From: Arthrobacter sp. Marseille-P9274
GTDB lineage: Bacteria; Actinomycetota; Actinomycetes; Actinomycetales; Micrococcaceae
Direction: 5' to 3'
DNA: 64,000 nt
Assembly (NCBI RefSeq): GCF_946892675.1
Contig: NZ_CAMPOV010000004.1
Span: 62,001-126,000 of the forward strand
A program made the position numbers and the translations under genes. This document shows, piece after piece, positions 1 through 64,000 of this stretch (within the stretch, counting starts at the first letter, position 1; each line of letters begins with the position of its first letter). A model generated the notes under the pieces. That model was not told where the DNA came from. It did no database searches and saw only the letters and a list, made by a program, of their open reading frames with translations.

Positions 1-1377
1 CACCCGCAGCTCGGTAATCAGCGCCATCGCCGACAGCGCATCCTCCGCCGCGCCCAGCACGGCCCGCGCCGGCAGCGCGGCAAGGTCCCCCGCCCGCAGC
101 CGCTCGACCTCGGCCAGGAAAGCCGCAAACCGCGGGTCCTCGGTCCACTGCGCCGCATCGAACCGGCGCGCGCGGCGCAGCACGGACAGCGGCGCTGCCA
201 GCATCCGCAGCGTTGGGCGCGGCAGCGGCAGGATCAGCTGCACCACCACGCCGTCTTCCTCCGGCAGGAGCCGCGGCAGCGGCGGAAACCGCGCGCCCAC
301 GCTGCCAGCCATCCGCTCCAGCATCGCCCCGATCCCGTGCTGCATCCAGCCCGACACATCCAGCGGGTACGGCCGCTGCTGGAACATCTCCAGGAAGAAC
401 GGCCCCACCAGCCGCTGCAGGCGGTTCAGGCGCGGTGGCTCGGGCGGCAGCGCGGTCATCGGCCGGGCCTGCAGCACGTGGAGGCCGCCGTCCGCCAGGG
501 CCCACTCGATGTCCTGGGGGCGCCCGAAGAGCTCCTGCACGCGCCCGGCCAGGCGGGCCAGCCCTTCCAGCTGCGCCGGGCCCAGCACTGCCCCGCCCTG
601 CCCCGGCGTGAACCGCAGCAGCGCGCCGTGGACGTCCAGCACGTAGCTGTCCGGCGTGACCGCTCCGGAGACGACGGCCTCGCCGAGTCCGGCGGCCGCC
701 TCCACCACCAGCTCACCGCGCGTTCCGGTGACGGGATTCGCCGTGAACAGGACGCCCGCGGCCTCCGCCGGCACCATGCGTTGGATAACGACGGCGATGC
801 CCACCTCGTGCGGGTCGATCCCGTTCCGGGTCCGGTAGGCCATGGCCCGGTCGGTCCAGAGCGAGGTCCAGCACCCGGCCACGGCCCGGAGCACGGCCTG
901 CTCGCCGTCGACGTCGAGGAAGGTGTCCTGCTGGCCGGCGAACGCAGCGCCGGGCAGGTCCTCCGCCGTCGCGCTGGAACGCACCGCCACGGGGCCGCCG
1001 CCCAGCTCCCGGTAGGCGGCGATGACCGCGGCGCGCACCCGGTCGGGCATGCTGGCGCCGGCGAAGAGATCCCGGATCGCCGCGCCGTCCGGGCCGGTGG
1101 CCGGTTGCCCCGCCGGCCCGGCAGCCATCCCGTCCGCCCCGCTGCGCGTCGTACCCGGCGGGCGGGACTCGCCGCCGGCTTCCAACAGACGCGCCAGCTC
1201 CCCGCCCAGCCCGGTCTCTGCGAGCAGCAGCCGGTAGGCGGCGGTGGTGACGACGAAGCCCGGCGGCACCGGGAAGCCGCCGCGCACCAGCTTCCCGAGG
1301 TTGGCCCCCTTGCCGCCCGCGGCCGCCACGTCGGCCGCCCCGAAGTCCGCCAGCGGCGCCGTCAGCTCCTCACGCAT
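1..1377 (-). CDS. PEP synthase-like phosphotransferase, N-terminal part (cut by window edge)
   Basis: The first 459 residues of a phosphoenolpyruvate-synthase-like enzyme; the frame is open to base 1, so the rest lies outside. The N-terminus has GGKGANLGKLV and PVPPGFVVTTAAY, and the ATP-grasp domain ends with RPQDIEWALADGG and HVLQARP near residues 287-306. In this family the domain phosphorylates a histidine on a C-terminal swivelling domain, which is not in the window. The following 150 residues look like a substrate or linker region. ATG at 1377 has GGAAGGA upstream and overlaps the stop of the exporter gene (ATGCGTGA), so the two are probably translationally coupled. Rifampicin phosphotransferases share this plan, and the exporter next door fits a resistance role, but that is inference; pyruvate, water dikinase is the alternative. 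Confidence 0.8.
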   Translation of the reverse strand, partial: MREELTAPLADFGAADVAAAGGKGANLGKLVRGGFPVPPGFVVTTAAYRLLLAETGLGGELARLLEAGGESRPPGTTRSGADGMAAGPAGQPATGPDGAAIRDLFAGASMPDRVRAAVIAAYRELGGGPVAVRSSATAEDLPGAAFAGQQDTFLDVDGEQAVLRAVAGCWTSLWTDRAMAYRTRNGIDPHEVGIAVVIQRMVPAEAAGVLFTANPVTGTRGELVVEAAAGLGEAVVSGAVTPDSYVLDVHGALLRFTPGQGGAVLGPAQLEGLARLAGRVQELFGRPQDIEWALADGGLHVLQARPMTALPPEPPRLNRLQRLVGPFFLEMFQQRPYPLDVSGWMQHGIGAMLERMAGSVGARFPPLPRLLPEEDGVVVQLILPLPRPTLRMLAAPLSVLRRARRFDAAQWTEDPRFAAFLAEVERLRAGDLAALPARAVLGAAEDALSAMALITELRV

Positions 1378-2797
1378 CGGAGGTTCCTTCCGGCGGCAGC
1401 TCCTCGGAATACGCGGTGGTCCGGAGCCGGCGCTCGGGCAGGAACAGCGTCAGTACGAAGGCCACCGCGAGGATCGCGCCGGTATAGCCGAACAGCGGAG
1501 GAACGGCATCGGCGAAAGCCACCGCCACCGCGGCCCGGGCCGCCGCCGGCAGCTGCGCCAGCAGTTCCGGCGTGACCGAGTCCAGCCGGCCGCTGAGGCC
1601 CGCAGCCACCGCGTCGGGAAGAGCGGCGTTGAACCGCAGCGTGATCAGGGTCCCTAGGACGGCGACGCCGACGGCGGCCCCGATCTGCCGCAGGAATGTC
1701 ACCATGGAGGTGGCCGCGCCGAGGTCCGTCCGGGGGACGGTGTTCTGCACCACCAGGCCCGTGACCTGCATGACCAGCCCGATGCCGAGGCCGATCAGCG
1801 CTACCGACAGCACGATCCGGGCAAGGCTGCTGCCCGGCCGCACCCCGGCGAAGACCAGCATCCCGCCCGCGGCCGACAGTGTGCCGGCGATCGGGAAGAT
1901 CTTGTAGCGGCCCGTGCGCGTGATCAGCAGCCCGGACACAACGACTGAGAACAGGACCGCCAGCATGAGCACGAGCAGCAGGCCGCCCGAGCCCGTCGCC
2001 GACATTCCCATACCGACCTGCAGGAAGGCCGGCAGGTAGCTGACGGCGCCGAACATGGTGAAGCCGATCAGGCAGCTGATAGCCACGGGGATCGCGAACC
2101 CGCGCTCCCGGAAAAGGACCAGCGGGATGATCGGATCCGCGGCCCGCCGCGACGAGAGCAGCCAGCCGGCTATTCCCGCCCCGGCCAGCACGGCCAGCGC
2201 CGGTGCGAGCCAGGCAGGACCGGGGTAGCTCCCCATGCTGCAGAGCAGGACAAAGGCGACGATGGCCAGCGTCAGGAGAGCGGCGCCGCGGAAATCGATC
2301 TTCCGGCCGCGCGGAACCGCCGGCAGATGCAGGGTCAGCGAGACCACCAGCAGCGCCGCGAGGCCAAGCGGCAGGTACGCGTAGAAAATCCAGTGCCAGG
2401 AGAGAAGGTCCACGGCGGCGCCGCCGGCCAGCGGCCCCGCCACCGCAGCCGCGATGTAGGCCGAGCCGACCAGTGCCAGGACGGACCGGGCGAGCGGGCA
2501 AAGCGCCGCGCCGGCCAGGAACACCACCAGCGCCCCCTGCAGCACCCGCTTGCGGCCGTAAGCGTCCCCGAGCTTGCCGCCGAGGGGCATCGCGGCCGCC
2601 GCAGCGACGAGGTAGCCGGTGATGATGGCGGACATTTGGTCGAGCCCGCCGAGGTCCCCGGCGATGGCCGGCAGGGCAGCCGCCATGATGGTCTGGTCGA
2701 GGGCCGCCAGGATCATGACGGCCAAAAGCCCCGGCAGGGCCCTCCGCAGCGCCGGCGGCACCGCGACGCGGCGGCCTGGGCCGGCGGTGGCCTTCAT
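1370..2797 (-). CDS. MFS drug exporter, DHA2 (EmrB/QacA) type
   Basis: A 475-residue integral membrane protein, the size expected for a 14-helix DHA2 proton-coupled exporter. The first membrane helix carries the family motif LDQTIMAAALPAIAGDLGG, followed by the loop GGKLGDAYGRKR (the MFS motif A). ATG at 2797 has GAGGCGAAG upstream. The stop codon lies inside the start of the downstream PEP-synthase-like gene, so the pair forms an operon. Substrate cannot be read from the sequence; drugs or metabolites are exported by relatives. Confidence 0.88.
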   Translation of the reverse strand: MKATAGPGRRVAVPPALRRALPGLLAVMILAALDQTIMAAALPAIAGDLGGLDQMSAIITGYLVAAAAAMPLGGKLGDAYGRKRVLQGALVVFLAGAALCPLARSVLALVGSAYIAAAVAGPLAGGAAVDLLSWHWIFYAYLPLGLAALLVVSLTLHLPAVPRGRKIDFRGAALLTLAIVAFVLLCSMGSYPGPAWLAPALAVLAGAGIAGWLLSSRRAADPIIPLVLFRERGFAIPVAISCLIGFTMFGAVSYLPAFLQVGMGMSATGSGGLLLVLMLAVLFSVVVSGLLITRTGRYKIFPIAGTLSAAGGMLVFAGVRPGSSLARIVLSVALIGLGIGLVMQVTGLVVQNTVPRTDLGAATSMVTFLRQIGAAVGVAVLGTLITLRFNAALPDAVAAGLSGRLDSVTPELLAQLPAAARAAVAVAFADAVPPLFGYTGAILAVAFVLTLFLPERRLRTTAYSEELPPEGTSDA

Positions 2798-2880
2798 GTG
2801 CTTCGCCTCGGCTTCGGAAACGGGTGGTTCCTACAAGCTACGCCGGCTCCCGGGAGGGCTCAAGGAACCAGGACGACAAA

Positions 2881-2919
2881 GGAGAGGACCCCCGACGTTG
2901 TCCGCCGGAGGTCCTCTCC
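2881..2919 (-). terminator. Rho-independent-like terminator after pckG
   Basis: Perfect 10-bp arms GGAGAGGACC (2881-2890) and GGTCCTCTCC (2910-2919). Read on the minus strand, the stem lies about 65 nt beyond the pckG stop and is followed by TTTGTC, a short U tract. It also separates pckG from the exporter operon. Confidence 0.7.
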
Positions 2920-2982
2920 TTGCCAGCCTGAGGTGTCCAGGCGGCCGTGCTCAGTCAGTCTCGGCCGCCTTTGCGGGACGGA

Positions 2983-4821
2983 TCAGGCGAAGCGCTCCTT
3001 CAGCTCGTCCAGCTGCGCGGCCAGTTCGGCCGGCAGGGAGTCGCCGAAGCGGGCGAACCACTCCTCGATGCCCTTGACCTCTTCGTGCCACTCCGTCGGG
3101 TCCACCTTGACGGCTTCCTCGACGTCGGCCGGAGTCATGTCCAGGCCGGTCAGGTCCAGCGAATCCGGGGTCGGAATGAAGCCGATCGGGGTCTCGACGG
3201 CGTCCGCCTTGCCTTCGATGCGCTCGATGGCCCACTTCAGCACGCGCGAGTTGTCGCCGAAGCCCGGCCAGGCGAAGCCGCCGTCGGCCGTGCGGCGGAA
3301 CCAGTTGACCAGGAAGATCTTGGGCAGGTGCTCCGGGTCGCTCTTGCCCGAGACGGTGATCCAGTGCTTGAGGTAGTCGCCCGCGTCGTAGCCGATGAAG
3401 GGCAGCATCGCCATCGGATCGCGGCGGACCACACCGACGGCGCCGGCGGCCGCTGCGGTCGTTTCCGATGACAGTGTGGCGCCCATGAAGATGCCGTGCG
3501 CCCAGTCGTGCGCCTCGGTGACCAGCGGAACGGTCGTCTTGCGGCGGCCGCCGAACAGGATCGCGTCGATCTTGACGCCCTCCGGGTCGTGGTAGTCGTC
3601 GGCGAGCATGTCGATCTGTTCGATCGGCGTGCAGAACCGGGAGTTCGGGTGCGCGGCCGGACGGCCGGATTCCGGGGTCCAGTCGTTGCCCTGCCAGTCG
3701 GTCAGGTGTGCCGGGGTCTCCTCCGTCATGCCTTCCCACCAGACACCGCCGTCGTCGGTGAGCGCAACGTTGGTGAAGATGGAGTTGCCCTTGGCGATGG
3801 CCCGCATGGCGTTCGGGTTGGTGCTCCACCCGGTTCCGGGAGCGACGCCGAACAGCCCGGCCTCCGGGTTCACCCCGCGCAGTTCACCGTCCTTGCCGAA
3901 ACGCATCCAGTTGATGTCGTCGCCCAGGGTCTCGGCCTTCCAGCCGTCGATGGTGGGATCGAGCAGGGCCAGGTTCGTCTTGCCGCAGGCGGAAGGGAAG
4001 GCGGCCGCGATGTGGTAGCTCTTGTTTTCCGGGCTGGTCAGCTTGAGGATCAGCATGTGCTCGGCGAGCCAGCCCTCATCGCGTGCCATCACCGAGGCGA
4101 TGCGCAGTGAGTAGCACTTCTTGCCCAGCAGCGCGTTGCCGCCGTAGCCGGAGCCGAAGGACCAGATGGAACGCTCCTCCGGGAAGTGCACGATCCACTT
4201 CTCCTCATTGCACGGCCACGGGACATCCTTCTGGCCCGGCTCCAGCGGGGCGCCGACGGAATGCAGGGCCGGGACAAAGAACGCGTCCGTCTCTTCCATC
4301 TTCCGCAGCACGTCCGTGCCGATGCGGGCCATGATGCGCATGGACGCCACCACGTAGGCGCTGTCGGTGATCTCCACGCCGAACTTCGGGTCCTCGGCGT
4401 CCAGATGGCCCATCACGAACGGAATCACATACATCGTGCGTCCGCGCATGCTGCCCTTGAAGCGCTCCGTCAGGATGGCCTTCATTTCGGCCGGATCCAT
4501 CCAGTTGTTGGTGAATCCCGCATCCCGCTCGTTCTCCGAGCAGATGAATGTGCGCTCCTCGACCCGGGCGACGTCCTTCGGATCCGAAGAACCGGCGAAG
4601 GAGTTGGGGAAGAGTTCCGGATTCAGGCGCTGCAATGTGCCCGCCTCGACCAGTTCGTCCGTGAGCCTTGTGTTCTCTTTTTCGGAACCGTCGACCCAAT
4701 AGACAGAGTCAGGCTGCGTCAGCTCGGAAACTTCGGCAACCCAGGCCAGAAGCTTGGCGTGTGTAGTTGGTGCGTTCTCGAGCGATTCGTCAAGAAGCGG
4801 CTGACGCGCGGTAATGCCCAT
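2983..4821 (-). CDS. pckG: Phosphoenolpyruvate carboxykinase (GTP)
   Basis: Cytosolic enzyme converting oxaloacetate and GTP to phosphoenolpyruvate, GDP and CO2, the first committed step of gluconeogenesis. The 612-residue length is normal for the GTP-dependent family. The nucleotide loop FPSACGKTN lies at residues 275-283 with the reactive cysteine at 279, and GVWWEG and [11 protein letters not shown] motifs follow. ATG at 4821 has GGAAGGGAAG upstream. The gene is monocistronic: a hairpin terminator follows it, and more than 300 bp of leader with two palindromes precedes it. Confidence 0.97.
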
Positions 4822-4877
4822 GACTCTTCCCTTCCATCGGGCCAGTGGTGTTTATTGATGTTAGGGGTCGCACTGTT

Positions 4878-4911
4878 GGGCGGAATTGTTGTTGTCCGTC
4901 ACATTCCGCCC
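4878..4911. promoter_or_regulatory. Inverted repeat in the pckG upstream region
   Basis: Perfect 9-bp arms GGGCGGAAT (4878-4886) and ATTCCGCCC (4903-4911) with a 16-nt spacer, 57-90 bp upstream of the pckG start. On the plus strand it is followed by TTTTT, but no plus-strand gene precedes it, so a regulator site or leader hairpin for pckG is likelier than a terminator. Confidence 0.45.
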
Positions 4912-4985
4912 CTCTTTTTGCTTCGCCCGCGAGATTCCGCGGATTTCCACGTCTCGCAGGTACTGGTTATGTGATTAAGGTCATA

Positions 4986-4997
4986 TAGACCGGTCTA
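4986..4997. promoter_or_regulatory. Perfect 12-bp palindrome TAGACCGGTCTA
   Basis: A 12-bp perfect palindrome about 165 bp upstream of pckG and about 100 bp upstream of the tRNA-Arg promoter. The shape (GAC-CG-GTC core) resembles operators bound by dimeric TetR or GntR family repressors. No such regulator gene is adjacent, so the binding protein is unknown. The rest of the 4822-5088 interval holds no gene. Confidence 0.35.
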
Positions 4998-5088
4998 GTT
5001 CATATTGAGCCAATCGGACACCGGAAGGGCCCAAAGCCCCGGAATTCCGCGGCTGCAGAGGGGCGGCGCAGATCACACCCCTGCCGAT

Positions 5089-5118
5089 TTGGTGACCGGG
5101 AGGTAAACAGGCTAGAGT
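5089..5118 (+). promoter_or_regulatory. Likely promoter of tRNA-Arg
   Basis: TTGGTG (5089-5094), an 18-bp spacer, then TAGAGT (5113-5118), about 21 bp before the tRNA 5' end. It is consistent with a sigma-A-type promoter driving the tRNA alone. Confidence 0.5.
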
Positions 5119-5139
5119 TATATCCGGCCGCGAGGCCAA

Positions 5140-5216
<77 letters not shown>

Positions 5217-5219
5217 TCA

Positions 5220-5249
5220 AGAAGGACCCGGCTTAGGCCGGGTCCTTCT
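5220..5249 (+). terminator. Terminator after tRNA-Arg
   Basis: Thirteen-base-pair stem: AGAAGGACCCGGC (5220-5232), loop TTAG, GCCGGGTCCTTCT (5237-5249). It starts four bases after the tRNA CCA. The downstream T tract is weak (GCGTTT). Confidence 0.85.
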
Positions 5250-5350
5250 GCGTTTCCCGACGACCGTCGGTTCAGCTCCCAGGCCAGGTCTTCGGCCGCT
5301 GCGGGGGGCGTGGCCGAAGCCGCTGCCCCCGCAGCGGGTCGGGGCCAGCG

Positions 5351-5872
5351 TCAGCGCTTCACGATGAAGGCCGTGACCTTCGCATCCCGGCCGTCCAGTT
5401 CCGCCCAGCTCTTGCCGTGCTCCAGGACCGTCAGGCCCGATGTCGGATAGTGCGAGGCCATGTTCATCACCGCCTCCTCGTCCGATTCCACCGAGGCCAG
5501 CCGCATGGCCAGGTCCTGCACCGCCGGCATGTGGCTGATGACGAGCAGGCTGGTGATCGTGTCCGGCAACTGGTTGATCTCGCTGAGCACCTGCGTGGCA
5601 GTCGAGTCGTAGAGGGCGTCGGAGAGCATCGCCGTCGGCGCCTTGTCGCCGAGCTCGCTGCAGACCCACGTGCAGGTCTGCCGGGTCCGCAGCGCCGACG
5701 AACACAGAATGAAGTCCGGTACATGGTGGTGCTTGGCCATCCACCGCCCTACCATCGGCGCCTCATTGTTCCCGCGCTGGGCCAGCGGCCGTTCGTGGTC
5801 CTCCACGCCGAGCGGCCACGCCGACTTGGCATGGCGCATGATCATCAGTTTCCGTAGATGGTGGGCGCTCAT
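5351..5872 (-). CDS. SixA-like histidine phosphatase
   Basis: A 173-residue member of the histidine phosphatase (phosphoglycerate-mutase-like) superfamily. The catalytic motif is MRHAKSAW near residues 12-19, and the second conserved histidine lies in VISHMPAVQ. The length and the missing phosphoglycerate mutase insert fit the SixA group, which removes phosphate from phosphohistidine proteins; the target here is unknown. ATG at 5872 was chosen because translation from upstream starts gives an Arg/Pro-rich extension with no family similarity. It is divergent from the oxidoreductase gene at 5944. Confidence 0.88.
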   Translation of the reverse strand: MSAHHLRKLMIMRHAKSAWPLGVEDHERPLAQRGNNEAPMVGRWMAKHHHVPDFILCSSALRTRQTCTWVCSELGDKAPTAMLSDALYDSTATQVLSEINQLPDTITSLLVISHMPAVQDLAMRLASVESDEEAVMNMASHYPTSGLTVLEHGKSWAELDGRDAKVTAFIVKR

Positions 5873-5943
5873 GCCCGCCAGTCTATTCCGCCCGCCCCCG
5901 ATAGGGCCTTGTGCCGCCCTCCCCCACCTGCGAGGCTCGGTCC

Positions 5944-7401
5944 ATGACCAACCAGACACTGGCCGCGGACGTCGTGGTGATCGGCGGCGGCGCCGTCGGC
6001 GAGAACCTCGCGGGACGCACCGCGGCGGCCGGCTTGAAGACCATCCTGGTGGAGAAGGACCTGGTCGGCGGGGAATGCTCCTACTGGGCCTGCATGCCCT
6101 CCAAAGCCCTGCTGCGCCCCGGAACCGCCCTGGCGGCCGCCCGGCGGGTCGAAGGAGCCCGGCAGGCCGCCACAGGCGTGCTGGACCGCGACGCCGTCCT
6201 GGCACGCCGGACCGCCTTCACCTCAGGCTGGGAGGACTCGTCCCAGGTCGATTGGGTCCGCGGCGCCGGCATAGAGCTCCTGCGCGGGACGGCGCGCCTG
6301 GCGGGCAGGAACAAGGTCGAGGTGGCCACGGACGAAGGCACGACCGCGATCGAGGCGCGCCACGCCGTCGTTCTGGCAACAGGTTCGACACCCTCGGTGC
6401 CCCGGGTCCCGGGGCTCGACGAGGTGCCGTTCTGGGGAACGCGGGAGGCCACCGCAGCGCGGGAGGTGCCGCGGAGCCTGCTGGTGCTTGGCGGCGGCGT
6501 CTCCGGCGCCGAGCTCGCGCAGGCCTTCGCGCGGCTCGGTTCCACGGTCACGCTGGTCGCCCGCGGAGGCCTGCTGTCCGCGTATCCGGAGCCGGCACAG
6601 CGGCTGGTCGAGGCCGGGCTGCGGGCCGACGGCGTGGACGTGCGGCTGCACACTGCGACGGAGTCGGTGGCGCGGGAAGGAGCGGGCGTACGGGCGCAAT
6701 TTCCGGCCGCTAGCGACGGCGGCACGACGGCTACCGCGGTTAGCCCGGTTAGTGCAGAGCGGCTGCTGGTCGCCACCGGGCGGCGGCCGGCCCTGGCCGC
6801 GCTGGGCCTGGAACACGTGGGGCTCGTCCCCGAGGAGCTGACGACGGATGCCACCGGGCTGGTCGCCGGCGTCCCCGGACAATGGCTGTACGCGGTCGGC
6901 GACGCCGCCGGCAAGGTACTGCTGACCCACCAAGGCAAGTACGAGGCCCGGGCCGCCGGAGACGCGATCGCGGCGCGGGCCGCCGGGAGGCTGGCCGCCG
7001 GCAACGAACCGGCCGCCTGGAGCAAGTACACGGCGACGGCGGACGAGCGGGCAGTCCCGTCCGTCGTCTTCACGGATCCCGAGGTGGCGATGGTCGGGCT
7101 GACGCTCGAAAAGGCCCGGGAGCACGGCCTGGACGCCTCGGCAACCGAACTCCCGATCGCCGTCGCCGGATCCGCGCTGCACGCGGACGGCTACGACGGC
7201 TGGGCGCAGCTGGTCGTGGACGAGGACCGCAAGGTGCTGCTCGGCGCCACGTTCGCCGGCCCCGATGTGTCCGAGCTCCTGCATGCGGCCACCATTGCCG
7301 TCGTCGGCGAGGTGCCGCTGGAGCGGCTCTGGCATGCCGTGCCCGCCTACCCGACCATCAGCGAAGTGTGGCTTCGGCTGCTGGAGGAGTACGGCCTTTA
7401 A
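5944..7401 (+). CDS. FAD-dependent pyridine nucleotide-disulfide oxidoreductase
   Basis: A 485-residue flavoprotein of the dihydrolipoamide dehydrogenase/mercuric reductase class. It has an FAD-binding GGGAVG (residues 14-19), a redox-active disulfide C45-S-Y-W-A-C50 in GGECSYWACMPSK, a second dinucleotide motif VLGGGVSGAELAQAF, a TGRRP motif, and a C-terminal dimer domain with HAVPAYPTISE containing the active-site histidine. ATG at 5944 (GAGG nine bases upstream) was preferred to a start 33 bp earlier, because family members begin just before the FAD motif. It stands alone rather than next to E1/E2 dehydrogenase genes, so the physiological disulfide substrate is open. Confidence 0.88.
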   Translation: MTNQTLAADVVVIGGGAVGENLAGRTAAAGLKTILVEKDLVGGECSYWACMPSKALLRPGTALAAARRVEGARQAATGVLDRDAVLARRTAFTSGWEDSSQVDWVRGAGIELLRGTARLAGRNKVEVATDEGTTAIEARHAVVLATGSTPSVPRVPGLDEVPFWGTREATAAREVPRSLLVLGGGVSGAELAQAFARLGSTVTLVARGGLLSAYPEPAQRLVEAGLRADGVDVRLHTATESVAREGAGVRAQFPAASDGGTTATAVSPVSAERLLVATGRRPALAALGLEHVGLVPEELTTDATGLVAGVPGQWLYAVGDAAGKVLLTHQGKYEARAAGDAIAARAAGRLAAGNEPAAWSKYTATADERAVPSVVFTDPEVAMVGLTLEKAREHGLDASATELPIAVAGSALHADGYDGWAQLVVDEDRKVLLGATFAGPDVSELLHAATIAVVGEVPLERLWHAVPAYPTISEVWLRLLEEYGL

Positions 7402-7408
7402 GCGGACG

Positions 7409-7465
7409 CGCCCGCAGAACCGGCCGGGCGGCTGCTTTAGCCGGTTCCGGAAGGGGCTGCGGGCG
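7409..7465. terminator. Possible bidirectional terminator
   Basis: Nested inverted repeat between two convergent genes: CGCCCGCAGAACCGG (7409-7423) pairs with CCGGTT (7441-7446) and, after a 10-nt bulge, CTGCGGGCG (7457-7465). No clear T tract, so only a moderate call. Confidence 0.4.
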
Positions 7466-7486
7466 GGCCGGAGGTTCGGGCCGGAC

Positions 7487-8341
7487 CTAGATGGAGTACT
7501 CCGGGGCCGCCCAGACGACGACCTCGGGGTGCTCGTAGAAGCGGTAGCCCTGGCCGCGCACGGTCCGCACCGTGTTGGCCAGGCGGCCCAGCTTGGAGCG
7601 GAGGCGGCGGATGTGGACGTCGATGGTCCGTTCGTTCGGGACTTCCTCGGCGTTCTTCCACAGGCCGGAGAGCAGCTCATCGCGGCCGACGGTCCGCGAG
7701 GCGTTCTCGACCAGGTAGTTCAGCAGCTCGAACTCCTTGAACGTGAGGTTCAGGGACTCCCCGTCGAGGTGGACTTCGCGGCGGGAGAGGTCGATCAGCA
7801 CGCCGCTGGGCCGGGCCGACTGCTGGGCGGGCTGCGGGGTGCGCTGCACCTCTGTCCGGGGCCGGCGGCCGGCCGTCGGGTCTCCGAGGGCCTGGCGGAC
7901 GACGTCGATATTCTCGCCGGGCGCATCGGCCGGAGCGATGGCGACGGCGGCGTGGCTCTGCGCTCCGGGCACCAGGCTCTGGACGTAGGAGCGGATCTGC
8001 GACGCGAGCTTGGTCAGCGAGGTGCCGGCCGCCGCCGCGGCGGACTCGTCAAGGCCTACATAGAGGACGAACCCGCGGGCCACTGTGTCAGCCGAGACCG
8101 CCTGCGGGCCCGGGAGGCCGTTAGGCGTGACCACCGGGGTCGGCGCCGTGGTGGGCGCCGCGCTGTCGCCGTCGTACTGCCCGGGAACAGAACGCAGCAC
8201 GCGGTACTGCTGCTGCCCGGGATGTCCCGCGGGTTGCTGGCCGCCGTAGGGCGGCCGGGCTGCACCCTGGCGCTGCGCTGCGGCGGCGCGGTTCTGGGCG
8301 TTGCGTACGGAGATGTGGACGTATCCGGATGAAACTGACAT
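7487..8341 (-). CDS. Winged-helix (OmpR/PhoB-type) DNA-binding regulator without receiver domain
   Basis: A 284-residue protein. The last 100 residues are a Trans_reg_C winged helix: LIDLSRREVHLDGESLNLT, then FELLNYLVENASRTVGRDEL, NERTIDVHIRRLRSKLG and VRGQGYRF. The N-terminal half is Gln/Pro/Ala-rich, then has a small domain (FVLYVGLDESAAAAAGTSL) that is not a phospho-acceptor receiver, since no acidic pocket is visible. ATG at 8341 was chosen (MSVSSGYVHIS); AAAGG and AGGGAA occur upstream. No sensor kinase is adjacent. It is likely a transcription factor conserved in Arthrobacter relatives; the target is unknown. Confidence 0.8.
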   Translation of the reverse strand: MSVSSGYVHISVRNAQNRAAAAQRQGAARPPYGGQQPAGHPGQQQYRVLRSVPGQYDGDSAAPTTAPTPVVTPNGLPGPQAVSADTVARGFVLYVGLDESAAAAAGTSLTKLASQIRSYVQSLVPGAQSHAAVAIAPADAPGENIDVVRQALGDPTAGRRPRTEVQRTPQPAQQSARPSGVLIDLSRREVHLDGESLNLTFKEFELLNYLVENASRTVGRDELLSGLWKNAEEVPNERTIDVHIRRLRSKLGRLANTVRTVRGQGYRFYEHPEVVVWAAPEYSI

Positions 8342-8847
8342 GTTCCCTAAAACCTTTGTGTGAATGGCCGTCATCGCGGCGCGAATGCATGGTGTGCCCC
8401 GCACGGGATGCTCTTTGCCCGCCATTGGGACGCTGGATTTATTGCCTGAATGATCTCGAAGGGGTGGTGAGTCAGGCCTGCATTCGACAACAGCACTTCG
8501 TCCAGCCGGTATCGGAACCGGGATGGATTTCTGCCTGCGCAAGTGCGGCTGGAATGTTGTTCACGTCTCTGAGTTTCGCCGTAATATTCCGTACGTGCAA
8601 GTAACAATAGACGGCTTGTCTCACTATTCGGACAGTTCAGCGCATAACGTGCTGCAAGTCACAATCAGGAGGGTGAATAAATATAGGCCATCTGTGGATG
8701 AAACCCCGCGGCTTGGGCTGAATAGTTATGCAGGCCGGGTGAAATAGCTTCATTTTTGAACGAACACAAGTTGGCTTAGCATGCAAGCCGTTCAATATCC
8801 GGACATGTCCCGTTGGGGCGGCGTTTCCGCCGGGTTCCGCGAAGCCG
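8342..8847. other. 506-bp intergenic region, no convincing gene
   Basis: Between the start of the winged-helix regulator and the end of upp. It is less GC-rich than its surroundings, especially 8570-8780. Short open frames exist but lack ribosome sites, codon bias or recognisable sequence. A 10-bp palindrome GGACATGTCC lies at 8801-8810. The region probably carries the regulator's promoter and long leader. Confidence 0.5.
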
Positions 8848-8867
8848 GTCGCGGGTTAGCCCGCGAC
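8848..8867 (-). terminator. Hairpin spanning the upp stop codon
   Basis: GTCGCGGG (8848-8855), loop TTAG containing the upp stop (TTA on this strand), CCCGCGAC (8860-8867). A second short stem GGCGG/CCGCC follows at 8817-8831. Likely transcription terminator of upp, starting inside the coding sequence. Confidence 0.55.
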
Positions 8868-9491
8868 GCCGTAGAGCCTGTCGCCGGCGTCACCGAGGCC
8901 GGGAACGATGTAGGCCTTCTCGTTGAGCTTCTCGTCGATGGAGGCCACCACGATGGTCACGTTGGTCCCGCCGAGCTCTTCCTCAAGCACCTTCAGGCCC
9001 TCGGGTGCGGCCAGCAGGCAGATGCAGGTCACGTCCGCGGCGCCGCGCCGGAACAGGAATTTGATGGCCTCGCGGAGGGTGCCGCCGGTGGCGAGCATCG
9101 GGTCCAGCACGAAGACCTGCCGACCGGTGAGATCGGCCGGCAGCCGTTCGGCGTAGGTGATGGCTTCGAGGGTTTCCTCGTTGCGGGCCATGCCCAGGAA
9201 GCCGACTTCGGCGGTGGGGACCAGCTTGGTCATGCCCTCGAGCATGCCGAGTCCGGCGCGAAGGATCGGGACCACCAGCGGCGTTGGCTTGGTGAAGGCG
9301 GTGCCCACCGTGCGGGTGACCGGCGTTTCGATCTCCACCGGCTCGGTGCGCACATCCCGGGTCGCCTCGTACGCCAGCAGCGTGACGAGCTCTTCGGTCA
9401 GCTGGCGGAACACCGGCGATGGGGTGGTCTTGTCGCGGAGCACCGTGAGTTTATGGGCAACAAGGGGGTGGTCCACTTCGAGAACGCGCAT
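8856..9491 (-). CDS. upp: Uracil phosphoribosyltransferase
   Basis: Salvage enzyme making UMP from uracil and PRPP. The 211-residue length is typical. The protein begins [20 protein letters not shown], has the substrate region PILRAGLGM, the PRPP loop [11 protein letters not shown] (residues 128-138) and ends with the uracil-binding [11 protein letters not shown]. It is divergent from tadA with a 94-bp gap, and the stop codon is embedded in a hairpin. Confidence 0.97.
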
Positions 9492-9585
9492 GCCACAAAA
9501 CTACCGGCGGCCCCTGTCCAGCACAAACATCGCTCCTGCACGCGAATCGGAAATGCTGCCCGCGGTGCTGGGCGAGAATGGGGCA

Positions 9586-10062
9586 ATGACCGAAATGGAC
9601 CGCCGGCACGGCGCCTGGATGGAGTTGGCCCTGGCCGAGGCCCGCGCGGCACTGGACACGGCAGACGTGCCGATCGGCGCCGTCGTTATTGGCCCGGACG
9701 GTGCGGTGATCGGCACCGGGCGCAACGAGCGCGAGGCGCGCCACGACCCCACCGCGCACGCCGAGGTGGTCGCCATCCGGGAGGCCGCCGGGGTGCTGGG
9801 TTCCTGGCGGCTAGACGGCTGCACCCTCGTGGTCACGCTGGAGCCGTGCGCGATGTGCGCCGGTGCCACGGTGCTGGCCCGCATCCCCTCGGTGGTCTTC
9901 GGGGCATGGGATCCCAAGGCCGGAGCGGCGGGGAGCGTCTTTGACATCCTGCGCGAACGCCGGCTCAACCACTGGGTGGAGGTCTACCCCGGCGTGCGCA
10001 AGGACGAGTGCGGCGACGTCCTGCGCCGCTTCTTCGAGGCCCACCGGGGCCAGCACAGCTAG
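9586..10062 (+). CDS. tadA: tRNA-specific adenosine deaminase
   Basis: Zinc deaminase converting A34 of tRNA-Arg(ACG) to inosine. It has 158 residues; the zinc/catalytic motif is HAE (H58, E60) and PCAMC (C88, C91). ATG at 9586 (MTEMDRRHGAW) was chosen: longer in-frame starts run through the upp promoter region and give no family similarity. The substrate tRNA-Arg(ACG) is encoded at 5140-5216. A tRNA-Ser gene follows 55 bp downstream. Confidence 0.94.
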   Translation: MTEMDRRHGAWMELALAEARAALDTADVPIGAVVIGPDGAVIGTGRNEREARHDPTAHAEVVAIREAAGVLGSWRLDGCTLVVTLEPCAMCAGATVLARIPSVVFGAWDPKAGAAGSVFDILRERRLNHWVEVYPGVRKDECGDVLRRFFEAHRGQHS

Positions 10063-10117
10063 CCGACAAGGACGTTTTGGGTCATTGGGCCATCACCCGG
10101 TAAAGTTGGTCTGCGTT

Positions 10118-10207
10118 GGTGACGTGTCCGAGCGGCCGAAGGTGCAACACTCGAAATGTTGTTTGGTGTAACAGCCAACGTGGGTTCAAATCCCACCGTC
10201 ACCGCCA
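10118..10207 (+). tRNA. tRNA-Ser (anticodon CGA)
   Basis: Class II tRNA with a long variable arm. The acceptor stem is GGTGACG/CGTCACC, the anticodon stem CAACA/TGTTG encloses loop CTCGAAA (anticodon CGA, decoding UCG), and the T-arm is GTGGGTTCAAATCCCAC. The discriminator G is at 10204, and CCA is encoded. Confidence 0.96.
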
Positions 10208-10216
10208 GCTAGTGCA

Positions 10217-10248
10217 CAGCCCCGCCCCGGTTATCCGGTGCGGGGCTG
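10217..10248 (+). terminator. Terminator after tRNA-Ser
   Basis: CAGCCCCGC (10217-10225) pairs with GCGGGGCTG (10240-10248), with an extra CCGG/CCGG pairing inside. Located nine bases after the tRNA CCA. Confidence 0.8.
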
Positions 10249-10295
10249 CTGCTTTGTCCGGCGCCTTTGCCCCGCCCTGTCATTACAGTGGGAGG

Positions 10296-11138
10296 ATGGC
10301 CGACTCCATCATGACCTCTGCCACCGAGCACATCGGCGCGCAGAGCGAACCTGTTCCGGATTCCTACTACGTCCGGCTGGACGCCACCCGCTTCCACTCC
10401 ACGCTGCATTCGCAGGGCGCCTGGAACGACCACGAACAGCACATGGCGCCGGCGTCCGGCCTGCTGGTCCACGCCGTGCAGCGCAACCATCCGCGGCCTG
10501 AGATGGCGCTGAGCCAGGTGACCTTCGAGATCCTGGGCATCATTCCGGGCGGCGAGGTCGAGGTGACCACCGAGGTGATCCGCCCGGGGCGCACCATTGA
10601 ACTGATCGAGGCGACGATGAGCGGCAACGGCCGTCCGGCCATCCGGGCCTTCGTCTGGCGGCTGCTGACCGGGGACACGGCGGAGGTGGCCGGGGGCGAC
10701 GGCGGCGCCCTGCCTGCGCCGCATGAGTGTCCGCCCGCTGCGGTCAGCTCCGTCTGGGACGGCGGGTTCATCCATTCGACCGAGTTCCGCAGCGTCGCGG
10801 ACCGCGGTCCCGGAAACGGGGCAGTCTGGGTCCGCGGCCCGTACACCCTGGTCGACGGCGAGGATTCCGAGCCCGTGGCGCGTTTCCTGGCGTTCGTGGA
10901 CACCGCCAACGGCATCGCCGTCCGCCAGGATCCCAGGGAGTACATGTTCCCCAACGTCGACCTGACCGTCCACCTGTTCCGCCAGCCTGCGGGCGGCTGG
11001 ACGGGGTTGGACACGCGCGTGCACTTCGGGCCCGACGGGGTCGGGCTGACGGCCTCGGACCTCTTCGACGAACAGGGCCTCGTGGGACGCGCCGCGCAGA
11101 TCCTCACGGTCCGGAAGTTCCCCTCACCCGAAGGCTAG
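10296..11138 (+). CDS. Thioesterase family protein (acyl-CoA thioesterase-like)
   Basis: A 280-residue protein of the hot-dog thioesterase group, probably two hot-dog folds. The N-terminal half has SYYVRLDATRFHSTLHSQGA and the C-terminal half VDLTVHLFRQPAGGWTGLDT with LFDEQGLVGRAAQ, similar to TesB-like proteins that hydrolyse acyl-CoA thioesters. ATG at 10296 has a GGGAGG just upstream; the frame is open further up, but only through the tRNA gene and its terminator. Acyl substrate unknown. Confidence 0.8.
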   Translation: MADSIMTSATEHIGAQSEPVPDSYYVRLDATRFHSTLHSQGAWNDHEQHMAPASGLLVHAVQRNHPRPEMALSQVTFEILGIIPGGEVEVTTEVIRPGRTIELIEATMSGNGRPAIRAFVWRLLTGDTAEVAGGDGGALPAPHECPPAAVSSVWDGGFIHSTEFRSVADRGPGNGAVWVRGPYTLVDGEDSEPVARFLAFVDTANGIAVRQDPREYMFPNVDLTVHLFRQPAGGWTGLDTRVHFGPDGVGLTASDLFDEQGLVGRAAQILTVRKFPSPEG

Positions 11139-11293
11139 GCCGGCATGTGCGGCTTGCCCTTTCCACAGCCGGAATCACGGGACGATAACGCCAATCGGCC
11201 GGCGGCTAGGATCGGAAGCGGGGGTACCGGCGTGATGCGAATCCGCGGCGGTCACCGCATCATCCGTCCAGTCTCAACGAAAGTCGCATCGCC

Positions 11294-12652
11294 ATGGAAC
11301 TTGGCTTATTGGCCGCCATCGTCGTCATTGTCCTCGTCGTCCTGGTGGGCATCATGCGTGCCTACCGCGTCGCCGGCCCGTCCGAGGCACTCATCATCAC
11401 CGGCCGCGGCGGCCAGGAGGACCAGAAGGTCGTCTCCGGCGGCCGCGTCATCGTCTATCCGTTCGTGCAGCGGGCCTACAGCATGTCGCTGGCCTCCCGG
11501 CAGATCCGGGTGGACATCGAAGGCATCTCCAAAAACGGCATCCAGCTGCAGCTGACCGGCGTGGCCCAGGTCAAGGTCGGCGGGGACGACGTCTCCATCC
11601 GGCGGGCCGCCCAGCGCTTCCTCAACCAGCAGGACCAGATCGACCATTACACCCAGGAAATCCTGGCCGGTTCGCTGCGCGCCGTCGTCGGCACCCTCAC
11701 AGTGGAACAGATCATCCAGGACCGTGCCTCCTTCGCCGCCTCCGTCTCGGAGGAAGCGGAACATTCGATGAACAACCAGGGGTTGGTCATCGACACCTTC
11801 CAGATCTCGTCGGTCGACGACCAGGGCGACTACATCACCAATATGGGCCGCCCGCAGGCCGCCGAGGTCGCGAAGCTGGCCGCCATTGCCGAGGCCCAGG
11901 CAACCCGGGAAGCCGCCGAGGCCCAGGCCCTGGCGGACGAGAAGGTCGCGGTGGCTCAGCAGACGCTGGCGCTGAAGCAGGCCGAGATCAAGGAAGAGAC
12001 GGACGCCCGCCTGGCCAGCGCCAACGCCGCCGGCCCGCTGGCCGAAGCCGCCCAGCAGCAGCGCATCCTCGAGCAGGAGGAGCTGGTGGCCGTCCGGCAG
12101 GCCGAATTGAAGGCCAAGCAGCTGGACACCGAGGTCCGCCGTCCGGCCGATGCCGAGCGTTACCGCCAGGTCCAGATCGCCGAAGCCGCGAAGGCCGCCG
12201 CGTTCCTGGCCGCCGAGGCTGAGCTGGCGCGCCGCCGGGCGGACGCGCAGGCGGTCGAGCTCGAAGGCGCCGCGCACGCGGCGGCCGTCCGTGCCCAGGG
12301 CGAGGCCGAGGCGTCCGCCACCCTGGCGAAGGCCGAGGCGTACAAGCAGTTTAACGATGCCGCCGTACTCGACCGGATGCTGGCCACGCTGCCGGAGGTC
12401 GCCCGCGAGCTCGCGGCTCCGTACGGCCAGATCAAGGACCTGACGGTCATATCGAACGACGGCGCGGGCAAGCTCAGCCAGAGCGTGACCGCCAACCTCG
12501 CCGAGACGCTCTCCATGCTCAAGTCGCTGACGGGCGTCGACCTGGCCGACCTCGCGCGGAACCTCGCCCACAAGGACGGCAGCCGGACCGCCGCGCCCGA
12601 GCGCTTCTCGGAGGCCCCGGTCCTTTCCTCGAACGGGGAAAGGAGCCACTGA
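11294..12652 (+). CDS. Flotillin-like SPFH membrane scaffold protein
   Basis: A 452-residue SPFH/band-7 protein. A single N-terminal membrane anchor (residues 3-23, LGLLAAIVVIVLVVLVGIM) is followed by the SPFH domain with VVSGGRVIVYPF and DGVAQVKV-like strands, then a long Ala/Glu-rich coiled coil (about 195-350, many EAQA and AEA repeats) and a flotillin C-terminus (LPEVARELAAPYGQIKDLTV). Flotillins organise membrane microdomains. No NfeD partner gene is adjacent; rlmH follows after 34 bp. Confidence 0.88.
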   Translation: MELGLLAAIVVIVLVVLVGIMRAYRVAGPSEALIITGRGGQEDQKVVSGGRVIVYPFVQRAYSMSLASRQIRVDIEGISKNGIQLQLTGVAQVKVGGDDVSIRRAAQRFLNQQDQIDHYTQEILAGSLRAVVGTLTVEQIIQDRASFAASVSEEAEHSMNNQGLVIDTFQISSVDDQGDYITNMGRPQAAEVAKLAAIAEAQATREAAEAQALADEKVAVAQQTLALKQAEIKEETDARLASANAAGPLAEAAQQQRILEQEELVAVRQAELKAKQLDTEVRRPADAERYRQVQIAEAAKAAAFLAAEAELARRRADAQAVELEGAAHAAAVRAQGEAEASATLAKAEAYKQFNDAAVLDRMLATLPEVARELAAPYGQIKDLTVISNDGAGKLSQSVTANLAETLSMLKSLTGVDLADLARNLAHKDGSRTAAPERFSEAPVLSSNGERSH

Positions 12653-12686
12653 TTCCCGACCGGTCGGCGGCTGGGACAATGGGTCC

Positions 12687-13154
12687 ATGTCCCTGCGCAT
12701 CCTGACCATCGGCCGAAAGCATGAGAGCTGGGTGGCCGAAGGGATCGACCGCTACGAGAAACGGCTGAAGAAGCCCTTCGATGTCACGTGGCTGCCGATC
12801 CCCCACTCCGCCCGCGAAAATGACGCGGCGCGGAAGGAAGAGTCCACCCAGCTCCTGGCCAAGCTCTCCGGCAGGAACGCCGGCGACTTCGTCATCCTCC
12901 TGGACGAGCGCGGCAGGAACATCGATTCCCCCTCGCTCGCCCGGACCCTCCAGGCCCCGTTGGACAGCTCGCGCAACGTCACGTTGATCATCGGCGGGGC
13001 CTACGGAGTGGACGAGACCATCCACCGGCGCGCGGACTTCGTCTGGTCCCTCTCCAAGCTCGTCTTCCCGCACCAGCTGGTGCGGCTGATCCTCATCGAA
13101 CAGCTGTACCGGGCTCAGGAAATTGCAAGCGGCCGTCCCTACCATCACCAGTAG
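12687..13154 (+). CDS. rlmH: 23S rRNA (pseudouridine1915-N3)-methyltransferase
   Basis: SPOUT-class methyltransferase that modifies helix 69 of 23S rRNA. It has 155 residues, as in the family. The SAM-binding trefoil region contains IGGAYGVDE near residues 100-108, FVILLDERG occurs earlier, and the protein ends in the conserved RPYHH. ATG at 12687. Its stop codon is the first pairing segment of a terminator hairpin. Confidence 0.95.
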   Translation: MSLRILTIGRKHESWVAEGIDRYEKRLKKPFDVTWLPIPHSARENDAARKEESTQLLAKLSGRNAGDFVILLDERGRNIDSPSLARTLQAPLDSSRNVTLIIGGAYGVDETIHRRADFVWSLSKLVFPHQLVRLILIEQLYRAQEIASGRPYHHQ

Positions 13155-13172
13155 CCGCGGAATCCGCGGCTA
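13152..13172 (+). terminator. Hairpin overlapping the rlmH stop codon
   Basis: TAGCCGCGG (13152-13160), loop AAT, CCGCGGCTA (13164-13172); the first three bases are the rlmH stop. A further partial copy GTCCGCGGCTAA follows at about 13177-13188. Probable terminator. Confidence 0.6.
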
Positions 13173-13237
13173 CGGAGTCCGCGGCTAATGCAGCTAGACT
13201 TTTACGAATTGTAGAAACGGGCGCAGAGGAGGCGGCC

Positions 13238-13825
13238 ATGGAGAGCAAGGCACCGCTGCGCCTGCTGCGCGCGGGCGGGTTCAGCGCCGCTGCCTTCTGC
13301 CTCTCCGCCGCCGCCCACGTGGCCGGCGGAGGCACCCTGCCGGCCACCGCCGTCGTTGTTGCCCTCGGCGCGCTGACCCTGTTGCCGGTCATGGTGCTGG
13401 CCGGACGGAAACTTGGCGCCGCGACCACGGCCGCCGCCCTCGGCGCCAGCCAGTTGCTCCTGCACCAGGCCTTTACCGTCCTGAGTTCGACGTCGAACTG
13501 CACCGAGGCGGGCGGGCACAGCCATGCGGGGGCGGGGTCCCTCGATTGCGTCGCCGCGGCTTCGCACTCGGCTGCCGATCACGGGGCAGCCATGCTCGCC
13601 GCCCATGTGATCGCCACGGCCTTCATCGGACTAATGCTGGCCCGGGGCGAAGAAGCGCTCTGGGCGCTCGCAGCCTGGCTGCGCCCCCTGGTCCGGCTGC
13701 CCTCCGCCGTCGTCCAGCCTGTGCCCGGCCGCCCCAGCCCGGCTGCGACGCCGCGGCTGCTGCGCACGCTGTGCCAGCTCGAACTCCATCCGCTGCGCGG
13801 GCCGCCCGCGCCGTCCTTTCAGTAA
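13238..13825 (+). CDS. Small integral membrane protein next to ycnI
   Basis: A 195-residue protein with about four predicted membrane helices (for example LPATAVVVALGALTLLPVMV and AAMLAAHVIATAFIGLML), a His-containing loop (GGHSHAG and SHSAADHG) and a proline-rich tail. ATG at 13238 has GGAGGCGG upstream. It lies 84 bp before the YcnI gene in the same orientation; YcnI loci often include membrane proteins of copper handling, so a metal-related role is a guess from context and the histidines. The family name is not recognised with certainty. Confidence 0.7.
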   Translation: MESKAPLRLLRAGGFSAAAFCLSAAAHVAGGGTLPATAVVVALGALTLLPVMVLAGRKLGAATTAAALGASQLLLHQAFTVLSSTSNCTEAGGHSHAGAGSLDCVAAASHSAADHGAAMLAAHVIATAFIGLMLARGEEALWALAAWLRPLVRLPSAVVQPVPGRPSPAATPRLLRTLCQLELHPLRGPPAPSFQ

Positions 13826-13909
13826 GCAATACCGCCCGTTCGGGCACCATCACCGCGCGCCTCCTCGGCGCACCCTGCGCCACTCCGGCGCGCCCTGAAA
13901 GGACTTGCC

Positions 13910-14650
13910 ATGAAAACCACCCGCTTGGCCATCCGCACCTCGCTCGCCGCTGCCGCCACAATCGGCCTGGCCGGCCTCGGCGCGGGCTCGGCCTCCGCCC
14001 ACGTCCACGTCAATCCGGACAGCACCGCCGCAGGATCCAGTTCAGTGCTCGGCTTCGACTTCGCCCACGGCTGCGAAGGATCGCCCACCACCAAGATCGC
14101 CATCACGCTGCCCGAGCAGCTGGACGATGCGACGCCCACCGCCCACCCCGGCTGGACCGTGGAGAAGGTGACCGAAAAGCTGGACGCACCCAAGAAGGTC
14201 GAGGGCGGTGCCTCCGTTACCGAGCGTGTCAGCCAGATCGTTTACACGGCGAAGGAGCCGCTGGCGGACGGCGTGCGGGACGTGCTCTCGGTGAAGGTCC
14301 AGCTGCCCAACGCCGAGGGCGAGACGCTGGCGTTCCCGGTGCTGCAGACCTGCGAAAAGGGCTCCACCGACTGGGCACAGGTGGCCGAAGAGGGACAGGA
14401 CGGCCACAACCTCGAATCCCCGGCGCCGACCCTGATTGTCACCGCCGCGCAGGCCGAGGACCACGGCCACGTTGCGGCTGAGCCGGCCGCACAGGAAGGC
14501 GCTGGTACCGGTACCGAGGCGGCAGCGTCCACCAGCCCGGCGGGCGACGGCGGCGCAGGCGCCGCGGGCTGGGTCGGGCTCGGCGCCGGCCTGCTGGGGC
14601 TCGCCGCCGGCGCCACGGCGCTGGCACGGACCCGCGGGCTGAAGAAATAA
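13910..14650 (+). CDS. YcnI family (DUF1775) secreted copper-binding-type protein
   Basis: A 246-residue exported protein: signal peptide residues 1-31 ending ASA, then mature N-terminus HVHVNPD whose first histidine is the family's copper ligand, then the DUF1775 domain (ADGVRDVLSVKVQLPNAEG, LAFPVLQTCEKG). A low-complexity Ala/Gly/Thr linker and a C-terminal membrane helix (WVGLGAGLLGLAAGATAL) with basic tail GLKK anchor it to the cell surface. RBS GAAAGGAC precedes ATG 13910. Confidence 0.9.
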   Translation: MKTTRLAIRTSLAAAATIGLAGLGAGSASAHVHVNPDSTAAGSSSVLGFDFAHGCEGSPTTKIAITLPEQLDDATPTAHPGWTVEKVTEKLDAPKKVEGGASVTERVSQIVYTAKEPLADGVRDVLSVKVQLPNAEGETLAFPVLQTCEKGSTDWAQVAEEGQDGHNLESPAPTLIVTAAQAEDHGHVAAEPAAQEGAGTGTEAAASTSPAGDGGAGAAGWVGLGAGLLGLAAGATALARTRGLKK

Positions 14651-14663
14651 TCCTGCCTTTCGG

Positions 14664-14705
14664 CGCGTCCCGGGTCCGCTTCCGTTGACTCGGGCCCGGG
14701 GCGCG
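14664..14705 (+). terminator. Terminator after the YcnI gene
   Basis: Fifteen-pair stem with two G-U pairs: CGCGTCCCGGGTCCG (14664-14678) with CGGGCCCGGGGCGCG (14691-14705), 12-nt loop. No long T tract. Confidence 0.6.
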
Positions 14706-14719
14706 GTAAGGGTGGAGGC

Positions 14720-15388
14720 ATGGTGAAACGAGTTATTGCGCAGGCATCCGCCGCGGTATCGGTAGTCGGTCTGGCCCTCCTGCTCGGCGGCTGCGGCCAG
14801 CCTCAGGAAACCGCGCCGGCCGAGACCACACCGGCGTCGTCTCCTGCCTCCACCCCGGCGGGGTCCGACTCGTCCTCCGCTCCGGCCGCCGAATCCGTCC
14901 CCGGCACGACTGCTGCTGCGCCGGAAACTACCGCCGCTGCGCCGGAAACCACCTCGGCGGCGAAAAGCGGCGAGTGCAAGGCCGACCAGCTGGCGGCGGA
15001 AATCCGCACGGAGCCGGGCGGCGGTGCGGCGGGCAGCGTCTACCGCAGCTTCATCGTCACCAACACGGGCTCCGCCGACTGCACAGTTCGCGGCTATCCC
15101 GGCGTTTCCTATGTGGGGGCCGCGGACCAGCAGATCGGTGCACCCGCGGACCGCGATCCGGCGGCCAAGCCGGTGACCGTGCCGCTGGCTCCCGGCGCCT
15201 CTGCCGTGGCCCAATTGCAGCAGACCAATGCGGACAACTACGGCCCCGAATGCGACCGGACGGACGTCGCGGCGGTGCGCGTCTACCCGCCCAACGACAC
15301 GGCCTGGCTGGAGGCGGCGCAGCAGACGGTCGGCTGCGCCAACGACGAGATCGTGCTGATGACCGTGGGAACCTTCCAGCCGGCCTGA
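14720..15388 (+). CDS. DUF4232 lipoprotein
   Basis: A 222-residue secreted lipoprotein: signal peptide with lipobox LLGGC (Cys27), then a Thr/Ala/Pro/Ser-rich spacer of about 60 residues, then a DUF4232 domain with two disulfide-type cysteine pairs (KSGECKADQL, ADCTVRGYPGVSYVG, GPECDRTDV, QQTVGCANDE). DUF4232 proteins are actinobacterial cell-surface proteins of unknown function. ATG at 14720 preceded by GGTGGAGG. Confidence 0.85.
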   Translation: MVKRVIAQASAAVSVVGLALLLGGCGQPQETAPAETTPASSPASTPAGSDSSSAPAAESVPGTTAAAPETTAAAPETTSAAKSGECKADQLAAEIRTEPGGGAAGSVYRSFIVTNTGSADCTVRGYPGVSYVGAADQQIGAPADRDPAAKPVTVPLAPGASAVAQLQQTNADNYGPECDRTDVAAVRVYPPNDTAWLEAAQQTVGCANDEIVLMTVGTFQPA

Positions 15389-15409
15389 CTCACCATGCAG
15401 CGCGGCCCC

Positions 15410-15440
15410 GATTCTCCGGCTGCCGGCGGCCGGGAGAATC
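15410..15440 (+). terminator. Terminator after the DUF4232 gene
   Basis: GATTCTCCGGC (15410-15420) pairs with GCCGGGAGAATC (15429-15440) with one bulged base. It ends about 36 bp before lhr starts. Confidence 0.55.
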
Positions 15441-15476
15441 CGAATACTGTCGGTCCCCGGGCGTAGGCTGGGCACG

Positions 15477-18400
15477 ATGGGACAGCAGCCAGCCGCCGCA
15501 GCGGTTTTGGACCGTTTCACGCCGGCCACCCGCGAGTGGTTCGCCGGCGCATTCCGTGCGCCCACGGACGCCCAGGCCGGCGCCTGGCAGGCCGTCTCCT
15601 CGGGCTCGCACGCCCTGGTCGTTGCGCCCACCGGTTCGGGAAAGACCCTGGCCGCGTTCCTCTGGGCGCTGGACACGTTCATCGCGAAGGCGGAGGTTCC
15701 GGCCGAACTACCGCCCGGGGACCTTAAGCCTGCCCGGAAGAAGCCGCCCAGGAACACCGGCACGCGGGTGCTGTACATCTCGCCGCTGAAGGCCCTCGGC
15801 GTGGACGTCGAACGGAACCTGCGCGCCCCGCTGATCGGCATCACGCAGACCGCCAAGCGCCTCGGCCTGCCGGCTCCGGACATCACCGTCGGCGTCCGCT
15901 CCGGGGACACCCCGGCCAACGAACGGCGCCGGCTCCTGACCCACCCGCCGGACATCCTGATTACGACGCCGGAGTCCCTGTTCCTGATGCTGACCTCCAA
16001 GGCGAGGGAGACTTTGGCGGCGGTGGACACCGTCATCATCGACGAGGTCCACGCCGTCGCCGGCACCAAGCGCGGCGCCCACCTGGCGGTGTCCCTCGAG
16101 CGGCTGGACGCGATGCTGCCCGGCCGCGCGCAGCGGATCGGGCTGTCCGCCACCGTGGAACCGCTGGACACCGTCGCCCGGTTCCTCGGCGGCAGCGCGC
16201 CGGTGGAAATTGTCGCGCCGCCGGCCACCAAGTCCTGGGACCTGACTGTCACCGTTCCGGTCGAGGACATGACCGCCCTGGCCGCGCCGAGCCAGGAAGA
16301 ACTCGGCCCCGGCGCCCAGCCGGCGTCGATCTGGCCGCACGTCGAAGAGAAGATCGTGGACCTGATCGCCGCCAACCGGTCGACGATCGTCTTCGCCAAC
16401 TCCCGCCGGCTGGCCGAGCGGCTCACGGCTCGGTTGAACGAGATCTGGGCCGAGCGGCTGGCCCCCTCCGTCTGGGATGAGGCGGCGCCTTCCCCGTCCC
16501 CGGACGGGCCGGCTGCCGAGGCTGGAACCGCCCCGGTTCCTGCCCCGGCCAACCCGCCGGCTCAGATCATGGCCCAGGCCGGTTCGACGTCCGGCGCCGA
16601 GGCGGTGCTGGCGCGGGCGCACCACGGTTCAGTCAGCAAGGACCAGCGCGCCCAGATCGAGGATGACCTGAAGACCGGGCGGCTGCGCTGCGTCGTCGCC
16701 ACGTCGAGCCTGGAGCTCGGCATCGACATGGGCGCGGTGGACCTGGTAGTGCAGGTGGAGTCCCCGCAGTCGGTGGCCAGCGGCCTCCAGCGCGTGGGCC
16801 GCGCTGGGCACCAGGTCGGCGAGACCTCGCAGGGCGTGCTCTTCCCGAAGCACCGCCAGGACCTGGTCAACACCACGGTCACGGTGGAACGGATGCTCGC
16901 GGGCAAGATCGAGCCGCTCTTCATCCCGGCGAATCCGCTGGATATCCTGGCGCAGCAAACCGTGGCGGCCACCGCCCTGGGAAGCATCGACGTGGAGGAA
17001 TGGTTCGACGTCGTACGCCGCTCCGCGCCCTTCGCCACCCTGCCGCGCTCCGCCTATGACGCGACCCTGGACCTGCTCGCCGGGCGCTACCCCAGCGACG
17101 AGTTCGCCGAGCTGCGCCCGCGGATCGTCTGGGACCGCGTCGCCGGCACCATCACCGGCCGGCCCGGAGCGCAGCGGCTGGCCGTCACCTCCGGCGGCAC
17201 GATTCCGGACCGCGGGCTCTTCGGCGTCTACCTGGTCGGCTCGGAGGACCCGGGAACGGTCGGCACCTCCAAGAGCAGGGGCGGCCGCCGGGTCGGCGAA
17301 CTCGACGAGGAGATGGTCTATGAGTCCCGGGTCGGGGATGTCTTCGCGCTCGGCGCCACCAGCTGGAAGATCGAGGACATCACGCATGACCGGGTGCTGG
17401 TCTCCCCCGCGTTCGGCCAGCCCGGCAAGCTGCCCTTCTGGAAGGGCGACTCTCTGGGCCGCCCGGTGGAGCTCGGCCGGGCCCTCGGCGCGTTCGTCCG
17501 GGAAGTGACCGCCGCCGCGCCGGAGACCGCGCTCGAGCGGCTGCGGGCCAGCGGGCTGGACGACTGGGCCGCGGACAACCTGACCGCCTACCTGGCCGAG
17601 CAGCGCCAGGCCACGGACGTCATCCCGAGCGACCGCACGCTGGTGGTCGAGCGGTTCCACGACGAGCTCGGCGACTGGCGGGTGGTGCTGCACAGCCCGT
17701 TCGGGCTGCCGGTCCACGCGCCGTGGGCACTGGCCGTGGGCGCCCGGCTGCACCAGCGATACGGAATGGACGGCTCCGCGATGGCCGCGGATGACGGGAT
17801 CGTGCTGCGGGTGCCGATGATGGAGGATGAGCCGCCGGGTGCGGACCTGTTCCTCTTCGACCCGGAGGAGCTGGACGCGATCGTCACCGCCGAGGTGGGC
17901 GGCTCGGCGCTGTTCGCCTCGCGCTTCCGCGAATGCGCCGCCCGCGCCCTGCTGCTCCCGCGGCAGAACCCGGCCAAGCGCACGCCGCTGTGGCAGCAGC
18001 GCCAGCGGTCGGCCCAGCTGCTGGACGTCGCCCGGAAGTACCCGACCTTCCCGATCGTGCTGGAAACCGTGCGCGAGTGCCTGCAGGATGTCTACGACCT
18101 GCCGGCGCTGAAGGACCTGGCCGCGGCCATCGGGCGGCGCGAGCTGCGGCTGGTGGAGACCGCCACGCCGCAGCCCTCGCCGTTCGCCCGCTCGCTGCTC
18201 TATGGCTACGTCGCCTCCTTCCTCTATGAGGGGGACTCGCCGCTGGCGGAGCGCCGCGCCGCGGCGCTCTCCCTGGACCCGACGCTGCTGAATGACCTGC
18301 TGGGCCGCGCCGAACTGCGCGAGCTGCTGGACGCCGGCATCATCGCGCGGACGGAGCGGGAGCTGCAGCGGCTCACGGAGGACCGGAAGGTGCGCGGCGC

Positions 18401-20393
18401 GGAGGGCATCGCGGACCTGCTCCGGCTGCTGGGACCGCTAACGACGGCGGAGGTCGCCGAGCGCGTCCGGCCTCCGGAGGCTGAGACGACGGAGGGAGCC
18501 GGGCCCGGTGGCCCGGAGGCGCTGGAGGGGGCCGGGCCCGGGGACATCGGGCCGAACGGCGCCGGGCCCGGGGACATCGGGCCGAACGGCGCCGCTGCCG
18601 CTGCGGCCGGCTCGGCCCATGCTGCCGATGTGGAGCCGCTGCTGGCGGAGCTGGCGCAGGCCAACCGCGCGCTCAAGGTGGGCATCGCCGGCGTTGAGCG
18701 GTGGGCGGCCATCGAGGATGCCGCCCGGCTGCGCGACGCCATCGGCGTCCCGCTGCCGATGGGCGTGCCCCTGGCCTTTATCGAGCCGGTCGCGGATCCG
18801 CTCGGGGACCTGGTGGGCCGGTACGCGCGCACGCACGGTCCGTTTACCGCGCCGGAATGCGCCGAGCGGCTCGGGCTGGGCGTGGCCGTGGTGGACACCG
18901 CGCTCCGGCGGCTGCTCAAGGACGGCCGGGTGGCGGACGGGGAGTTCCGGCCGCCGGACAGCGAACGGCCGCCGCAGCCCGGCGTGACCGAGTGGTGCGA
19001 TGTCGAAGTCCTGCGCAGGATCCGCCGGCGCTCGCTGGCCGCGCTGCGCCAGGAAGTGGAGCCGGTGGACGCCGCCACCTACGGCCGGTTCCTGCCGGTA
19101 TGGCAGAACGTCGGCTCCGGCCTGCGCGGGCTGGACGGAATCGCCACCGTGGTCGACCAGCTCTCCGGAGTGCCGATCCCGGCCTCGGCCTGGGAGCCGC
19201 TGGTCCTCGGCTCCCGCGTGGCGAACTACGCGCCGGCGATGCTGGACGAGCTCATGGCCACCGGCGAGGTGCTCTGGTCCGGCGCCGGCTCGCTCCCCGG
19301 CAACGACGGCTGGATCAGCCTGCAGCTGGCCGAGAACGCGCCGCTGACGCTGAACCCGCAACCCGACTTCGAGCCGAGCGTGCTGCAGTACGAACTGCTG
19401 AACGTCCTCTCAGCCCAGGGCCAGTACGGCGGCGGCGCGTTCTTCTTCCGCCAGCTCGCCGACGCCCTCGCCGCGGCCGGCACCCAGGCCGCGGACACCG
19501 ACGTCGTTACCGCCCTCTGGGAACTGGTCTGGGCCGGGCGGATCACCAATGACACCTTTGCCCCCGTGCGGGCGCTCCTCGCCGGCGGGAGCACGGCGCA
19601 CCGGCAGCGGCCGTCCGCGCCGCGGGCACGCTCCGCCCGGCTGGGACGGATCGGCCGGATGCACACGCTCGGCGGGTCCGGGCTGCGGCCGGGCCAGGCG
19701 GGCGGCCAGCCGCCACGCGGTGCACCCCCGCTGGCCGGCGGGCGCTGGTCGCTCCTGCCCTCCCCCGAGCCGGATACGACGGTCCACGCCCACGCGACCG
19801 CCGAGCTCCTGCTGGACCGCTACGGCGTGGTAACCCGCGGGTCGGTCGTTAGCGAGGGGGTCCCCGGCGGCTTCGGGCTGCTGTACAAGGTGCTGGCGAA
19901 ACTGGAGGAGACCGGGCGCTGCCGCCGGGGCTACTTCATCGAGCACCTCGGCGCCGCGCAGTTCGCGGTCCCGGCGACGGTGGACCGGCTGCGGTCCTTC
20001 AACCGGGACGCCCAGCTGGCCGAGCAGCCGCGGGCCGCCGTCGCTTTGGCCGCCACGGACCCGGCGAATCCCTACGGGGCCGCGCTGCCCTGGCCGGCGC
20101 AGGACGGCGGGCACCGGCCCGGCCGCAAGGCGGGCGCGCTGGTGGTGCTCGTCGACGGCGAACTGGTGCTCTACGTGGAGCGCGGCGGCAAGACGCTGCT
20201 AACCTTCACCGAGGATCCGGAGGACCTCTCGCTCTGCGCCGCGGCCCTGGTGGCGGTGATCCGGCGCGGGGCCGCGGACAAGATGGCCGTGGAGAAGGTC
20301 AACGGCGTCCCGGTGCTGGACACGGAGGCTGCGCGGGCGTTGACCGGCGCCGGTTTCTACACCACGCCGCGGGGACTGAGGTTCCGTGCCTGA
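15477..20393 (+). CDS. lhr: Lhr-type ATP-dependent DNA helicase
   Basis: A 1638-residue superfamily 2 helicase; actinobacterial full-length Lhr proteins are about 1500-1600 residues. Walker A is APTGSGKT near residue 50, the DEVH box is in VIIDEVHAVAGTKRG near residue 185, and motif VI is in LQRVGRAGHQVGE near 440. A long winged-helix/beta-barrel and C-terminal region completes it. Lhr unwinds RNA-DNA hybrids and 3'-tailed duplexes in DNA repair. A Gly/Pro-rich insert near residues 1005-1045 is built from a 30-bp duplication. The stop overlaps the start of nei, fitting the repair link. Confidence 0.95.
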   Translation: MGQQPAAAAVLDRFTPATREWFAGAFRAPTDAQAGAWQAVSSGSHALVVAPTGSGKTLAAFLWALDTFIAKAEVPAELPPGDLKPARKKPPRNTGTRVLYISPLKALGVDVERNLRAPLIGITQTAKRLGLPAPDITVGVRSGDTPANERRRLLTHPPDILITTPESLFLMLTSKARETLAAVDTVIIDEVHAVAGTKRGAHLAVSLERLDAMLPGRAQRIGLSATVEPLDTVARFLGGSAPVEIVAPPATKSWDLTVTVPVEDMTALAAPSQEELGPGAQPASIWPHVEEKIVDLIAANRSTIVFANSRRLAERLTARLNEIWAERLAPSVWDEAAPSPSPDGPAAEAGTAPVPAPANPPAQIMAQAGSTSGAEAVLARAHHGSVSKDQRAQIEDDLKTGRLRCVVATSSLELGIDMGAVDLVVQVESPQSVASGLQRVGRAGHQVGETSQGVLFPKHRQDLVNTTVTVERMLAGKIEPLFIPANPLDILAQQTVAATALGSIDVEEWFDVVRRSAPFATLPRSAYDATLDLLAGRYPSDEFAELRPRIVWDRVAGTITGRPGAQRLAVTSGGTIPDRGLFGVYLVGSEDPGTVGTSKSRGGRRVGELDEEMVYESRVGDVFALGATSWKIEDITHDRVLVSPAFGQPGKLPFWKGDSLGRPVELGRALGAFVREVTAAAPETALERLRASGLDDWAADNLTAYLAEQRQATDVIPSDRTLVVERFHDELGDWRVVLHSPFGLPVHAPWALAVGARLHQRYGMDGSAMAADDGIVLRVPMMEDEPPGADLFLFDPEELDAIVTAEVGGSALFASRFRECAARALLLPRQNPAKRTPLWQQRQRSAQLLDVARKYPTFPIVLETVRECLQDVYDLPALKDLAAAIGRRELRLVETATPQPSPFARSLLYGYVASFLYEGDSPLAERRAAALSLDPTLLNDLLGRAELRELLDAGIIARTERELQRLTEDRKVRGAEGIADLLRLLGPLTTAEVAERVRPPEAETTEGAGPGGPEALEGAGPGDIGPNGAGPGDIGPNGAAAAAAGSAHAADVEPLLAELAQANRALKVGIAGVERWAAIEDAARLRDAIGVPLPMGVPLAFIEPVADPLGDLVGRYARTHGPFTAPECAERLGLGVAVVDTALRRLLKDGRVADGEFRPPDSERPPQPGVTEWCDVEVLRRIRRRSLAALRQEVEPVDAATYGRFLPVWQNVGSGLRGLDGIATVVDQLSGVPIPASAWEPLVLGSRVANYAPAMLDELMATGEVLWSGAGSLPGNDGWISLQLAENAPLTLNPQPDFEPSVLQYELLNVLSAQGQYGGGAFFFRQLADALAAAGTQAADTDVVTALWELVWAGRITNDTFAPVRALLAGGSTAHRQRPSAPRARSARLGRIGRMHTLGGSGLRPGQAGGQPPRGAPPLAGGRWSLLPSPEPDTTVHAHATAELLLDRYGVVTRGSVVSEGVPGGFGLLYKVLAKLEETGRCRRGYFIEHLGAAQFAVPATVDRLRSFNRDAQLAEQPRAAVALAATDPANPYGAALPWPAQDGGHRPGRKAGALVVLVDGELVLYVERGGKTLLTFTEDPEDLSLCAAALVAVIRRGAADKMAVEKVNGVPVLDTEAARALTGAGFYTTPRGLRFRA
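18531..18590 (+). repeat. 30-bp tandem duplication inside lhr
   Basis: Two perfect copies (18531-18560 and 18561-18590) of a unit encoding about AGPGDIGPNG, with a diverged partial copy just upstream (GCCGGGCCCGGTGG). It keeps the frame and falls in an inter-domain linker. Confidence 0.9.
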
Positions 20394-21192
20394 AGGGGAC
20401 ACCATCTGGCGCACGGCCGGGGTCCTGCAGCGTGCCCTCGCCGGACAGGAACTGACGGCGTCGGACTTCCGCGTGCCGCGTTATGCCACGGCGGACCTGG
20501 CCGGCAACACGGTGGACGAGGCGGTCTCGCGCGGCAAGCACCTGCTCATCCGCACCAGCGGGCCGGCCGGTGCCCTGAGCATCCACTCGCACCTGAAGAT
20601 GGAGGGCAGCTGGCGGGTCTACGCGCCGGACCAGCGTTGGAACAAACCGGCCTTCCAGGCGCGGATCGTGCTGCGGACGGCGCAGGCCACCGCCGTCGGC
20701 TTCCTGCTCGGCATCCTCGACCTGCTGCCCACGGCGGAGGAAGGCAGCGCCGTCGGGCATCTCGGACCGGACCTGCTGGGACCGGACTGGGACGCCGCCG
20801 AGGCGCTCCGCCGGCTGACGGCACAGCCGGACCGGGCCGTCGGCCTTGCGCTGCTGGACCAGCGGAACCTGGCCGGGATCGGCAACGTCTACCGCGCCGA
20901 GCTGTGCTTCCTGGCCCGGGTCCATCCGTTGGCCCCCGTCGGCCGGGTGGCGGAGCTGCCGCGGATCGTGCAGCTCGCCAAGACCTTGCTTGAGGCGAAC
21001 AAGGACCGCAGCCGCCGCAACACCGTCGGCGGGCCAGGCGGCCGGAATGCCAGCCCGGTCTGGGTCTACGGGCGGGCCGGAAAACCCTGCCTGCGCTGCG
21101 GCACGCCCGTGGTCCACACGTTGCTGGGCGACACCGAGCTCACCGAGCGTGACCTGTACTTCTGCCCGCGCTGCCAGCCCGAGACCATATGA
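20386..21192 (+). CDS. nei: Endonuclease VIII-like DNA glycosylase/AP lyase
   Basis: A 268-residue Fpg/Nei enzyme that removes oxidised bases and cleaves abasic sites. After initiator removal the N-terminal Pro-Glu (PEGDTIWR) is the catalytic dyad; the helix-two-turn-helix is in LLDQRNLAGIGNVYR, and the C-terminal zinc finger is CLRCG...CPRC. Start GTG at 20386 overlaps the lhr stop (GTGCCTGA), so the two are translationally coupled. PEGD with SHLKMEG fits the Nei rather than the Fpg branch. Confidence 0.92.
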   Translation: MPEGDTIWRTAGVLQRALAGQELTASDFRVPRYATADLAGNTVDEAVSRGKHLLIRTSGPAGALSIHSHLKMEGSWRVYAPDQRWNKPAFQARIVLRTAQATAVGFLLGILDLLPTAEEGSAVGHLGPDLLGPDWDAAEALRRLTAQPDRAVGLALLDQRNLAGIGNVYRAELCFLARVHPLAPVGRVAELPRIVQLAKTLLEANKDRSRRNTVGGPGGRNASPVWVYGRAGKPCLRCGTPVVHTLLGDTELTERDLYFCPRCQPETI

Positions 21193-21220
21193 TGAGCAGC
21201 AGAAACATACGAGGGGGACA

Positions 21221-23173
21221 ATGACCTGGGTCGAGACCATTCCGGCCTTTGTGGTGGCCGTGGTGCTCATTTTCGGCCCCGGCCTGATCTGGGGTGCCGT
21301 CCTCGGCCTGCGCCGCCTGACGCTGGTAGCGGTGGCCGGGCCGTTCAGCGTCACCGCCATCGTGGTCGCGGCCGAGCTGGGCAATCTAACGGGGTTGCCC
21401 TGGTCGTGGCCGCTGGTGCTGACGGTCACCGTCTTGGTGGCGGCCGCGCTCTGGCTGCTGCGCCGGCTTATGCGCAACCGCCTGCACCACGCACATGTGG
21501 CGGGCGCGAGCCCGGCTCCGTGGCGGACCGTGCTCATCACGTGGGCCGTCTCCGCCCTCCCGCTGGCCGCCTACATCCTGTGGATCATCGGGGCCCCGGA
21601 GAACATCGCGCAGTCCCACGACAACATCTTCCATCTCAACGCCATCCGCTACATCGCGGACACGTCCAACGCCTCCTCGCTGGAGCTGGGTTACCTGGGC
21701 GCCATCGACGCGGGCATCTTCTACCCGGCCGGCTGGCACGACGTCGTCTCGCTGGTGATGATTACCAGCGGCGTGCCGGTCCCGGTGGCCATCAACGTGA
21801 CGAACCTGGTCATCATCACCGGCATCTGGAGCACCGGCTGCCTCTTCCTGGTCAGCCGGCTCACCGGCGAACGCATGATGCCGCTGCTGGTGGCCGCGGT
21901 CCTTTCCACCGCCTACAGCAGCTTCCCGTACCTGCTGCTGGAATTCGGCGTCGTGTATCCGTTCATGCTGTCCATCGCCATGCTGCCGGTGGCGCTCGGC
22001 CTGGTCATCCAGCTGCTGCGGATAGGCCAGCCGTCGTCCATCTCGGTGGAGGGCAACCTCGTCCTGCTCGCCGGCCTGCTGCCCGGCCTGGCGCTGGCGC
22101 ACCCCGCCACCATCATGGGGCTGCTGGCCCTGGCCACGCCCATGGTCATCGCTGCCGCCTACGGCCTCTACCGCGGCGGCACCCGCCGCGACAAGCGCAA
22201 TGCCGCGCTCGGCGCCGTCGCCTACCTGGTCGTCGCCGGGTTCCTCTGGGGACTGCTGCGGCCCGCAAGGAGCAGCTCCGCCAACTGGGACGACCTCGGC
22301 AACGTCCTGCGGGCCCTCTACGAAGTCGTGTTCCATGCCCCGCTCGACCGCCCGATGGCGGTCCTGGCGACCGCGCTGACCATCGTCGGCGTCGCCGTGG
22401 TCCTCAATGTCCGCCGGGACCGCTGGACCATCGGCGTCTACCTGGTCGCGGCGGTGCTCTTTGTCGTGGGGAACTGGAAGGAAGCGCCGGAGTTCCGCTG
22501 GCTGGTCTCCGGCATCTGGTACAACGATTTCTTCCGCATCAGCGCCATGCTGCCGGTGGCCGGCATCCTCATCGCGGCCCTCGGCGGCGTCGCCCTGGCC
22601 GGCACCGCCCGGTCCTTCTTCCGCGCCTGGCTCGCGCGCCGCGACAAGAAACAGCCGCCGTGGCTCCGGCCGGTGGCCGCGGCAGTCCTCACCGTCGTCG
22701 CGCTGGCGGTCGCACCGCTCTTCGCCGCCCAGCGCGGTATCGAAGACGCGGAGTTCAAGTACCGCTTCACGGACAGCTCGTACCTGCTGACCACGGACGA
22801 ACTCGCCCTGATCAAGCGCATCCCCGAACACGTTCCGCCGGGAGCCGTGATCGCGGGCAACCCGATGACCGGCGCTTCCCTCTCGTACTCCTACACGGAC
22901 CGTCCCACCCTCGTTCCCTCCGGCCAGAGCTCCCCCACCACGGAGGGCCAGCTCATCATGGGCCGGCTCGACGAGATGACCGGGGATCCCGCAATCTGCG
23001 AGGCCGCGCGCGACCAGAGCGTCCGGTACGTCCTGGACTTCGGCAACAGCTCCGTGCACCCGGGCGAGACTTCAGTCGCCGCCGGGCTGCAGGACCTCAC
23101 CGAAGCCAATGGTTTCAAGCTCATCGATTCCCAGGGCCGTGCCGCCCTGTACCAGGTGGTCGGCTGCGGCTGA
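21221..23173 (+). CDS. Large polytopic membrane protein (DUF6541-like)
   Basis: A 650-residue protein with many hydrophobic segments in the first 480 residues and an extracytoplasmic C-terminal domain (after about 490). The region around SHDNIFHLNAIRYI and GIFYPAGWHDV resembles actinobacterial DUF6541 proteins, whose overall layout is like GT-C glycosyltransferases; that resemblance is inference. ATG at 21221 has a strong GAGGGGG ribosome site, which rules out the longer frame through nei. It follows nei by 28 bp. Possible role in cell-envelope polymer assembly, unproven. Confidence 0.8.
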   Translation: MTWVETIPAFVVAVVLIFGPGLIWGAVLGLRRLTLVAVAGPFSVTAIVVAAELGNLTGLPWSWPLVLTVTVLVAAALWLLRRLMRNRLHHAHVAGASPAPWRTVLITWAVSALPLAAYILWIIGAPENIAQSHDNIFHLNAIRYIADTSNASSLELGYLGAIDAGIFYPAGWHDVVSLVMITSGVPVPVAINVTNLVIITGIWSTGCLFLVSRLTGERMMPLLVAAVLSTAYSSFPYLLLEFGVVYPFMLSIAMLPVALGLVIQLLRIGQPSSISVEGNLVLLAGLLPGLALAHPATIMGLLALATPMVIAAAYGLYRGGTRRDKRNAALGAVAYLVVAGFLWGLLRPARSSSANWDDLGNVLRALYEVVFHAPLDRPMAVLATALTIVGVAVVLNVRRDRWTIGVYLVAAVLFVVGNWKEAPEFRWLVSGIWYNDFFRISAMLPVAGILIAALGGVALAGTARSFFRAWLARRDKKQPPWLRPVAAAVLTVVALAVAPLFAAQRGIEDAEFKYRFTDSSYLLTTDELALIKRIPEHVPPGAVIAGNPMTGASLSYSYTDRPTLVPSGQSSPTTEGQLIMGRLDEMTGDPAICEAARDQSVRYVLDFGNSSVHPGETSVAAGLQDLTEANGFKLIDSQGRAALYQVVGCG

Positions 23174-23207
23174 GGTGCGGGGGCCGAGCCGGTACCCTTG
23201 ATGGGTG

Positions 23208-24140
23208 ATGGAATCCCCGCTTCCCGTGCGCGATGGCGTCAACGCCACCCGCCTGCGCCTGCCCGCGACGGGTCCGTGGGAGACGGCGCTGGACTACATG
23301 CTGCACCGCTGGGGCCACGTCGACCCGGACGGGATCCTGGACCGCTTCGACCGCGGCGAGATCGTCGGCGAAGGCGGTGTCCGGCTCGACCGCAGCACGC
23401 CGCTCGAAGCCCATACCTTCATCTGGTACTACCGCACCCTGCCCGCCGAGGAGCGCCTGCCGGTGGAGCTGGGCATTCTGCACCAGGACGAGAACATCCT
23501 GGTCGTGGACAAGCCGCACTTCCTGCCCACCACCCCGGGCGGCACCTACATCCAGGAGTCGGCGCTCGTCCGGCTCCGCCGCCAGCTCGACCTGCCGGAC
23601 CTGATCCCCATGCACCGGCTGGACCGGCTGACCGCCGGGGTGCTGCTGTTCTCCACCAACCCGGCCACGCGCGGCAAGTACCAGGTGCTGTTCGAGAAGC
23701 GCCAGGTCGCCAAGGAATACGAGGCGATCGCCCCCGTATCCGAGGAGCTGGAGTTCCCGCGGATCGTCCGGAACCGCATGGTGAAGTCGCGGACCTACCT
23801 GCTCGCCGAGGTCGTCGACGGCGAACCGAACGCCGAAACCCGCCTCGAACTCGCCGCCGAGCACCAGGGGCTGGGCCGCTACCGGCTGCTGCCGCACACC
23901 GGCAAGACGCACCAGCTCCGCGTCCACATGGCGTCGCTGGGCATCGGCATCCTGCACGACCCGTTCTACCCGGTGCTGCTGGACAAGGCGCCGGACGACT
24001 TCACCCGCCCGCTGCAGCTGCTGGCCCGGGGCATCGAATTCACGGACCCGCTCACCGGCCGCGCAACCGGCTTCCGCAGCCGGCTCGAACTCTCCGAATG
24101 GGCCCGGGCCGCCGAGCCGGAGCCGGCGCTGGCCGGCTGA
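23208..24140 (+). CDS. RluA-family pseudouridine synthase
   Basis: A 310-residue enzyme that isomerises uridine in rRNA or tRNA. The catalytic motif is HRLDRLTAGVLLF (Asp139), preceded by NILVVDKPHFLPTTPGG and followed by RLLPHTGKTHQLRVHMA. It lacks an obvious S4 domain; the N-terminal 80 residues are shorter and different. Adjacent GTG (23205) and ATG (23208) are alternative starts. The exact RNA target cannot be assigned. Confidence 0.9.
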   Translation: MESPLPVRDGVNATRLRLPATGPWETALDYMLHRWGHVDPDGILDRFDRGEIVGEGGVRLDRSTPLEAHTFIWYYRTLPAEERLPVELGILHQDENILVVDKPHFLPTTPGGTYIQESALVRLRRQLDLPDLIPMHRLDRLTAGVLLFSTNPATRGKYQVLFEKRQVAKEYEAIAPVSEELEFPRIVRNRMVKSRTYLLAEVVDGEPNAETRLELAAEHQGLGRYRLLPHTGKTHQLRVHMASLGIGILHDPFYPVLLDKAPDDFTRPLQLLARGIEFTDPLTGRATGFRSRLELSEWARAAEPEPALAG

Positions 24141-24162
24141 TCAGGAAGCGAAGGGAGCCGCC

Positions 24163-25065
24163 ATGGACAACGTCGTCGAGGTGGATGAGAATGACCTGTT
24201 CGGCCTCCTGGAGGTCCTGACCAGCGGCGACTGGCAGCCTTCGCGACACCGGACACGCCTCCCGGTGGCCTACCGCGGCCATTCTGCCGCCGCCCATGAC
24301 CTGAACACCGGGCTGTTCCGGTTGCGCGGGGACTCAAGCGCCGCCGTCGAACCCCATATTCTGCGCAACTTCCGCAAATACGCGCACCGTGACACCTCAC
24401 CCGGCGATTCGGACTGGAACTGGCTCAGCGTGGCCCAGCACCACGGCCTGCCCACCCGCCTGCTGGACTGGTCCCACTCGCCCTACGTCGCCCTGCATTT
24501 CGCGACGCGGCTGCCCGAGCGAAACCAGGAGGCGGGCGCCATCTGGTGCGTGGACTACGCGGCGGTGCACGAGCTGCTGCCCGACGAACTGCGAAGCGTC
24601 GTCGAGCCGTTGGGTGGCGGCCTGTTCACTACCGAGACGCTGTCCCGCGCGGCCTACACCCTCACGGAGTTCGATCGTTTCCGGGACGACGACGGCGAGC
24701 GCATCCCCTTGTTTTTCGAGCCACCTTCGCTGGACGAGCGGATTGTCAACCAGGCGGCTATCTTCTCCACCATGTCCGGCCCCGAAGCCGGGCTCGGCGC
24801 TTGGCTCGCGCGCCATCCGGAGCTGCACCGGAAAGTCATCATTCCGGCGAGGCTCAAGTGGCGCGTCCGGGACCATCTGGACCAAGTGAATGTCACCGAA
24901 CGGGTGCTGTTCCCCGGGCTGGACGGCCTGTCGCTGTGGCTTCGGCGCTACTACAGCAGGCGGGACCAGGACTTGCAGCAACAAAACAACGACGGCGGCG
25001 CCTCGGATTCAGTCCAACGTGTCATGCCCGCGGTCCCCGAGTTACCGGGCCCGCCGGCTCCTTAG
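24163..25065 (+). CDS. FRG domain-containing protein
   Basis: A 300-residue protein with an FRG domain: VAYRGHSAAAHDL (residues 34-46) and WLSVAQHHGLPTRLLDWSHS (87-106), the two hallmarks, followed by PYVALHFAT and the later NQAAIFSTM. FRG proteins are found scattered in genomes, often in accessory or stress contexts; the biochemical activity is not established. RBS AAGGGAG precedes ATG 24163. The last 35 residues (QQQNNDGGASDS onward) look like an unstructured tail and contain the dispersed AACGACGGCGG element. It faces a macro-domain gene 20 bp away. Confidence 0.85.
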   Translation: MDNVVEVDENDLFGLLEVLTSGDWQPSRHRTRLPVAYRGHSAAAHDLNTGLFRLRGDSSAAVEPHILRNFRKYAHRDTSPGDSDWNWLSVAQHHGLPTRLLDWSHSPYVALHFATRLPERNQEAGAIWCVDYAAVHELLPDELRSVVEPLGGGLFTTETLSRAAYTLTEFDRFRDDDGERIPLFFEPPSLDERIVNQAAIFSTMSGPEAGLGAWLARHPELHRKVIIPARLKWRVRDHLDQVNVTERVLFPGLDGLSLWLRRYYSRRDQDLQQQNNDGGASDSVQRVMPAVPELPGPPAP

Positions 25066-25085
25066 CCCCTCCCCCTGCGGGGCAG

Positions 25086-25604
<519 letters not shown>

Positions 25605-25650
25605 GCTCCCCAGTCTGTCACCGCGCTGGGCCGCGGGGTAGGTTGTTGGG

Positions 25651-26355
25651 GTGGAGATCCCCGAGGGGCCGTGGCAATGGCTCTACTATCCGATGACCCT
25701 GGTGCTCGTCATCGCGGACGCGCCCGTGCCGGCGTCGCCCTCGGAAGTCCTGGTGATCGGCGGTGGCACGCTGCTGGCCCACGGCGAGCTCCTCCTTCCG
25801 CTGGTGGTGCTTACCGCCTTCGCGGGCAGCTTCGGCGGCGACGCGCTGCTGTTCCTGCTGTTCCGGGGCGGCCTCAATGCCTGGCTCAACCGCTGGCGCT
25901 GGGGCCGACTGGTTGACCGCGGCGTGACCGCGGCGCTGCAGAAGGCCGGCGAGTCCTCCACCTACGCAGCCATCGTCGCGGCCCGCTTTATTCCGGGAGG
26001 CCGGACCGCGTCGGTGGCGGCCGCCGGGCTGGCCGAGGTGCCGCTGAAGCCGTTCCTGATTTCCTCGGCATCGGGCTCGGCCATCTGGGCTGTGTGGATG
26101 ACCGGGCTGGGGCTCGCGAGCGGACTCGCCACGGACCTGCCGCTGTGGGCCAACGTTGCGCTGGGGACGCTGGTCGGCATACTGGTGGGCATGGTCCTTG
26201 CCGCCGTCATCCGCCTGCGCCGCCGGTCCGCTGCCCTCCGGGCGGTGCCGGCGGGCTGCCGCCGTCCCCACCGACCGCGCCACCGTCCCCGCCGGCCCGG
26301 CCACAGTCCCCGCCGGCCCGGCCACAGTCCCTGCCCCGCCTCCGAGCCGCGGTAG
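25651..26355 (+). CDS. DedA (VTT) family membrane protein
   Basis: A 234-residue integral membrane protein with the DedA motifs FGGDALLFLLFRGG and ARFIPGGRTASV near residues 70-85 and 110-121. DedA proteins contribute to lipid flipping and envelope integrity. The start is GTG at 25651. The last 45 residues are an Arg/Pro/His-rich tail over a 21-bp repeat; about 200 bp follow before the next gene. In the same frame after the stop, a second hydrophobic stretch (RAAVALGLVLCLLAG) is visible, so the annotated end may be disturbed. Confidence 0.82.
   Translation: MEIPEGPWQWLYYPMTLVLVIADAPVPASPSEVLVIGGGTLLAHGELLLPLVVLTAFAGSFGGDALLFLLFRGGLNAWLNRWRWGRLVDRGVTAALQKAGESSTYAAIVAARFIPGGRTASVAAAGLAEVPLKPFLISSASGSAIWAVWMTGLGLASGLATDLPLWANVALGTLVGILVGMVLAAVIRLRRRSAALRAVPAGCRRPHRPRHRPRRPGHSPRRPGHSPCPASEPR
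26285..26326 (+). repeat. 21-bp tandem repeat at the end of the DedA gene
   Basis: Two perfect 21-bp copies (GTCCCCGCCGGCCCGGCCACA) plus a partial third. It encodes Arg/Pro/His in the DedA frame, but the more protein-like linker sequence GPATVPA in the +1-shifted frame. Confidence 0.8.
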
Positions 26356-26554
26356 CCGCTTCCGTCGGTTCCGCTCCCCGGCTCCGTTAGGCCCTACTTC
26401 CGCCGCGCCCGCGGCGTCCTGGCCACGGACAACGTCCTCCGGGCCGCGGTGGCGCTGGGCCTGGTGCTCTGCCTGCTGGCCGGCGCCCGCGGTGCCGGGC
26501 TGCTCGGCCCCTCAACCCGTGCGCGGGGCCGGGCAGCGGCGTAGACTGCCGCGC

Positions 26555-27301
26555 ATGTATACACCGGAGCCTTTTGCCGAGCCCTCCCCGCGCCGGATCC
26601 GGGTTCGCCTAGGCGGGTCCCTGATCGCCGACAGTTCCCGCGCCCTGCTGCTGGTCCAGTACGGCAAGACCGGCCTGCCGACCTATTACCTGCCGCTCGA
26701 GGATGTCCGTCCGGACGCCCTGTCCGGGGAATCGACGGCCGGCGGACAGACCCGCTGGACCGTCACGGCCGGGAACAAGCGCGCCGACGCTGCGGCGTGG
26801 ACCTACCCCGATCCGAGCGGCCCCACGGCGGCGCTGGCTGGCCACGTCACCTTCTCCTGGCGCCAACTGGAGTGGTACGAGGAGGATGAGCGCGTCCTCG
26901 TCCATGCCAGGGATCCGTACAAGCGCGTGGACACCCTGCGCAGCTCGCGCCGCGTCCAGGTCTATGCCGGGGACACGCTGATCGCCGACAGCATCCGGCC
27001 GCTGCTGCTCTTCGAAACCCACCTGCCGACCCGCTACTACCTGCCCTTCGAGGACGTGCGCACTGAGCTGCTCGAAGCCAGCGACACGGTGACCAGCTGC
27101 CCGTACAAGGGCGAGGCCCGCTACTGGTCCATCCGGGCCGGGGACACGTTCGTCCCCGACGCCGCCTGGAGCTATCCGGCGCCCATCCCGGAGAACCCCA
27201 AGATCAAGGACCTGCTGGCCTTCTTCAGCGAACGGACCGACCTCGTGGTGGACGGCGAACGCCTCGAACACCCGGACACCGCCTGGTCACTCCCCCAATA
27301 G
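26555..27301 (+). CDS. Protein with two DUF427 domains
   Basis: A 248-residue cytosolic protein made of two related halves. First half: RIRVRLGGSLIADSSRALLL, YYLPLEDVR; second half: RVQVYAGDTLIADSIRPLLL, YYLPFEDVR, then KGEARYWS and AAWSYPAPIPE. DUF427 domains are small beta-tent folds of unknown function, common in actinobacteria; many proteins have one copy. ATG at 26555 was chosen; the open frame upstream is repeat-derived. Confidence 0.85.
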   Translation: MYTPEPFAEPSPRRIRVRLGGSLIADSSRALLLVQYGKTGLPTYYLPLEDVRPDALSGESTAGGQTRWTVTAGNKRADAAAWTYPDPSGPTAALAGHVTFSWRQLEWYEEDERVLVHARDPYKRVDTLRSSRRVQVYAGDTLIADSIRPLLLFETHLPTRYYLPFEDVRTELLEASDTVTSCPYKGEARYWSIRAGDTFVPDAAWSYPAPIPENPKIKDLLAFFSERTDLVVDGERLEHPDTAWSLPQ

Positions 27302-27351
27302 CGACGGCGGCGCCGGGCTCTTAAGTTCTAGCGGCGGCGTCGCCAACGCCG

Positions 27352-27660
27352 TCAGGCCAGCGGATGCCAGCGGCCGCGGCTGCGGCGCAGCACGGTCAGG
27401 TTCCGGCTGTGCGCGACCTCTTCCACGGCGTCCTGCAGATCTCCGGCAGCCCGGAGCGCCTGCCGGTTCTCGTCGTCGTACGCCCCCGGCTCCACCGTGA
27501 AGCGCACGGTGATCCGCGGGACTCCGCCCACGACATCCAGCTGGTGCCCTTCCACCACATGGGAGGAGCCGACGGCGTCCGTGGCCGCCTCCATCACGCT
27601 GGGCGGGGTGTGGTCCGGACGGAGCCCGGTGATGTCGAGGCGGGCTCGGAAGGACGGCAT
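27352..27660 (-). CDS. Hypothetical protein, 102 aa
   Basis: A small soluble protein with strand/helix-like composition (MPSFRARLDITGLRPDHTPP, RITVRFTVEPGAYDDENRQA, NLTVLRRSRGRWHPLA). No recognised domain. Codon use and GC at third positions match neighbours, and the ATG is well placed. It lies 56 bp downstream of creC on the same strand and may be the last gene of that transcript or independent. Confidence 0.6.
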   Translation of the reverse strand: MPSFRARLDITGLRPDHTPPSVMEAATDAVGSSHVVEGHQLDVVGGVPRITVRFTVEPGAYDDENRQALRAAGDLQDAVEEVAHSRNLTVLRRSRGRWHPLA

Positions 27661-27716
27661 GGGCCTACTGTAGCGAACGCGGGCGGACAGGAAGAGCTGC
27701 GAAGAGCAGCGCCCGG

Positions 27717-29267
27717 CTACTTCCGGTGGATGGACTTGTAGCAGAGGTAGGCATTCAGCCCCTCGATCCCGTATTCGGTGCCGAGGCCCGAATCGTGCCG
27801 GCCGCCGAAGGGTGCCGAGTGGTTCGAGGCGAAGAAGTTGATGCCGACCGAGCCGGTGTCCATCCGGTCCGCGACCGCCAGGGCCGCATCCTGGTCCTGG
27901 CCGAACACGAGCCCGCCGAGTCCGAACTCGGTGTTGTTGGCCAGCGCGACGGCCTCGTCCACGTCGGAGTACTTCAGCACGGAGATCACGGGGCCGAAGA
28001 TCTCTTCTCGGGAGACCCGCATGTCCGGGGTGACGTCGGCGAAGACCGTGGGCTCCACGAAGTAGCCGTGCTCCAGTCCGCCGCCGAGCCGGGCGGCGCG
28101 GCCGCCGGTGGTGGCGCGGGCGCCTTCGGCCAGGCCGGACTCCACGTACTCGAGCACCGTGCGGTACTGCGACGCGGTGGCCGCCGGGCCGAAGACCGTG
28201 GCGGGATCCAGCGGGTCACCCTGCCGGCCGGCCGCGATCGTCGCCGTGACCATGTCGACCACCTCGTCATAGCGTCCGGCGGGGGCCAGGATGCGGGTGG
28301 AGATGTAGCAGGTCTGCCCGGTGTTGCGCATGCAGGAACGGATCAGCACCTGGGACATGGCGTCCAGGTCGGCGTCCGGCAGCACCACGGCGCTGGACTT
28401 GCCGCCGAGCTCCAGCGTGACCGGGCGCAGCAGCTCACCGCAGGCCGCGGCGATCTTCCGGCCCACCGGGGTCGAACCGGTGAACGCCACCTTGTCCACG
28501 CCCGGGTGCTTGACCAGCGCGTCGCCGAGCCTGCCCGACCCGGTGACCAGGTTGACCACGCCGGCGGGCACGCCCGCGGCGGCCACGGCGTCGACAATAA
28601 TCCGGAAGGACAGCGGCGTCGGGGATGCCGGCTTCATCACCACGGTGCAGCCGGCCAGCAGCGCCGGCGCCAGCTTGATCACCATCAGGTTGATCGGGAA
28701 GTTCCACGGCGCAATCAGCGCGCAGACCCCCACCGGATCCCGGCGGACCACGGACTCGCCGCCGCCACGCGGGAAGGGCCGCACGTCCTCGCGCTCAAGG
28801 TAGTCGGCCAGGGAGGCGAAGTACCGGAGGATGCCCGCGGCATTCGCAGCCGCGCCGGAGGATTCGGAGACAGGCTGGCCGTTCTCGCGGGTGTTGGTCA
28901 GCGACAGCTCGGTGGCGCGCTTCTCCACCTCATCGGCGATCCGCAGCAGGTAGGCGGCGCGTTCCGAGGGCGCCAGCCGTGGCCATTCGCCGTCGAACCC
29001 GCGGCGCGCGGCTCCGACGGCGGCGTCGATGTCCTCGGCGGTGCCGTCCGGCACGGAGCCCCAGACCTGGCCGGTCGCGGGGTCGGTGACGTCGTTGCGT
29101 CCGGTGCCCGCCGCCGTCCTCCAGGCGCCGTCGATGAAGACGTCGTCGACGTGGGTGTACGGCAGGGACAGCGCGGCGCGCGCGTCGATCGCCGGGCCGG
29201 AGAACGACGACGGCGCCTGGCCGGGTGCCGGGTTGGCTGCCTGCGGGGCATGCGGGATGGTAGTCAT
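27717..29267 (-). CDS. creC: NAD(P)-dependent aldehyde dehydrogenase (creC position)
   Basis: A 516-residue ALDH-superfamily enzyme. Catalytic Cys320 is in RNTGQTC, Glu286 in TLELGGK, and the cofactor region is APWNFPINL and FTGSTPVGR. By family and place it should oxidise 4-hydroxybenzaldehyde to 4-hydroxybenzoate in the 4-cresol pathway. The ATG at 29267 overlaps the stop of creD as ATGA, so the genes are coupled. Family-based assignment: published step assignments for CreC and CreG should be checked against the literature. Confidence 0.85.
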   Translation of the reverse strand: MTTIPHAPQAANPAPGQAPSSFSGPAIDARAALSLPYTHVDDVFIDGAWRTAAGTGRNDVTDPATGQVWGSVPDGTAEDIDAAVGAARRGFDGEWPRLAPSERAAYLLRIADEVEKRATELSLTNTRENGQPVSESSGAAANAAGILRYFASLADYLEREDVRPFPRGGGESVVRRDPVGVCALIAPWNFPINLMVIKLAPALLAGCTVVMKPASPTPLSFRIIVDAVAAAGVPAGVVNLVTGSGRLGDALVKHPGVDKVAFTGSTPVGRKIAAACGELLRPVTLELGGKSSAVVLPDADLDAMSQVLIRSCMRNTGQTCYISTRILAPAGRYDEVVDMVTATIAAGRQGDPLDPATVFGPAATASQYRTVLEYVESGLAEGARATTGGRAARLGGGLEHGYFVEPTVFADVTPDMRVSREEIFGPVISVLKYSDVDEAVALANNTEFGLGGLVFGQDQDAALAVADRMDTGSVGINFFASNHSAPFGGRHDSGLGTEYGIEGLNAYLCYKSIHRK

Positions 29268-30028
29268 CGGATCACTCCAGTCTTGAGCAGCGCGTTGGAG
29301 CGCGCCAGGTCCGCCGTGCCCATCTGCACCGCGGCATCGGTAATGAGTTCCGGGATGATTTCGGCGGCAAGCCGGTCCGTGTAGACGTCCGGGGTCATCC
29401 CGAACCAGGACGAGGCCAGCGCGATACCGGCGTGGTCGAAGCGCCACAGCCGGTCGGCGTCGCGGACCAGGGCGTCCTCAATCGAGTACGCCACGTGCCG
29501 GGTGTCGTGCCCGTCGATAATCTCGCAGACGCGCTCGATGAACTCCGCCGAGTACCCGAGGCCGGGCAGCACGCGGCGGGCGACCTTGCAGCCTTCGGCC
29601 TCATGCTCGTACCGGATCGCCGCCTTGCGCCAGTCGCCGGTGAAGCCCTCGGAGAGGATCCGGGACTCGTCCACGTGCGCCCAGCCGGTGTCGTGCAGCA
29701 CGATCGTCACGCGCACCAGCTCCGCGTCCGCCTCCGGGTGGGCCCGGCAGAGCCGCTCGGCGTAGGCCAGCGAGATCGGCAGGTGGATGTCGTTGCCGCG
29801 GGCGCGGGTCTCGGACACCACGGTCTTCCAGAGCCGATCGAGGTCCGTCGCGGCCGGGGTCAGCGACGCCGGCGAGGTGTCCACCGGGCCGGTGGCCGGA
29901 ACCGGACGGACCGGATGGGATTCGGCGAACGCCCGGGCGCGGGGGTCCGCCGCGTGGGCGCCGGGGTCCTGCCCGGGCCAGGCGGGCGCGCCGTCGTTGG
30001 TGTGCGTCTGCGTTTCGGGGGTGCTCAT
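29264..30028 (-). CDS. creD: HD-domain phosphohydrolase, CreD-like
   Basis: A 254-residue HD-superfamily protein. The metal-binding motifs are H112-D113 in VLHDTGW, EHEAEG at 141-146 and IDGHD at 171-175. In the C. glutamicum 4-cresol pathway CreD removes the phosphate from phosphorylated intermediates after P450 oxidation. The first 60 residues are low-complexity. It is seven bases downstream of creE and overlaps creC by four. A close paralogue lies at 38080-38766. Confidence 0.82.
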   Translation of the reverse strand: MSTPETQTHTNDGAPAWPGQDPGAHAADPRARAFAESHPVRPVPATGPVDTSPASLTPAATDLDRLWKTVVSETRARGNDIHLPISLAYAERLCRAHPEADAELVRVTIVLHDTGWAHVDESRILSEGFTGDWRKAAIRYEHEAEGCKVARRVLPGLGYSAEFIERVCEIIDGHDTRHVAYSIEDALVRDADRLWRFDHAGIALASSWFGMTPDVYTDRLAAEIIPELITDAAVQMGTADLARSNALLKTGVIR

Positions 30029-30035
30029 CAGTTCC

Positions 30036-31361
30036 TCAGCCGTCCGTGACGATGGTTTTCAGGACCACGGCGGGGTCCGCCGCCGCGTCCGCGGGAATGT
30101 TCTGGCCCTTGGCGAGGGCGTTCTTGACAGCCATGAAGTCGAGCGGCGCGTTCACGCAGTCCGCGGCGATGATCCGGCCGTCCCGGTAGTACAGGACGGA
30201 GAACTTGCCGCGCTCGTTGTCGCGCCGGACCACGGTGCTGTCGTAGCCGAGCGTCAGCCCGGCGATCTGGAGTTTCAGGTCCGCCTGGTTGGACCAGAAC
30301 CACGGGATGCCGGCGTACTCCTCGCTGCGGCCCATCAGCGAGTAGGCGGCGACCTTGGCGTGCTCGATTGCGTTGTTGACGCTTTCGAGCCGAATGCGCT
30401 CGCCCTCGGGCGCGCCGGGCAGCGGGTTCGGGATGTTGGCGACGTCGCCGACGGCCACGGTGGTGCCGTCGGAGGCCACGGCATGCCGGTCCACGACAAT
30501 CCCGTTGTCCACGTCGAGGCCCAGCTGTTCAGCCAGCTCGGTGTTCGGCACCACGCCGATGCCGACCAGCACCAGCTGCGCGGGCACCACGGTGCCATCG
30601 GAAAGTTCGACGCCGGCCACCCGGCTTCCGTCCTCGGCCGGCACCAGGCGGTTCATCCGGGCGTCCAGCCGGATGTCCATCCCGCGTTCGCGGTGCGCGT
30701 TGAGGAAGTATTCGCTGGTCTCTTCGCCGACAGCGCGGCCGATCAGCCGCGGCCCGTACTCGAGCACGGTGACAGCCTTGCCCATCTTGTGCAGGCTGGA
30801 CGCGGCCTCGAGCCCGATGAATCCGCCGCCGATGACCACGGCCTCGCGGACGCCGTCCAGCTGCGCCTTGAGGGCCAGCGCGTCATCCGCATTGCGCAGG
30901 TACACCACTCCGTCCAGCTCCGCGCCGGGCAGGTCCAGCTTCCGGGCGCGGGCGCCGACGGTCAGCGCCAGCCGCTTGAACGGGAACCGCGCGCCGGAGG
31001 CGGCATGCGCCACGCCGGAGCCGTCGGCTTCCCGCTCGATCCGCACGATCCGCTCGCCCTTGACCAGGGCGACGTTGTGCTCGTCCCAGTACTCGTTGGA
31101 CCGGAAGATCAGCGACTCGCTCTCCACCGTGCCCTGCAGGAATTCCTTGGACAGGGCCGGGCGCTGGTAGGGCCGGTGGTCCTCCTCGCCGAGCAGCGTG
31201 ATGTGCTCGTCGAAGCCCAGCGCCCGCAGCGACACCGCCAGCTGCACGCCGGACTGGCTCGCCCCGACGATCAGCAGCCCGGTGCGCACGGCGCCGTCGG
31301 CGACGGTGCCATCCGCAGCTGCGGAGTGTGCCGCCGTCGTGCTTGTCTTGGTGGCATCCAT
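30036..31361 (-). CDS. creE: FAD-dependent ferredoxin reductase, CreE-like
   Basis: A 441-residue putidaredoxin-reductase-type flavoprotein passing electrons from NAD(P)H to the ferredoxin. The FAD motif reads IVGASQSG (residues 31-38, with A-S-Q in place of the usual G-x-G-x), the NAD motif is VVIGGGFIGLEAA (175-187), and VAVGDVANIPNPL marks the second FAD contact. The C-terminal PWFWSNQADLKLQIAG segment is typical of reductases serving P450 or Rieske oxygenases. Only two bases separate it from the ferredoxin gene. Confidence 0.9.
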   Translation of the reverse strand: MDATKTSTTAAHSAAADGTVADGAVRTGLLIVGASQSGVQLAVSLRALGFDEHITLLGEEDHRPYQRPALSKEFLQGTVESESLIFRSNEYWDEHNVALVKGERIVRIEREADGSGVAHAASGARFPFKRLALTVGARARKLDLPGAELDGVVYLRNADDALALKAQLDGVREAVVIGGGFIGLEAASSLHKMGKAVTVLEYGPRLIGRAVGEETSEYFLNAHRERGMDIRLDARMNRLVPAEDGSRVAGVELSDGTVVPAQLVLVGIGVVPNTELAEQLGLDVDNGIVVDRHAVASDGTTVAVGDVANIPNPLPGAPEGERIRLESVNNAIEHAKVAAYSLMGRSEEYAGIPWFWSNQADLKLQIAGLTLGYDSTVVRRDNERGKFSVLYYRDGRIIAADCVNAPLDFMAVKNALAKGQNIPADAAADPAVVLKTIVTDG

Positions 31362-31363
31362 GG

Positions 31364-31684
31364 TCAGACCTGGGCTTCCGGGGTGGTCACGTAAAGGTCC
31401 GTGTCCTCGGCCAGGCGCAGCTGGCAGGACAGGCGCGAGTTGTCCTCGCGGTCAACGACGGTGCCGTAGAGCATCTCGTCCTCCATCTCCTCCATCTCGG
31501 GGAGCTGGTCGAGGCAGTCCTCGCGGACGAAGACGTGGCAGGTGGCGCAGGACAGCGAGCCGCCGCATTCGGCGACGATGCCGGGCACGCCGTTGCGCAC
31601 CGCGGTCTCCATGACCGAGTCGCCGATGTTGCCTTCAATGTCGCGGACGGCGCCTTCAGCGTCGGTGAAATGAACCGTAGGCAT
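31364..31684 (-). CDS. creF: [2Fe-2S] ferredoxin, CreF-like
   Basis: A 106-residue adrenodoxin/putidaredoxin-type ferredoxin. Cluster ligands C40, C46, C49 and C87 are spaced C-x5-C-x2-C-x37-C (AECGGSLSCATC and RLSCQLR). It shuttles electrons from the reductase to the P450, making a class I three-component system. ATG at 31684 has AAGGAGAT upstream. Confidence 0.92.
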   Translation of the reverse strand: MPTVHFTDAEGAVRDIEGNIGDSVMETAVRNGVPGIVAECGGSLSCATCHVFVREDCLDQLPEMEEMEDEMLYGTVVDREDNSRLSCQLRLAEDTDLYVTTPEAQV

Positions 31685-31711
31685 GGGGATCTCCTTCTCG
31701 GTTGTGTAGGT

Positions 31712-32491
31712 CTAGATGAACTGCCGGCCGCCGTCGACCACCAGGGTCTGGCCGGTGATGTAGGAGGAGTCGGGTCCGGCGAGGAACAGCGCGGCGCCGA
31801 CGATGTCTTCGGGCTGGCTGGCCCGCTTCAGGGCGCCGCGGTCCACGCCGTAGTTCTCCGCGTTCTCCATCAGCGAGTAGCTGGCCTCGGTGAGCGTGAA
31901 GCCCGGGGCGATCGCGTTGACGGTGATGCCGCGCCGGCCGAGTTCCTTGGCCAGCACCCGGGTCATCGCGACCACGCCGCCCTTCGAGGCCACGTAGTGC
32001 AGCCACTGCTCCGAGCCGGAGAAGATCGTCGCCGAGGAGAGGTTGATGACGCGGCCGCCCTCGGCCAGGTACTTGCTCGCGGCGCGGGTGACCAGCCACG
32101 GGCCCTTGAGGTTCACGTTCATCACCAGGTCCCACTCGTCCGGGTCGATCTCCTCGAACGGGCTGCGGGTCACGGTGGCGTAGATCGCGGCGTTATTAAG
32201 GACGACGTCGATCCCTCCGTTGCCGAATTCGGCGCACCTTTCGGCGAGGACCCTGGTGGATTCGGCGCTGGTGACGTCGGCCTCGAAGGCTGCCGCCTCA
32301 GCACCCGTCTCGCGGACGAGGCGGGCGGTCTCCTCTGCGCCGGCGAGGTTCACGTCCGCCACCGCCACGCGGTAGCCGCGGCCGGCGAAGCCGAGGGCGA
32401 AGGCCCGGCCGAGTCCGCCGGCGGCGCCGGTGATCAGCACCGTGCGCGCGCTGTGCGCTCCGGGGGCGGTCGGGGTGGTTTCCTGCGTCAT
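31712..32491 (-). CDS. creG: Short-chain dehydrogenase, CreG position
   Basis: A 259-residue classical SDR: cofactor loop TGAAGGLG (21-28), VLNNAA (98-102), catalytic Ser in NLSSATIF, Y166 and K170 in HYVASKGG. By family and position it should oxidise 4-hydroxybenzyl alcohol to the aldehyde in the 4-cresol route. It is separated from creH by 87 bp and from the ferredoxin by 27 bp. Confidence 0.83.
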   Translation of the reverse strand: MTQETTPTAPGAHSARTVLITGAAGGLGRAFALGFAGRGYRVAVADVNLAGAEETARLVRETGAEAAAFEADVTSAESTRVLAERCAEFGNGGIDVVLNNAAIYATVTRSPFEEIDPDEWDLVMNVNLKGPWLVTRAASKYLAEGGRVINLSSATIFSGSEQWLHYVASKGGVVAMTRVLAKELGRRGITVNAIAPGFTLTEASYSLMENAENYGVDRGALKRASQPEDIVGAALFLAGPDSSYITGQTLVVDGGRQFI

Positions 32492-32578
32492 GTCAGATCT
32501 TTCGGTAGGGGCCGGACCGGGGCGATGGGGGTGCCGCCCCGGTCCGGCGGGGAACGCCTGGCCGCTTGGGGGAACGGC

Positions 32579-34453
32579 TCAGACGTGGCTGTGGCTGTGC
32601 GCGCCCGGGCCGGCGATGGCCGGTTCGCCGGCTTCCTCGGCGTCCAGGATCTGGACGGTGCCCTTGGTGCCGTCCACCCGGAGCCGCTGGCCGGTCTTGA
32701 TCGTGGTGGAGCCGGAGCCGGTGCCGGTGACCGCCGGCAGGCCGTACTCGCGGCAGACGATCGCGGCGTGGCTCATCATGCCGCCGATGTCGGTGACCGT
32801 GGCCTTGATCTTGCCGAAGATCGGGCCCCAGCTCGGGGCGGTCACGGTCGCGACCAGGATCTCGCCGGGCTGGACCTCGGAGAGCTGGTCCGAGTCCGTC
32901 ACGACGCGGGCCAGGCCCTCGACCACGCCCGGGGAGGCCGCCATGCCGCGCAGGCCGCCGCCTTCGACCTCCTCGCCGGCACCCAGCCACTGCTGGACCT
33001 GCTCGGTGGTGATGCCCCAGAGCATCCGGGTGAACGGTTCGGTGATGGAGGCCGGCGGGGTGTTCAGCGCCGGCTGCGGGCGGGCCGTCTTGAGCGCGTC
33101 GATGATGCCCCGGCGCCGCTCGATCTCTTCCGGCCAGTAGGTCGGGCCGATCGGCTGCGCGCCGACCCCCCACCCGGTGACCAGGTCGAAGAGCGCGTCG
33201 CGGACCTCGTTGCGGCCCAGATAGAGCAGGTCCTCCGGCTCGTTCCAGAACCCCTCGGCGTGCATCATCCGGGAGAGCTCGCGGATCTTGCGCCAGAACA
33301 CGCCCATGGTCCAGTGCTCGATGTAGAAGTTGTGGTTCTCCACGTACGGGTACGCGGTGGCGGCCAGCTGGCGCTTGGCGTCGAAGAGGGCCTGGGTCTC
33401 GCCCTCGAGCAGGTCGCGGTACTCCTCGACGATGCGGTCCTTCTCGGCGATGAGCTCCTCGGTGGGCCGCATGATCTCCTGGCCCTCGTCGAGCCGGCGG
33501 ATGTAGTCGGCGATGTAGCCGAGCGGGATCTCCTGGTGTTCCTTCCAGTACTTGTCGTGGCCGTAGAAGCCGTTGCCCACCGTGAAGTTGAACCACGGGT
33601 CCTGGGCTTCCTCATACTGGCTGATCCACCGCTCTCCCCCGCCCGAGGCGCGGACCGCGCCCAGGGTCGCTTCGACGTCGTCGGTGTTGGCGAACGCGGA
33701 CTGGATGCCCAGCTCCACGGCCAGCTTGGCCAGCTGCTTGAGCTCGTCGTCCGGGCGGAACAGCTCCATGTCCACGCCCTGGACCATGGTCGCGATCGAC
33801 TGGTCCGGGATGTTCGGGAAGACTTCCTTGCAGAAGTTGAAGAAGTCCAGGTAGGCGATGTAGCCCAGGTTCAGGAACTCGAAGTGGTACTGCCAGTTCT
33901 GGTAGGCCAGCTGAATCAGCCGGTCGTAGTTCTCCAGCAGCACCTCCGAGCCGTCCTTGGCCTTGCCGGTGGTGATGTCCTCCATCGGGACCATGTCGGG
34001 CAGCTTGTTGAAGGACAGCGTCTCCATCTCGTCGATCGTGCCGCGGACCTTGACGTGCCACTGCTTGAGCAGCTCTTCCCAGTTCTGGAAGTAGTGGCCG
34101 ACGCGCTGTTCGAACAGCGGCACGCGCGCGGCGATCTTCTCCTCCGGGACCGGGATCGGCGACATGTACAGGTAGCCCAGGTGGATGCGGAACTCGATCC
34201 CGTTGGCGTTCGGGATCATCAGGTGCCGGGCGTTGTACTGGCCCAGGCACTTGACCGCGAACTCGCCGCCGATCGTCTCGAACGGCTTGAAGACCGTGGG
34301 CCAGTGCTGGCTATCGCAGAACCAGAACTTCGCGTCCTCGGCCTCCTTGAGCTTGTCCTGGAAAACCAGGTAGTACGGGTACAGCTTCTCCCAGCCCTCG
34401 GCGCCGGCGGGAACCGGCAGCTCGGAAGGCTTCGGGAACGACTTCATGGACAT
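32579..34453 (-). CDS. creH: PEP-synthase-like phosphohistidine subunit, CreH-like
   Basis: A 624-residue protein whose last 100 residues are the PEP-utilising mobile domain: TDIGGMMSHAAIV with the phospho-accepting histidine at about 562, then EYGLPAVTG. The first 500 residues form a substrate region distinct from PEP synthase. It has no ATP-grasp domain, which is supplied by the gene upstream. In the 4-cresol pathway CreH and CreI form 4-methylphenyl-phosphate synthase. ATG 34453 is preceded by AAAGGACG; a second ATG lies two codons on. The His-rich tail HSHSH is unusual. Confidence 0.85.
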   Translation of the reverse strand: MSMKSFPKPSELPVPAGAEGWEKLYPYYLVFQDKLKEAEDAKFWFCDSQHWPTVFKPFETIGGEFAVKCLGQYNARHLMIPNANGIEFRIHLGYLYMSPIPVPEEKIAARVPLFEQRVGHYFQNWEELLKQWHVKVRGTIDEMETLSFNKLPDMVPMEDITTGKAKDGSEVLLENYDRLIQLAYQNWQYHFEFLNLGYIAYLDFFNFCKEVFPNIPDQSIATMVQGVDMELFRPDDELKQLAKLAVELGIQSAFANTDDVEATLGAVRASGGGERWISQYEEAQDPWFNFTVGNGFYGHDKYWKEHQEIPLGYIADYIRRLDEGQEIMRPTEELIAEKDRIVEEYRDLLEGETQALFDAKRQLAATAYPYVENHNFYIEHWTMGVFWRKIRELSRMMHAEGFWNEPEDLLYLGRNEVRDALFDLVTGWGVGAQPIGPTYWPEEIERRRGIIDALKTARPQPALNTPPASITEPFTRMLWGITTEQVQQWLGAGEEVEGGGLRGMAASPGVVEGLARVVTDSDQLSEVQPGEILVATVTAPSWGPIFGKIKATVTDIGGMMSHAAIVCREYGLPAVTGTGSGSTTIKTGQRLRVDGTKGTVQILDAEEAGEPAIAGPGAHSHSHV

Positions 34454-34564
34454 GGGCGTCCTTTCGGTGCGGGCTCGGCGTCGGGCCCTGGCTGGCAAAC
34501 TTGCAGTGCAGTGGTGCTGTGGTTCGACGGTGCTGGTCGGTCGGTGCTGCTCACCCGGTGCTGC

Positions 34565-35713
34565 TCAGGCGGTGGTCTTGAGCAGCGAGGCGGTGATGCT
34601 GCCCAGGCTGAAGCCGGTGCCCGCGGCCGGGGTTCCGGATCCGGCGGTTCCGGCGGTTCCAGCGGGGACCGCGCCGAACGCAGCCGCGTAGCCGCCGGTG
34701 GAGGCCTTGGGCGCGGCCGGCTTGGAGGAGTGCACGGTTTCCGGGCGGGACTGCAGCAGCAGCAGGTTCTCGCCGTCGGGCAGGTCCTCGTCCAGCGCCC
34801 ACTCGATGTCCTGCGGGCACTTGTAGTGCTTCTCCGCACGCTTGGCCATCGAGGCAACCGCGAGCAGTTCGTCGTCGCTCAGGCTGCGGCGACCGCGGCG
34901 ATCCTCGTCGACCTCGCGCTCCACCAGGGTGTGGGCGGAGCGGTCCGGGACCAGTTCGGCATGCTTGTCGCCGAGGTGTTCGCTGACGACGGCGAGCGTC
35001 ACCTTGTCTAGCACGATGTTGTCCGGCGTGACCTGCCCGGAGACGACCATCTCGCCGACGCCGTAGGACGAGTCGATGGTGATCTTCGAGCGGTCGCCGT
35101 TGGCCGGGTCGAGGGTCATCGCGACCCCGGACACCTTCGAGTTGACCATCTTCTGGACCACGACGGCCATCGACAGGCCTTCGTTGGGGATCCCGTTCTT
35201 CAGCCGGTAAATGATGGCGCGGGCGGTGAAGAGCGAGGCCCAGCACTGCCGGATGTGCTCCGTGACGGCCTTGGCCCCTTCGAGCCACAGGTAGGTGTCC
35301 TGCTGGCCGGCGAAGGAGGCATCGGGCAGGTCTTCGGCGGTGGCGCTGGAGCGGACCGCCACCGGGACGGCTTCCTCGAACCGGGCCATCAGGGCCTCGT
35401 AGGCGGCCAGGGTCTGGGCCCGCAGGCTCTCCGGCACGGGCTTGGAGCAGATGTCGGCGCGGATGCCGGCCGAGACCTTCTCCATCTCGGCGACGTCTTC
35501 CGGGTCCAGGCCTTCCAAGAGGTCGTGGATCTCCTGCGTGATGCCGGCCTCGGACATGAACTCGTCGAACGCCGCGGTGGTGACGACGAAGCCGGGAGGG
35601 ACCGGCATGCCGGCCGAGGTCATGGTGACCAGGGACGAGCCCTTGCCGCCGAGCGCCTCAAGCGTGGGCTCGATGCCGCCGTCGAAGAACTGGATGTACT
35701 GGTTGCTTTCCAT
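34565..35713 (-). CDS. creI: PEP-synthase-like ATP-grasp subunit, CreI-like
   Basis: A 382-residue ATP-binding half of a PEP-synthase-like enzyme: GGKGSSLVTM and PVPPGFVVTTAAF (residues 22-49), RSSATAEDLPDASFAGQ (121-137), PQDIEWA (300-306) and LLQSRPET (319-326). It ends right after the ATP-grasp fold with a Gly/Ala/Thr-rich tail of about 50 residues, so it has no own phosphohistidine domain. With CreH it would use ATP to phosphorylate a phenol. ATG 35713 lies five bases after the P450 stop; a longer upstream frame is antisense-free but overlaps the P450 and is rejected. Confidence 0.87.
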   Translation of the reverse strand: MESNQYIQFFDGGIEPTLEALGGKGSSLVTMTSAGMPVPPGFVVTTAAFDEFMSEAGITQEIHDLLEGLDPEDVAEMEKVSAGIRADICSKPVPESLRAQTLAAYEALMARFEEAVPVAVRSSATAEDLPDASFAGQQDTYLWLEGAKAVTEHIRQCWASLFTARAIIYRLKNGIPNEGLSMAVVVQKMVNSKVSGVAMTLDPANGDRSKITIDSSYGVGEMVVSGQVTPDNIVLDKVTLAVVSEHLGDKHAELVPDRSAHTLVEREVDEDRRGRRSLSDDELLAVASMAKRAEKHYKCPQDIEWALDEDLPDGENLLLLQSRPETVHSSKPAAPKASTGGYAAAFGAVPAGTAGTAGSGTPAAGTGFSLGSITASLLKTTA

Positions 35714-35718
35714 GGTGC

Positions 35719-36996
35719 TTAGGCCTCCCAAGCCACGGGGACGGATTCGGGAACGCGGAAGGAGAGGTTCTCGCGGAACTCGATCGCTTCCGGGTGGTCC
35801 AGCTTCAGGTTGGGTGCCAGCCGGACGATTTCCTCCAGCGCGATCTTCGCCTGGAGTTTGGCGAGCATGTTGCCGAGGCAGTAGTGGATGCCGTAGCCGA
35901 AGGAGAGATGCTCGCGGGCATTGGGGCGGGAGATGTCGAACTCCTCGCCGCCGGTGAAGCGGGTCTCGTCGCGGTTGGCCGAGCCCATCAGCAGCAGCAG
36001 GCCGGCGCCCTCCGGGATCTTGACTCCGCCGACCTCGGCGTCCTTCAGCGCCTTGCGGCGCCAGCCGACGATGGAACCGGCGTAGCGCAGGACCTCGTCG
36101 ATCGCGGCCGGGATCTTCTTGGGATCCGCCACCAGCTGCTGCCACTGCTCCGGGTGGGCCAGCAGTACGCGCACGGCGTTGGAGATCAGCGTGGTGGTGG
36201 TCTCGTGGCCAGCGAACAGCATGCTGTAGAGGACCGAGGCGATTTCGTGGTCGGTGATCTCGGCGCCGTCCTGCTGGGCCTTCACGAGGTCCGCGGTGAG
36301 GTTGTCGCCGCCCTCCTCGTGGGCCACGCGGACCAGCCGCTGGCATTCCTGCCAGTACTCGACCAGGTTGTGCGCGTGCGGGATCTGCTCCTCGTCGGAC
36401 AGGTCGCCCCAGGTCATCGCTGCGCGCGAGTCGCTCCAGCGCTTGAACTTATCCACCTGCTCCACGTCGGCGCCGATCAGCGTCAGGATCGTGACGGTGG
36501 GGACGTCGTACGCGAGGTCGCGGAAGATGTCGCCGCGGCCCTCCGGGTTGGCCAGCATCCGTTCCAGCTGGTCCACGACGTTCTGCCGGATGAACGGCTC
36601 CAGCACCTTGAACCGGCGCGGGGTGAAGGCCTTCTGGACCACGGAACGGATCCGGGTGTGCTCCGGCGGGCGCCGGGCGGAGAGGCCGGAGTAGGCGGTG
36701 AATCCGCCCTCTTCCATGATCTTCTTGGCATCCGGGCCGCGCTCGCGCACCGGCGCCTGGGCGTTCTCGCTGGAGAAGGTCTCCCAGTCGTCGAAGACAG
36801 CCTTAATGTCGTCGTAGCGCGTGACCACGTAGTAGCCGATGCGCTCGTCGAACATAACCGGCTGCTCTGCCCTGAGTTCGGCGTAGGCCGGGAACGGGTC
36901 CTTCATCTGGAACGGCTGGTAGCCGTGGTGCCCCGCGGGGGCCTCGGCGCCGTGGCCGAACGGGCAACGGGGGGCCGTCTCAGTCGAGGGTGACAT
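35719..36996 (-). CDS. creJ: Cytochrome P450, CreJ-like
   Basis: A 425-residue bacterial class I P450. The I-helix is AGHETT (262-267), the ExxR motif is EVLR (301-304), and the heme loop FGYGIHYCLG (366-375) has the thiolate Cys373. CreJ oxidises the para-methyl group of the phosphorylated cresol. It is the first gene of the operon: AAGGAG lies seven bases before ATG 36996, and a 157-bp intergenic region with an inverted repeat separates it from the IclR regulator. Confidence 0.92.
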   Translation of the reverse strand: MSPSTETAPRCPFGHGAEAPAGHHGYQPFQMKDPFPAYAELRAEQPVMFDERIGYYVVTRYDDIKAVFDDWETFSSENAQAPVRERGPDAKKIMEEGGFTAYSGLSARRPPEHTRIRSVVQKAFTPRRFKVLEPFIRQNVVDQLERMLANPEGRGDIFRDLAYDVPTVTILTLIGADVEQVDKFKRWSDSRAAMTWGDLSDEEQIPHAHNLVEYWQECQRLVRVAHEEGGDNLTADLVKAQQDGAEITDHEIASVLYSMLFAGHETTTTLISNAVRVLLAHPEQWQQLVADPKKIPAAIDEVLRYAGSIVGWRRKALKDAEVGGVKIPEGAGLLLLMGSANRDETRFTGGEEFDISRPNAREHLSFGYGIHYCLGNMLAKLQAKIALEEIVRLAPNLKLDHPEAIEFRENLSFRVPESVPVAWEA

Positions 36997-37067
36997 CTGT
37001 GCTCCTTGGATATCGTCTCCCGCTTCCGGCAGGGGATGCCGTCGGCGGTTCGTTCGCTATCCAGTGT

Positions 37068-37092
37068 TGCGCATATCACCCTGAGATGCGCA
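37068..37092. promoter_or_regulatory. Candidate operator upstream of the cre operon
   Basis: Inverted repeat TGCGCAT (37068-37074) and ATGCGCA (37086-37092), spacer 11 bp, centred about 84 bp upstream of the creJ start and about 60 bp downstream of the regulator's stop on the same strand. IclR proteins bind short palindromes; a link is inferred from position only. Confidence 0.45.
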
Positions 37093-37153
37093 CCACAGCC
37101 TTCCACTGAGTAGAAACCGGATTACCGGGTGGCAGCTTGGCTGTGCGGCGGGT

Positions 37154-37939
37154 TCAGCGCCGGCTCAGGCCCAGCAGCGATTCCAGCGGGATGTGCGCCG
37201 TCGCCCGTTCGATCTGGGCGGACACTCCCCTCAGGACCGGCAGATGCCGGGTCATCGAGGCCGCCTGCGCCGAGGCCAGTACCAGCCCGAGGCCGGCCCC
37301 GATCCTCTTCGTGTGGAACACCGGGACTGCGATCGAGCAGGACCCCAGCCGCACCTCCTCCAGGGTGGTGGCGTAGCCCTGCTCGCGGATCTGCACCAGT
37401 TCCTCGGCCAGCCGGCGTGGATTGGTGTGCGTATGCGCAGTGGCCTGCTCCAGCTCGCGGTGCAGGTACGCATCGCGGACCCACACCTCTTCGTAGGCCA
37501 GGATCACCTTGCCCACCGCTGTCGCGTGCATGGGCAGCCGACCGCCGACCCGGGAGGCACGCGGCACCCGCTTGGTCCCGTAGATGCGCTCGATGTAGAG
37601 CACCTCGTTGCCGGCCCGGACGGCCAGCTGCGAGGTCTCGCCGGTCAGCGAGAAGAGGTCCTGCACGAACGGCCGCGCGGCCTCGCGCAGCTGCCGTCCT
37701 GTGTTCTGTGCCAGTTCCCAGACCCGGATGCCCAGCTGGTACCGGCCAGTGGCGCTGCGGGAGAGGAAGCCCCAGTCGGTGAGTTCGGCGACCAGCCGGT
37801 GCGTCGTGCTCAGCGGCAGCCCGGAGCCCTCGGCAATTTCGGTCAGGCTCAGGGCGCCGCGGGACTTCTCGAACGCCTCCAGAACAGCGAGGACCTTGGA
37901 CGTCACCGTCCTCCCGGGTTCCCGGTTTCCGCCCGCCAC
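37154..37939 (-). CDS. IclR-family transcriptional regulator
   Basis: A 261-residue regulator: N-terminal winged helix (TVTSKVLAVLEAFEKSRGAL, LTEIAEGSGLPLSTTHRLVA) and C-terminal effector domain (MHATAVGKVILAY, GSCSIAVPVF). IclR proteins commonly control aromatic catabolism and sense pathway substrates. It lies just upstream of the P450 in the same orientation, in the place of the cre cluster regulator, so it is the likely controller; whether it is orthologous to C. glutamicum CreR is not known to me. Confidence 0.9.
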   Translation of the reverse strand: MAGGNREPGRTVTSKVLAVLEAFEKSRGALSLTEIAEGSGLPLSTTHRLVAELTDWGFLSRSATGRYQLGIRVWELAQNTGRQLREAARPFVQDLFSLTGETSQLAVRAGNEVLYIERIYGTKRVPRASRVGGRLPMHATAVGKVILAYEEVWVRDAYLHRELEQATAHTHTNPRRLAEELVQIREQGYATTLEEVRLGSCSIAVPVFHTKRIGAGLGLVLASAQAASMTRHLPVLRGVSAQIERATAHIPLESLLGLSRR

Positions 37940-38079
37940 GCAGCCTCCTCTCCGTCGCCGTTTTCGCCGGCACCGACGAGTCTAGCCGCGCCCACAGTGT
38001 CCCGGCGCGGCAAGCGGACGGAACGATTGGTCGCCGGCCGGAGGGCTCCGCGACTCGAAGGCGGAAGACGGCCCGCGGA

Positions 38080-38766
38080 TCAGCTTCCGGCCAGCAGGTC
38101 CTGCCGTTCGGGCCACTGCGTCACGGACTCCAGCGCAGAGAGAGCGCGGGCGATCGTCGCGGCCTCCTCGGTGAACAGGTGCCCGTGCACCCGCTGGCTG
38201 CACAGCCGCAGGGCCTGTCCGCGCTCCAGCCCGAACCACTCCATGACGGTGTCGATGCCGTGCGGGCTCAGCCGCCAGGTTTTGTCCGAATCCTTCACGA
38301 TGGCGTCCTCGATGGACAGCGCCTCTTTGCGCGAGTCATGGCCGTCGATGATCTCCAGGATCTGCGGCACGCGCGCGGCGTCCCAGCCGACCTGCTCGAG
38401 GATCCCCGCGGCCAGCCGGGCGCCTTCCTTCTCGTGCAGCAGCACCAGGTCCGGCCTCCCGCCGCCTGGCGCGATGGCCGCCAGCACTTCCTCCGGCGGC
38501 ACCCGGGACCAGCCGACATCGTGCAGCATCATCGCGGGAAGCACGACGGCGGCATCCGCCTCGGGGTGCGCGTGCAGCAGGGTGCGGGCCAGGCCCAGGG
38601 CGTAGAGCGTGTGCGCGTCGTTGTCCCGGACCGCCAGCAGCGGCGCCGCCAGCTTCCACACCCTCGCCAGCTCGGGCTCCAGCGCGATGACGCCGTCCGG
38701 CTCTTCCTCGATGCCAGCAGACACGTCGCCGCCGAAGTGGTTCGCCGATGGCCTCATCTTCGTCAT
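38080..38766 (-). CDS. Second HD-domain phosphohydrolase, CreD paralogue
   Basis: A 228-residue HD-superfamily protein clearly related to CreD: shared blocks HPEADA, LHDVGW (H82-D83), HEKEGARLA, EIIDGHDSRKEALSIEDA and a WRLSPHGI-type end. It lacks CreD's long low-complexity N-terminus. ATG 38766 (MTKMRPS) has GGTGGGAG upstream. It is transcribed in the same direction as the cre genes, upstream of the regulator. It could serve another phosphorylated phenol or be a spare dephosphorylation step; that is inference. Confidence 0.82.
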   Translation of the reverse strand: MTKMRPSANHFGGDVSAGIEEEPDGVIALEPELARVWKLAAPLLAVRDNDAHTLYALGLARTLLHAHPEADAAVVLPAMMLHDVGWSRVPPEEVLAAIAPGGGRPDLVLLHEKEGARLAAGILEQVGWDAARVPQILEIIDGHDSRKEALSIEDAIVKDSDKTWRLSPHGIDTVMEWFGLERGQALRLCSQRVHGHLFTEEAATIARALSALESVTQWPERQDLLAGS

Positions 38767-38834
38767 GCTCCCACCGTGGCCCTGCAGGGCGCCGCCGCGC
38801 AAGCGCCCTCTTCCGCTGGCCGGAAGGCGGCGGA

Positions 38835-39221
38835 CTACAGGCCATAGGCCGTGGGGTGCCGCGGCTCGTACAGCAGGATGTCCTCCGCCCCGGGCAGCTG
38901 CAGCATCACTCCGACACCGAAGCCCATATCCTCGGGCCCGCAGGTAAAGGCCGCGCCCCGGCCGGCCAGCTCGCCCATGGTCACGGACAGGTCATCGCAC
39001 ATGAGCGCAATCCGGTGCCCGGGCGGGTGCGAATACTCCTCGCCTTCCCACATCCCGACCGTCGGATGCACGCCCAGCTCGCCCGGACCGGTCCGGAAGA
39101 TCAGCCAGCCGGCCCCGGAAGAAGGATCCTCCACCGAGGGCCATTGCAGCACGTCCCTCAGGAAGGTTCGGGTAGCCTCCGCGTCCTCGGAGTAGATCAG
39201 AGCGTGCACTGCCGTGATCAT
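38835..39221 (-). CDS. VOC (glyoxalase/dioxygenase-fold) protein
   Basis: A 128-residue single-chain VOC protein: ITAVHALIYSEDAEATRTFL at the start, LGVHPTVG and HRIALMCDD in the middle, and LLYEPRHP at the end, the usual beta-alpha-beta-beta-beta pairs. Metal ligands cannot be fixed by eye. Eleven bases downstream of the SDR gene at 39233, so the two are co-transcribed. Substrate unknown. Confidence 0.82.
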   Translation of the reverse strand: MITAVHALIYSEDAEATRTFLRDVLQWPSVEDPSSGAGWLIFRTGPGELGVHPTVGMWEGEEYSHPPGHRIALMCDDLSVTMGELAGRGAAFTCGPEDMGFGVGVMLQLPGAEDILLYEPRHPTAYGL

Positions 39222-39232
39222 CCCGGCCTCGC

Positions 39233-40009
39233 CTACTTGGGGGCCATGCGGATGGCGCCGTCCAGCCGGATGGTCTCGCCGTTGAGCATGGCGTTGTCGA
39301 CGATGTGGGCCGCGAGGCTGGCGTACTCCGCAGGCCGGCCGAGCCGGGAGGGGTGCGGGACCTGGTGCCCGAGCGACTCCTGGGCCTCCTGCGGCAGGCC
39401 GGCCATCATCGGCGTTTCGAAGATGCCGGGAGCGATGGTGACCACCCGGATCAGCGAGCGCGCAAATTCGCGGGCGAGCGGCAGGGTCATGGCCGCCACG
39501 CCGCCTTTCGATGCCGCATAGGCGGGCTGGCCGATCTGCCCGTCGAACGCCGCCACGGAGGCGGTGTTGACGATGACGCCGCGCTCGGGGCCACCGAGTC
39601 TGGTGGCGACCGGCTCGGTCTCCGCCATCGCGGCGGCCGCCAGGCGGACCACGTTGAAGGTGCCGATCAGGTTGATCTGCACCACCCGGGCGAAGTCGGC
39701 CAGCGGCAGCACCCCGTTGCGCCCGAGCACCTTCCCGGGCGTCCCCACGCCGGCGCAGTTGACCACCACGCGCAACGGCCCGAGTCCCGCGGCCGCATCG
39801 ACCGCGGCCTGCACGTCCGCTTCACTCGTCACATCCGCGGGCGCGAACACCGCACGCTCGCCGAGTTCCTTCGCGTAAGCCTCGCCAGCGGATTGCGGCA
39901 GGTCCACCAGCACCACGGAGGCACCGCCGTCGTACAGCCGCCGGGCGGTCGCGGCACCTAGGCCCGACGCGCCTCCGGTGATCAGGGCTACGGCTCCGGT
40001 CAGCTCCAA
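39233..40009 (-). CDS. SDR dehydrogenase (3-hydroxyacyl-CoA dehydrogenase type II-like)
   Basis: A 258-residue [11 protein letters not shown] cofactor loop, [16 protein letters not shown], catalytic region [19 protein letters not shown] with Tyr and Lys in YAASKGG, and ending [17 protein letters not shown]. The type II 3-hydroxyacyl-CoA dehydrogenases share NCAG and FDGQIGQ-type sequences. The start is TTG at 40009, chosen because GAGGAGGAATC stands right before it; a longer ATG frame has no ribosome site. It heads the transcript into the VOC gene and possibly the second HD gene. Confidence 0.82.
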
Positions 40010-40188
40010 GATTCCTCCTCGCTCGGCGGTCCCGGCCGTTTCGGACGGCCGCACTGCCAGCATAGTGTGGCCCGTCCCACGATTCCGGCAGGCTCAGGAT
40101 CCGGCCGGAAGCCGGCGCCAGCGAACCGGGCCCCGGACAAGGCCCAATGCCCCTCCGGCGGGCCGCGGCCGGCCGCTAGGGTGGGACC

Positions 40189-41331
40189 ATGGCTGCCGAA
40201 ATCCGTCCGCCCGCTCCTGGCGCATCCGTCACGACCCGTGCCTCCGGCCGCGCGGACGAGGCCGCGGGCGCCGTCATCGGCCATTTCGGCCACCGCCTCT
40301 TCGGCCTTCCTTTCACGCACATCGGCGCCGTGCGCCGTCCGGAGGGCGGGCTCTGGCCGTTCGGGCGGCCGTGGCACTACTGGTGGCAGGCCCACTACCT
40401 GGACTGCCTGGTGGACGCGGGCTGGCGGGAGATGGAGCGGGGCCAGTATTACGACGTCGGCTTCGACGCGGGGGCCCTCGGCGCGCGACTCCTGCGCACC
40501 ATCCGGCTGCGCAACCTGCTGAACTTCACGAACTCCTACTACGACGACATGGCCTGGCTGGCCCTCGCGGCCGGGCGCCTCGACGCGCTGGCGGAGGCGG
40601 CCGGGAAGCCGCGCCGCCTCAACCGGGCTGCGCTGCGCGCGCTCCGTCCGGCGCTCGAATCGGCGCACACCGAAGATCTGGGCGGCGGCCTGTTCTGGAG
40701 CACCCAGCGGGACTTCAAGAACGTCCCGGCGACGGCCCCGGCGGCGCTGTTCTTCGCCCGCTCCGGCCAGGGGGAGCGCGCCGAGGCGCTCGTGGACTGG
40801 CTGCGGGAGAAACTGTACGACGGCGGTGCCGGGCTTTACCTCGACGGGCTGCGGATGGCGGGCGGCGAGGCGGTGATGGTGTCCGACATCTACACCTACA
40901 ACCAGGGGCCGGTGCTCGGGGCGCTGCTGGAGCTCGGCCGGCCGCAGGACCTGGACCATGCTGCGGGGCTGATCGACGCTGTCGCCGGGCAGTTGACGGT
41001 GCGGCACGAGGGCAGGCCGGTGCTGCGCACGCACGGGGATGGGGACGGCGGGCTCTTCACCGGCATCCTGGCCCGCTACCTGGCGCTGGCCGCGAACTCG
41101 GCCCGGCTGCCCGAGGCCACGCGGACGCTCGCCCGGTCGCTGGTGGCGAACACCGCGGACGGGTTCTGGGCCGGCCGCCGGATCGAGAACCACCGCAGCT
41201 GGGAGGTGCTGGTCTTCGCCAAGGATCCGGCGCTAGCGGCCAAGACGTCCTACCCGCCCGGGGAACCCGTGGAGCTATCCACGCAGCTGCAGGCCTGGAT
41301 GGTGCTGGAGGCCGCCGCCACGCTTGCTTAA
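40189..41331 (+). CDS. Glycoside hydrolase family 76 protein
   Basis: A 380-residue (alpha/alpha)6-barrel enzyme of GH76 (endo-alpha-1,6-mannanase family). The paired catalytic aspartates are D119-D120 in SYYDDMAWLAL, and DIYTYNQGPVLGALLEL and GDGDGGLFTGILARYL follow. No signal peptide is evident, so it may act on intracellular or imported mannan-type oligosaccharides. Divergent from the SDR gene. Confidence 0.87.
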   Translation: MAAEIRPPAPGASVTTRASGRADEAAGAVIGHFGHRLFGLPFTHIGAVRRPEGGLWPFGRPWHYWWQAHYLDCLVDAGWREMERGQYYDVGFDAGALGARLLRTIRLRNLLNFTNSYYDDMAWLALAAGRLDALAEAAGKPRRLNRAALRALRPALESAHTEDLGGGLFWSTQRDFKNVPATAPAALFFARSGQGERAEALVDWLREKLYDGGAGLYLDGLRMAGGEAVMVSDIYTYNQGPVLGALLELGRPQDLDHAAGLIDAVAGQLTVRHEGRPVLRTHGDGDGGLFTGILARYLALAANSARLPEATRTLARSLVANTADGFWAGRRIENHRSWEVLVFAKDPALAAKTSYPPGEPVELSTQLQAWMVLEAAATLA

Positions 41332-41395
41332 CGTCATTACGTAACATCCGTGTTGTGTATTGAGTGTGCGGTAGTCCACAATGGCCGGGCAAGCA

Positions 41396-41407
41396 AAGGC
41401 TTGCCTT
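41396..41407 (+). promoter_or_regulatory. Candidate DtxR/IdeR iron box
   Basis: AAGGC-TT-GCCTT (41396-41407), a palindrome resembling the AGGCTNNCCT core of DtxR-family sites, 58 bp upstream of the iron-binding protein start. It fits iron repression of the transporter operon. Confidence 0.55.
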
Positions 41408-41464
41408 ACTTCCGCAGCGGCGCCCGGCCGGGCCCGCGCGGCCCGCATTCCCGAAAGGCTTTCC

Positions 41465-42517
41465 ATGAAGATCCGCTTCCCGAAGTTGCCTGCCGCGGCC
41501 ATCGCCGCGGCGGCGGCCCTGACGCTCAGCGCCTGCGGCTCCGGTTCCTCGGCCCCCGAGGGTTCATCGGCGCCTGAGGGCTCGGCCGCCGGCGAAATCA
41601 CCGTCTACAACGCGCAGCACGAGTCCATGACGCAGGCCTGGGTCGACGAGTTCACCGCCGAAACCGGCATCAAGGTCAACGTCCGCCAGGGCAGCGACAC
41701 GGAGATGAGCAACCAGATCATCCAGGAAGGCGACGCCTCCCCCGCCGACGTCTTCATCACCGAGAACTCCCCCGCGATGACGCAGGTGGAGAACGCCGGG
41801 CTGTTCGCCGAGGTCTCCCCCGCGGTCCAGGAGAACGTGCCGGAGCAGTACCGCCCGTCGTCGAACATGTGGACCGGCGTCGCGGCCCGCTCCACCGTCT
41901 TCGTGTACAACAAGGAAGCGGTCAAGGAAGGCGACCTGCCGGCGTCGATCATGGACCTGGCGAAGCCGGAGTGGGCCGGCAAGTGGGGCGCCGCCCCCGG
42001 CGGCGCCGACTTCCAGGCGATCGTCTCCGCGATGCTCGAGCTCGAAGGCGAGCAGGCCACGGCCGACTGGCTCAAGGCGATGAAGGATAACGCCAAGGTC
42101 TACCCGAAGAACGGCGCGGCCATGAAGGCCGTGAATTCCGGCGAGGTCGACGGCGCCGTCATCTACCACTACTACTACGCGGCGGACCAGGCCAAGACCG
42201 GCGAGAACTCCGGCAATGTTGCCCCGCACTACTTCAAGAACGAAGACCCGGGCGCTTTCGTGAGCATCTCCGGCGGCGGCGTGCTGAAGTCCTCGGACAA
42301 CCAGGAACCCGCCATGCAGTTCCTGGAGTTCATCACCTCCAAGAAGGGCCAGGAACTCCTTGGCACCGGCGAGGACTACGAGTACCCGGTGGGCAAGGAC
42401 GTCGCCCCGCGCGAGGGCCTGGTCCCGCTCGAGGAACTGCAGGCCCCGCCCGTCGACGCGGCCAAGCTGAACAACCAGAAGGTCGTCGAACTGATGACCA
42501 GCGCAGGCCTGCTCTAA
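41465..42517 (+). CDS. Ferric iron ABC transporter, substrate-binding lipoprotein
   Basis: A 350-residue lipoprotein of the FutA/FbpA-type iron-binding family. Lipobox LSAC with Cys24; mature protein starts EITVYNAQHESMTQAW and has SPADVFITENSPAMTQVENA and YYYAADQAKTGENSGN, the region that includes the paired tyrosines. It delivers Fe3+ to the permease. RBS GAAAGGC precedes ATG 41465. First gene of a three-gene operon. Confidence 0.92.
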   Translation: MKIRFPKLPAAAIAAAAALTLSACGSGSSAPEGSSAPEGSAAGEITVYNAQHESMTQAWVDEFTAETGIKVNVRQGSDTEMSNQIIQEGDASPADVFITENSPAMTQVENAGLFAEVSPAVQENVPEQYRPSSNMWTGVAARSTVFVYNKEAVKEGDLPASIMDLAKPEWAGKWGAAPGGADFQAIVSAMLELEGEQATADWLKAMKDNAKVYPKNGAAMKAVNSGEVDGAVIYHYYYAADQAKTGENSGNVAPHYFKNEDPGAFVSISGGGVLKSSDNQEPAMQFLEFITSKKGQELLGTGEDYEYPVGKDVAPREGLVPLEELQAPPVDAAKLNNQKVVELMTSAGLL

Positions 42518-42568
42518 GCCGGAGTAGTCTATTTCGGTGAGCACTTCCCTACCGGTAGCCGGGGTCCG

Positions 42569-44152
42569 ATGACCCCGGCTACCGGTACTTCCAGCGGCCC
42601 CTCGAACATCCGGTCCAAGGCGCGGGGCACCCGCTCCCGCCCGCCGGCACCGGTGGTGGCCGCCGCCGTCGCTATTTCCCTGGCGACGCTCATCCCGCTG
42701 GGCTTCGTCATCATCATGACCGTCGCCACCGGCTGGGACACCGCGGTGAAGCTGGTCTTCCGGCCGCGCGTGGGCGAGCTGCTCTTCAACACCGTCGGCC
42801 TGGTGCTGGCCACCGTTCCGCTGTGCATCGTCATCGGCGTCGCCGCGGCCTGGCTGGTGGAGCGCACCCGGCTGCCGGGCGCCCGCTTCTGGTCGCTCGT
42901 GCTGGCGGCCCCGCTGGCCGTCCCCGCGTTCGTCAACAGCTACGCCTGGGTCAGCACCATCCCCTCGCTGGGCGGCATCGCCGGCGGCACGCTGGTCTCG
43001 GTGCTCTCCTACTACCCCCTGGTCTACATACCGGCCGCCGCCGCGCTGCGCCGGATGGACCCCGCGCTGGAGCAATCGGCCGCCTCGCTGGGCCTGGGCC
43101 GCTGGCGTGCGTTCTTCCGCGTCATACTCCCGCAGCTCTGGCTGCCGATCACCGGCGGCTCGCTGCTGGTGGGCCTGCACCTGCTGGCCGAGTTCGGCGC
43201 CTTCTCGATGATCCGGTTCAACACGTTCACCACGGCGATCATGGAGCAGTACCAGTCCACCTTCAACGGCGTGGCCGCCAACATGCTGGCCAGCGTGCTG
43301 GTGCTGCTGTGCCTGGCGATGCTGCTGCTCGAGTCCCGGATCCGCGGCAACGCCCGCTACGCCCGGATCGGCTCCGGCGTCGCCAGCCGTCCGCCCATCC
43401 TGCCGCTCGGGCGCTACCGTCCGATCGCCGTCGTCGGTGTCCTGGCCCTGGCCGCGCTGGCGCTCGGCGTCCCGCTGGGCAACGTGGTGCGCTGGCTGGT
43501 CGCCGGCGGGGCGGACATTTGGGACCTGCCGGAGATCGCCCACACGCTGGCGCAGACGCTCGCCTTCGGCCTGGCCGGGGCGTTGCTGACCGTGCTGCTG
43601 GCCTTCCCGATCGCCTGGCTGGCGGTGCGGTATCCGAGCGGGTTCACCAAGCTGCTCGAGGGCACCAACTACATCACCTCCTCGCTGCCCGGCATCGTGG
43701 TGGCGCTCGCGTTCGTCACCGTGGCCGTCGGCTACCTGCGGCCGCTGTACCAGACGGTTCCGCTGGTCATTGCCGCGTACGTGCTGCTGTTCCTGCCGCG
43801 CGCGCTGGTCAACCTGCGCGCCGGGCTGGCGCAGGCCCCGCGCGAGCTGGAGGAGGCGGCGCAGTCCCTGGGCAACCCGCCGCTGAAGACGTTCCTCCGG
43901 GTGACCCTGCGGCTGACCGCGCCGGCCGCCGCGGGAGGCGCCGCGCTGGTGTTCCTGGGCATCGCCAACGAGCTGACCGCCACGCTGCTGTTGGCCCCCA
44001 CCGGCGTCAATACCCTGGCCACCCGGTTCTGGTCGCTGAGCTCCGAAATCGATTACGGCGGGGCGGCGCCCTACGCGCTCATCCTGATCCTGCTCTCGCT
44101 GCCCATGACGTACCTGCTGTATACCCAGTCGCAGAAGGCGGCCGGCCAATGA
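42569..44152 (+). CDS. Ferric iron ABC transporter permease (FbpB-type)
   Basis: A 527-residue permease with two homologous halves of about six helices each. The ABC-permease EAA loops are visible in each half ([20 protein letters not shown] and [20 protein letters not shown]). The first 30 residues are Ser/Arg/Pro-rich. Fused double permeases are usual for iron(III) importers. It lies 51 bp after the binding protein. Confidence 0.92.
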
Positions 44153-44177
44153 CCTCGCCTGGAAGGAGCTGCGCCCC

Positions 44178-45269
44178 GTGAGCCCGGCCTCGGCTGATAC
44201 CCCCACCCCGGACAGCCATCTCATCATCGACAACGTCACGAAGTCCTTCGGCAGCACCCAGGTCCTGCGCGGCGTGAGCCTCTCGGTGCACCGGGGAATT
44301 ACGACGGCGATCGTCGGGCCCTCGGGCAGCGGCAAGACGACGCTGCTGCGGCTGATCGCCGGGTTCGAGGCGCCCGATTCCGGGTCCATCATGCTCGACG
44401 GCAAGGTGGTGGCCGACGGCACGACGCTGGTGCCCGCGCACCGCCGGAACGTGGGCTACGTCGCGCAGGACGGCGCCCTCTTCCCGCACCTGAGCGTCGG
44501 CGAGAACATCGCGTTCGGCCTGGACCGGCGCAAGTTCGCCGGCCGCGCCGCCGTCCGGAACCGGGTGGCGGAGCTGCTGGCGATGGTCTCGCTGGATCCC
44601 GACTACGCGGACCGTCGGCCGGACGAACTCTCCGGCGGCCAGCAGCAGCGCGTCGCCCTGGCGCGGGCGCTGGCCCGCGAACCCGAGCTGATGCTGCTGG
44701 ACGAGCCGTTCAGCGCGCTGGACGCGGGCCTGCGCGTGGCTACCCGCAAGGCCGTAGCCGGCACCCTGGCCGCCGCCGGCGTCACCACCATCCTGGTCAC
44801 GCACGACCAGGGCGAGGCGCTCTCCTTCGCCGACCAGGTGGCCGTCATGCGCCGCGGGGTGCTGGCCCAGATCGGCAACCCGTTCGTGGTGTACACGCGG
44901 CCGAGCGACCGGGAGACCGCCGAGTTCCTGGGCGACGCGGTGATCCTCGACGCCGACCTGCAGGGCTCGCTGGCCACCTGCGCGCTGGGCGGCATCCCGG
45001 TCCGGCGCCCGACCTGCCAGGGCCGGGTCCACCTGATGCTGCGCCCCGAGCAGATCCGCATCGCCGAGACCGGCGCCATCCGCGGCACCGTGCTGGAGAC
45101 TGACTTCTTCGGCCCCGAGGTCACGGTCAAGCTGGAACTCCACGGCCCCGCCGCCAGCAACGGGCACAAGCAGACCATCACCATCCGGCACTGGAACGCG
45201 ACCCTGACCAAACCCGGTACCGAACTGTACCTGCGCGTGATCGGCGAGGGCGTGGCCTTCCCGGCCTGA
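44178..45269 (+). CDS. Ferric iron ABC transporter ATP-binding protein (FbpC-type)
   Basis: A 363-residue ATPase: Walker A GPSGSGKTT (47-55), signature LSGGQQQRVALARAL (151-165), Walker B LMLLDEP (171-177), and a C-terminal regulatory TOBE-like domain (VHLMLRPEQIRI onward). The start is GTG 44178 with GGAAGGAG nine bases upstream. Third gene of the iron operon. Confidence 0.93.
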   Translation: MSPASADTPTPDSHLIIDNVTKSFGSTQVLRGVSLSVHRGITTAIVGPSGSGKTTLLRLIAGFEAPDSGSIMLDGKVVADGTTLVPAHRRNVGYVAQDGALFPHLSVGENIAFGLDRRKFAGRAAVRNRVAELLAMVSLDPDYADRRPDELSGGQQQRVALARALAREPELMLLDEPFSALDAGLRVATRKAVAGTLAAAGVTTILVTHDQGEALSFADQVAVMRRGVLAQIGNPFVVYTRPSDRETAEFLGDAVILDADLQGSLATCALGGIPVRRPTCQGRVHLMLRPEQIRIAETGAIRGTVLETDFFGPEVTVKLELHGPAASNGHKQTITIRHWNATLTKPGTELYLRVIGEGVAFPA

Positions 45270-45341
45270 CCGCAGCCCAGCCTGCATCGATTGGCCGGTA
45301 ATGGCTGGATTGCGGCCACGCGGCTGCCCGGCGGCCCTGGG

Positions 45342-45932
45342 CTACGGCTTCTTCCGCTGCGGATGCGGCGCCTCGTGCCGCGCCAGCATCTCGACGAAGC
45401 CGGCGATCTTCTTCTCCCGCGCCGCCTGGGTGCGCAGCTGGCTGAGCCGGAAGATCAGGGCGAAGCGGTTCTGCGAGGTCAGCACGTCGAACATCGCCTG
45501 CGCCTCGGGTACGGCCGCGATCGCCGCCGCCAGGTCCTCGGGCACTTCCGCAGTGGCCGGGCCCGCATAGGCCCGCTCCCAGCGTCCGTCCGCCTTCGCC
45601 GCCGCGACCGCCGCCCGGCCGGCGCCGTGCATTTTCCCGGCGGCCTCCAGCCCCTCGATCCGTTCCACGTTCCGCAGCGACCAGACGCTGCGCTTGGTCC
45701 GCGGGCCGAACCGCTGGAAGGAGGACTCCCCGTCGCGGCGCCGGGCCTGCCCGTCGATCCAGCCGAAGCACAGGGCCTCTTCGAGGGCCCCGGCATAGTC
45801 CAGCGCGGTCACGTTGCCGCCCTTCTTGTGCAGCACCAGCCAGACCCCGGCCGACGCCGCGTGGTGCTCTTCCAGCCAGGCGCGCCAGGCATCGGCGTCG
45901 GGCAGCAGCAGTTCGGGAAGTTCCGCGGGCAT
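45342..45932 (-). CDS. YdeI/OmpD-associated family protein
   Basis: A 196-residue protein with the family pattern: WRAWLEEHHAASAGVWLVLH, ALCFGWIDGQARRRDGESS, RFGPRTKRSVWSLRNVERIE. The C-terminal half holds a bacteriocin-protection (OmdA)-type helix and a basic tail. Function not established beyond reported effects on antimicrobial sensitivity in some bacteria. ATG 45932 was preferred to a TTG two codons earlier. Confidence 0.85.
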   Translation of the reverse strand: MPAELPELLLPDADAWRAWLEEHHAASAGVWLVLHKKGGNVTALDYAGALEEALCFGWIDGQARRRDGESSFQRFGPRTKRSVWSLRNVERIEGLEAAGKMHGAGRAAVAAAKADGRWERAYAGPATAEVPEDLAAAIAAVPEAQAMFDVLTSQNRFALIFRLSQLRTQAAREKKIAGFVEMLARHEAPHPQRKKP

Positions 45933-46039
45933 GGACAAACACTAGCGGCGCATCCGGCCGCCGCACCATAGTCTGGAAGCAAACGAGGCCGGCGGCACGC
46001 CGGTCTTCGAAGCCACGGTGCCGCAACCAAGGAGGAGCC

Positions 46040-46735
46040 ATGCTGCGAGTCCGCCCGGTCCACTACACGTCCCGCCCCGAGGAGTTCAGGCAGCTGCTGA
46101 CGACGCTCGGCATGGCCGTCACCGCGGACTATGGCACCTGGATCGAACTCGACGCCGGCCACGGGCGCCTGGCCCTGCACGCCATGCCCGCAGCCTCGAC
46201 CGCGGACGCCACCACCGCCCTTGGGTTCGAGGCCCGCGACCTGGAGACCTTCCGCCGGCGCACCGAGGAGGCCGGCAGCCACGCCGCGCCCTTCTCCGCG
46301 GACCACGGCGTCCGGGTCAAGGTCATGCCGCCGGACGGACTCGAGTTCATCGTGGACCCCGTCAACGAGTCCGCCGACGAGCACAATGCGGACCCGGCCC
46401 TGACCGTGGCCGCCGTCTGGCTCACCCCGGACGTCGCCGGAGCCGCGAAGGTGCTCGCGGACATCGGTGCCCGCGAACGCAGCTCGGGCCCCGACGCCGC
46501 GGACTTCACCGCCAAGAACGGCGGCGTCATCCACGTGCGCCGGGCGCAGGCGCCGGACGCGGATCTGGCCTTCGAGTACGACGGCGACCTGGCGGCCCTG
46601 CACCGGAAACTCACCGATGCGGGGCTGGCAGCAGCCGTGTCGAACACCCCGGCCGGACCTGTGCTGGAGGTGGCGGACCCGGACGGACCGGACGCCGCCG
46701 GCGGAGGGAAACTGCGCGTCACCCGCCCCCGCTGA
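46040..46735 (+). CDS. VOC family protein, two-module
   Basis: A 231-residue protein of two VOC-like modules (RPVHYTSRPEEFRQLLTTLG and LTVAAVWLTPDVAGAAKVLA). Strong ribosome site AGGAGGAG before ATG 46040. Related proteins are actinobacterial glyoxalase/dioxygenase-fold proteins; metal ligands are not evident, so catalytic activity is uncertain. Confidence 0.82.
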   Translation: MLRVRPVHYTSRPEEFRQLLTTLGMAVTADYGTWIELDAGHGRLALHAMPAASTADATTALGFEARDLETFRRRTEEAGSHAAPFSADHGVRVKVMPPDGLEFIVDPVNESADEHNADPALTVAAVWLTPDVAGAAKVLADIGARERSSGPDAADFTAKNGGVIHVRRAQAPDADLAFEYDGDLAALHRKLTDAGLAAAVSNTPAGPVLEVADPDGPDAAGGGKLRVTRPR

Positions 46736-46817
46736 GGCTTACGCTCTCGGGAGAAACCGCGCCGCCACCGGCGGTTCCGGCGTGACCTCGACCTCAGCCG
46801 TGCGATACAACAAGTAC

Positions 46818-47357
46818 ATGAACGTGCGCACACCGGACCCGAATCCAGGCTGGCTTTCCGAAGAAGACCTCTACGAAGCCAGGCGGCGGCTGCCCATGGT
46901 GTACGTGGAGGCCATCCCGGTCCGGCTGGACGCCCTGGGCTACGTAACCGACGTCGGGCTCCTGCTGCAGGCCTCCGATCAGGGGCACATGGTCCGCTCG
47001 TTCGTCTCCGGCCGCGTGATGTACCGCGAGACCATCCGCGCCGCGCTGATCCGGCACCTCGAAAAGGACCTCGGGCCGCTCGCCTTCCCCCAGCTACCGG
47101 CGTCCCCCACCCCGTTCACCGTGGCCGAGTACTTCCCGTCGCCGTCGGAGACCGGACTGACGGATGACCGCCAGCACTGCGTTGCCCTGGCCTACCTCAT
47201 TCCCGTCACCGGCGAGTGCGACCCGCGGCAGGACGCCTTGGAGCTGACCTGGATGAGCCCCGAGGACGCCCTCAGCCCGGAAGTCCAGTCGGAGTTTACC
47301 GGCGGCCGCGGCAACCTCCTGCGCCAGGCCCTCGCGCACGCCGGCTGGTGCCGCTGA
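46818..47357 (+). CDS. NUDIX hydrolase family protein (DUF4916-type)
   Basis: A 179-residue NUDIX-related protein: GWLSEEDLYEARRRLPMVYV at the N-terminus, SGRVMYRETIRAALIRHLEK in the middle in the NUDIX-box place but without the full GX5EX7REUXEEXGU pattern, and DALELTWMSPEDALSPEVQ later. This matches actinobacterial DUF4916 proteins. A catalytic role is uncertain because the canonical box is degenerate. ATG 46818; the open frame upstream crosses the VOC gene and was rejected. Confidence 0.78.
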   Translation: MNVRTPDPNPGWLSEEDLYEARRRLPMVYVEAIPVRLDALGYVTDVGLLLQASDQGHMVRSFVSGRVMYRETIRAALIRHLEKDLGPLAFPQLPASPTPFTVAEYFPSPSETGLTDDRQHCVALAYLIPVTGECDPRQDALELTWMSPEDALSPEVQSEFTGGRGNLLRQALAHAGWCR

Positions 47358-47467
47358 GGGAACGCGGCCCCGAGTTCTTAACCACACACGCGCCGCGCGG
47401 CGCAACTTCGGAAAACCAGGTAACGAATTCATATACTGTGGTCTGAGCCTGAGCCAGGGAGGACCGG

Positions 47468-48370
47468 ATGACCGATCAGCAGCAGCGAACGTATGTCCAT
47501 ACGATCAAAGCCGAGTTGATCGAACCCGGACACAAGTTCCTCCGCCGCGGAGGCAAGCATTCCGCCGAGGTGGCGGGCACCGCCGTCGTCAATGACGATT
47601 TCGGCACCCCCGCCCTGGTGATTGCCACGCTCAAGGACGGCAAGAAGGTGCGTATCGCCCACGGCTCCAGCCTCCGCGTCGCCTCCACCCGCCCGGGCCC
47701 CGGCCCCGCCAGCGCGCTGGCCCTCGACGACCTCGAGCTGATACCCGCAGAGGAGGGGACGCCGGAGGCGGTCATTGTGGACGTCGCCCGGGCGCACCCG
47801 AAGGACATGGACATCCAGCGCATCGCCGCGCGGCTGAGCAAGGGCCTGAACATTAAGTCCGGCAGCAACCTGCAGGACGTGCGGGACCTGGCCCACCGGC
47901 TCTTCGTCTACGTCGATGACCGGGACAATGCCCTGCGGGTCTGCCAGTTGATCACCGATGTTCCCTTCGACGGGAACTTCGGGCGGTGGAAGTCGATCCA
48001 GGGCGCCCTGGCGATGTCCGCCTTCATCCACCACGAGGCCGGCAACGCCGAGGAATCCGAGCGGCTGGCCAAGGCGATGCGGGCGCCGGACGAGGTCGAG
48101 GAGAAGGACCCGCTGCGCGCGAAGATGAACGCCATCGTGCTGCAGCGCCAGCTCAACGAGCCCAACCTCTACGACAAGGAAATCCACCGCGCCATGGCCG
48201 CGGCGGACAAGGCCGCGGAGCGGGACTGGCGGGTCGAGCGGCTGTCGGTGCTGACCTACCTGCGCACGCACGGCGGATCCGAGACGCTGGAACCGGCCGA
48301 ACTCGAACGGCGCATCGCCAACGAGATCGTCGCCGTCCGCGCGCTCAACGAGCAGCTCACCGCCGGCTGA
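47468..48370 (+). CDS. Conserved hypothetical protein, 300 aa
   Basis: Not assigned with certainty (DUF6707-like at best). N-terminal 90 residues are beta-rich (IKAELIEPGHKFLRRGGKHS, TAVVNDDFGTPALVIATLKD); the rest is helical with repeat-like helices (ALRVCQLITDVPFDGNFGRW, SAFIHHEAGNAEESERLAKA). Strong RBS GGGAGGA before ATG 47468. The helical half suggests a scaffold or TPR-like solenoid; that is inference. Confidence 0.7.
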   Translation: MTDQQQRTYVHTIKAELIEPGHKFLRRGGKHSAEVAGTAVVNDDFGTPALVIATLKDGKKVRIAHGSSLRVASTRPGPGPASALALDDLELIPAEEGTPEAVIVDVARAHPKDMDIQRIAARLSKGLNIKSGSNLQDVRDLAHRLFVYVDDRDNALRVCQLITDVPFDGNFGRWKSIQGALAMSAFIHHEAGNAEESERLAKAMRAPDEVEEKDPLRAKMNAIVLQRQLNEPNLYDKEIHRAMAAADKAAERDWRVERLSVLTYLRTHGGSETLEPAELERRIANEIVAVRALNEQLTAG

Positions 48371-48424
48371 CCGCCGGGCCAGGGCTCTGGCCAGCCGCGA
48401 GCGGCCGGGGGTAGAGTCTGCCGC

Positions 48425-49177
48425 ATGACGGAGAGCAACCACAGTCCGCTGAGCGTCCACATCAACGCCGATGCCCAGCAGGTCTGGGTCATGCTGCGCG
48501 AGCCGAGCAGGATCGCCCAGTGGCACGGCTGGGAGCTGGACAGCCTCGAAGACGAGATCAACGAAATCTACTTCACCAACACGACCGAGGGCGCGGACCA
48601 CCGCAAGCTGGTGACCAACGGCGGCGACACTTTCACCCTCGAGCCCGTCGGCGACGGCACCCAAGTCACGCTGGAGCGCGGCAGGATCGAGCCCGGCTCG
48701 GAGATGGCGGACTGGGACCAGGACATCACCGAGGGCTGGACCAGCTTCCTCCAGCAGCTGCGCTTCGCGCTTGAGCGGCATCCCAACACGCCGCGCCAAA
48801 CCACGTACTTCGCGCACGATGCGGTGCCCGAGGGCGGGGTCCTGGCAAGCCTCGGCCTGGAGGACGTGCCGGCGCCCGGCGAGGACTACGAAGCCGAACT
48901 GAGCACCGGCGAAAACATCAGCGGCAAGGTCTGGTTCCGCACGGACGCGCAGCTCGGCCTGACGGTGCGGACATATGCGGAGCACGGGGACGGCCTGCTC
49001 ATCGTCGTCACCCAGCCCAAGCATGAGCGGTTAAGGCCCGACGGCGGCACGCAGGTCCTGATCACGACCTACGGCCTGGGTGCCAGGCGGCTGGGCGAGA
49101 TCCGGGGCGCGTGGGACTCCTGGCGTACCAGGCACTTCCCCTCGTCCGAGGAGCTGACCGTCGGGCGGCCGCTCTAA
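48425..49177 (+). CDS. SRPBCC-fold protein
   Basis: A 250-residue protein whose first 125 residues look like an AHSA1/SRPBCC ligand-binding domain (SVHINADAQQVWVMLREPSR, WHGWELDSLEDEINEIYFTN, GWTSFLQQLRFALER). The C-terminal part (FRTDAQLGLTVRTYAEHGDG) may be a second related domain. Ligand unknown. It follows the 300-aa gene after 54 bp and may be co-transcribed. Confidence 0.75.
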   Translation: MTESNHSPLSVHINADAQQVWVMLREPSRIAQWHGWELDSLEDEINEIYFTNTTEGADHRKLVTNGGDTFTLEPVGDGTQVTLERGRIEPGSEMADWDQDITEGWTSFLQQLRFALERHPNTPRQTTYFAHDAVPEGGVLASLGLEDVPAPGEDYEAELSTGENISGKVWFRTDAQLGLTVRTYAEHGDGLLIVVTQPKHERLRPDGGTQVLITTYGLGARRLGEIRGAWDSWRTRHFPSSEELTVGRPL

Positions 49178-49241
49178 CCGGGAAGCCGGGTCTGGCGCGG
49201 AGGGCTACTCTCGCGCGGACTACCACCCTGGCGCGGGTCGC

Positions 49242-50306
49242 CTAGTCCTGTGCGGGGTTTTCCCCGCGGCTCTTGAGGAACCGGCGCCGGTTCTTCTCCC
49301 GCAGCGTGCGTTGGTGCATGAGGTAGACGAGGCTGATGCCGACCAGTGCCCCGATCGCGGTCTGCAAGGCGCGGTCCACCATCAGCTCCTCCGGGTTGGT
49401 CGGAGCGGACAGTTCGGTCATGATCAGCGCCAGGGGCGTGATGAAGATCAGGGCGAGCGCATAGTGCCGCAGCACGAACATCTCGGCGGCGAACTGCAGC
49501 ACGATCACCATCAGCACCAGGACCCACGGCGCCGGGTGCGGAGCCAGCAGCAGGCCCGCGGCGACCACACCGGCGAAGGTTCCGAGGATGCGGTGCACAC
49601 CCTTCTTGATCCGCTGGGCAAGGCTGGGACCGGCGATGGGCGCGACCGCCGCCACCATCGCCCAGTAGTTGTGCCCCAGGCCGACCATCGTCGCGATGGT
49701 TCCGGCGGCGAGCGCCGCGACCGCGTTCGCCCCCGCTTCGACCCGGAACTCCCGCCAGTGGTCGGGGGTCAGGACGCGCTTGGCCGGAGGCGCCATCGAC
49801 GTCCGCCAGGCCGGCCGAAGCCGGCTGCTCACCCCGATCAGCATGGCCAGCCCCACGCTGATGAGGCCGGTCAGCATCGCCTGCCCCAGGGGGGCCATCG
49901 GCTGGATCGAGCCGATCGCAGCATAGCCGAAGGTAAAGAAAATGACTCCGGCAGGCCGCAGGGCAAAGTAGTTCACCGCGAGCGACAACACCCCGGCCAC
50001 CACGGTGGTGCCGATGACGATGCCCCAGGGTCCGGCGTCGGCCGCTGCCGTCAAGGCGCCGGCGAACATGACCAGCAGGATCAGCACACCGAACTCCCCC
50101 TGGTGCCGCAGCCGCACTCCGTGGGCCTCGCCGCGGCCGTAGATGCCGGTGAACGCGCCGAAGGCGGCGAAGACCATCAGGTCGAAGCGGTCCATGGCCA
50201 GCAGGACGAGCAGGGGCAGGCCGACGCTCGCGGCACAGCGAAGCCCCACGATGTGGTCCTGCCGGGCCGGGCCGACGCGGAAGAATTCCCGCACATGCTC
50301 CTTCAC
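49242..50306 (-). CDS. FUSC family membrane protein
   Basis: A 354-residue protein with two blocks of membrane helices (QDHIVGLRCAASVGLPLLVL onward, and MVGLGHNYWAMVAAVAPIAG onward) in the pattern of FUSC/aromatic-acid-efflux-like proteins, ending in a basic cytoplasmic tail. The start is placed at GTG 50306 from family similarity; a second GTG lies four codons on with AAGGAG close by. The frame is open much further upstream, but only antisense to tgt. Role in efflux of aromatic acids is possible but not shown. Confidence 0.78.
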   Translation of the reverse strand: MKEHVREFFRVGPARQDHIVGLRCAASVGLPLLVLLAMDRFDLMVFAAFGAFTGIYGRGEAHGVRLRHQGEFGVLILLVMFAGALTAAADAGPWGIVIGTTVVAGVLSLAVNYFALRPAGVIFFTFGYAAIGSIQPMAPLGQAMLTGLISVGLAMLIGVSSRLRPAWRTSMAPPAKRVLTPDHWREFRVEAGANAVAALAAGTIATMVGLGHNYWAMVAAVAPIAGPSLAQRIKKGVHRILGTFAGVVAAGLLLAPHPAPWVLVLMVIVLQFAAEMFVLRHYALALIFITPLALIMTELSAPTNPEELMVDRALQTAIGALVGISLVYLMHQRTLREKNRRRFLKSRGENPAQD

Positions 50307-50399
50307 CCGGACCTGCTTTCTGCTGCTTCGGATAAGCCCACTATTGCGCTGCCCGGTGCCTTCGGCCAGCGGCGGCACGGGATTCGCGGCAAAAAGTGA

Positions 50400-52368
<1,969 letters not shown>

Positions 52369-52412
52369 AGGTCAAGAGTAAACCTGTCGGCGGCACCGAT
52401 TAGAGTGCAGGG

Positions 52413-53024
52413 ATGGATGACAAAGCGGTTCTTCACCACTACCTGAAAACCCGGCGAGCCAGCCTGCTCGCGAAGCTCGACGGCCTCAGCGAGTATGACG
52501 TTCGCCGGCCACTGACTCCCACCGGCACCAACCTCCTCGGCCTGGTCAAGCACGTGGCCAGTGTCGAGCTCGGCTACCTGGGCGAGGTCTTCGGCCGGCC
52601 CGCCGACCGCAGCCTGCCGTGGTTCGACGAGGATGCTGAACCGGACGCGGACCTGTGGGCCGCCCCGGAAGAGACGCGCGAGGGGATCATCGAGCTGCAC
52701 CGGTTCTCGGCCGCCCACAGCGATGCCACCATCGACGCCCTGCCGCTCAATGCCGTCGGCGAGGTTCCTTGGTGGCCGGAAGAGCGCCGGCGGGTGACAC
52801 TCCACCAGATCCTCGTGCACATGTGCGTCGAGACGGCCCAGCACCTCGGCCACGCGGACATCCTCCGCGAACTGATCGACGGTAGCGCCGGGCAACGTCC
52901 CGGAGATCCGAACCTCTCGGTGCGGAGCGCGGACGAGTGGTCCGACCATCGGGCCGGCATCGAGGCTGCGGCACGGCTTGCCGAAGACGCCGCGCGGGAC
53001 GACGAAGCTGCGCGGCGGGCCTAG
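52413..53024 (+). CDS. DinB-fold protein (DUF664-like)
   Basis: A 203-residue four-helix DinB/YfiT-fold protein. Metal-ligand histidines are visible in GLVKHVASVELGYLG, ELHRFSAAHSDATID and VETAQHLGHADILRE. Such proteins include thiol-dependent S-transferases using mycothiol or bacillithiol; the precise activity is unknown here. Divergent from the DUF4126 gene; its stop overlaps the yhhQ stop by four bases (CTAG). Confidence 0.86.
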   Translation: MDDKAVLHHYLKTRRASLLAKLDGLSEYDVRRPLTPTGTNLLGLVKHVASVELGYLGEVFGRPADRSLPWFDEDAEPDADLWAAPEETREGIIELHRFSAAHSDATIDALPLNAVGEVPWWPEERRRVTLHQILVHMCVETAQHLGHADILRELIDGSAGQRPGDPNLSVRSADEWSDHRAGIEAAARLAEDAARDDEAARRA

Positions 53025-53719
53025 GCGGTCGCCCCGTACGAGGGCTCGCGCCGCTTGACCGCGCCGATCACCGCCGTCGTAATGGGCACGAAGAGGAACT
53101 CGACCAGCGTCTTGTAGATGAAGCCGGCCACCACGTAGTTCACGAAGGTGCCGAAGTCTCCAATGCCGATGACGGAGGCCGCGATGGAGCAGAAGATCAG
53201 GGTGTCGGCGAACTCGCCCACGCCGGTCGAGCCCATCAGCCGAGCCCACAGCCGCCGCTCGCCGAAGCGCTCCTTCATCCGCACCAGGACCCAGGAGTTC
53301 AGCGTCTGGCCCACCAGGAAGCCGAGCAGGCTGGCCAGCACGATCAGCGGCACCGGACCCAGCGCACCCTCCAGCGCCGCCTGCTTCGACGCGCCGAACT
53401 CGTCGTCGAACCCGGGCAGCACGATGATGATCCAGTAGCAGAGCGACGCGAAGACGGAGAGCGCGAAGGTGGTCACGATGGCGCGCCGCGCCACCCGGAA
53501 GCCGTAGACCTCGCTGACCACGTCGCCGAGGATGTAAGCCAGCGGGAAAAGGAAGAAGCCGCCGTCCGTGACGATGGTGCCGATCACCACGCCCTTGGCG
53601 GCCCCGATGTTCGACAGGATCAGCACCACCGCCATCGTCGCGAGCATGATGCCGAAATAAGGGCTGCCGATCGACGCGAAGCGGGCACGGGGGTGGGCGG
53701 ACTTTTGCAGCTCATGCAT
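53021..53719 (-). CDS. yhhQ: Queuosine precursor transporter
   Basis: A 232-residue YhhQ/QueT-type transporter with about six membrane helices. Family motifs TDGGFFLFPLAYILGDVVSE and FGRRLW-like loop ERFGERRLWARLMGSTGVGE with FADTLIF. It imports preQ0/preQ1 or queuine for Tgt, whose gene is 1.2 kb away. ATG 53719 was chosen; the 57-residue upstream extension has no similarity. An upstream GC hairpin lies in the leader. Confidence 0.88.
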   Translation of the reverse strand: MHELQKSAHPRARFASIGSPYFGIMLATMAVVLILSNIGAAKGVVIGTIVTDGGFFLFPLAYILGDVVSEVYGFRVARRAIVTTFALSVFASLCYWIIIVLPGFDDEFGASKQAALEGALGPVPLIVLASLLGFLVGQTLNSWVLVRMKERFGERRLWARLMGSTGVGEFADTLIFCSIAASVIGIGDFGTFVNYVVAGFIYKTLVEFLFVPITTAVIGAVKRREPSYGATA

Positions 53720-53801
53720 GGAGGGCACCTTCGGAAGTAGTGGTTCGCGCAACGCAAGGCAGGTCCAAGGGGTCCCGGCGGCGTCCGCTGTATTAGCACT
53801 G

Positions 53802-53826
53802 GGCGGCCCGTCTGCACCGGGCCGCC
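53802..53826 (-). promoter_or_regulatory. Strong hairpin in the yhhQ leader region
   Basis: GGCGGCCCG (53802-53810), loop TCTGCAC, CGGGCCGCC (53818-53826), 83-107 bp upstream of yhhQ in a 307-bp gene-free interval (53720-54026) that also holds the promoter region of the next gene. No known preQ1 riboswitch pattern was recognised, so the role (attenuator, terminator remnant, or none) is open. Confidence 0.4.
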
Positions 53827-54026
53827 TCCAATTCTCCCACGGCTTCTTCTCCGCCTTTTTGCGCACGTCCTTCCACACCTTCTCCCGCACCCTTGCGATC
53901 TGCCCGGCGCCGCCTATTCTGGATTACGCAACCAACCCGGGCGGACGTTCCAGGCAGTCGGGGGCCACAGGGACGCCGCCGCCGGGTGCTGCGCAGGGCG
54001 GACCCGTCCGCAAGAGGGAGCAAGCC

Positions 54027-54575
54027 ATGACGCAGGACAACGACGACGGCGCCACGCCTCTCCGCCGCGAGCCGCTAGGGCCTGTCCCGTCGGCTGCCGG
54101 ACTGCCTGCCGAGGCCTCGGCAGACGAAGAGTTCGCGGACGAGCTGCTCGGCGCACACAACCCCCGGCACCGCGTCACGTTCGGCCCGCTGGCGTTCTTC
54201 ACCGGCTTCCTCGCCGCCATCGCGACGTTCTCGCTCGCCGTCATTCTGATCTCCGTGCTCGGCGGAACCTTCAGCTGGCGCCAGGTCCTGCCCACGTTCG
54301 GCATGGCTGTCGTGGTGCTGCTCTACGCCGGAGCCATCGGCCTGGTCGTCGGCGCCCCGATCGCCTTCCTGCTGGGCCTGGCGCTCCGCCCGGTGCGCAA
54401 CCAAGGCTTGCATGTCCTGGCCTTCTTCCTAGTCATCTCCGCCGTGGCTTGGCTGATCTTCAGCGCAATGTATGGCGGAGCGGCATTGGAAACCGTCTGG
54501 CTGGCCTGCCTGATCGGCGCCTGCGCGGCCGTGGGCCGGGCGTCCGTCTGGAAGCTCGTGGACGTCTACGACTGA
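54027..54575 (+). CDS. Hypothetical membrane protein, 182 aa
   Basis: The first 50 residues are acidic and hydrophilic (DDGATPLRREPLGPVPSAAG), followed by four predicted membrane helices (FGPLAFFTGFLAAIATFSLA, FGMAVVVLLYAGAIGLVVGA, HVLAFFLVISAVAWLIFSAM, ETVWLACLIGACAAVGRAS). No family recognised. RBS GAGGGAG before ATG 54027. 85 bp upstream of pdxK. Confidence 0.75.
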   Translation: MTQDNDDGATPLRREPLGPVPSAAGLPAEASADEEFADELLGAHNPRHRVTFGPLAFFTGFLAAIATFSLAVILISVLGGTFSWRQVLPTFGMAVVVLLYAGAIGLVVGAPIAFLLGLALRPVRNQGLHVLAFFLVISAVAWLIFSAMYGGAALETVWLACLIGACAAVGRASVWKLVDVYD

Positions 54576-54660
54576 CGCCGGCCCCACTCGGAGCGAGGGC
54601 GTTAGGCCGTTGCACCCGCCCGGTTTCACACCTACCCGCGTCGATGTGGACAATGGAGGC

Positions 54661-55491
54661 ATGTCTGTTTCCGCTGAAGCCACCGCCCCACGTCCCGCCG
54701 TCACCCTGACTATCGCCGGCTCGGAAGCCACCGGCGGCGCGGGCGCACAGGCGGACCTGAAGACCTTCCAGGAGCTCGGCACGTACGGCATCACCGCACT
54801 GACCTGCATCGTCGCCTTCGATCCGAAGGACAACTGGAACCACCGCTTCACTCCGGTGGACGCCCAGGTCATCGCGGACCAGCTTGAGGCCATCCAGACC
54901 TGCTACGCAGGCAGCCTGGACACCGTCAAGATCGGCATGCTCGGCTCCCCCGCCACCATCAAGACCGTCTCGGACGCCCTGAAGTCCCAGCAGTGGAAGA
55001 ACGTCGTGCTGGATCCCGTGCTGATCTGCAAGGGCCAGGAGCCGGGCCACGCCCTGGACACCGACCAGGCCCTCAAGGCGGAGGTTCTGCCGCTGGCCAC
55101 CTTCGTGACGCCCAACCACTTCGAGTCCGAATCGCTGTCCGGCATCGCGATCAACGACCTCGAGGACCTGAAGGAAGCCGCACGCCTGATCCATAAGGCC
55201 TCCGGCGCCGTCGTGCTCGCCAAGGGCGGCGTGAGGCTGGAAGGCCCCGATGCCGTGGACGTGTACTACGACGGCGAGACCCTCGAGGTCCTGAGCGCCC
55301 CCAAGGTCGGCGAGGTCGCCGTGTCCGGTGCCGGCTGCTCGCTCGCCGCCGCCATCACCGCCGAGCTCGCCAAGGGCGCGGCACCGCTGGAGGCGGCCAG
55401 GACGGCCAAGGCCTTCGTCACCGAGGGCATCAAAGCCCGCCTCTCCTCGAACGCGCCCTTCGATGCGCTCTGGCAGGGCTTCGCCGGCTAA
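54661..55491 (+). CDS. pdxK: Pyridoxal/pyridoxine kinase (ThiD-like, Bacillus PdxK type)
   Basis: A 276-residue ribokinase-fold kinase resembling Bacillus subtilis PdxK, a ThiD-related enzyme that phosphorylates pyridoxal, pyridoxine and hydroxymethylpyrimidine. Motifs: LTIAGSEATGGAGAQADLKT, KIGMLGSP, DPVLICKG, TPNHFE and the anion hole VSGAGCSLAAAITAELAKGA with Cys as in the Bacillus enzyme. GGAGGC stands directly before ATG 54661. A terminator hairpin follows. Confidence 0.85.
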   Translation: MSVSAEATAPRPAVTLTIAGSEATGGAGAQADLKTFQELGTYGITALTCIVAFDPKDNWNHRFTPVDAQVIADQLEAIQTCYAGSLDTVKIGMLGSPATIKTVSDALKSQQWKNVVLDPVLICKGQEPGHALDTDQALKAEVLPLATFVTPNHFESESLSGIAINDLEDLKEAARLIHKASGAVVLAKGGVRLEGPDAVDVYYDGETLEVLSAPKVGEVAVSGAGCSLAAAITAELAKGAAPLEAARTAKAFVTEGIKARLSSNAPFDALWQGFAG

Positions 55492-55529
55492 ACGCCCGGC
55501 ACGTCAGATCCCATCGACCAGACGACGGC

Positions 55530-55559
55530 GACGGCGGCGCTCTTCCCGGCGCCGCCGTC
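55530..55559 (+). terminator. Terminator after pdxK
   Basis: Perfect 10-bp arms GACGGCGGCG (55530-55539) and CGCCGCCGTC (55550-55559). It lies 38 bp beyond the pdxK stop; no strong T tract. Confidence 0.6.
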
Positions 55560-55722
55560 CCGAGACGCTCGCTGTCCAGCTTTACGCTTCAAGCTCTGCA
55601 CACCCGCAGCCCAGAGCGTTGCTTGAAGGCTCAAGCTGTACAGCCAGGCCTAAACGAGGGCAGCACGGTGCCGCCCGAGCTCTGATTCCCAAAAAGTCAG
55701 CCTGCTTAGCTATGGTCACTGT

Positions 55723-56256
55723 ATGCGCACCAAATTCGTGTTCTTCGCGGCCCTGCTCGTGCCGCTGCTGGCCGGATGCGGACTGAAGATTCCCTCCGAT
55801 CCGGAAGGGACGCTGGACCGGGTGTCCGGCGGAACCCTCAGGGCGGGCATCTCGCACAATCCCCCGTGGACCGAGACCGGCACCGGGACAGGCCCGACCA
55901 GCACGGGCCCCGAAACCGCCGATACCGGCACCAAACCTGCCGGGACCGGGATCGCCCCGGGCGGCACCGAGGCGGAACTCGTCCGCGCCTTTGCCGCCGA
56001 GCACAACGCCCGGGTCGAGTGGGTCTCCGGCGGCGAATCCAACCTCGTCAGGCAGCTGGAACGCGGCGAACTGGATCTGGTCGTCGGCGGCCTGACGAAG
56101 GACTCGCCGTGGTCCAAGCACGCCGCCTTGACGCGGCCGTACCTGGAGACCAGCAACGCCCAGGGCGACAAGGAACAGCATGTCATGGCCGCCCGGATGG
56201 GAGAGAACGCGTTCCTGGTGGAGCTGGAACGGTTCCTCAGCGAGGAGGTCCAATGA
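55723..56256 (+). CDS. Lipoprotein with a short solute-binding (family 3)-like domain
   Basis: A 177-residue lipoprotein: LLAGCG lipobox (Cys19), then GGTLRAGISHNPPW like the start of a periplasmic binding protein, a Thr/Gly-rich spacer (TGTGTGPTSTGPE), then EAELVRAFAAEHNARVEWV and LERGELDLVVGGLTKDSPWS, the second lobe hallmark, and an early end. Full proteins are about 250 residues, so this is a shortened form and may act as a sensor or accessory binder. It overlaps the CDF gene by ATGA. Confidence 0.75.
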   Translation: MRTKFVFFAALLVPLLAGCGLKIPSDPEGTLDRVSGGTLRAGISHNPPWTETGTGTGPTSTGPETADTGTKPAGTGIAPGGTEAELVRAFAAEHNARVEWVSGGESNLVRQLERGELDLVVGGLTKDSPWSKHAALTRPYLETSNAQGDKEQHVMAARMGENAFLVELERFLSEEVQ

Positions 56257-57245
56257 CGGCGCGCTTCGGCCGCACCGAACTGCCCGAGGACCTGGAGCGC
56301 GTGCTGCGCAAGGCCGTCCGGCTCCAGTGGACCACCCTCGCCGTCCTCGCAGTCTCCGTCACTCTGGTGTTCCTGACCATGGGGAACTCGCAGGCGATGA
56401 AGGCGGCGTGGATCGAGGACATGCTCTCCTTCGCGCCGCCGCTGGCCTTCCTGATCGCGGTGCGGATCGTCAACAAGCCGCCCTCCGAGGGCTACCCCTA
56501 CGGCTACCACCGGGCCACCGGCGTCGGCCACCTGGTTGCTGCCGTGGCCCTCTGCGCGATGGGCGCCTTCCTACTCATCGACTCCGGCATGGGGCTGCTC
56601 AAGGGGGAGCACCCGCCCATCGGCTCCGTCGAGCTGCTCGGCCAGACGGTCTGGCTGGGCTGGCTGATGATGGCGGTCATGGCCCTCACGGCGGTCCCGC
56701 CCGTGATTCTCGGCCGGATCAAGATCAAGCTCGCCAAGGACCTGCACAACAAGGTGCTCTATGCCGACGCGGACATGAACAAGGCCGACTGGATGACCGC
56801 CGTCGGCACCATCCTCGGCGTCGCCGGCATCGGCATCGGGCTCTGGTGGGCAGACGCCGCAGCAGCGCTCTTCATCGCCGCCAGCATCCTGCACGACGGC
56901 TGGAAGAACATGCACGGGGCGGTGACGGACCTGATGGACACCCGGGCCATGACCTTCGACGACGGCAAGCCCCACCCGCTCATCAAGAGGGTCGACGAAT
57001 ACCTTCGCGGCCTGCCGTGGGTCGAATCCGCCGGCTCGCGGGTGCGGGACCAGGGACAGGTATTCCACGTCGAGGCGTTCGTGGTGCCGCGGGACCAGCT
57101 GCCGCCGCTGGAGGCGCTCGAAGCGGCCCGCGACGGGTGCATCGACCTGGACTGGAAGATCCAGGACCTGGTGATGGTCCCCGTTGCGGAGCTTCCCGCC
57201 GAGGTGGGCGGGCAGTGGCAGCACCAGTCGGAGCGGAGCCTCTAG
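56253..57245 (+). CDS. Cation diffusion facilitator (CDF) family transporter
   Basis: A 330-residue CDF-like protein: membrane region with SEGYPYGYHRATGVGHLVAA (TM1-2 loop and TM2), YADADMNKADWMTAVGTILG (TM5 metal-site region, D-x-x-x-D style) and a cytoplasmic C-terminal domain (ESAGSRVRDQGQVFHVEAFV). CDFs exchange Zn, Fe, Mn or Co for protons. It is translationally coupled (ATGA) to the upstream lipoprotein, an unusual partner for a CDF. Confidence 0.83.
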   Translation: MTARFGRTELPEDLERVLRKAVRLQWTTLAVLAVSVTLVFLTMGNSQAMKAAWIEDMLSFAPPLAFLIAVRIVNKPPSEGYPYGYHRATGVGHLVAAVALCAMGAFLLIDSGMGLLKGEHPPIGSVELLGQTVWLGWLMMAVMALTAVPPVILGRIKIKLAKDLHNKVLYADADMNKADWMTAVGTILGVAGIGIGLWWADAAAALFIAASILHDGWKNMHGAVTDLMDTRAMTFDDGKPHPLIKRVDEYLRGLPWVESAGSRVRDQGQVFHVEAFVVPRDQLPPLEALEAARDGCIDLDWKIQDLVMVPVAELPAEVGGQWQHQSERSL

Positions 57246-57313
57246 CCGCGCCTTCGGCGATGAAGGCGGGTGATAACGACGGCGGACGCCTCCCCGGGCA
57301 CCCCGCGCCACCT

Positions 57314-57349
57314 GTGTCACCCGTGCTACCTGCGTGTCACCCGTGTCAC
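57314..57349. repeat. Short direct repeats upstream of an MFS gene
   Basis: GTGTCACCCGTG at 57314-57325 and 57334-57345, 20 bp apart, and a partial third copy GTGTCAC at 57343-57349, some 75-100 bp before the next start. It could be regulator binding sites on two helical turns, or chance. Confidence 0.45.
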
Positions 57350-57420
57350 AGTCCGAGATCGATGCCGCCATTCAGCCGGCTGCGGATAGTCTTTACGCCG
57401 GATGATTCCGAGGTGGTGCA

Positions 57421-58653
57421 ATGGCAATAGCAACAACAGCGGTGACGAAACAGCACGTGGACGCGGCGTGGATCGTCGTCGTTCTCGCCGGAATCACGGC
57501 GGCCATGCACATCTGGAAGCTCCCCGCCGCCGTCCCCGTGATCCAGGTCGAACTCGGCCTGTCACTGGTCCAGGCGGGACTGCTCCTCGGCCTGGTCCAG
57601 GTGGCCGGCATGGTGGGCGGACTGGCCGTGTCCCTGCTCGCCGAGCTGATCGGGGCGCGCCGCTGCCTGCTGATCGGGCTCGGATTGCTCTTTGCCGGCT
57701 CCCTGATCGGCGGTTTCTCCACCGGCGCCGGCCTCCTGATGGCCTGCCGCGCACTTGAGGGCGCCGGATTCCAGCTCGCAACCGTCGTGGCGCCCGGGCT
57801 CATCCGTGCCAACACGCCGCTGCGCCGCGTCAATACCGCCGTCGGCTTCTGGAGTGCGTACCAGGGCTGCGCCACCTTCATCGGACTGATGGCGAGCGCG
57901 CTGATCCTGCAGGTCACCGGCTGGCAGGCCTGGTGGTGGATCATGGCCGCCGTGACCTTGCTGCCCGTGCCGCTGATCCTGAAGTTCGTTCCCCGCGACC
58001 CGCCGCGCGACGGCAGCGGCGCGGGCGCGGCCACCAAGCGGATCGGCGTGACCGTCCGCTCGCTCAAGCCGTGGATCGCCGGCCTGGTCTTCGGCTGCTA
58101 CACCATCCAGTGGATGGCCGTCGTCGGCTTCCTGCCGACCATCTACGAGCAGAACGGCGTCACCGGCATCTGGCCGGGCGTGCTCAGCGCGGTGGTCGGC
58201 GGCCTCAACGCGGTCGGCGCCGTCGCCACCGCCCCGCTGCTGCAGCGCGGCGCCACCCCGCGGCAGCTGATCATCCCCGCCTTCGTCCTCATGGGTACGA
58301 CGTCGTTGCTCACCTTCGCCGTGGACTGGACCGGGGTGCCGGGCGGGACCGCGCTGCAGTTCGCGTGCGTCGCCGCCTTCTCGCTGATCGGCGCCGTAGT
58401 CCCGTCGACCCTGACCCGGCTCGCCGTGGACCTCGCCCCGCCCGGCGGCTCCGCCCCGGCCGCCATGGGCCTCATGCAGCAGATCTTCAACGTCGGCAAC
58501 TTCACCGGCCCCGCCCTGGTCGCCTGGCTCGCCACCGCCACGGGCGGGTGGAACTCCACCTGGTTGATGACCTGCGGCTTCGCCACGCTCGGAATCCTCC
58601 TGAGCCTGTACCTGAGCAGGCGGCGGCTCGGCCTAAACTTCGCGCACCGCTGA
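57421..58653 (+). CDS. MFS transporter (CynX/NimT-like)
   Basis: A 410-residue 12-helix major facilitator (KLPAAVPVIQVELGLSLVQA, LAELIGARRCLLIG as motif A, LARVNTAVGFWSAYQGCAT-like central region). The family of cyanate/2-nitroimidazole-type transporters fits the layout, but the substrate is unknown. GAGGTGG before ATG 57421. The 3' end is followed by a direct repeat of its last codons (ACTTCGCGCACCGC). Confidence 0.83.
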   Translation: MAIATTAVTKQHVDAAWIVVVLAGITAAMHIWKLPAAVPVIQVELGLSLVQAGLLLGLVQVAGMVGGLAVSLLAELIGARRCLLIGLGLLFAGSLIGGFSTGAGLLMACRALEGAGFQLATVVAPGLIRANTPLRRVNTAVGFWSAYQGCATFIGLMASALILQVTGWQAWWWIMAAVTLLPVPLILKFVPRDPPRDGSGAGAATKRIGVTVRSLKPWIAGLVFGCYTIQWMAVVGFLPTIYEQNGVTGIWPGVLSAVVGGLNAVGAVATAPLLQRGATPRQLIIPAFVLMGTTSLLTFAVDWTGVPGGTALQFACVAAFSLIGAVVPSTLTRLAVDLAPPGGSAPAAMGLMQQIFNVGNFTGPALVAWLATATGGWNSTWLMTCGFATLGILLSLYLSRRRLGLNFAHR

Positions 58654-58869
58654 GGGCCGGGACTTCGCGCACCGCCGGGGCCCGCACCAGGGGCCCGCAA
58701 CAGGGGCCCGCGCTGATACCCGTGCTGGTGCCGTCGCCCGCCCGGTCCGGCCTCCCCTTTTCCGCCCATCCATGCCCCGCCGAATCCGCGAGGCGTAGGC
58801 TAGCCTTACGCCCGACGCCCCAGCCGGCGCGGGCCGGGCAGTAATCCGACCCTCGAGAAGGAGCACCCC

Positions 58870-59076
58870 ATGGACCCGAACGAGAAACTGCACCCGGGGC
58901 ATTCCAACGAACCCGATACCTCCGACGCAGGCACCTCCGGCAGCGACGAAGTCCACGAGGGCCACATACCCGTGAAGGGCAGCGAAGCCAAGGCCGACAA
59001 ACTGGCCAAGGAGGCCTACGGGGACAAGGACGCCGACGGCGAGGGCGACACCCCCAACGTCCCCTTCCCCGGCTAG
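58870..59076 (+). CDS. Small acidic hydrophilic protein, 68 aa
   Basis: A 68-residue protein rich in Asp, Glu, Gly, Lys and His (MDPNEKLHPGHSNEPDTSDA, KADKLAKEAYGDKDADGEGD), predicted disordered. No family recognised. Its ribosome site GAGAAGGAG is among the best in the window, and a strong bidirectional terminator follows, so it is likely a real gene. Confidence 0.72.
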   Translation: MDPNEKLHPGHSNEPDTSDAGTSGSDEVHEGHIPVKGSEAKADKLAKEAYGDKDADGEGDTPNVPFPG

Positions 59077-59087
59077 CTCCCCAACGC

Positions 59088-59123
59088 AACGACGGCGGCA
59101 CCCAAGCGGGCACCGCCGTCGTT
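59088..59123. terminator. Bidirectional terminator
   Basis: Perfect 11-bp arms AACGACGGCGG (59088-59098) and CCGCCGTCGTT (59113-59123), 14-nt loop, followed by TATTGG; it lies between two convergent genes. The arm sequence recurs elsewhere in the window. Confidence 0.75.
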
Positions 59124-59189
59124 ATTGGCCTGCGGGCTCTCTGCCGGCCAGGCCAGGGCCGCCGAAAATCAGACGGTCCAGCCGAAGAA

Positions 59190-59816
59190 TCAGACTGTCC
59201 GGGTGGCGACCTCTGCGTCGAGCCGCGGCAGCCGCGGGAACCACGGGTTCTCACCCGGGGTTCCGACGTTGACGACCATGAACGCCTTCTGGCTGGTGCC
59301 CGCATTGAAGTCGGCGTCGATGCCGGCCGCGTCGAAGCCACCCATGGGGCCGGCGTGCAGGCCCACGGCGCGGACGGCCTGGATGAAGAAGCCGGACTGC
59401 AGCCACGCGTTGTTCTTGCCGACTTCGGCGCGTATGGCGGCGTTGTCGTCGAACATGGCCTTGCGCTCCGCGGCGTGCGGGAAGAAGGTGCCGAAGTGCT
59501 CGTGCCAGTCGGCGTCGTAGCTGAGGATCGCGACCATCGGAGCCGTGCGGGTCTTGTCCCGGTTGCCCTCCGCCATGTGGCCGGCGAGGCGTTCGCGCGC
59601 TTCCGCGGAGCGGACCCAGGTGATGCGCAGCGGCTGGTTGTTCATCATGGTCGGCGCCATCTTGGTGAGTTCGTAGATGGCCTCCAGCTTCTCGTCGGAG
59701 ACAGGCTCGGCGGAGAAGGTGTTGGCGGTGCGCGCCTCGAGGAACAGGTGGTCCGCGGCGGTGCGGTCCAGGGCCAGTTCGTCGGTCAGATTGGTTTCGA
59801 TGGTTGCGATGCTCAT
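59190..59816 (-). CDS. Malonic semialdehyde reductase-like nitroreductase family protein
   Basis: A 208-residue FMN-type nitroreductase-family protein closest in style to RutE: NTFSAEPVSDEKLEAIYELT, MAPTMMNNQPLRITWVRS (FMN contacts), KNNAWLQSGFFIQAVRAVGL and VVNVGTPGENPWFPRLPRL. RutE-type enzymes reduce malonic semialdehyde to 3-hydroxypropionate in pyrimidine breakdown, but no other rut genes are nearby, so another substrate is possible. Confidence 0.82.
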   Translation of the reverse strand: MSIATIETNLTDELALDRTAADHLFLEARTANTFSAEPVSDEKLEAIYELTKMAPTMMNNQPLRITWVRSAEARERLAGHMAEGNRDKTRTAPMVAILSYDADWHEHFGTFFPHAAERKAMFDDNAAIRAEVGKNNAWLQSGFFIQAVRAVGLHAGPMGGFDAAGIDADFNAGTSQKAFMVVNVGTPGENPWFPRLPRLDAEVATRTV

Positions 59817-59967
59817 TCAGGCTCCTTAGCTGCGGTTCGCTTCTACTCCAAACAACGACGGCGGAGCGCGGCGCCATTCCGCGCGAGGCGGTGATCTGGC
59901 TCACGTCGCATTCCCGGGCTGTAGCCGGGGAATTCGGCAAAACGCAGCGCCGGTCTACCATCATCGG

Positions 59968-61260
59968 GTGAGCATCCGAGTCCGCAGCATCCACTTAGCG
60001 TGGATCGTCGCCGCCCTGACCATGCTGGCCCTGGTCGCGGGGGCTGCCTTCCGCTCGACCACTGGGGCCCTGTTCGAGCCGATGGAGACCGAGTTCGGCT
60101 GGACCCGCTCGGGGACCAGCGGCGCCGTGACGCTCAACCTGATCGTGTACGGGCTGACGGCGCCGTTCGCCGCCGCGGCCATGGAACGCCTCGGCGTGAA
60201 GCGCGTGGTGCTCGCCGGCCTTGGGCTGACAGCGCTGGGCAGCGCGCTAACGGTGTTCATGACCGAGCTCTGGCAGCTCTGGATCCTCTGGGGCCTGTTC
60301 GTCGGGGTCGGCACGGGCGTGATGGCGCTGGTGTTCGGCTCCATCGTGGCCAACCGCTGGTTCGTCCGCCACCGCGGCCTGGTGATGGGCATTTTCTCCG
60401 GCGGCAACGCCTGCGGACAGCTGATCTTCCTGCCGCTGATCGTGGCCCTGGCCGAGCACGAGGGCTGGCGGGCCGCCGCACTGGCGACCGCGCTGGTGGC
60501 CGCCGCGATCATTCCCTTCGTCGCGCGCTACTTCGCCGACAGCCCGTACGCCGTCGGGCTCCGGCCGTACGGCGAAGAGGCGGAGAGTCCCGAGCCGGCC
60601 CCGGCCAAACCGCAGGTCTCCCCCGCCCGGATGGCGCTGCGCGTGCTGCGCGAGAGCCTGGCCCGACGTCCGTTCTGGATCCTGATCTTCACTTTTTGGG
60701 TCTGCGGCTGGTCCACCAACGGCCTGATCCAAACCCACTTCATTCCCGCGGCGCATGACCACGGGATGCCGGCGACGACGGCGGCCGGCCTCCTGGCGCT
60801 GATCGGCGTCTTCGACCTGATCGGCACCGTGGCCTCCGGCTGGCTGACGGACCGGTTCAACCCGGCCATCCTGCTGGTCTGCTACTACGCGCTCCGCGGC
60901 CTCTCGCTGGTCTTCGTCAACTCACTGCTGGGACCCAGCATCGAGCCGCCGCTGTGGGTCTTCATCGTCTTCTACGGCCTGGACTGGGTCGCCACGGTGC
61001 CGCCGACCGCGGCACTGTGCCGCGAACACTTCGGCATCGAACGCGCCAGCGTCGTGTTCGGCTGGGTCTTCGCCTCCCATATGGTCGGCGCAGGCGTGGC
61101 CGCAGCCACCGCCGGCTGGCTGCGGGAAACCACCGGCAGCTACCACCCGGCCTGGATCTCGGCCGCCGTGCTCTGCTGGCTGGCCGCCGCCTCCCTGTTC
61201 TGGCTCCGCAAGGCCCCGGTCCCGCAGGAAAGCCAGGCCTCCCCCGACCGGGTCCACTGA
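59968..61260 (+). CDS. MFS transporter (monocarboxylate/oxalate antiporter-like)
   Basis: A 430-residue 12-helix MFS protein: MRSTTGALFEPMETEFGW-type first helix end, ERLGVKRVVLAGLGLTALGS, NRWFVRHRGLVMGIFSGGNA and GWLTDRFNP motifs resemble OxlT/MCT-like carboxylate carriers. The start is GTG 59968. Substrate unknown; the nearby nitroreductase and P450 are possible functional partners. Confidence 0.82.
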   Translation: MSIRVRSIHLAWIVAALTMLALVAGAAFRSTTGALFEPMETEFGWTRSGTSGAVTLNLIVYGLTAPFAAAAMERLGVKRVVLAGLGLTALGSALTVFMTELWQLWILWGLFVGVGTGVMALVFGSIVANRWFVRHRGLVMGIFSGGNACGQLIFLPLIVALAEHEGWRAAALATALVAAAIIPFVARYFADSPYAVGLRPYGEEAESPEPAPAKPQVSPARMALRVLRESLARRPFWILIFTFWVCGWSTNGLIQTHFIPAAHDHGMPATTAAGLLALIGVFDLIGTVASGWLTDRFNPAILLVCYYALRGLSLVFVNSLLGPSIEPPLWVFIVFYGLDWVATVPPTAALCREHFGIERASVVFGWVFASHMVGAGVAAATAGWLRETTGSYHPAWISAAVLCWLAAASLFWLRKAPVPQESQASPDRVH

Positions 61261-61324
61261 CCGACCCGGCCCATACGTGGGCCGCCGCCGCCCGTGTGCC
61301 AATCCGCCGTCGCTGCCCGTGTGC

Positions 61325-61421
61325 CGCCCGGCCGCCGTCGCTGTCCGTGTATCGCCCGGCCGCCGTCGCTGCCCGTGTATCGCCCGGCCGCCGTCGCTGC
61401 CCGTGTATCGCCCGGCCGCCG
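61325..61421. repeat. 28-bp tandem repeat between the MFS and P450 genes
   Basis: Three adjacent 28-bp copies starting at 61325, 61353 and 61381 (unit CGCCCGGCCGCCGTCGCTGC plus CCGTGTAT; the first has one change), a partial fourth at 61409, and degenerate copies upstream from about 61285. Not a multiple of three, no spacers, so neither coding nor CRISPR. The only other content of the 170-bp interval 61261-61430. Confidence 0.9.
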
Positions 61422-61430
61422 CGCCGCCGG

Positions 61431-62645
61431 TCATCCCGGATCGACGTCCACGGGCAGGTGCAGCGGGCCGCGGAGGATCGGGCTGGGCCTGTACGGCGGC
61501 GGGTCTTCAGCCAACCGCGGATTCCGGATCCGGCGCGCGAATTCCGTGAGCGCGACCTGGGTTTCGAGCCTGGCGAGCGGGGCACCGAAGCACAGATGGA
61601 TGCCGCTGCCGAACCCCAGATGCTGGTTGTCCGATCGGTCCGGAATGAACCGATCGGCCTCGGCGAACCGGTCCGGGTCCCGGTTGGCCGCGGCCAGGAC
61701 CAGGGTGACCGGAGAGCCGGCGGCAATTGTGGTGCCCGTTATCTCGATGTCGTCCAAGGCCGTCCTGATCGGCACGAAGTGCACCGGCGGCTCGAACCGC
61801 AGCAGTTCCTCGGTCATGGGGATGGCCAGCTCGGGATCCCGGCGCAGCCGGTCCAGCTCCTGAGGATGCCGGAGCAAAGTGAGGATTCCGTTGGAGATGA
61901 GATTGACGGTGGTTTCATGGCCTGCAATGAGCAGCAGCAGCCCGGTGCTCGCCAATTCCCCGGTGGACAACCTGCCCTCCGGGCCGTCGTCGGTCACCAT
62001 CGCCGAGAGCAGGTCGCCTCCCGGCGACCGCCGATGCCGCTCCACCAGGTTGCTAATGAAGTTGAACAGCTCGGTACTGGCTTCCTTCCGCTTCTCCTGC
62101 TGCGTTTCGGGATCCAGGCCGGGGTCGATGGTCTCGATCGCCAGATCCACCCATTTCCGGAATTCGGTCCGGTCTTCCGGCGGCACCCCGAGCAGCTCGC
62201 AGATCACCGAGACGGGAAAGGGGTAGGCCAGTTCGTCGACGATGTCGATCCGGTCCCTCCCGGCCATGCCGTCGATCAGGCCGGTGACAATCTCGATCAT
62301 CCTCGGCTCGAGGCCGGCGATCCTTGCCGGCTGGTGCGGGGGGCCGAAGTGCCGCATGGCGAGCCTCCGCTGCCGGTCGTGTTCGGGGGGATCCATTTGC
62401 AGGAAGCTCGGCTGTATGTCCTCGGAGAGCTCCTCCATCGCAGCCGCGAACTGCGGGTTATTGCTCGGATCCGAACTCAGCCGCGGGTCGTGCAGCAGCG
62501 CAAGGTTCTCCGCATACGTGCTGACCAGGTAGGTGCCGTCCTTCAGGCGGCTTACCGGGGTGCGGCGCAGTTCTGTGTAGAGGGGGTAGGGATCCGCGCG
62601 GCGGGAGTAGTCCAGGACCTGCTCCCAGGGGGTCGGCTCGGCCAT
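61431..62645 (-). CDS. Cytochrome P450 (second system)
   Basis: A 404-residue class I P450 unrelated in detail to CreJ: I-helix AGHETT (241-246), ExxR in EELLRFEPP (280-283 region), heme loop FGSGIHLCFG (345-354, Cys352). Many CYP105/107-like P450s of actinobacteria look like this. ATG 62645 has AAGGAGCC upstream. The reductase gene overlaps its 5' end by 94 bp. Confidence 0.92.
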   Translation of the reverse strand: MAEPTPWEQVLDYSRRADPYPLYTELRRTPVSRLKDGTYLVSTYAENLALLHDPRLSSDPSNNPQFAAAMEELSEDIQPSFLQMDPPEHDRQRRLAMRHFGPPHQPARIAGLEPRMIEIVTGLIDGMAGRDRIDIVDELAYPFPVSVICELLGVPPEDRTEFRKWVDLAIETIDPGLDPETQQEKRKEASTELFNFISNLVERHRRSPGGDLLSAMVTDDGPEGRLSTGELASTGLLLLIAGHETTVNLISNGILTLLRHPQELDRLRRDPELAIPMTEELLRFEPPVHFVPIRTALDDIEITGTTIAAGSPVTLVLAAANRDPDRFAEADRFIPDRSDNQHLGFGSGIHLCFGAPLARLETQVALTEFARRIRNPRLAEDPPPYRPSPILRGPLHLPVDVDPG

Positions 62646-63934
62646 GGCGGTGGCTCCTTGATGGGCGGGAGGACGGGACGGTTGGGGAACGCAGCCGCGA
62701 ACGGCTGGCGCCCTTCCGCTTCGTCGATCTGGTGGAAAGCCGGCGGGAACGCAGCTCCCTGGCTGATGAGTCGTTCGTAGAAATCCAGCCACTTGTTCTG
62801 GTTGAAGCCCACTGCCCCGACGATGCGTCCCTCGCAGCCGTAGGCGGCCAGGAACCTGCGCCGCTCCACCGAGCCCTGGGCAATCACCACCTCCGCACCG
62901 GCCGAAGGCACCCCGACGCTCTTGATTTCGCAGCCGAACTGGGTGGACCAGAACATCGGCATGGCCAGATGGGGCAGTTGGGCGTCCGGTCGGCTGACCA
63001 TGTTGTGTGCGGCGGTCTCGGCTTGGGCGACGGCATCGCCCCAGTGCTCGAGCCGGACAAACCGATTGCCGAAGAGCGGGTGGGCCGCGCAGGCAACGTC
63101 ACCCGCCACGAAGATGCCCGCCATAACATGGCCGTCCACGTCCAAGGCCCGGCAGCCGGCGTCGCTGGCGACGCCCCAGGGCCCGTACGCCAGCGGTGAA
63201 CCAACCAACCATTCGCTATTGCTGATTCCGCCGAGAGCCGCGACCGCAACATCGGTTTCGAGAACCGTGCCGTCCGATAAGCGCGCCCGCCGCAGGCGCC
63301 CGGCATCGTCGCCCTCCAGCGCCAGGACACGGACGCCGCAGCGCAGGTCGACGCCGTTTTCGCGCTGGATCCCGCCGGCGATCGCCCCGATCGCCTCGCC
63401 TAGGGCGGCACGCAGCGGCGCCGGCCCAGCCTCCGCCACGGTCACTGGCAGACCGAGGTCGCAGCAGGCGGAGGCAATCTCGGAGCCGATGAAGCCTGCC
63501 CCGATCACCAGCACCCGGTTCGGCTTGGCGGCGAGCCGCCGGCGCAGCCGGGCGGCATCCTGGCTCGTCCGCAGCGTCAGCACGCCATCCAGCGCGGCCT
63601 CCGCAGCATTTGGCCAGGGCCGTGCCCGCATGCCTGTCGCAATCAGCAGCCGATCGAAGCCGATGCCTCCGCCGTCCGCCAGCTGCACCCGCCGGCCGGC
63701 CACGTCCAGTCCCGTAGCGGCCAGGCCCAGCCGCCATTCCGCGTCGATCCCGAACTGCCGGGGCAACAACGTCCGGCCCGGCTCGATCCAGCCGGACAGC
63801 ACCTGCTTGGACAGCGGCACCCGGTCATACGGCTCGTGCGGTTCATCGCCGACCAGCGTCAGCTTCCCCTCGAAACCCTTCCGGCGCAGACTCTCCGCCG
63901 CGCGCAGCCCGGTCAGGGACGCGCCGACGATCAC
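62552..63934 (-). CDS. FAD-dependent ferredoxin reductase (5' end uncertain)
   Basis: A 460-residue or longer flavoprotein: IVGASLTG FAD motif at the start, VLVIGAGFIGSEIASACCDL as second dinucleotide motif, GIFVAGDVACAAHPLFGNRF and PMFWSTQFGCEIKSVGV near the C-terminus. It is the likely electron donor for the adjacent P450. Translation from GTG 63934 starts inside the first beta strand; the same frame stays open to 64000, so the real start is upstream or outside. The last 31 residues overlap the P450 gene in another frame and look non-native (PSRPPGSRSWTTPAAR). Confidence 0.8.
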   Translation of the reverse strand: MIVGASLTGLRAAESLRRKGFEGKLTLVGDEPHEPYDRVPLSKQVLSGWIEPGRTLLPRQFGIDAEWRLGLAATGLDVAGRRVQLADGGGIGFDRLLIATGMRARPWPNAAEAALDGVLTLRTSQDAARLRRRLAAKPNRVLVIGAGFIGSEIASACCDLGLPVTVAEAGPAPLRAALGEAIGAIAGGIQRENGVDLRCGVRVLALEGDDAGRLRRARLSDGTVLETDVAVAALGGISNSEWLVGSPLAYGPWGVASDAGCRALDVDGHVMAGIFVAGDVACAAHPLFGNRFVRLEHWGDAVAQAETAAHNMVSRPDAQLPHLAMPMFWSTQFGCEIKSVGVPSAGAEVVIAQGSVERRRFLAAYGCEGRIVGAVGFNQNKWLDFYERLISQGAAFPPAFHQIDEAEGRQPFAAAFPNRPVLPPIKEPPPWPSRPPGSRSWTTPAARIPTPSTQNCAAPR

Positions 63935-64000
63935 GATGCGGCCGGTCGACAGATGCCCATGGTCCTTCCCCTGGTCCGCAGACTGTCCAGTCGCGGCGCG

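Follow-up and report, generated by a model that had tools for sequence, protein, structure and literature searches.

The DNA analysed here, a stretch of 64,000 nucleotides (the window), carries eight genes that very probably form a cre cluster for the catabolism of 4-cresol, and probably of other alkylphenols, in an Arthrobacter-group bacterium. The cluster is a new occurrence of the already known cre system in a genome of this group. Substrate, enzyme activities and regulation are predicted from homology and gene context, and the regulator would most likely be the adjacent IclR-family protein R, acting via a palindrome upstream of creJ.

The cluster and its counterpart in Corynebacterium glutamicum

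The eight genes lie compactly on the minus strand between positions 27717 and 36996, and all their reading frames are open and intact (Table 1), in agreement with the earlier note. Each gene gave a Pfam match over the cut-off, namely P450 (creJ), PPDK_N (creI), the PEP-utilizers mobile domain (creH), SDR (creG), 2Fe-2S ferredoxin (creF), FAD/NAD ferredoxin reductase with Reductase_C (creE), HD (creD) and Aldedh (creC).

Table 1. Positions in the window of the cre genes and of the features upstream of creJ
Feature	Description	Position	Strand	Supporting evidence
creC	Aldehyde dehydrogenase (4-hydroxybenzaldehyde, predicted)	27717..29267	-	352/492 identical to C. glutamicum CreC
creD	HD-domain phosphohydrolase	29264..30028	-	161/245 identical to C. 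glutamicum CreD; HD motif kept
creE	Ferredoxin reductase for the P450	30036..31361	-	305/418 identical to C. glutamicum CreE
creF	2Fe-2S ferredoxin for the P450	31364..31684	-	75/106 identical to C. glutamicum CreF
creG	SDR, predicted 4-hydroxybenzyl alcohol dehydrogenase	31712..32491	-	183/251 identical to C. glutamicum CreG
creH	Substrate-binding and swivel (phospho-His) half of dikinase	32579..34453	-	482/621 identical to C. glutamicum CreH
creI	ATP-grasp half of two-part dikinase	34565..35713	-	PPDK_N 377 bits; 245/357 identical to C. glutamicum CreI
creJ	Class I cytochrome P450 (CYP288A2-like)	35719..36996	-	314/404 identical to PDB chain 5gwe
Palindrome	Conserved, candidate operator	37101..37115	.	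TTCTACTCAGTGGAA on minus strand; 119 to 105 bases before creJ start
R	IclR-family regulator, probable cluster regulator	37154..37939	-	IclR_C 123.9 bits and HTH_IclR
HD2	Second HD-domain phosphohydrolase gene, adjacent to R	38080..38802	-	37% identity with CreD across 163 residues; probable ATG start at 38763

As reference for C. glutamicum we used genome G756, taken as such by its 100% match to PDB chain 5gwe, which we assume to be CreJ of that species. Sequence motifs that we take to be catalytic are intact in CreI (RSSATAED..FAGQ and QSRPE), CreJ (AGHETTT and FGYGIHYCLG, the latter presumably the heme-Cys motif), CreF (cysteine pattern C-x5-C-x2-C-x37-C), CreG (YVASK), CreD (LHDTGW / IIDGHD / RDAD) and CreC (LELGGK and GQTC). 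The phospho-His motif of CreH (TDIGGMMSH, residue 554) is intact as well, so that the claim of intact catalytic residues made in the earlier note stands for these seven proteins. Its claim that gene set and order equal those of C. glutamicum, creJ-I-H-G-F-E-D-C in a single direction, is confirmed both by the cluster DNA of G756 and by the gene list, from cg0637 (creC) to cg0645 (creJ), in the portion of PMC7764795 available to us. The two clusters thus share the eight genes, their order and orientation and the catalytic motifs, and the alignments with CreC to CreJ that the note had proposed returned 66-78% identity for the eight proteins (CreJ 77.7%, CreI 68.6%, CreH 77.6%), CreI and CreD (65.7%) being the most diverged.

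The pathway that these genes would encode begins with phosphorylation. As modelled on CreHI and HpeHI, CreI would present ATP to the swivel-domain His of CreH, and the resulting phospho-His would pass its phosphate on to the hydroxyl of the phenol, so that 4-methylphenyl phosphate is formed. CreJ, receiving electrons from CreE and CreF, would oxidise this phosphate ester at its methyl group, CreD would remove the phosphate, and CreG and CreC would finish the oxidation to 4-hydroxybenzoate. Further degradation of this product would rely on genes elsewhere in the genome, for a PobA-like hydroxylase and for the protocatechuate branch. Genes for such a route are present: a PobA-like gene (415 bits, below the curated cut-off of 538.7) adjoins a pcaG-like gene and pcaH, the latter exceeding its cut-off with 350.9 bits.

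Kinase type and probable substrate

CreH matches the profile NF006150 with 1282.8 bits, for a cut-off of 650. According to the part of PMC12167813 at hand, the phospho-His motif of CreH reads T/SxxGGxxxH, with Met and Ser preceding the His, and TDIGGMMSH of the window protein has both residues. PEP synthase and rifampin phosphotransferase were rejected as identities of the kinase, the matches being restricted to partial domains and far below the family cut-offs; rifampin phosphotransferase has the same domains and is homologous in its ATP-grasp and swivel regions, but is a single chain acting on an antibiotic. The phenylphosphate synthase PpsAB of Thauera aromatica, likened here by its description, shares the two-part kinase plan and the Ser before the catalytic His (PMC12167813, in part), but belongs to an anaerobic phenol pathway.

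A competing system is HpeHI of the hydroxyphenylethanone pathway (Rhodococcus rhodochrous GD02). If the kinase pair were of this type, the cluster would serve 4-hydroxyacetophenone or acetovanillone rather than alkylphenols, a reading for which the accessible sections of PMC12167813 offer some ground: HpeHI is a homologous two-part dikinase that phosphorylates the phenol hydroxyl via a conserved His, and it turns over cresol at nearly one quarter of the rate with 4-hydroxyacetophenone. HpeH, however, has Cys before the His where the window CreH has Ser, and the next step of the Hpe pathway is a carboxylation (PMC9618137, as far as its available text goes) instead of a P450 oxidation. Second-type, HpeHI-like kinases occur in the host's family and served as a stand-in for HpeH itself; they are only 44-46% (about 45%) identical to the window CreH and about 40% to CreI. 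The earlier note had named low similarity of the pair to the Corynebacterium proteins, or a better match to another family, as grounds for abandoning the cre assignment; with 77.6% and 68.6% found against C. glutamicum and the lower second-type values, neither applied.

Gene neighbourhoods at the loci scanned differ as well. At all three second-type loci scanned (five were fetched), biotin-dependent carboxylase genes lie beside the kinases, with biotin carboxylase and carboxyltransferase at each and a biotin carrier at two. No biotin-dependent carboxylase domain, hence no counterpart of HpeCBA, was found in 18 of the 19 genes called from 24163 to 44152 around the window kinase (41381-42517 was left out of the scan), and the window cluster has a P450 in place of the carboxylase. 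We therefore rejected the Hpe-type kinase, which these identities and neighbourhoods make highly improbable.

CreJ aligns with PDB chains 5xjn/5gwe at 731 bits, the next P450 reaching 257 bits. The stretches that we take to be its substrate-recognition regions are nearly identical to those of 5gwe, with 35/35 (presumably the F-G region), 14/15, 9/10 and 8/8 residues shared, and 36/43 in the B-C stretch. This conservation argues against a true cre cluster whose main natural substrate is another phenol, such as 3-cresol, 4-ethylphenol or lignin-derived alkylphenols, and we regard that reading as unlikely. What speaks for it is the divergence of CreI and CreD, together with the range of p- and m-alkylphenols that the C. 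glutamicum system oxidises according to the part of PMC9549646 that was available.

Distribution of the cluster

All eight cre genes were found in order at 76 of 80 loci selected by CreJ; at the remaining four a contig end truncates the cluster. Of the 295 genomes sampled from the host's family, 49 (host included) encode a cre-type CreH; the cluster also occurs in many other actinobacterial genera, and in 13 of 242 Corynebacterium genomes. A draw over the phylum returned CreJ in only 1/396 genomes, the window's own, with E up to 1e-150 and, for most genomes, no more than four candidates scored, which suggests an uneven distribution, with the trait clustered in certain groups. The rarity outside Corynebacterium implied by the earlier note found no support, and a rare-outlier reading of the window cluster was rejected on the same frequencies.

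The probable regulator, the palindrome and a second HD phosphohydrolase gene

Three features further upstream, all missing from the earlier note, adjoin the cluster: the IclR gene R, directly upstream on the same strand, the palindrome between R and creJ, and the second HD gene, HD2, upstream.

R lies directly upstream of creJ at 68 of the 80 loci, also in Corynebacterium genomes without HD2. The C. glutamicum record reads N upstream of creJ, and its close relative G903 has an R homologue at 59% identity. At the remaining 12 loci R is either located elsewhere or represented by a weak homologue only (six) or not found (six, three of them without upstream DNA), so R may not be essential. Allowing up to 3 mismatches, the palindrome consensus TTCCACTNAGTGGAA, picked after inspection of the same creJ upstream sequences used for counting, was present in 70/81 of these regions against 4/1620 shuffles; 11/81 had no palindrome at that tolerance. 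The site before creJ is the only one in the window, none being found before HD2 or R, and a promoter scan detected no sigma-70-like promoter near it. A second genomic site, with one mismatch, is located at C2:254638 inside long overlapping reading frames, one of which we believe to resemble enoyl-CoA hydratase. Given this location, and since a control pattern gave half the number of genomic matches of the real palindrome (2 versus 4 per strand), we claim no wider regulon. R most likely controls the cre operon through the palindrome upstream of creJ.

HD2 forms a clade separate from CreD (100/100 in the tree). It was found at 42 of the 80 loci, next to R in 32, and in 39/49 cre-positive versus 4/246 cre-negative genomes of the host's family. 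It distinguishes the window cluster from that of C. glutamicum: none of 13 cre-bearing Corynebacterium genomes, one being that taken for C. glutamicum, yielded HD2. Searches by fold, using models of HD2 and CreD (mean pLDDT 95.7 and 90.0), returned nothing with E of 0.001 or lower; the best weak matches were general HD-superfamily proteins, which point to no function for HD2. An open-access literature search, mostly at the level of listed entries, yielded no publication dealing with HD2 or with the palindrome, and the cre terms looked for were absent from the main text of PMC13101518 and PMC6710988.

We tentatively suggest that in many actinobacteria other than Corynebacterium the cre system extends beyond the pathway described so far and includes HD2, paired with an IclR regulator acting on the palindrome before creJ. 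HD2 might then hydrolyse another phosphorylated intermediate than CreD does, for instance that of the acid or products derived from other alkylphenols, or might serve as a safety valve that frees the phosphate of stalled aryl phosphates. It is rather unlikely that HD2 and R instead form an independent unit with a function of its own, near the cluster by chance, R not being the cre regulator. Such a unit would fit the loci where the pair lies away from creJ (L057 and L064), a genome (G104) where some 55 kb separate HD2 and an R-like gene from creH, the four cre-negative genomes with HD2, the 10/49 cre-positive ones that lack it and the restriction of the palindrome to creJ in the window; the presence of HD2 in most cre-positive family genomes and of R beside creJ at most loci, including Corynebacterium ones devoid of HD2, argue against it.

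The cresol route that starts with phosphorylation, known from Corynebacterium, thus occurs often in the host's family (49/295 genomes with a cre-type CreH), and many natural variants of CreH, CreI and CreJ are thereby on hand for lignin and cresol bioconversion. The linked HD2 gene and palindrome are concrete and testable additions to the cre pathway as described.

Gene content and comparison with Corynebacterium glutamicum

The eight cre genes of the window, named for the phosphorylation-first pathway of 4-cresol degradation, are all intact and closely packed, and the earlier note's reading of them as a cre set with intact catalytic residues agrees with Pfam matches above cut-off for every product and with the catalytic motifs present in the motif check. 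GC content by codon position backs the reading frames of seven of the eight; creI, missing from the list of this simple filter, is backed by a PPDK_N match of 377 bits.

Features of the window
Feature	Position	Strand	Description
creJ to creC	36996 down to 27717	minus	eight genes
creJ		minus	P450
creI		minus	ATP-grasp half of split dikinase
creH		minus	swivel half of split dikinase
creG		minus	SDR
creF		minus	2Fe-2S ferredoxin
creE		minus	ferredoxin reductase
creD		minus	HD phosphohydrolase
creC		minus	aldehyde dehydrogenase
Palindrome	37101-37115		TTCTACTCAGTGGAA, 119 to 105 bases before creJ start
R	37154-37939	minus	IclR-type regulator, directly upstream of cluster
HD2	38080-38802		second HD phosphohydrolase, 37% identical to CreD
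FRG-domain and Macro-domain genes	24163-25604	plus and minus, respectively	adjoining pair
Further P450 and adjacent frame	61452-62603 and 62552-63934		right edge; P450 33% identical to CreJ, frame resembling ferredoxin reductase

The genome collection yielded no locus labelled C. glutamicum, and the reference cluster was located by searching 242 Corynebacterium genomes with PDB chain 5gwe, which we take to be CreJ; 13 genomes matched, including a 3.3-Mb genome taken for C. glutamicum (G756), with 100% identity over residues 4-404. CreJ is CYP288A2 of C. glutamicum according to excerpts of PMC9357085. The G756 neighbourhood holds the same eight genes in the order of the window, and both equal the list from cg0637 (creC) to cg0645 (creJ) printed in an excerpt of PMC7764795, so that the claimed match with creJ-I-H-G-F-E-D-C of C. 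glutamicum is borne out in both set and order. Identities between the window and G756 are 314/404 for J, 245/357 for I, 482/621 for H, 183/251 for G, 75/106 for F, 305/418 for E, 161/245 for D and 352/492 for C; given these values, the low similarity of the CreH/CreI pair that would speak against a cre reading was not found. The CreJ stretches that we take to be substrate-recognition regions are nearly identical in the window and the C. glutamicum reference. In G756 the cluster adjoins genes (L141, 250-2512) resembling the ribosomal protein (spc) operon.

Kinase type and distribution

A search for CreH-like proteins (E up to 1e-100) across 295 genomes from the host's family, Micrococcaceae, gave two identity bands: at least 67% in 49 genomes (the window's own counted), and 44-46% in eight, seven of which also hold a first-band copy. 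Could the window cluster instead carry a kinase of the hydroxyphenylethanone (hpe) type? In the five second-band loci that were fetched, no counterpart of CreJ, CreE, CreF or CreC matched at E 1e-5 or better. Two of the five carry a D-like fragment at the stretch edge; the one in L147 shares 62% identity with CreD along 58 residues. Biotin carboxylase and carboxyltransferase genes lie near the kinase in all three loci scanned (L144, L145, L147), with a biotin carrier protein in two, an arrangement shared with hpe, where PMC9618137 places the kinase with biotin-dependent carboxylase genes. Because the three scanned second-band loci have this arrangement and none of the five fetched matches those four genes, the window cluster is, by sequence comparison, of cre type and not hpe type, the latter being represented in the family by the second-band proteins. 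An hpe-type kinase for the window was thus rejected, the proteins flanked by carboxylase genes being only 44-46% identical; nor did the second-band proteins offer the better match to another phosphotransferase family that the earlier note had allowed for. Hpe-like clusters themselves occur in the family, with the second-type kinase in 8/295 genomes and carboxylase genes confirmed at three loci.

A CreJ query against the genome collection returned 121 relatives, and among the best 80 all eight genes stand in order on one strand in 76 loci, a figure that measures linkage and not frequency, since loci were chosen by CreJ; the other four (L032, L041, L060, L093) are interrupted by contig ends. These best 80 come from Corynebacterium, Arthrobacter, Pseudarthrobacter, Paeniglutamicibacter, Glutamicibacter, Brevibacterium, Microbacterium, Leucobacter, Rhodococcus, Nocardia, Streptomyces, Nocardioides and others. 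The predicted Arthrobacter-group version outside Corynebacterium exists as a complete cluster, though many genera carry cre. Frequencies are 49/295 in the host's family (by CreH), 13/242 in Corynebacterium (by CreJ) and 1/396, the window's own genome, in a phylum-wide draw by CreJ (E up to 1e-150). Among named relatives Arthrobacter mangrovi (L037) stands closest, its eight proteins being 93-98% identical. Arthrobacter sp. C2 has two eight-gene clusters on one chromosome (L042, L054), their CreJ 74% and 77% identical to that of the window. The FRG/Macro pair was not found in the 82 cre stretches compared.

Regulator, palindrome and second HD gene

The earlier inventory holds for the eight genes and omitted R, the palindrome and HD2. 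Among the best 80 of 121 loci, R occupies the same upstream position in 68, is displaced or represented only by a weak homologue in six, and was not found in six, three of which have less than 300 bases of upstream DNA.

Of 81 creJ upstream sequences (the window, 79 loci and one more Corynebacterium), 70 contain the consensus TTCCACTNAGTGGAA with up to three mismatches, versus 4 of 1620 base-shuffled ones, a contrast that the shuffles exaggerate because the consensus was derived from frequent words of the same, often related, sequences. The tabulated site is the only one in the window at this tolerance. The 11 failing sequences are mostly from Streptomyces, Nocardioides, Nocardia and other more distant genera, and several carry a diverged inverted repeat (TTCCGTCCAACGGAA and similar). 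That the palindrome recurs across many genera, at spacings of about 65 to 200 bases from the creJ start, speaks for constraint.

HD2 keeps the HD metal motif, and a tree of 24 HD2 and 28 CreD proteins separates the two groups with support of 100/100 (unrooted, bootstrap not quite settled). It lies within the fetched stretch of 42 of the best 80 of 121 loci, adjoining R in 32, and in the family it is found in 39/49 cre-positive versus 4/246 cre-negative genomes (Fisher p about 1e-34, uncorrected for kinship). HD2 was not found in 13 cre-bearing Corynebacterium genomes, whose sole match, 33-37% identical, is taken for CreD. No account of HD2 or the palindrome came up in searches of an open-access library that lacks the primary cre papers; both are modest candidate additions to the described pathway.

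Predicted pathway

The primary cre paper reportedly established the roles of CreJ, CreE, CreF, CreD, CreG and CreC. CreJ with CreE and CreF would oxidise the aryl phosphate at its methyl group, CreD would remove the phosphate, and CreG and CreC would complete the oxidation to 4-hydroxybenzoate, for which a PobA-like gene adjoining pcaH- and pcaG-like genes in the host genome may provide a route. Roles of the cre genes are also listed in the excerpt of PMC7764795. The first step would proceed by analogy with CreHI/HpeHI, in which, according to part of PMC12167813, the ATP-grasp half presents ATP and a histidine in the H half accepts a phosphate, which it hands to the phenol: CreI would present ATP, and the CreH histidine would take up the phosphate and transfer it. 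The C. glutamicum system handles p- and m-alkylphenols, as stated in a portion of PMC9549646. Seven matches to the PEP-utiliser mobile domain occur in the host genome, CreH counted, one of them roughly 1 kb outside the left edge of the window (G000:C4:60891-61103, in a frame of 858 aa).

We infer every step in Arthrobacter sp. Marseille-P9274 by orthology. The cre cluster in this Arthrobacter-group genome is complete, one among many and ordinary in kind.
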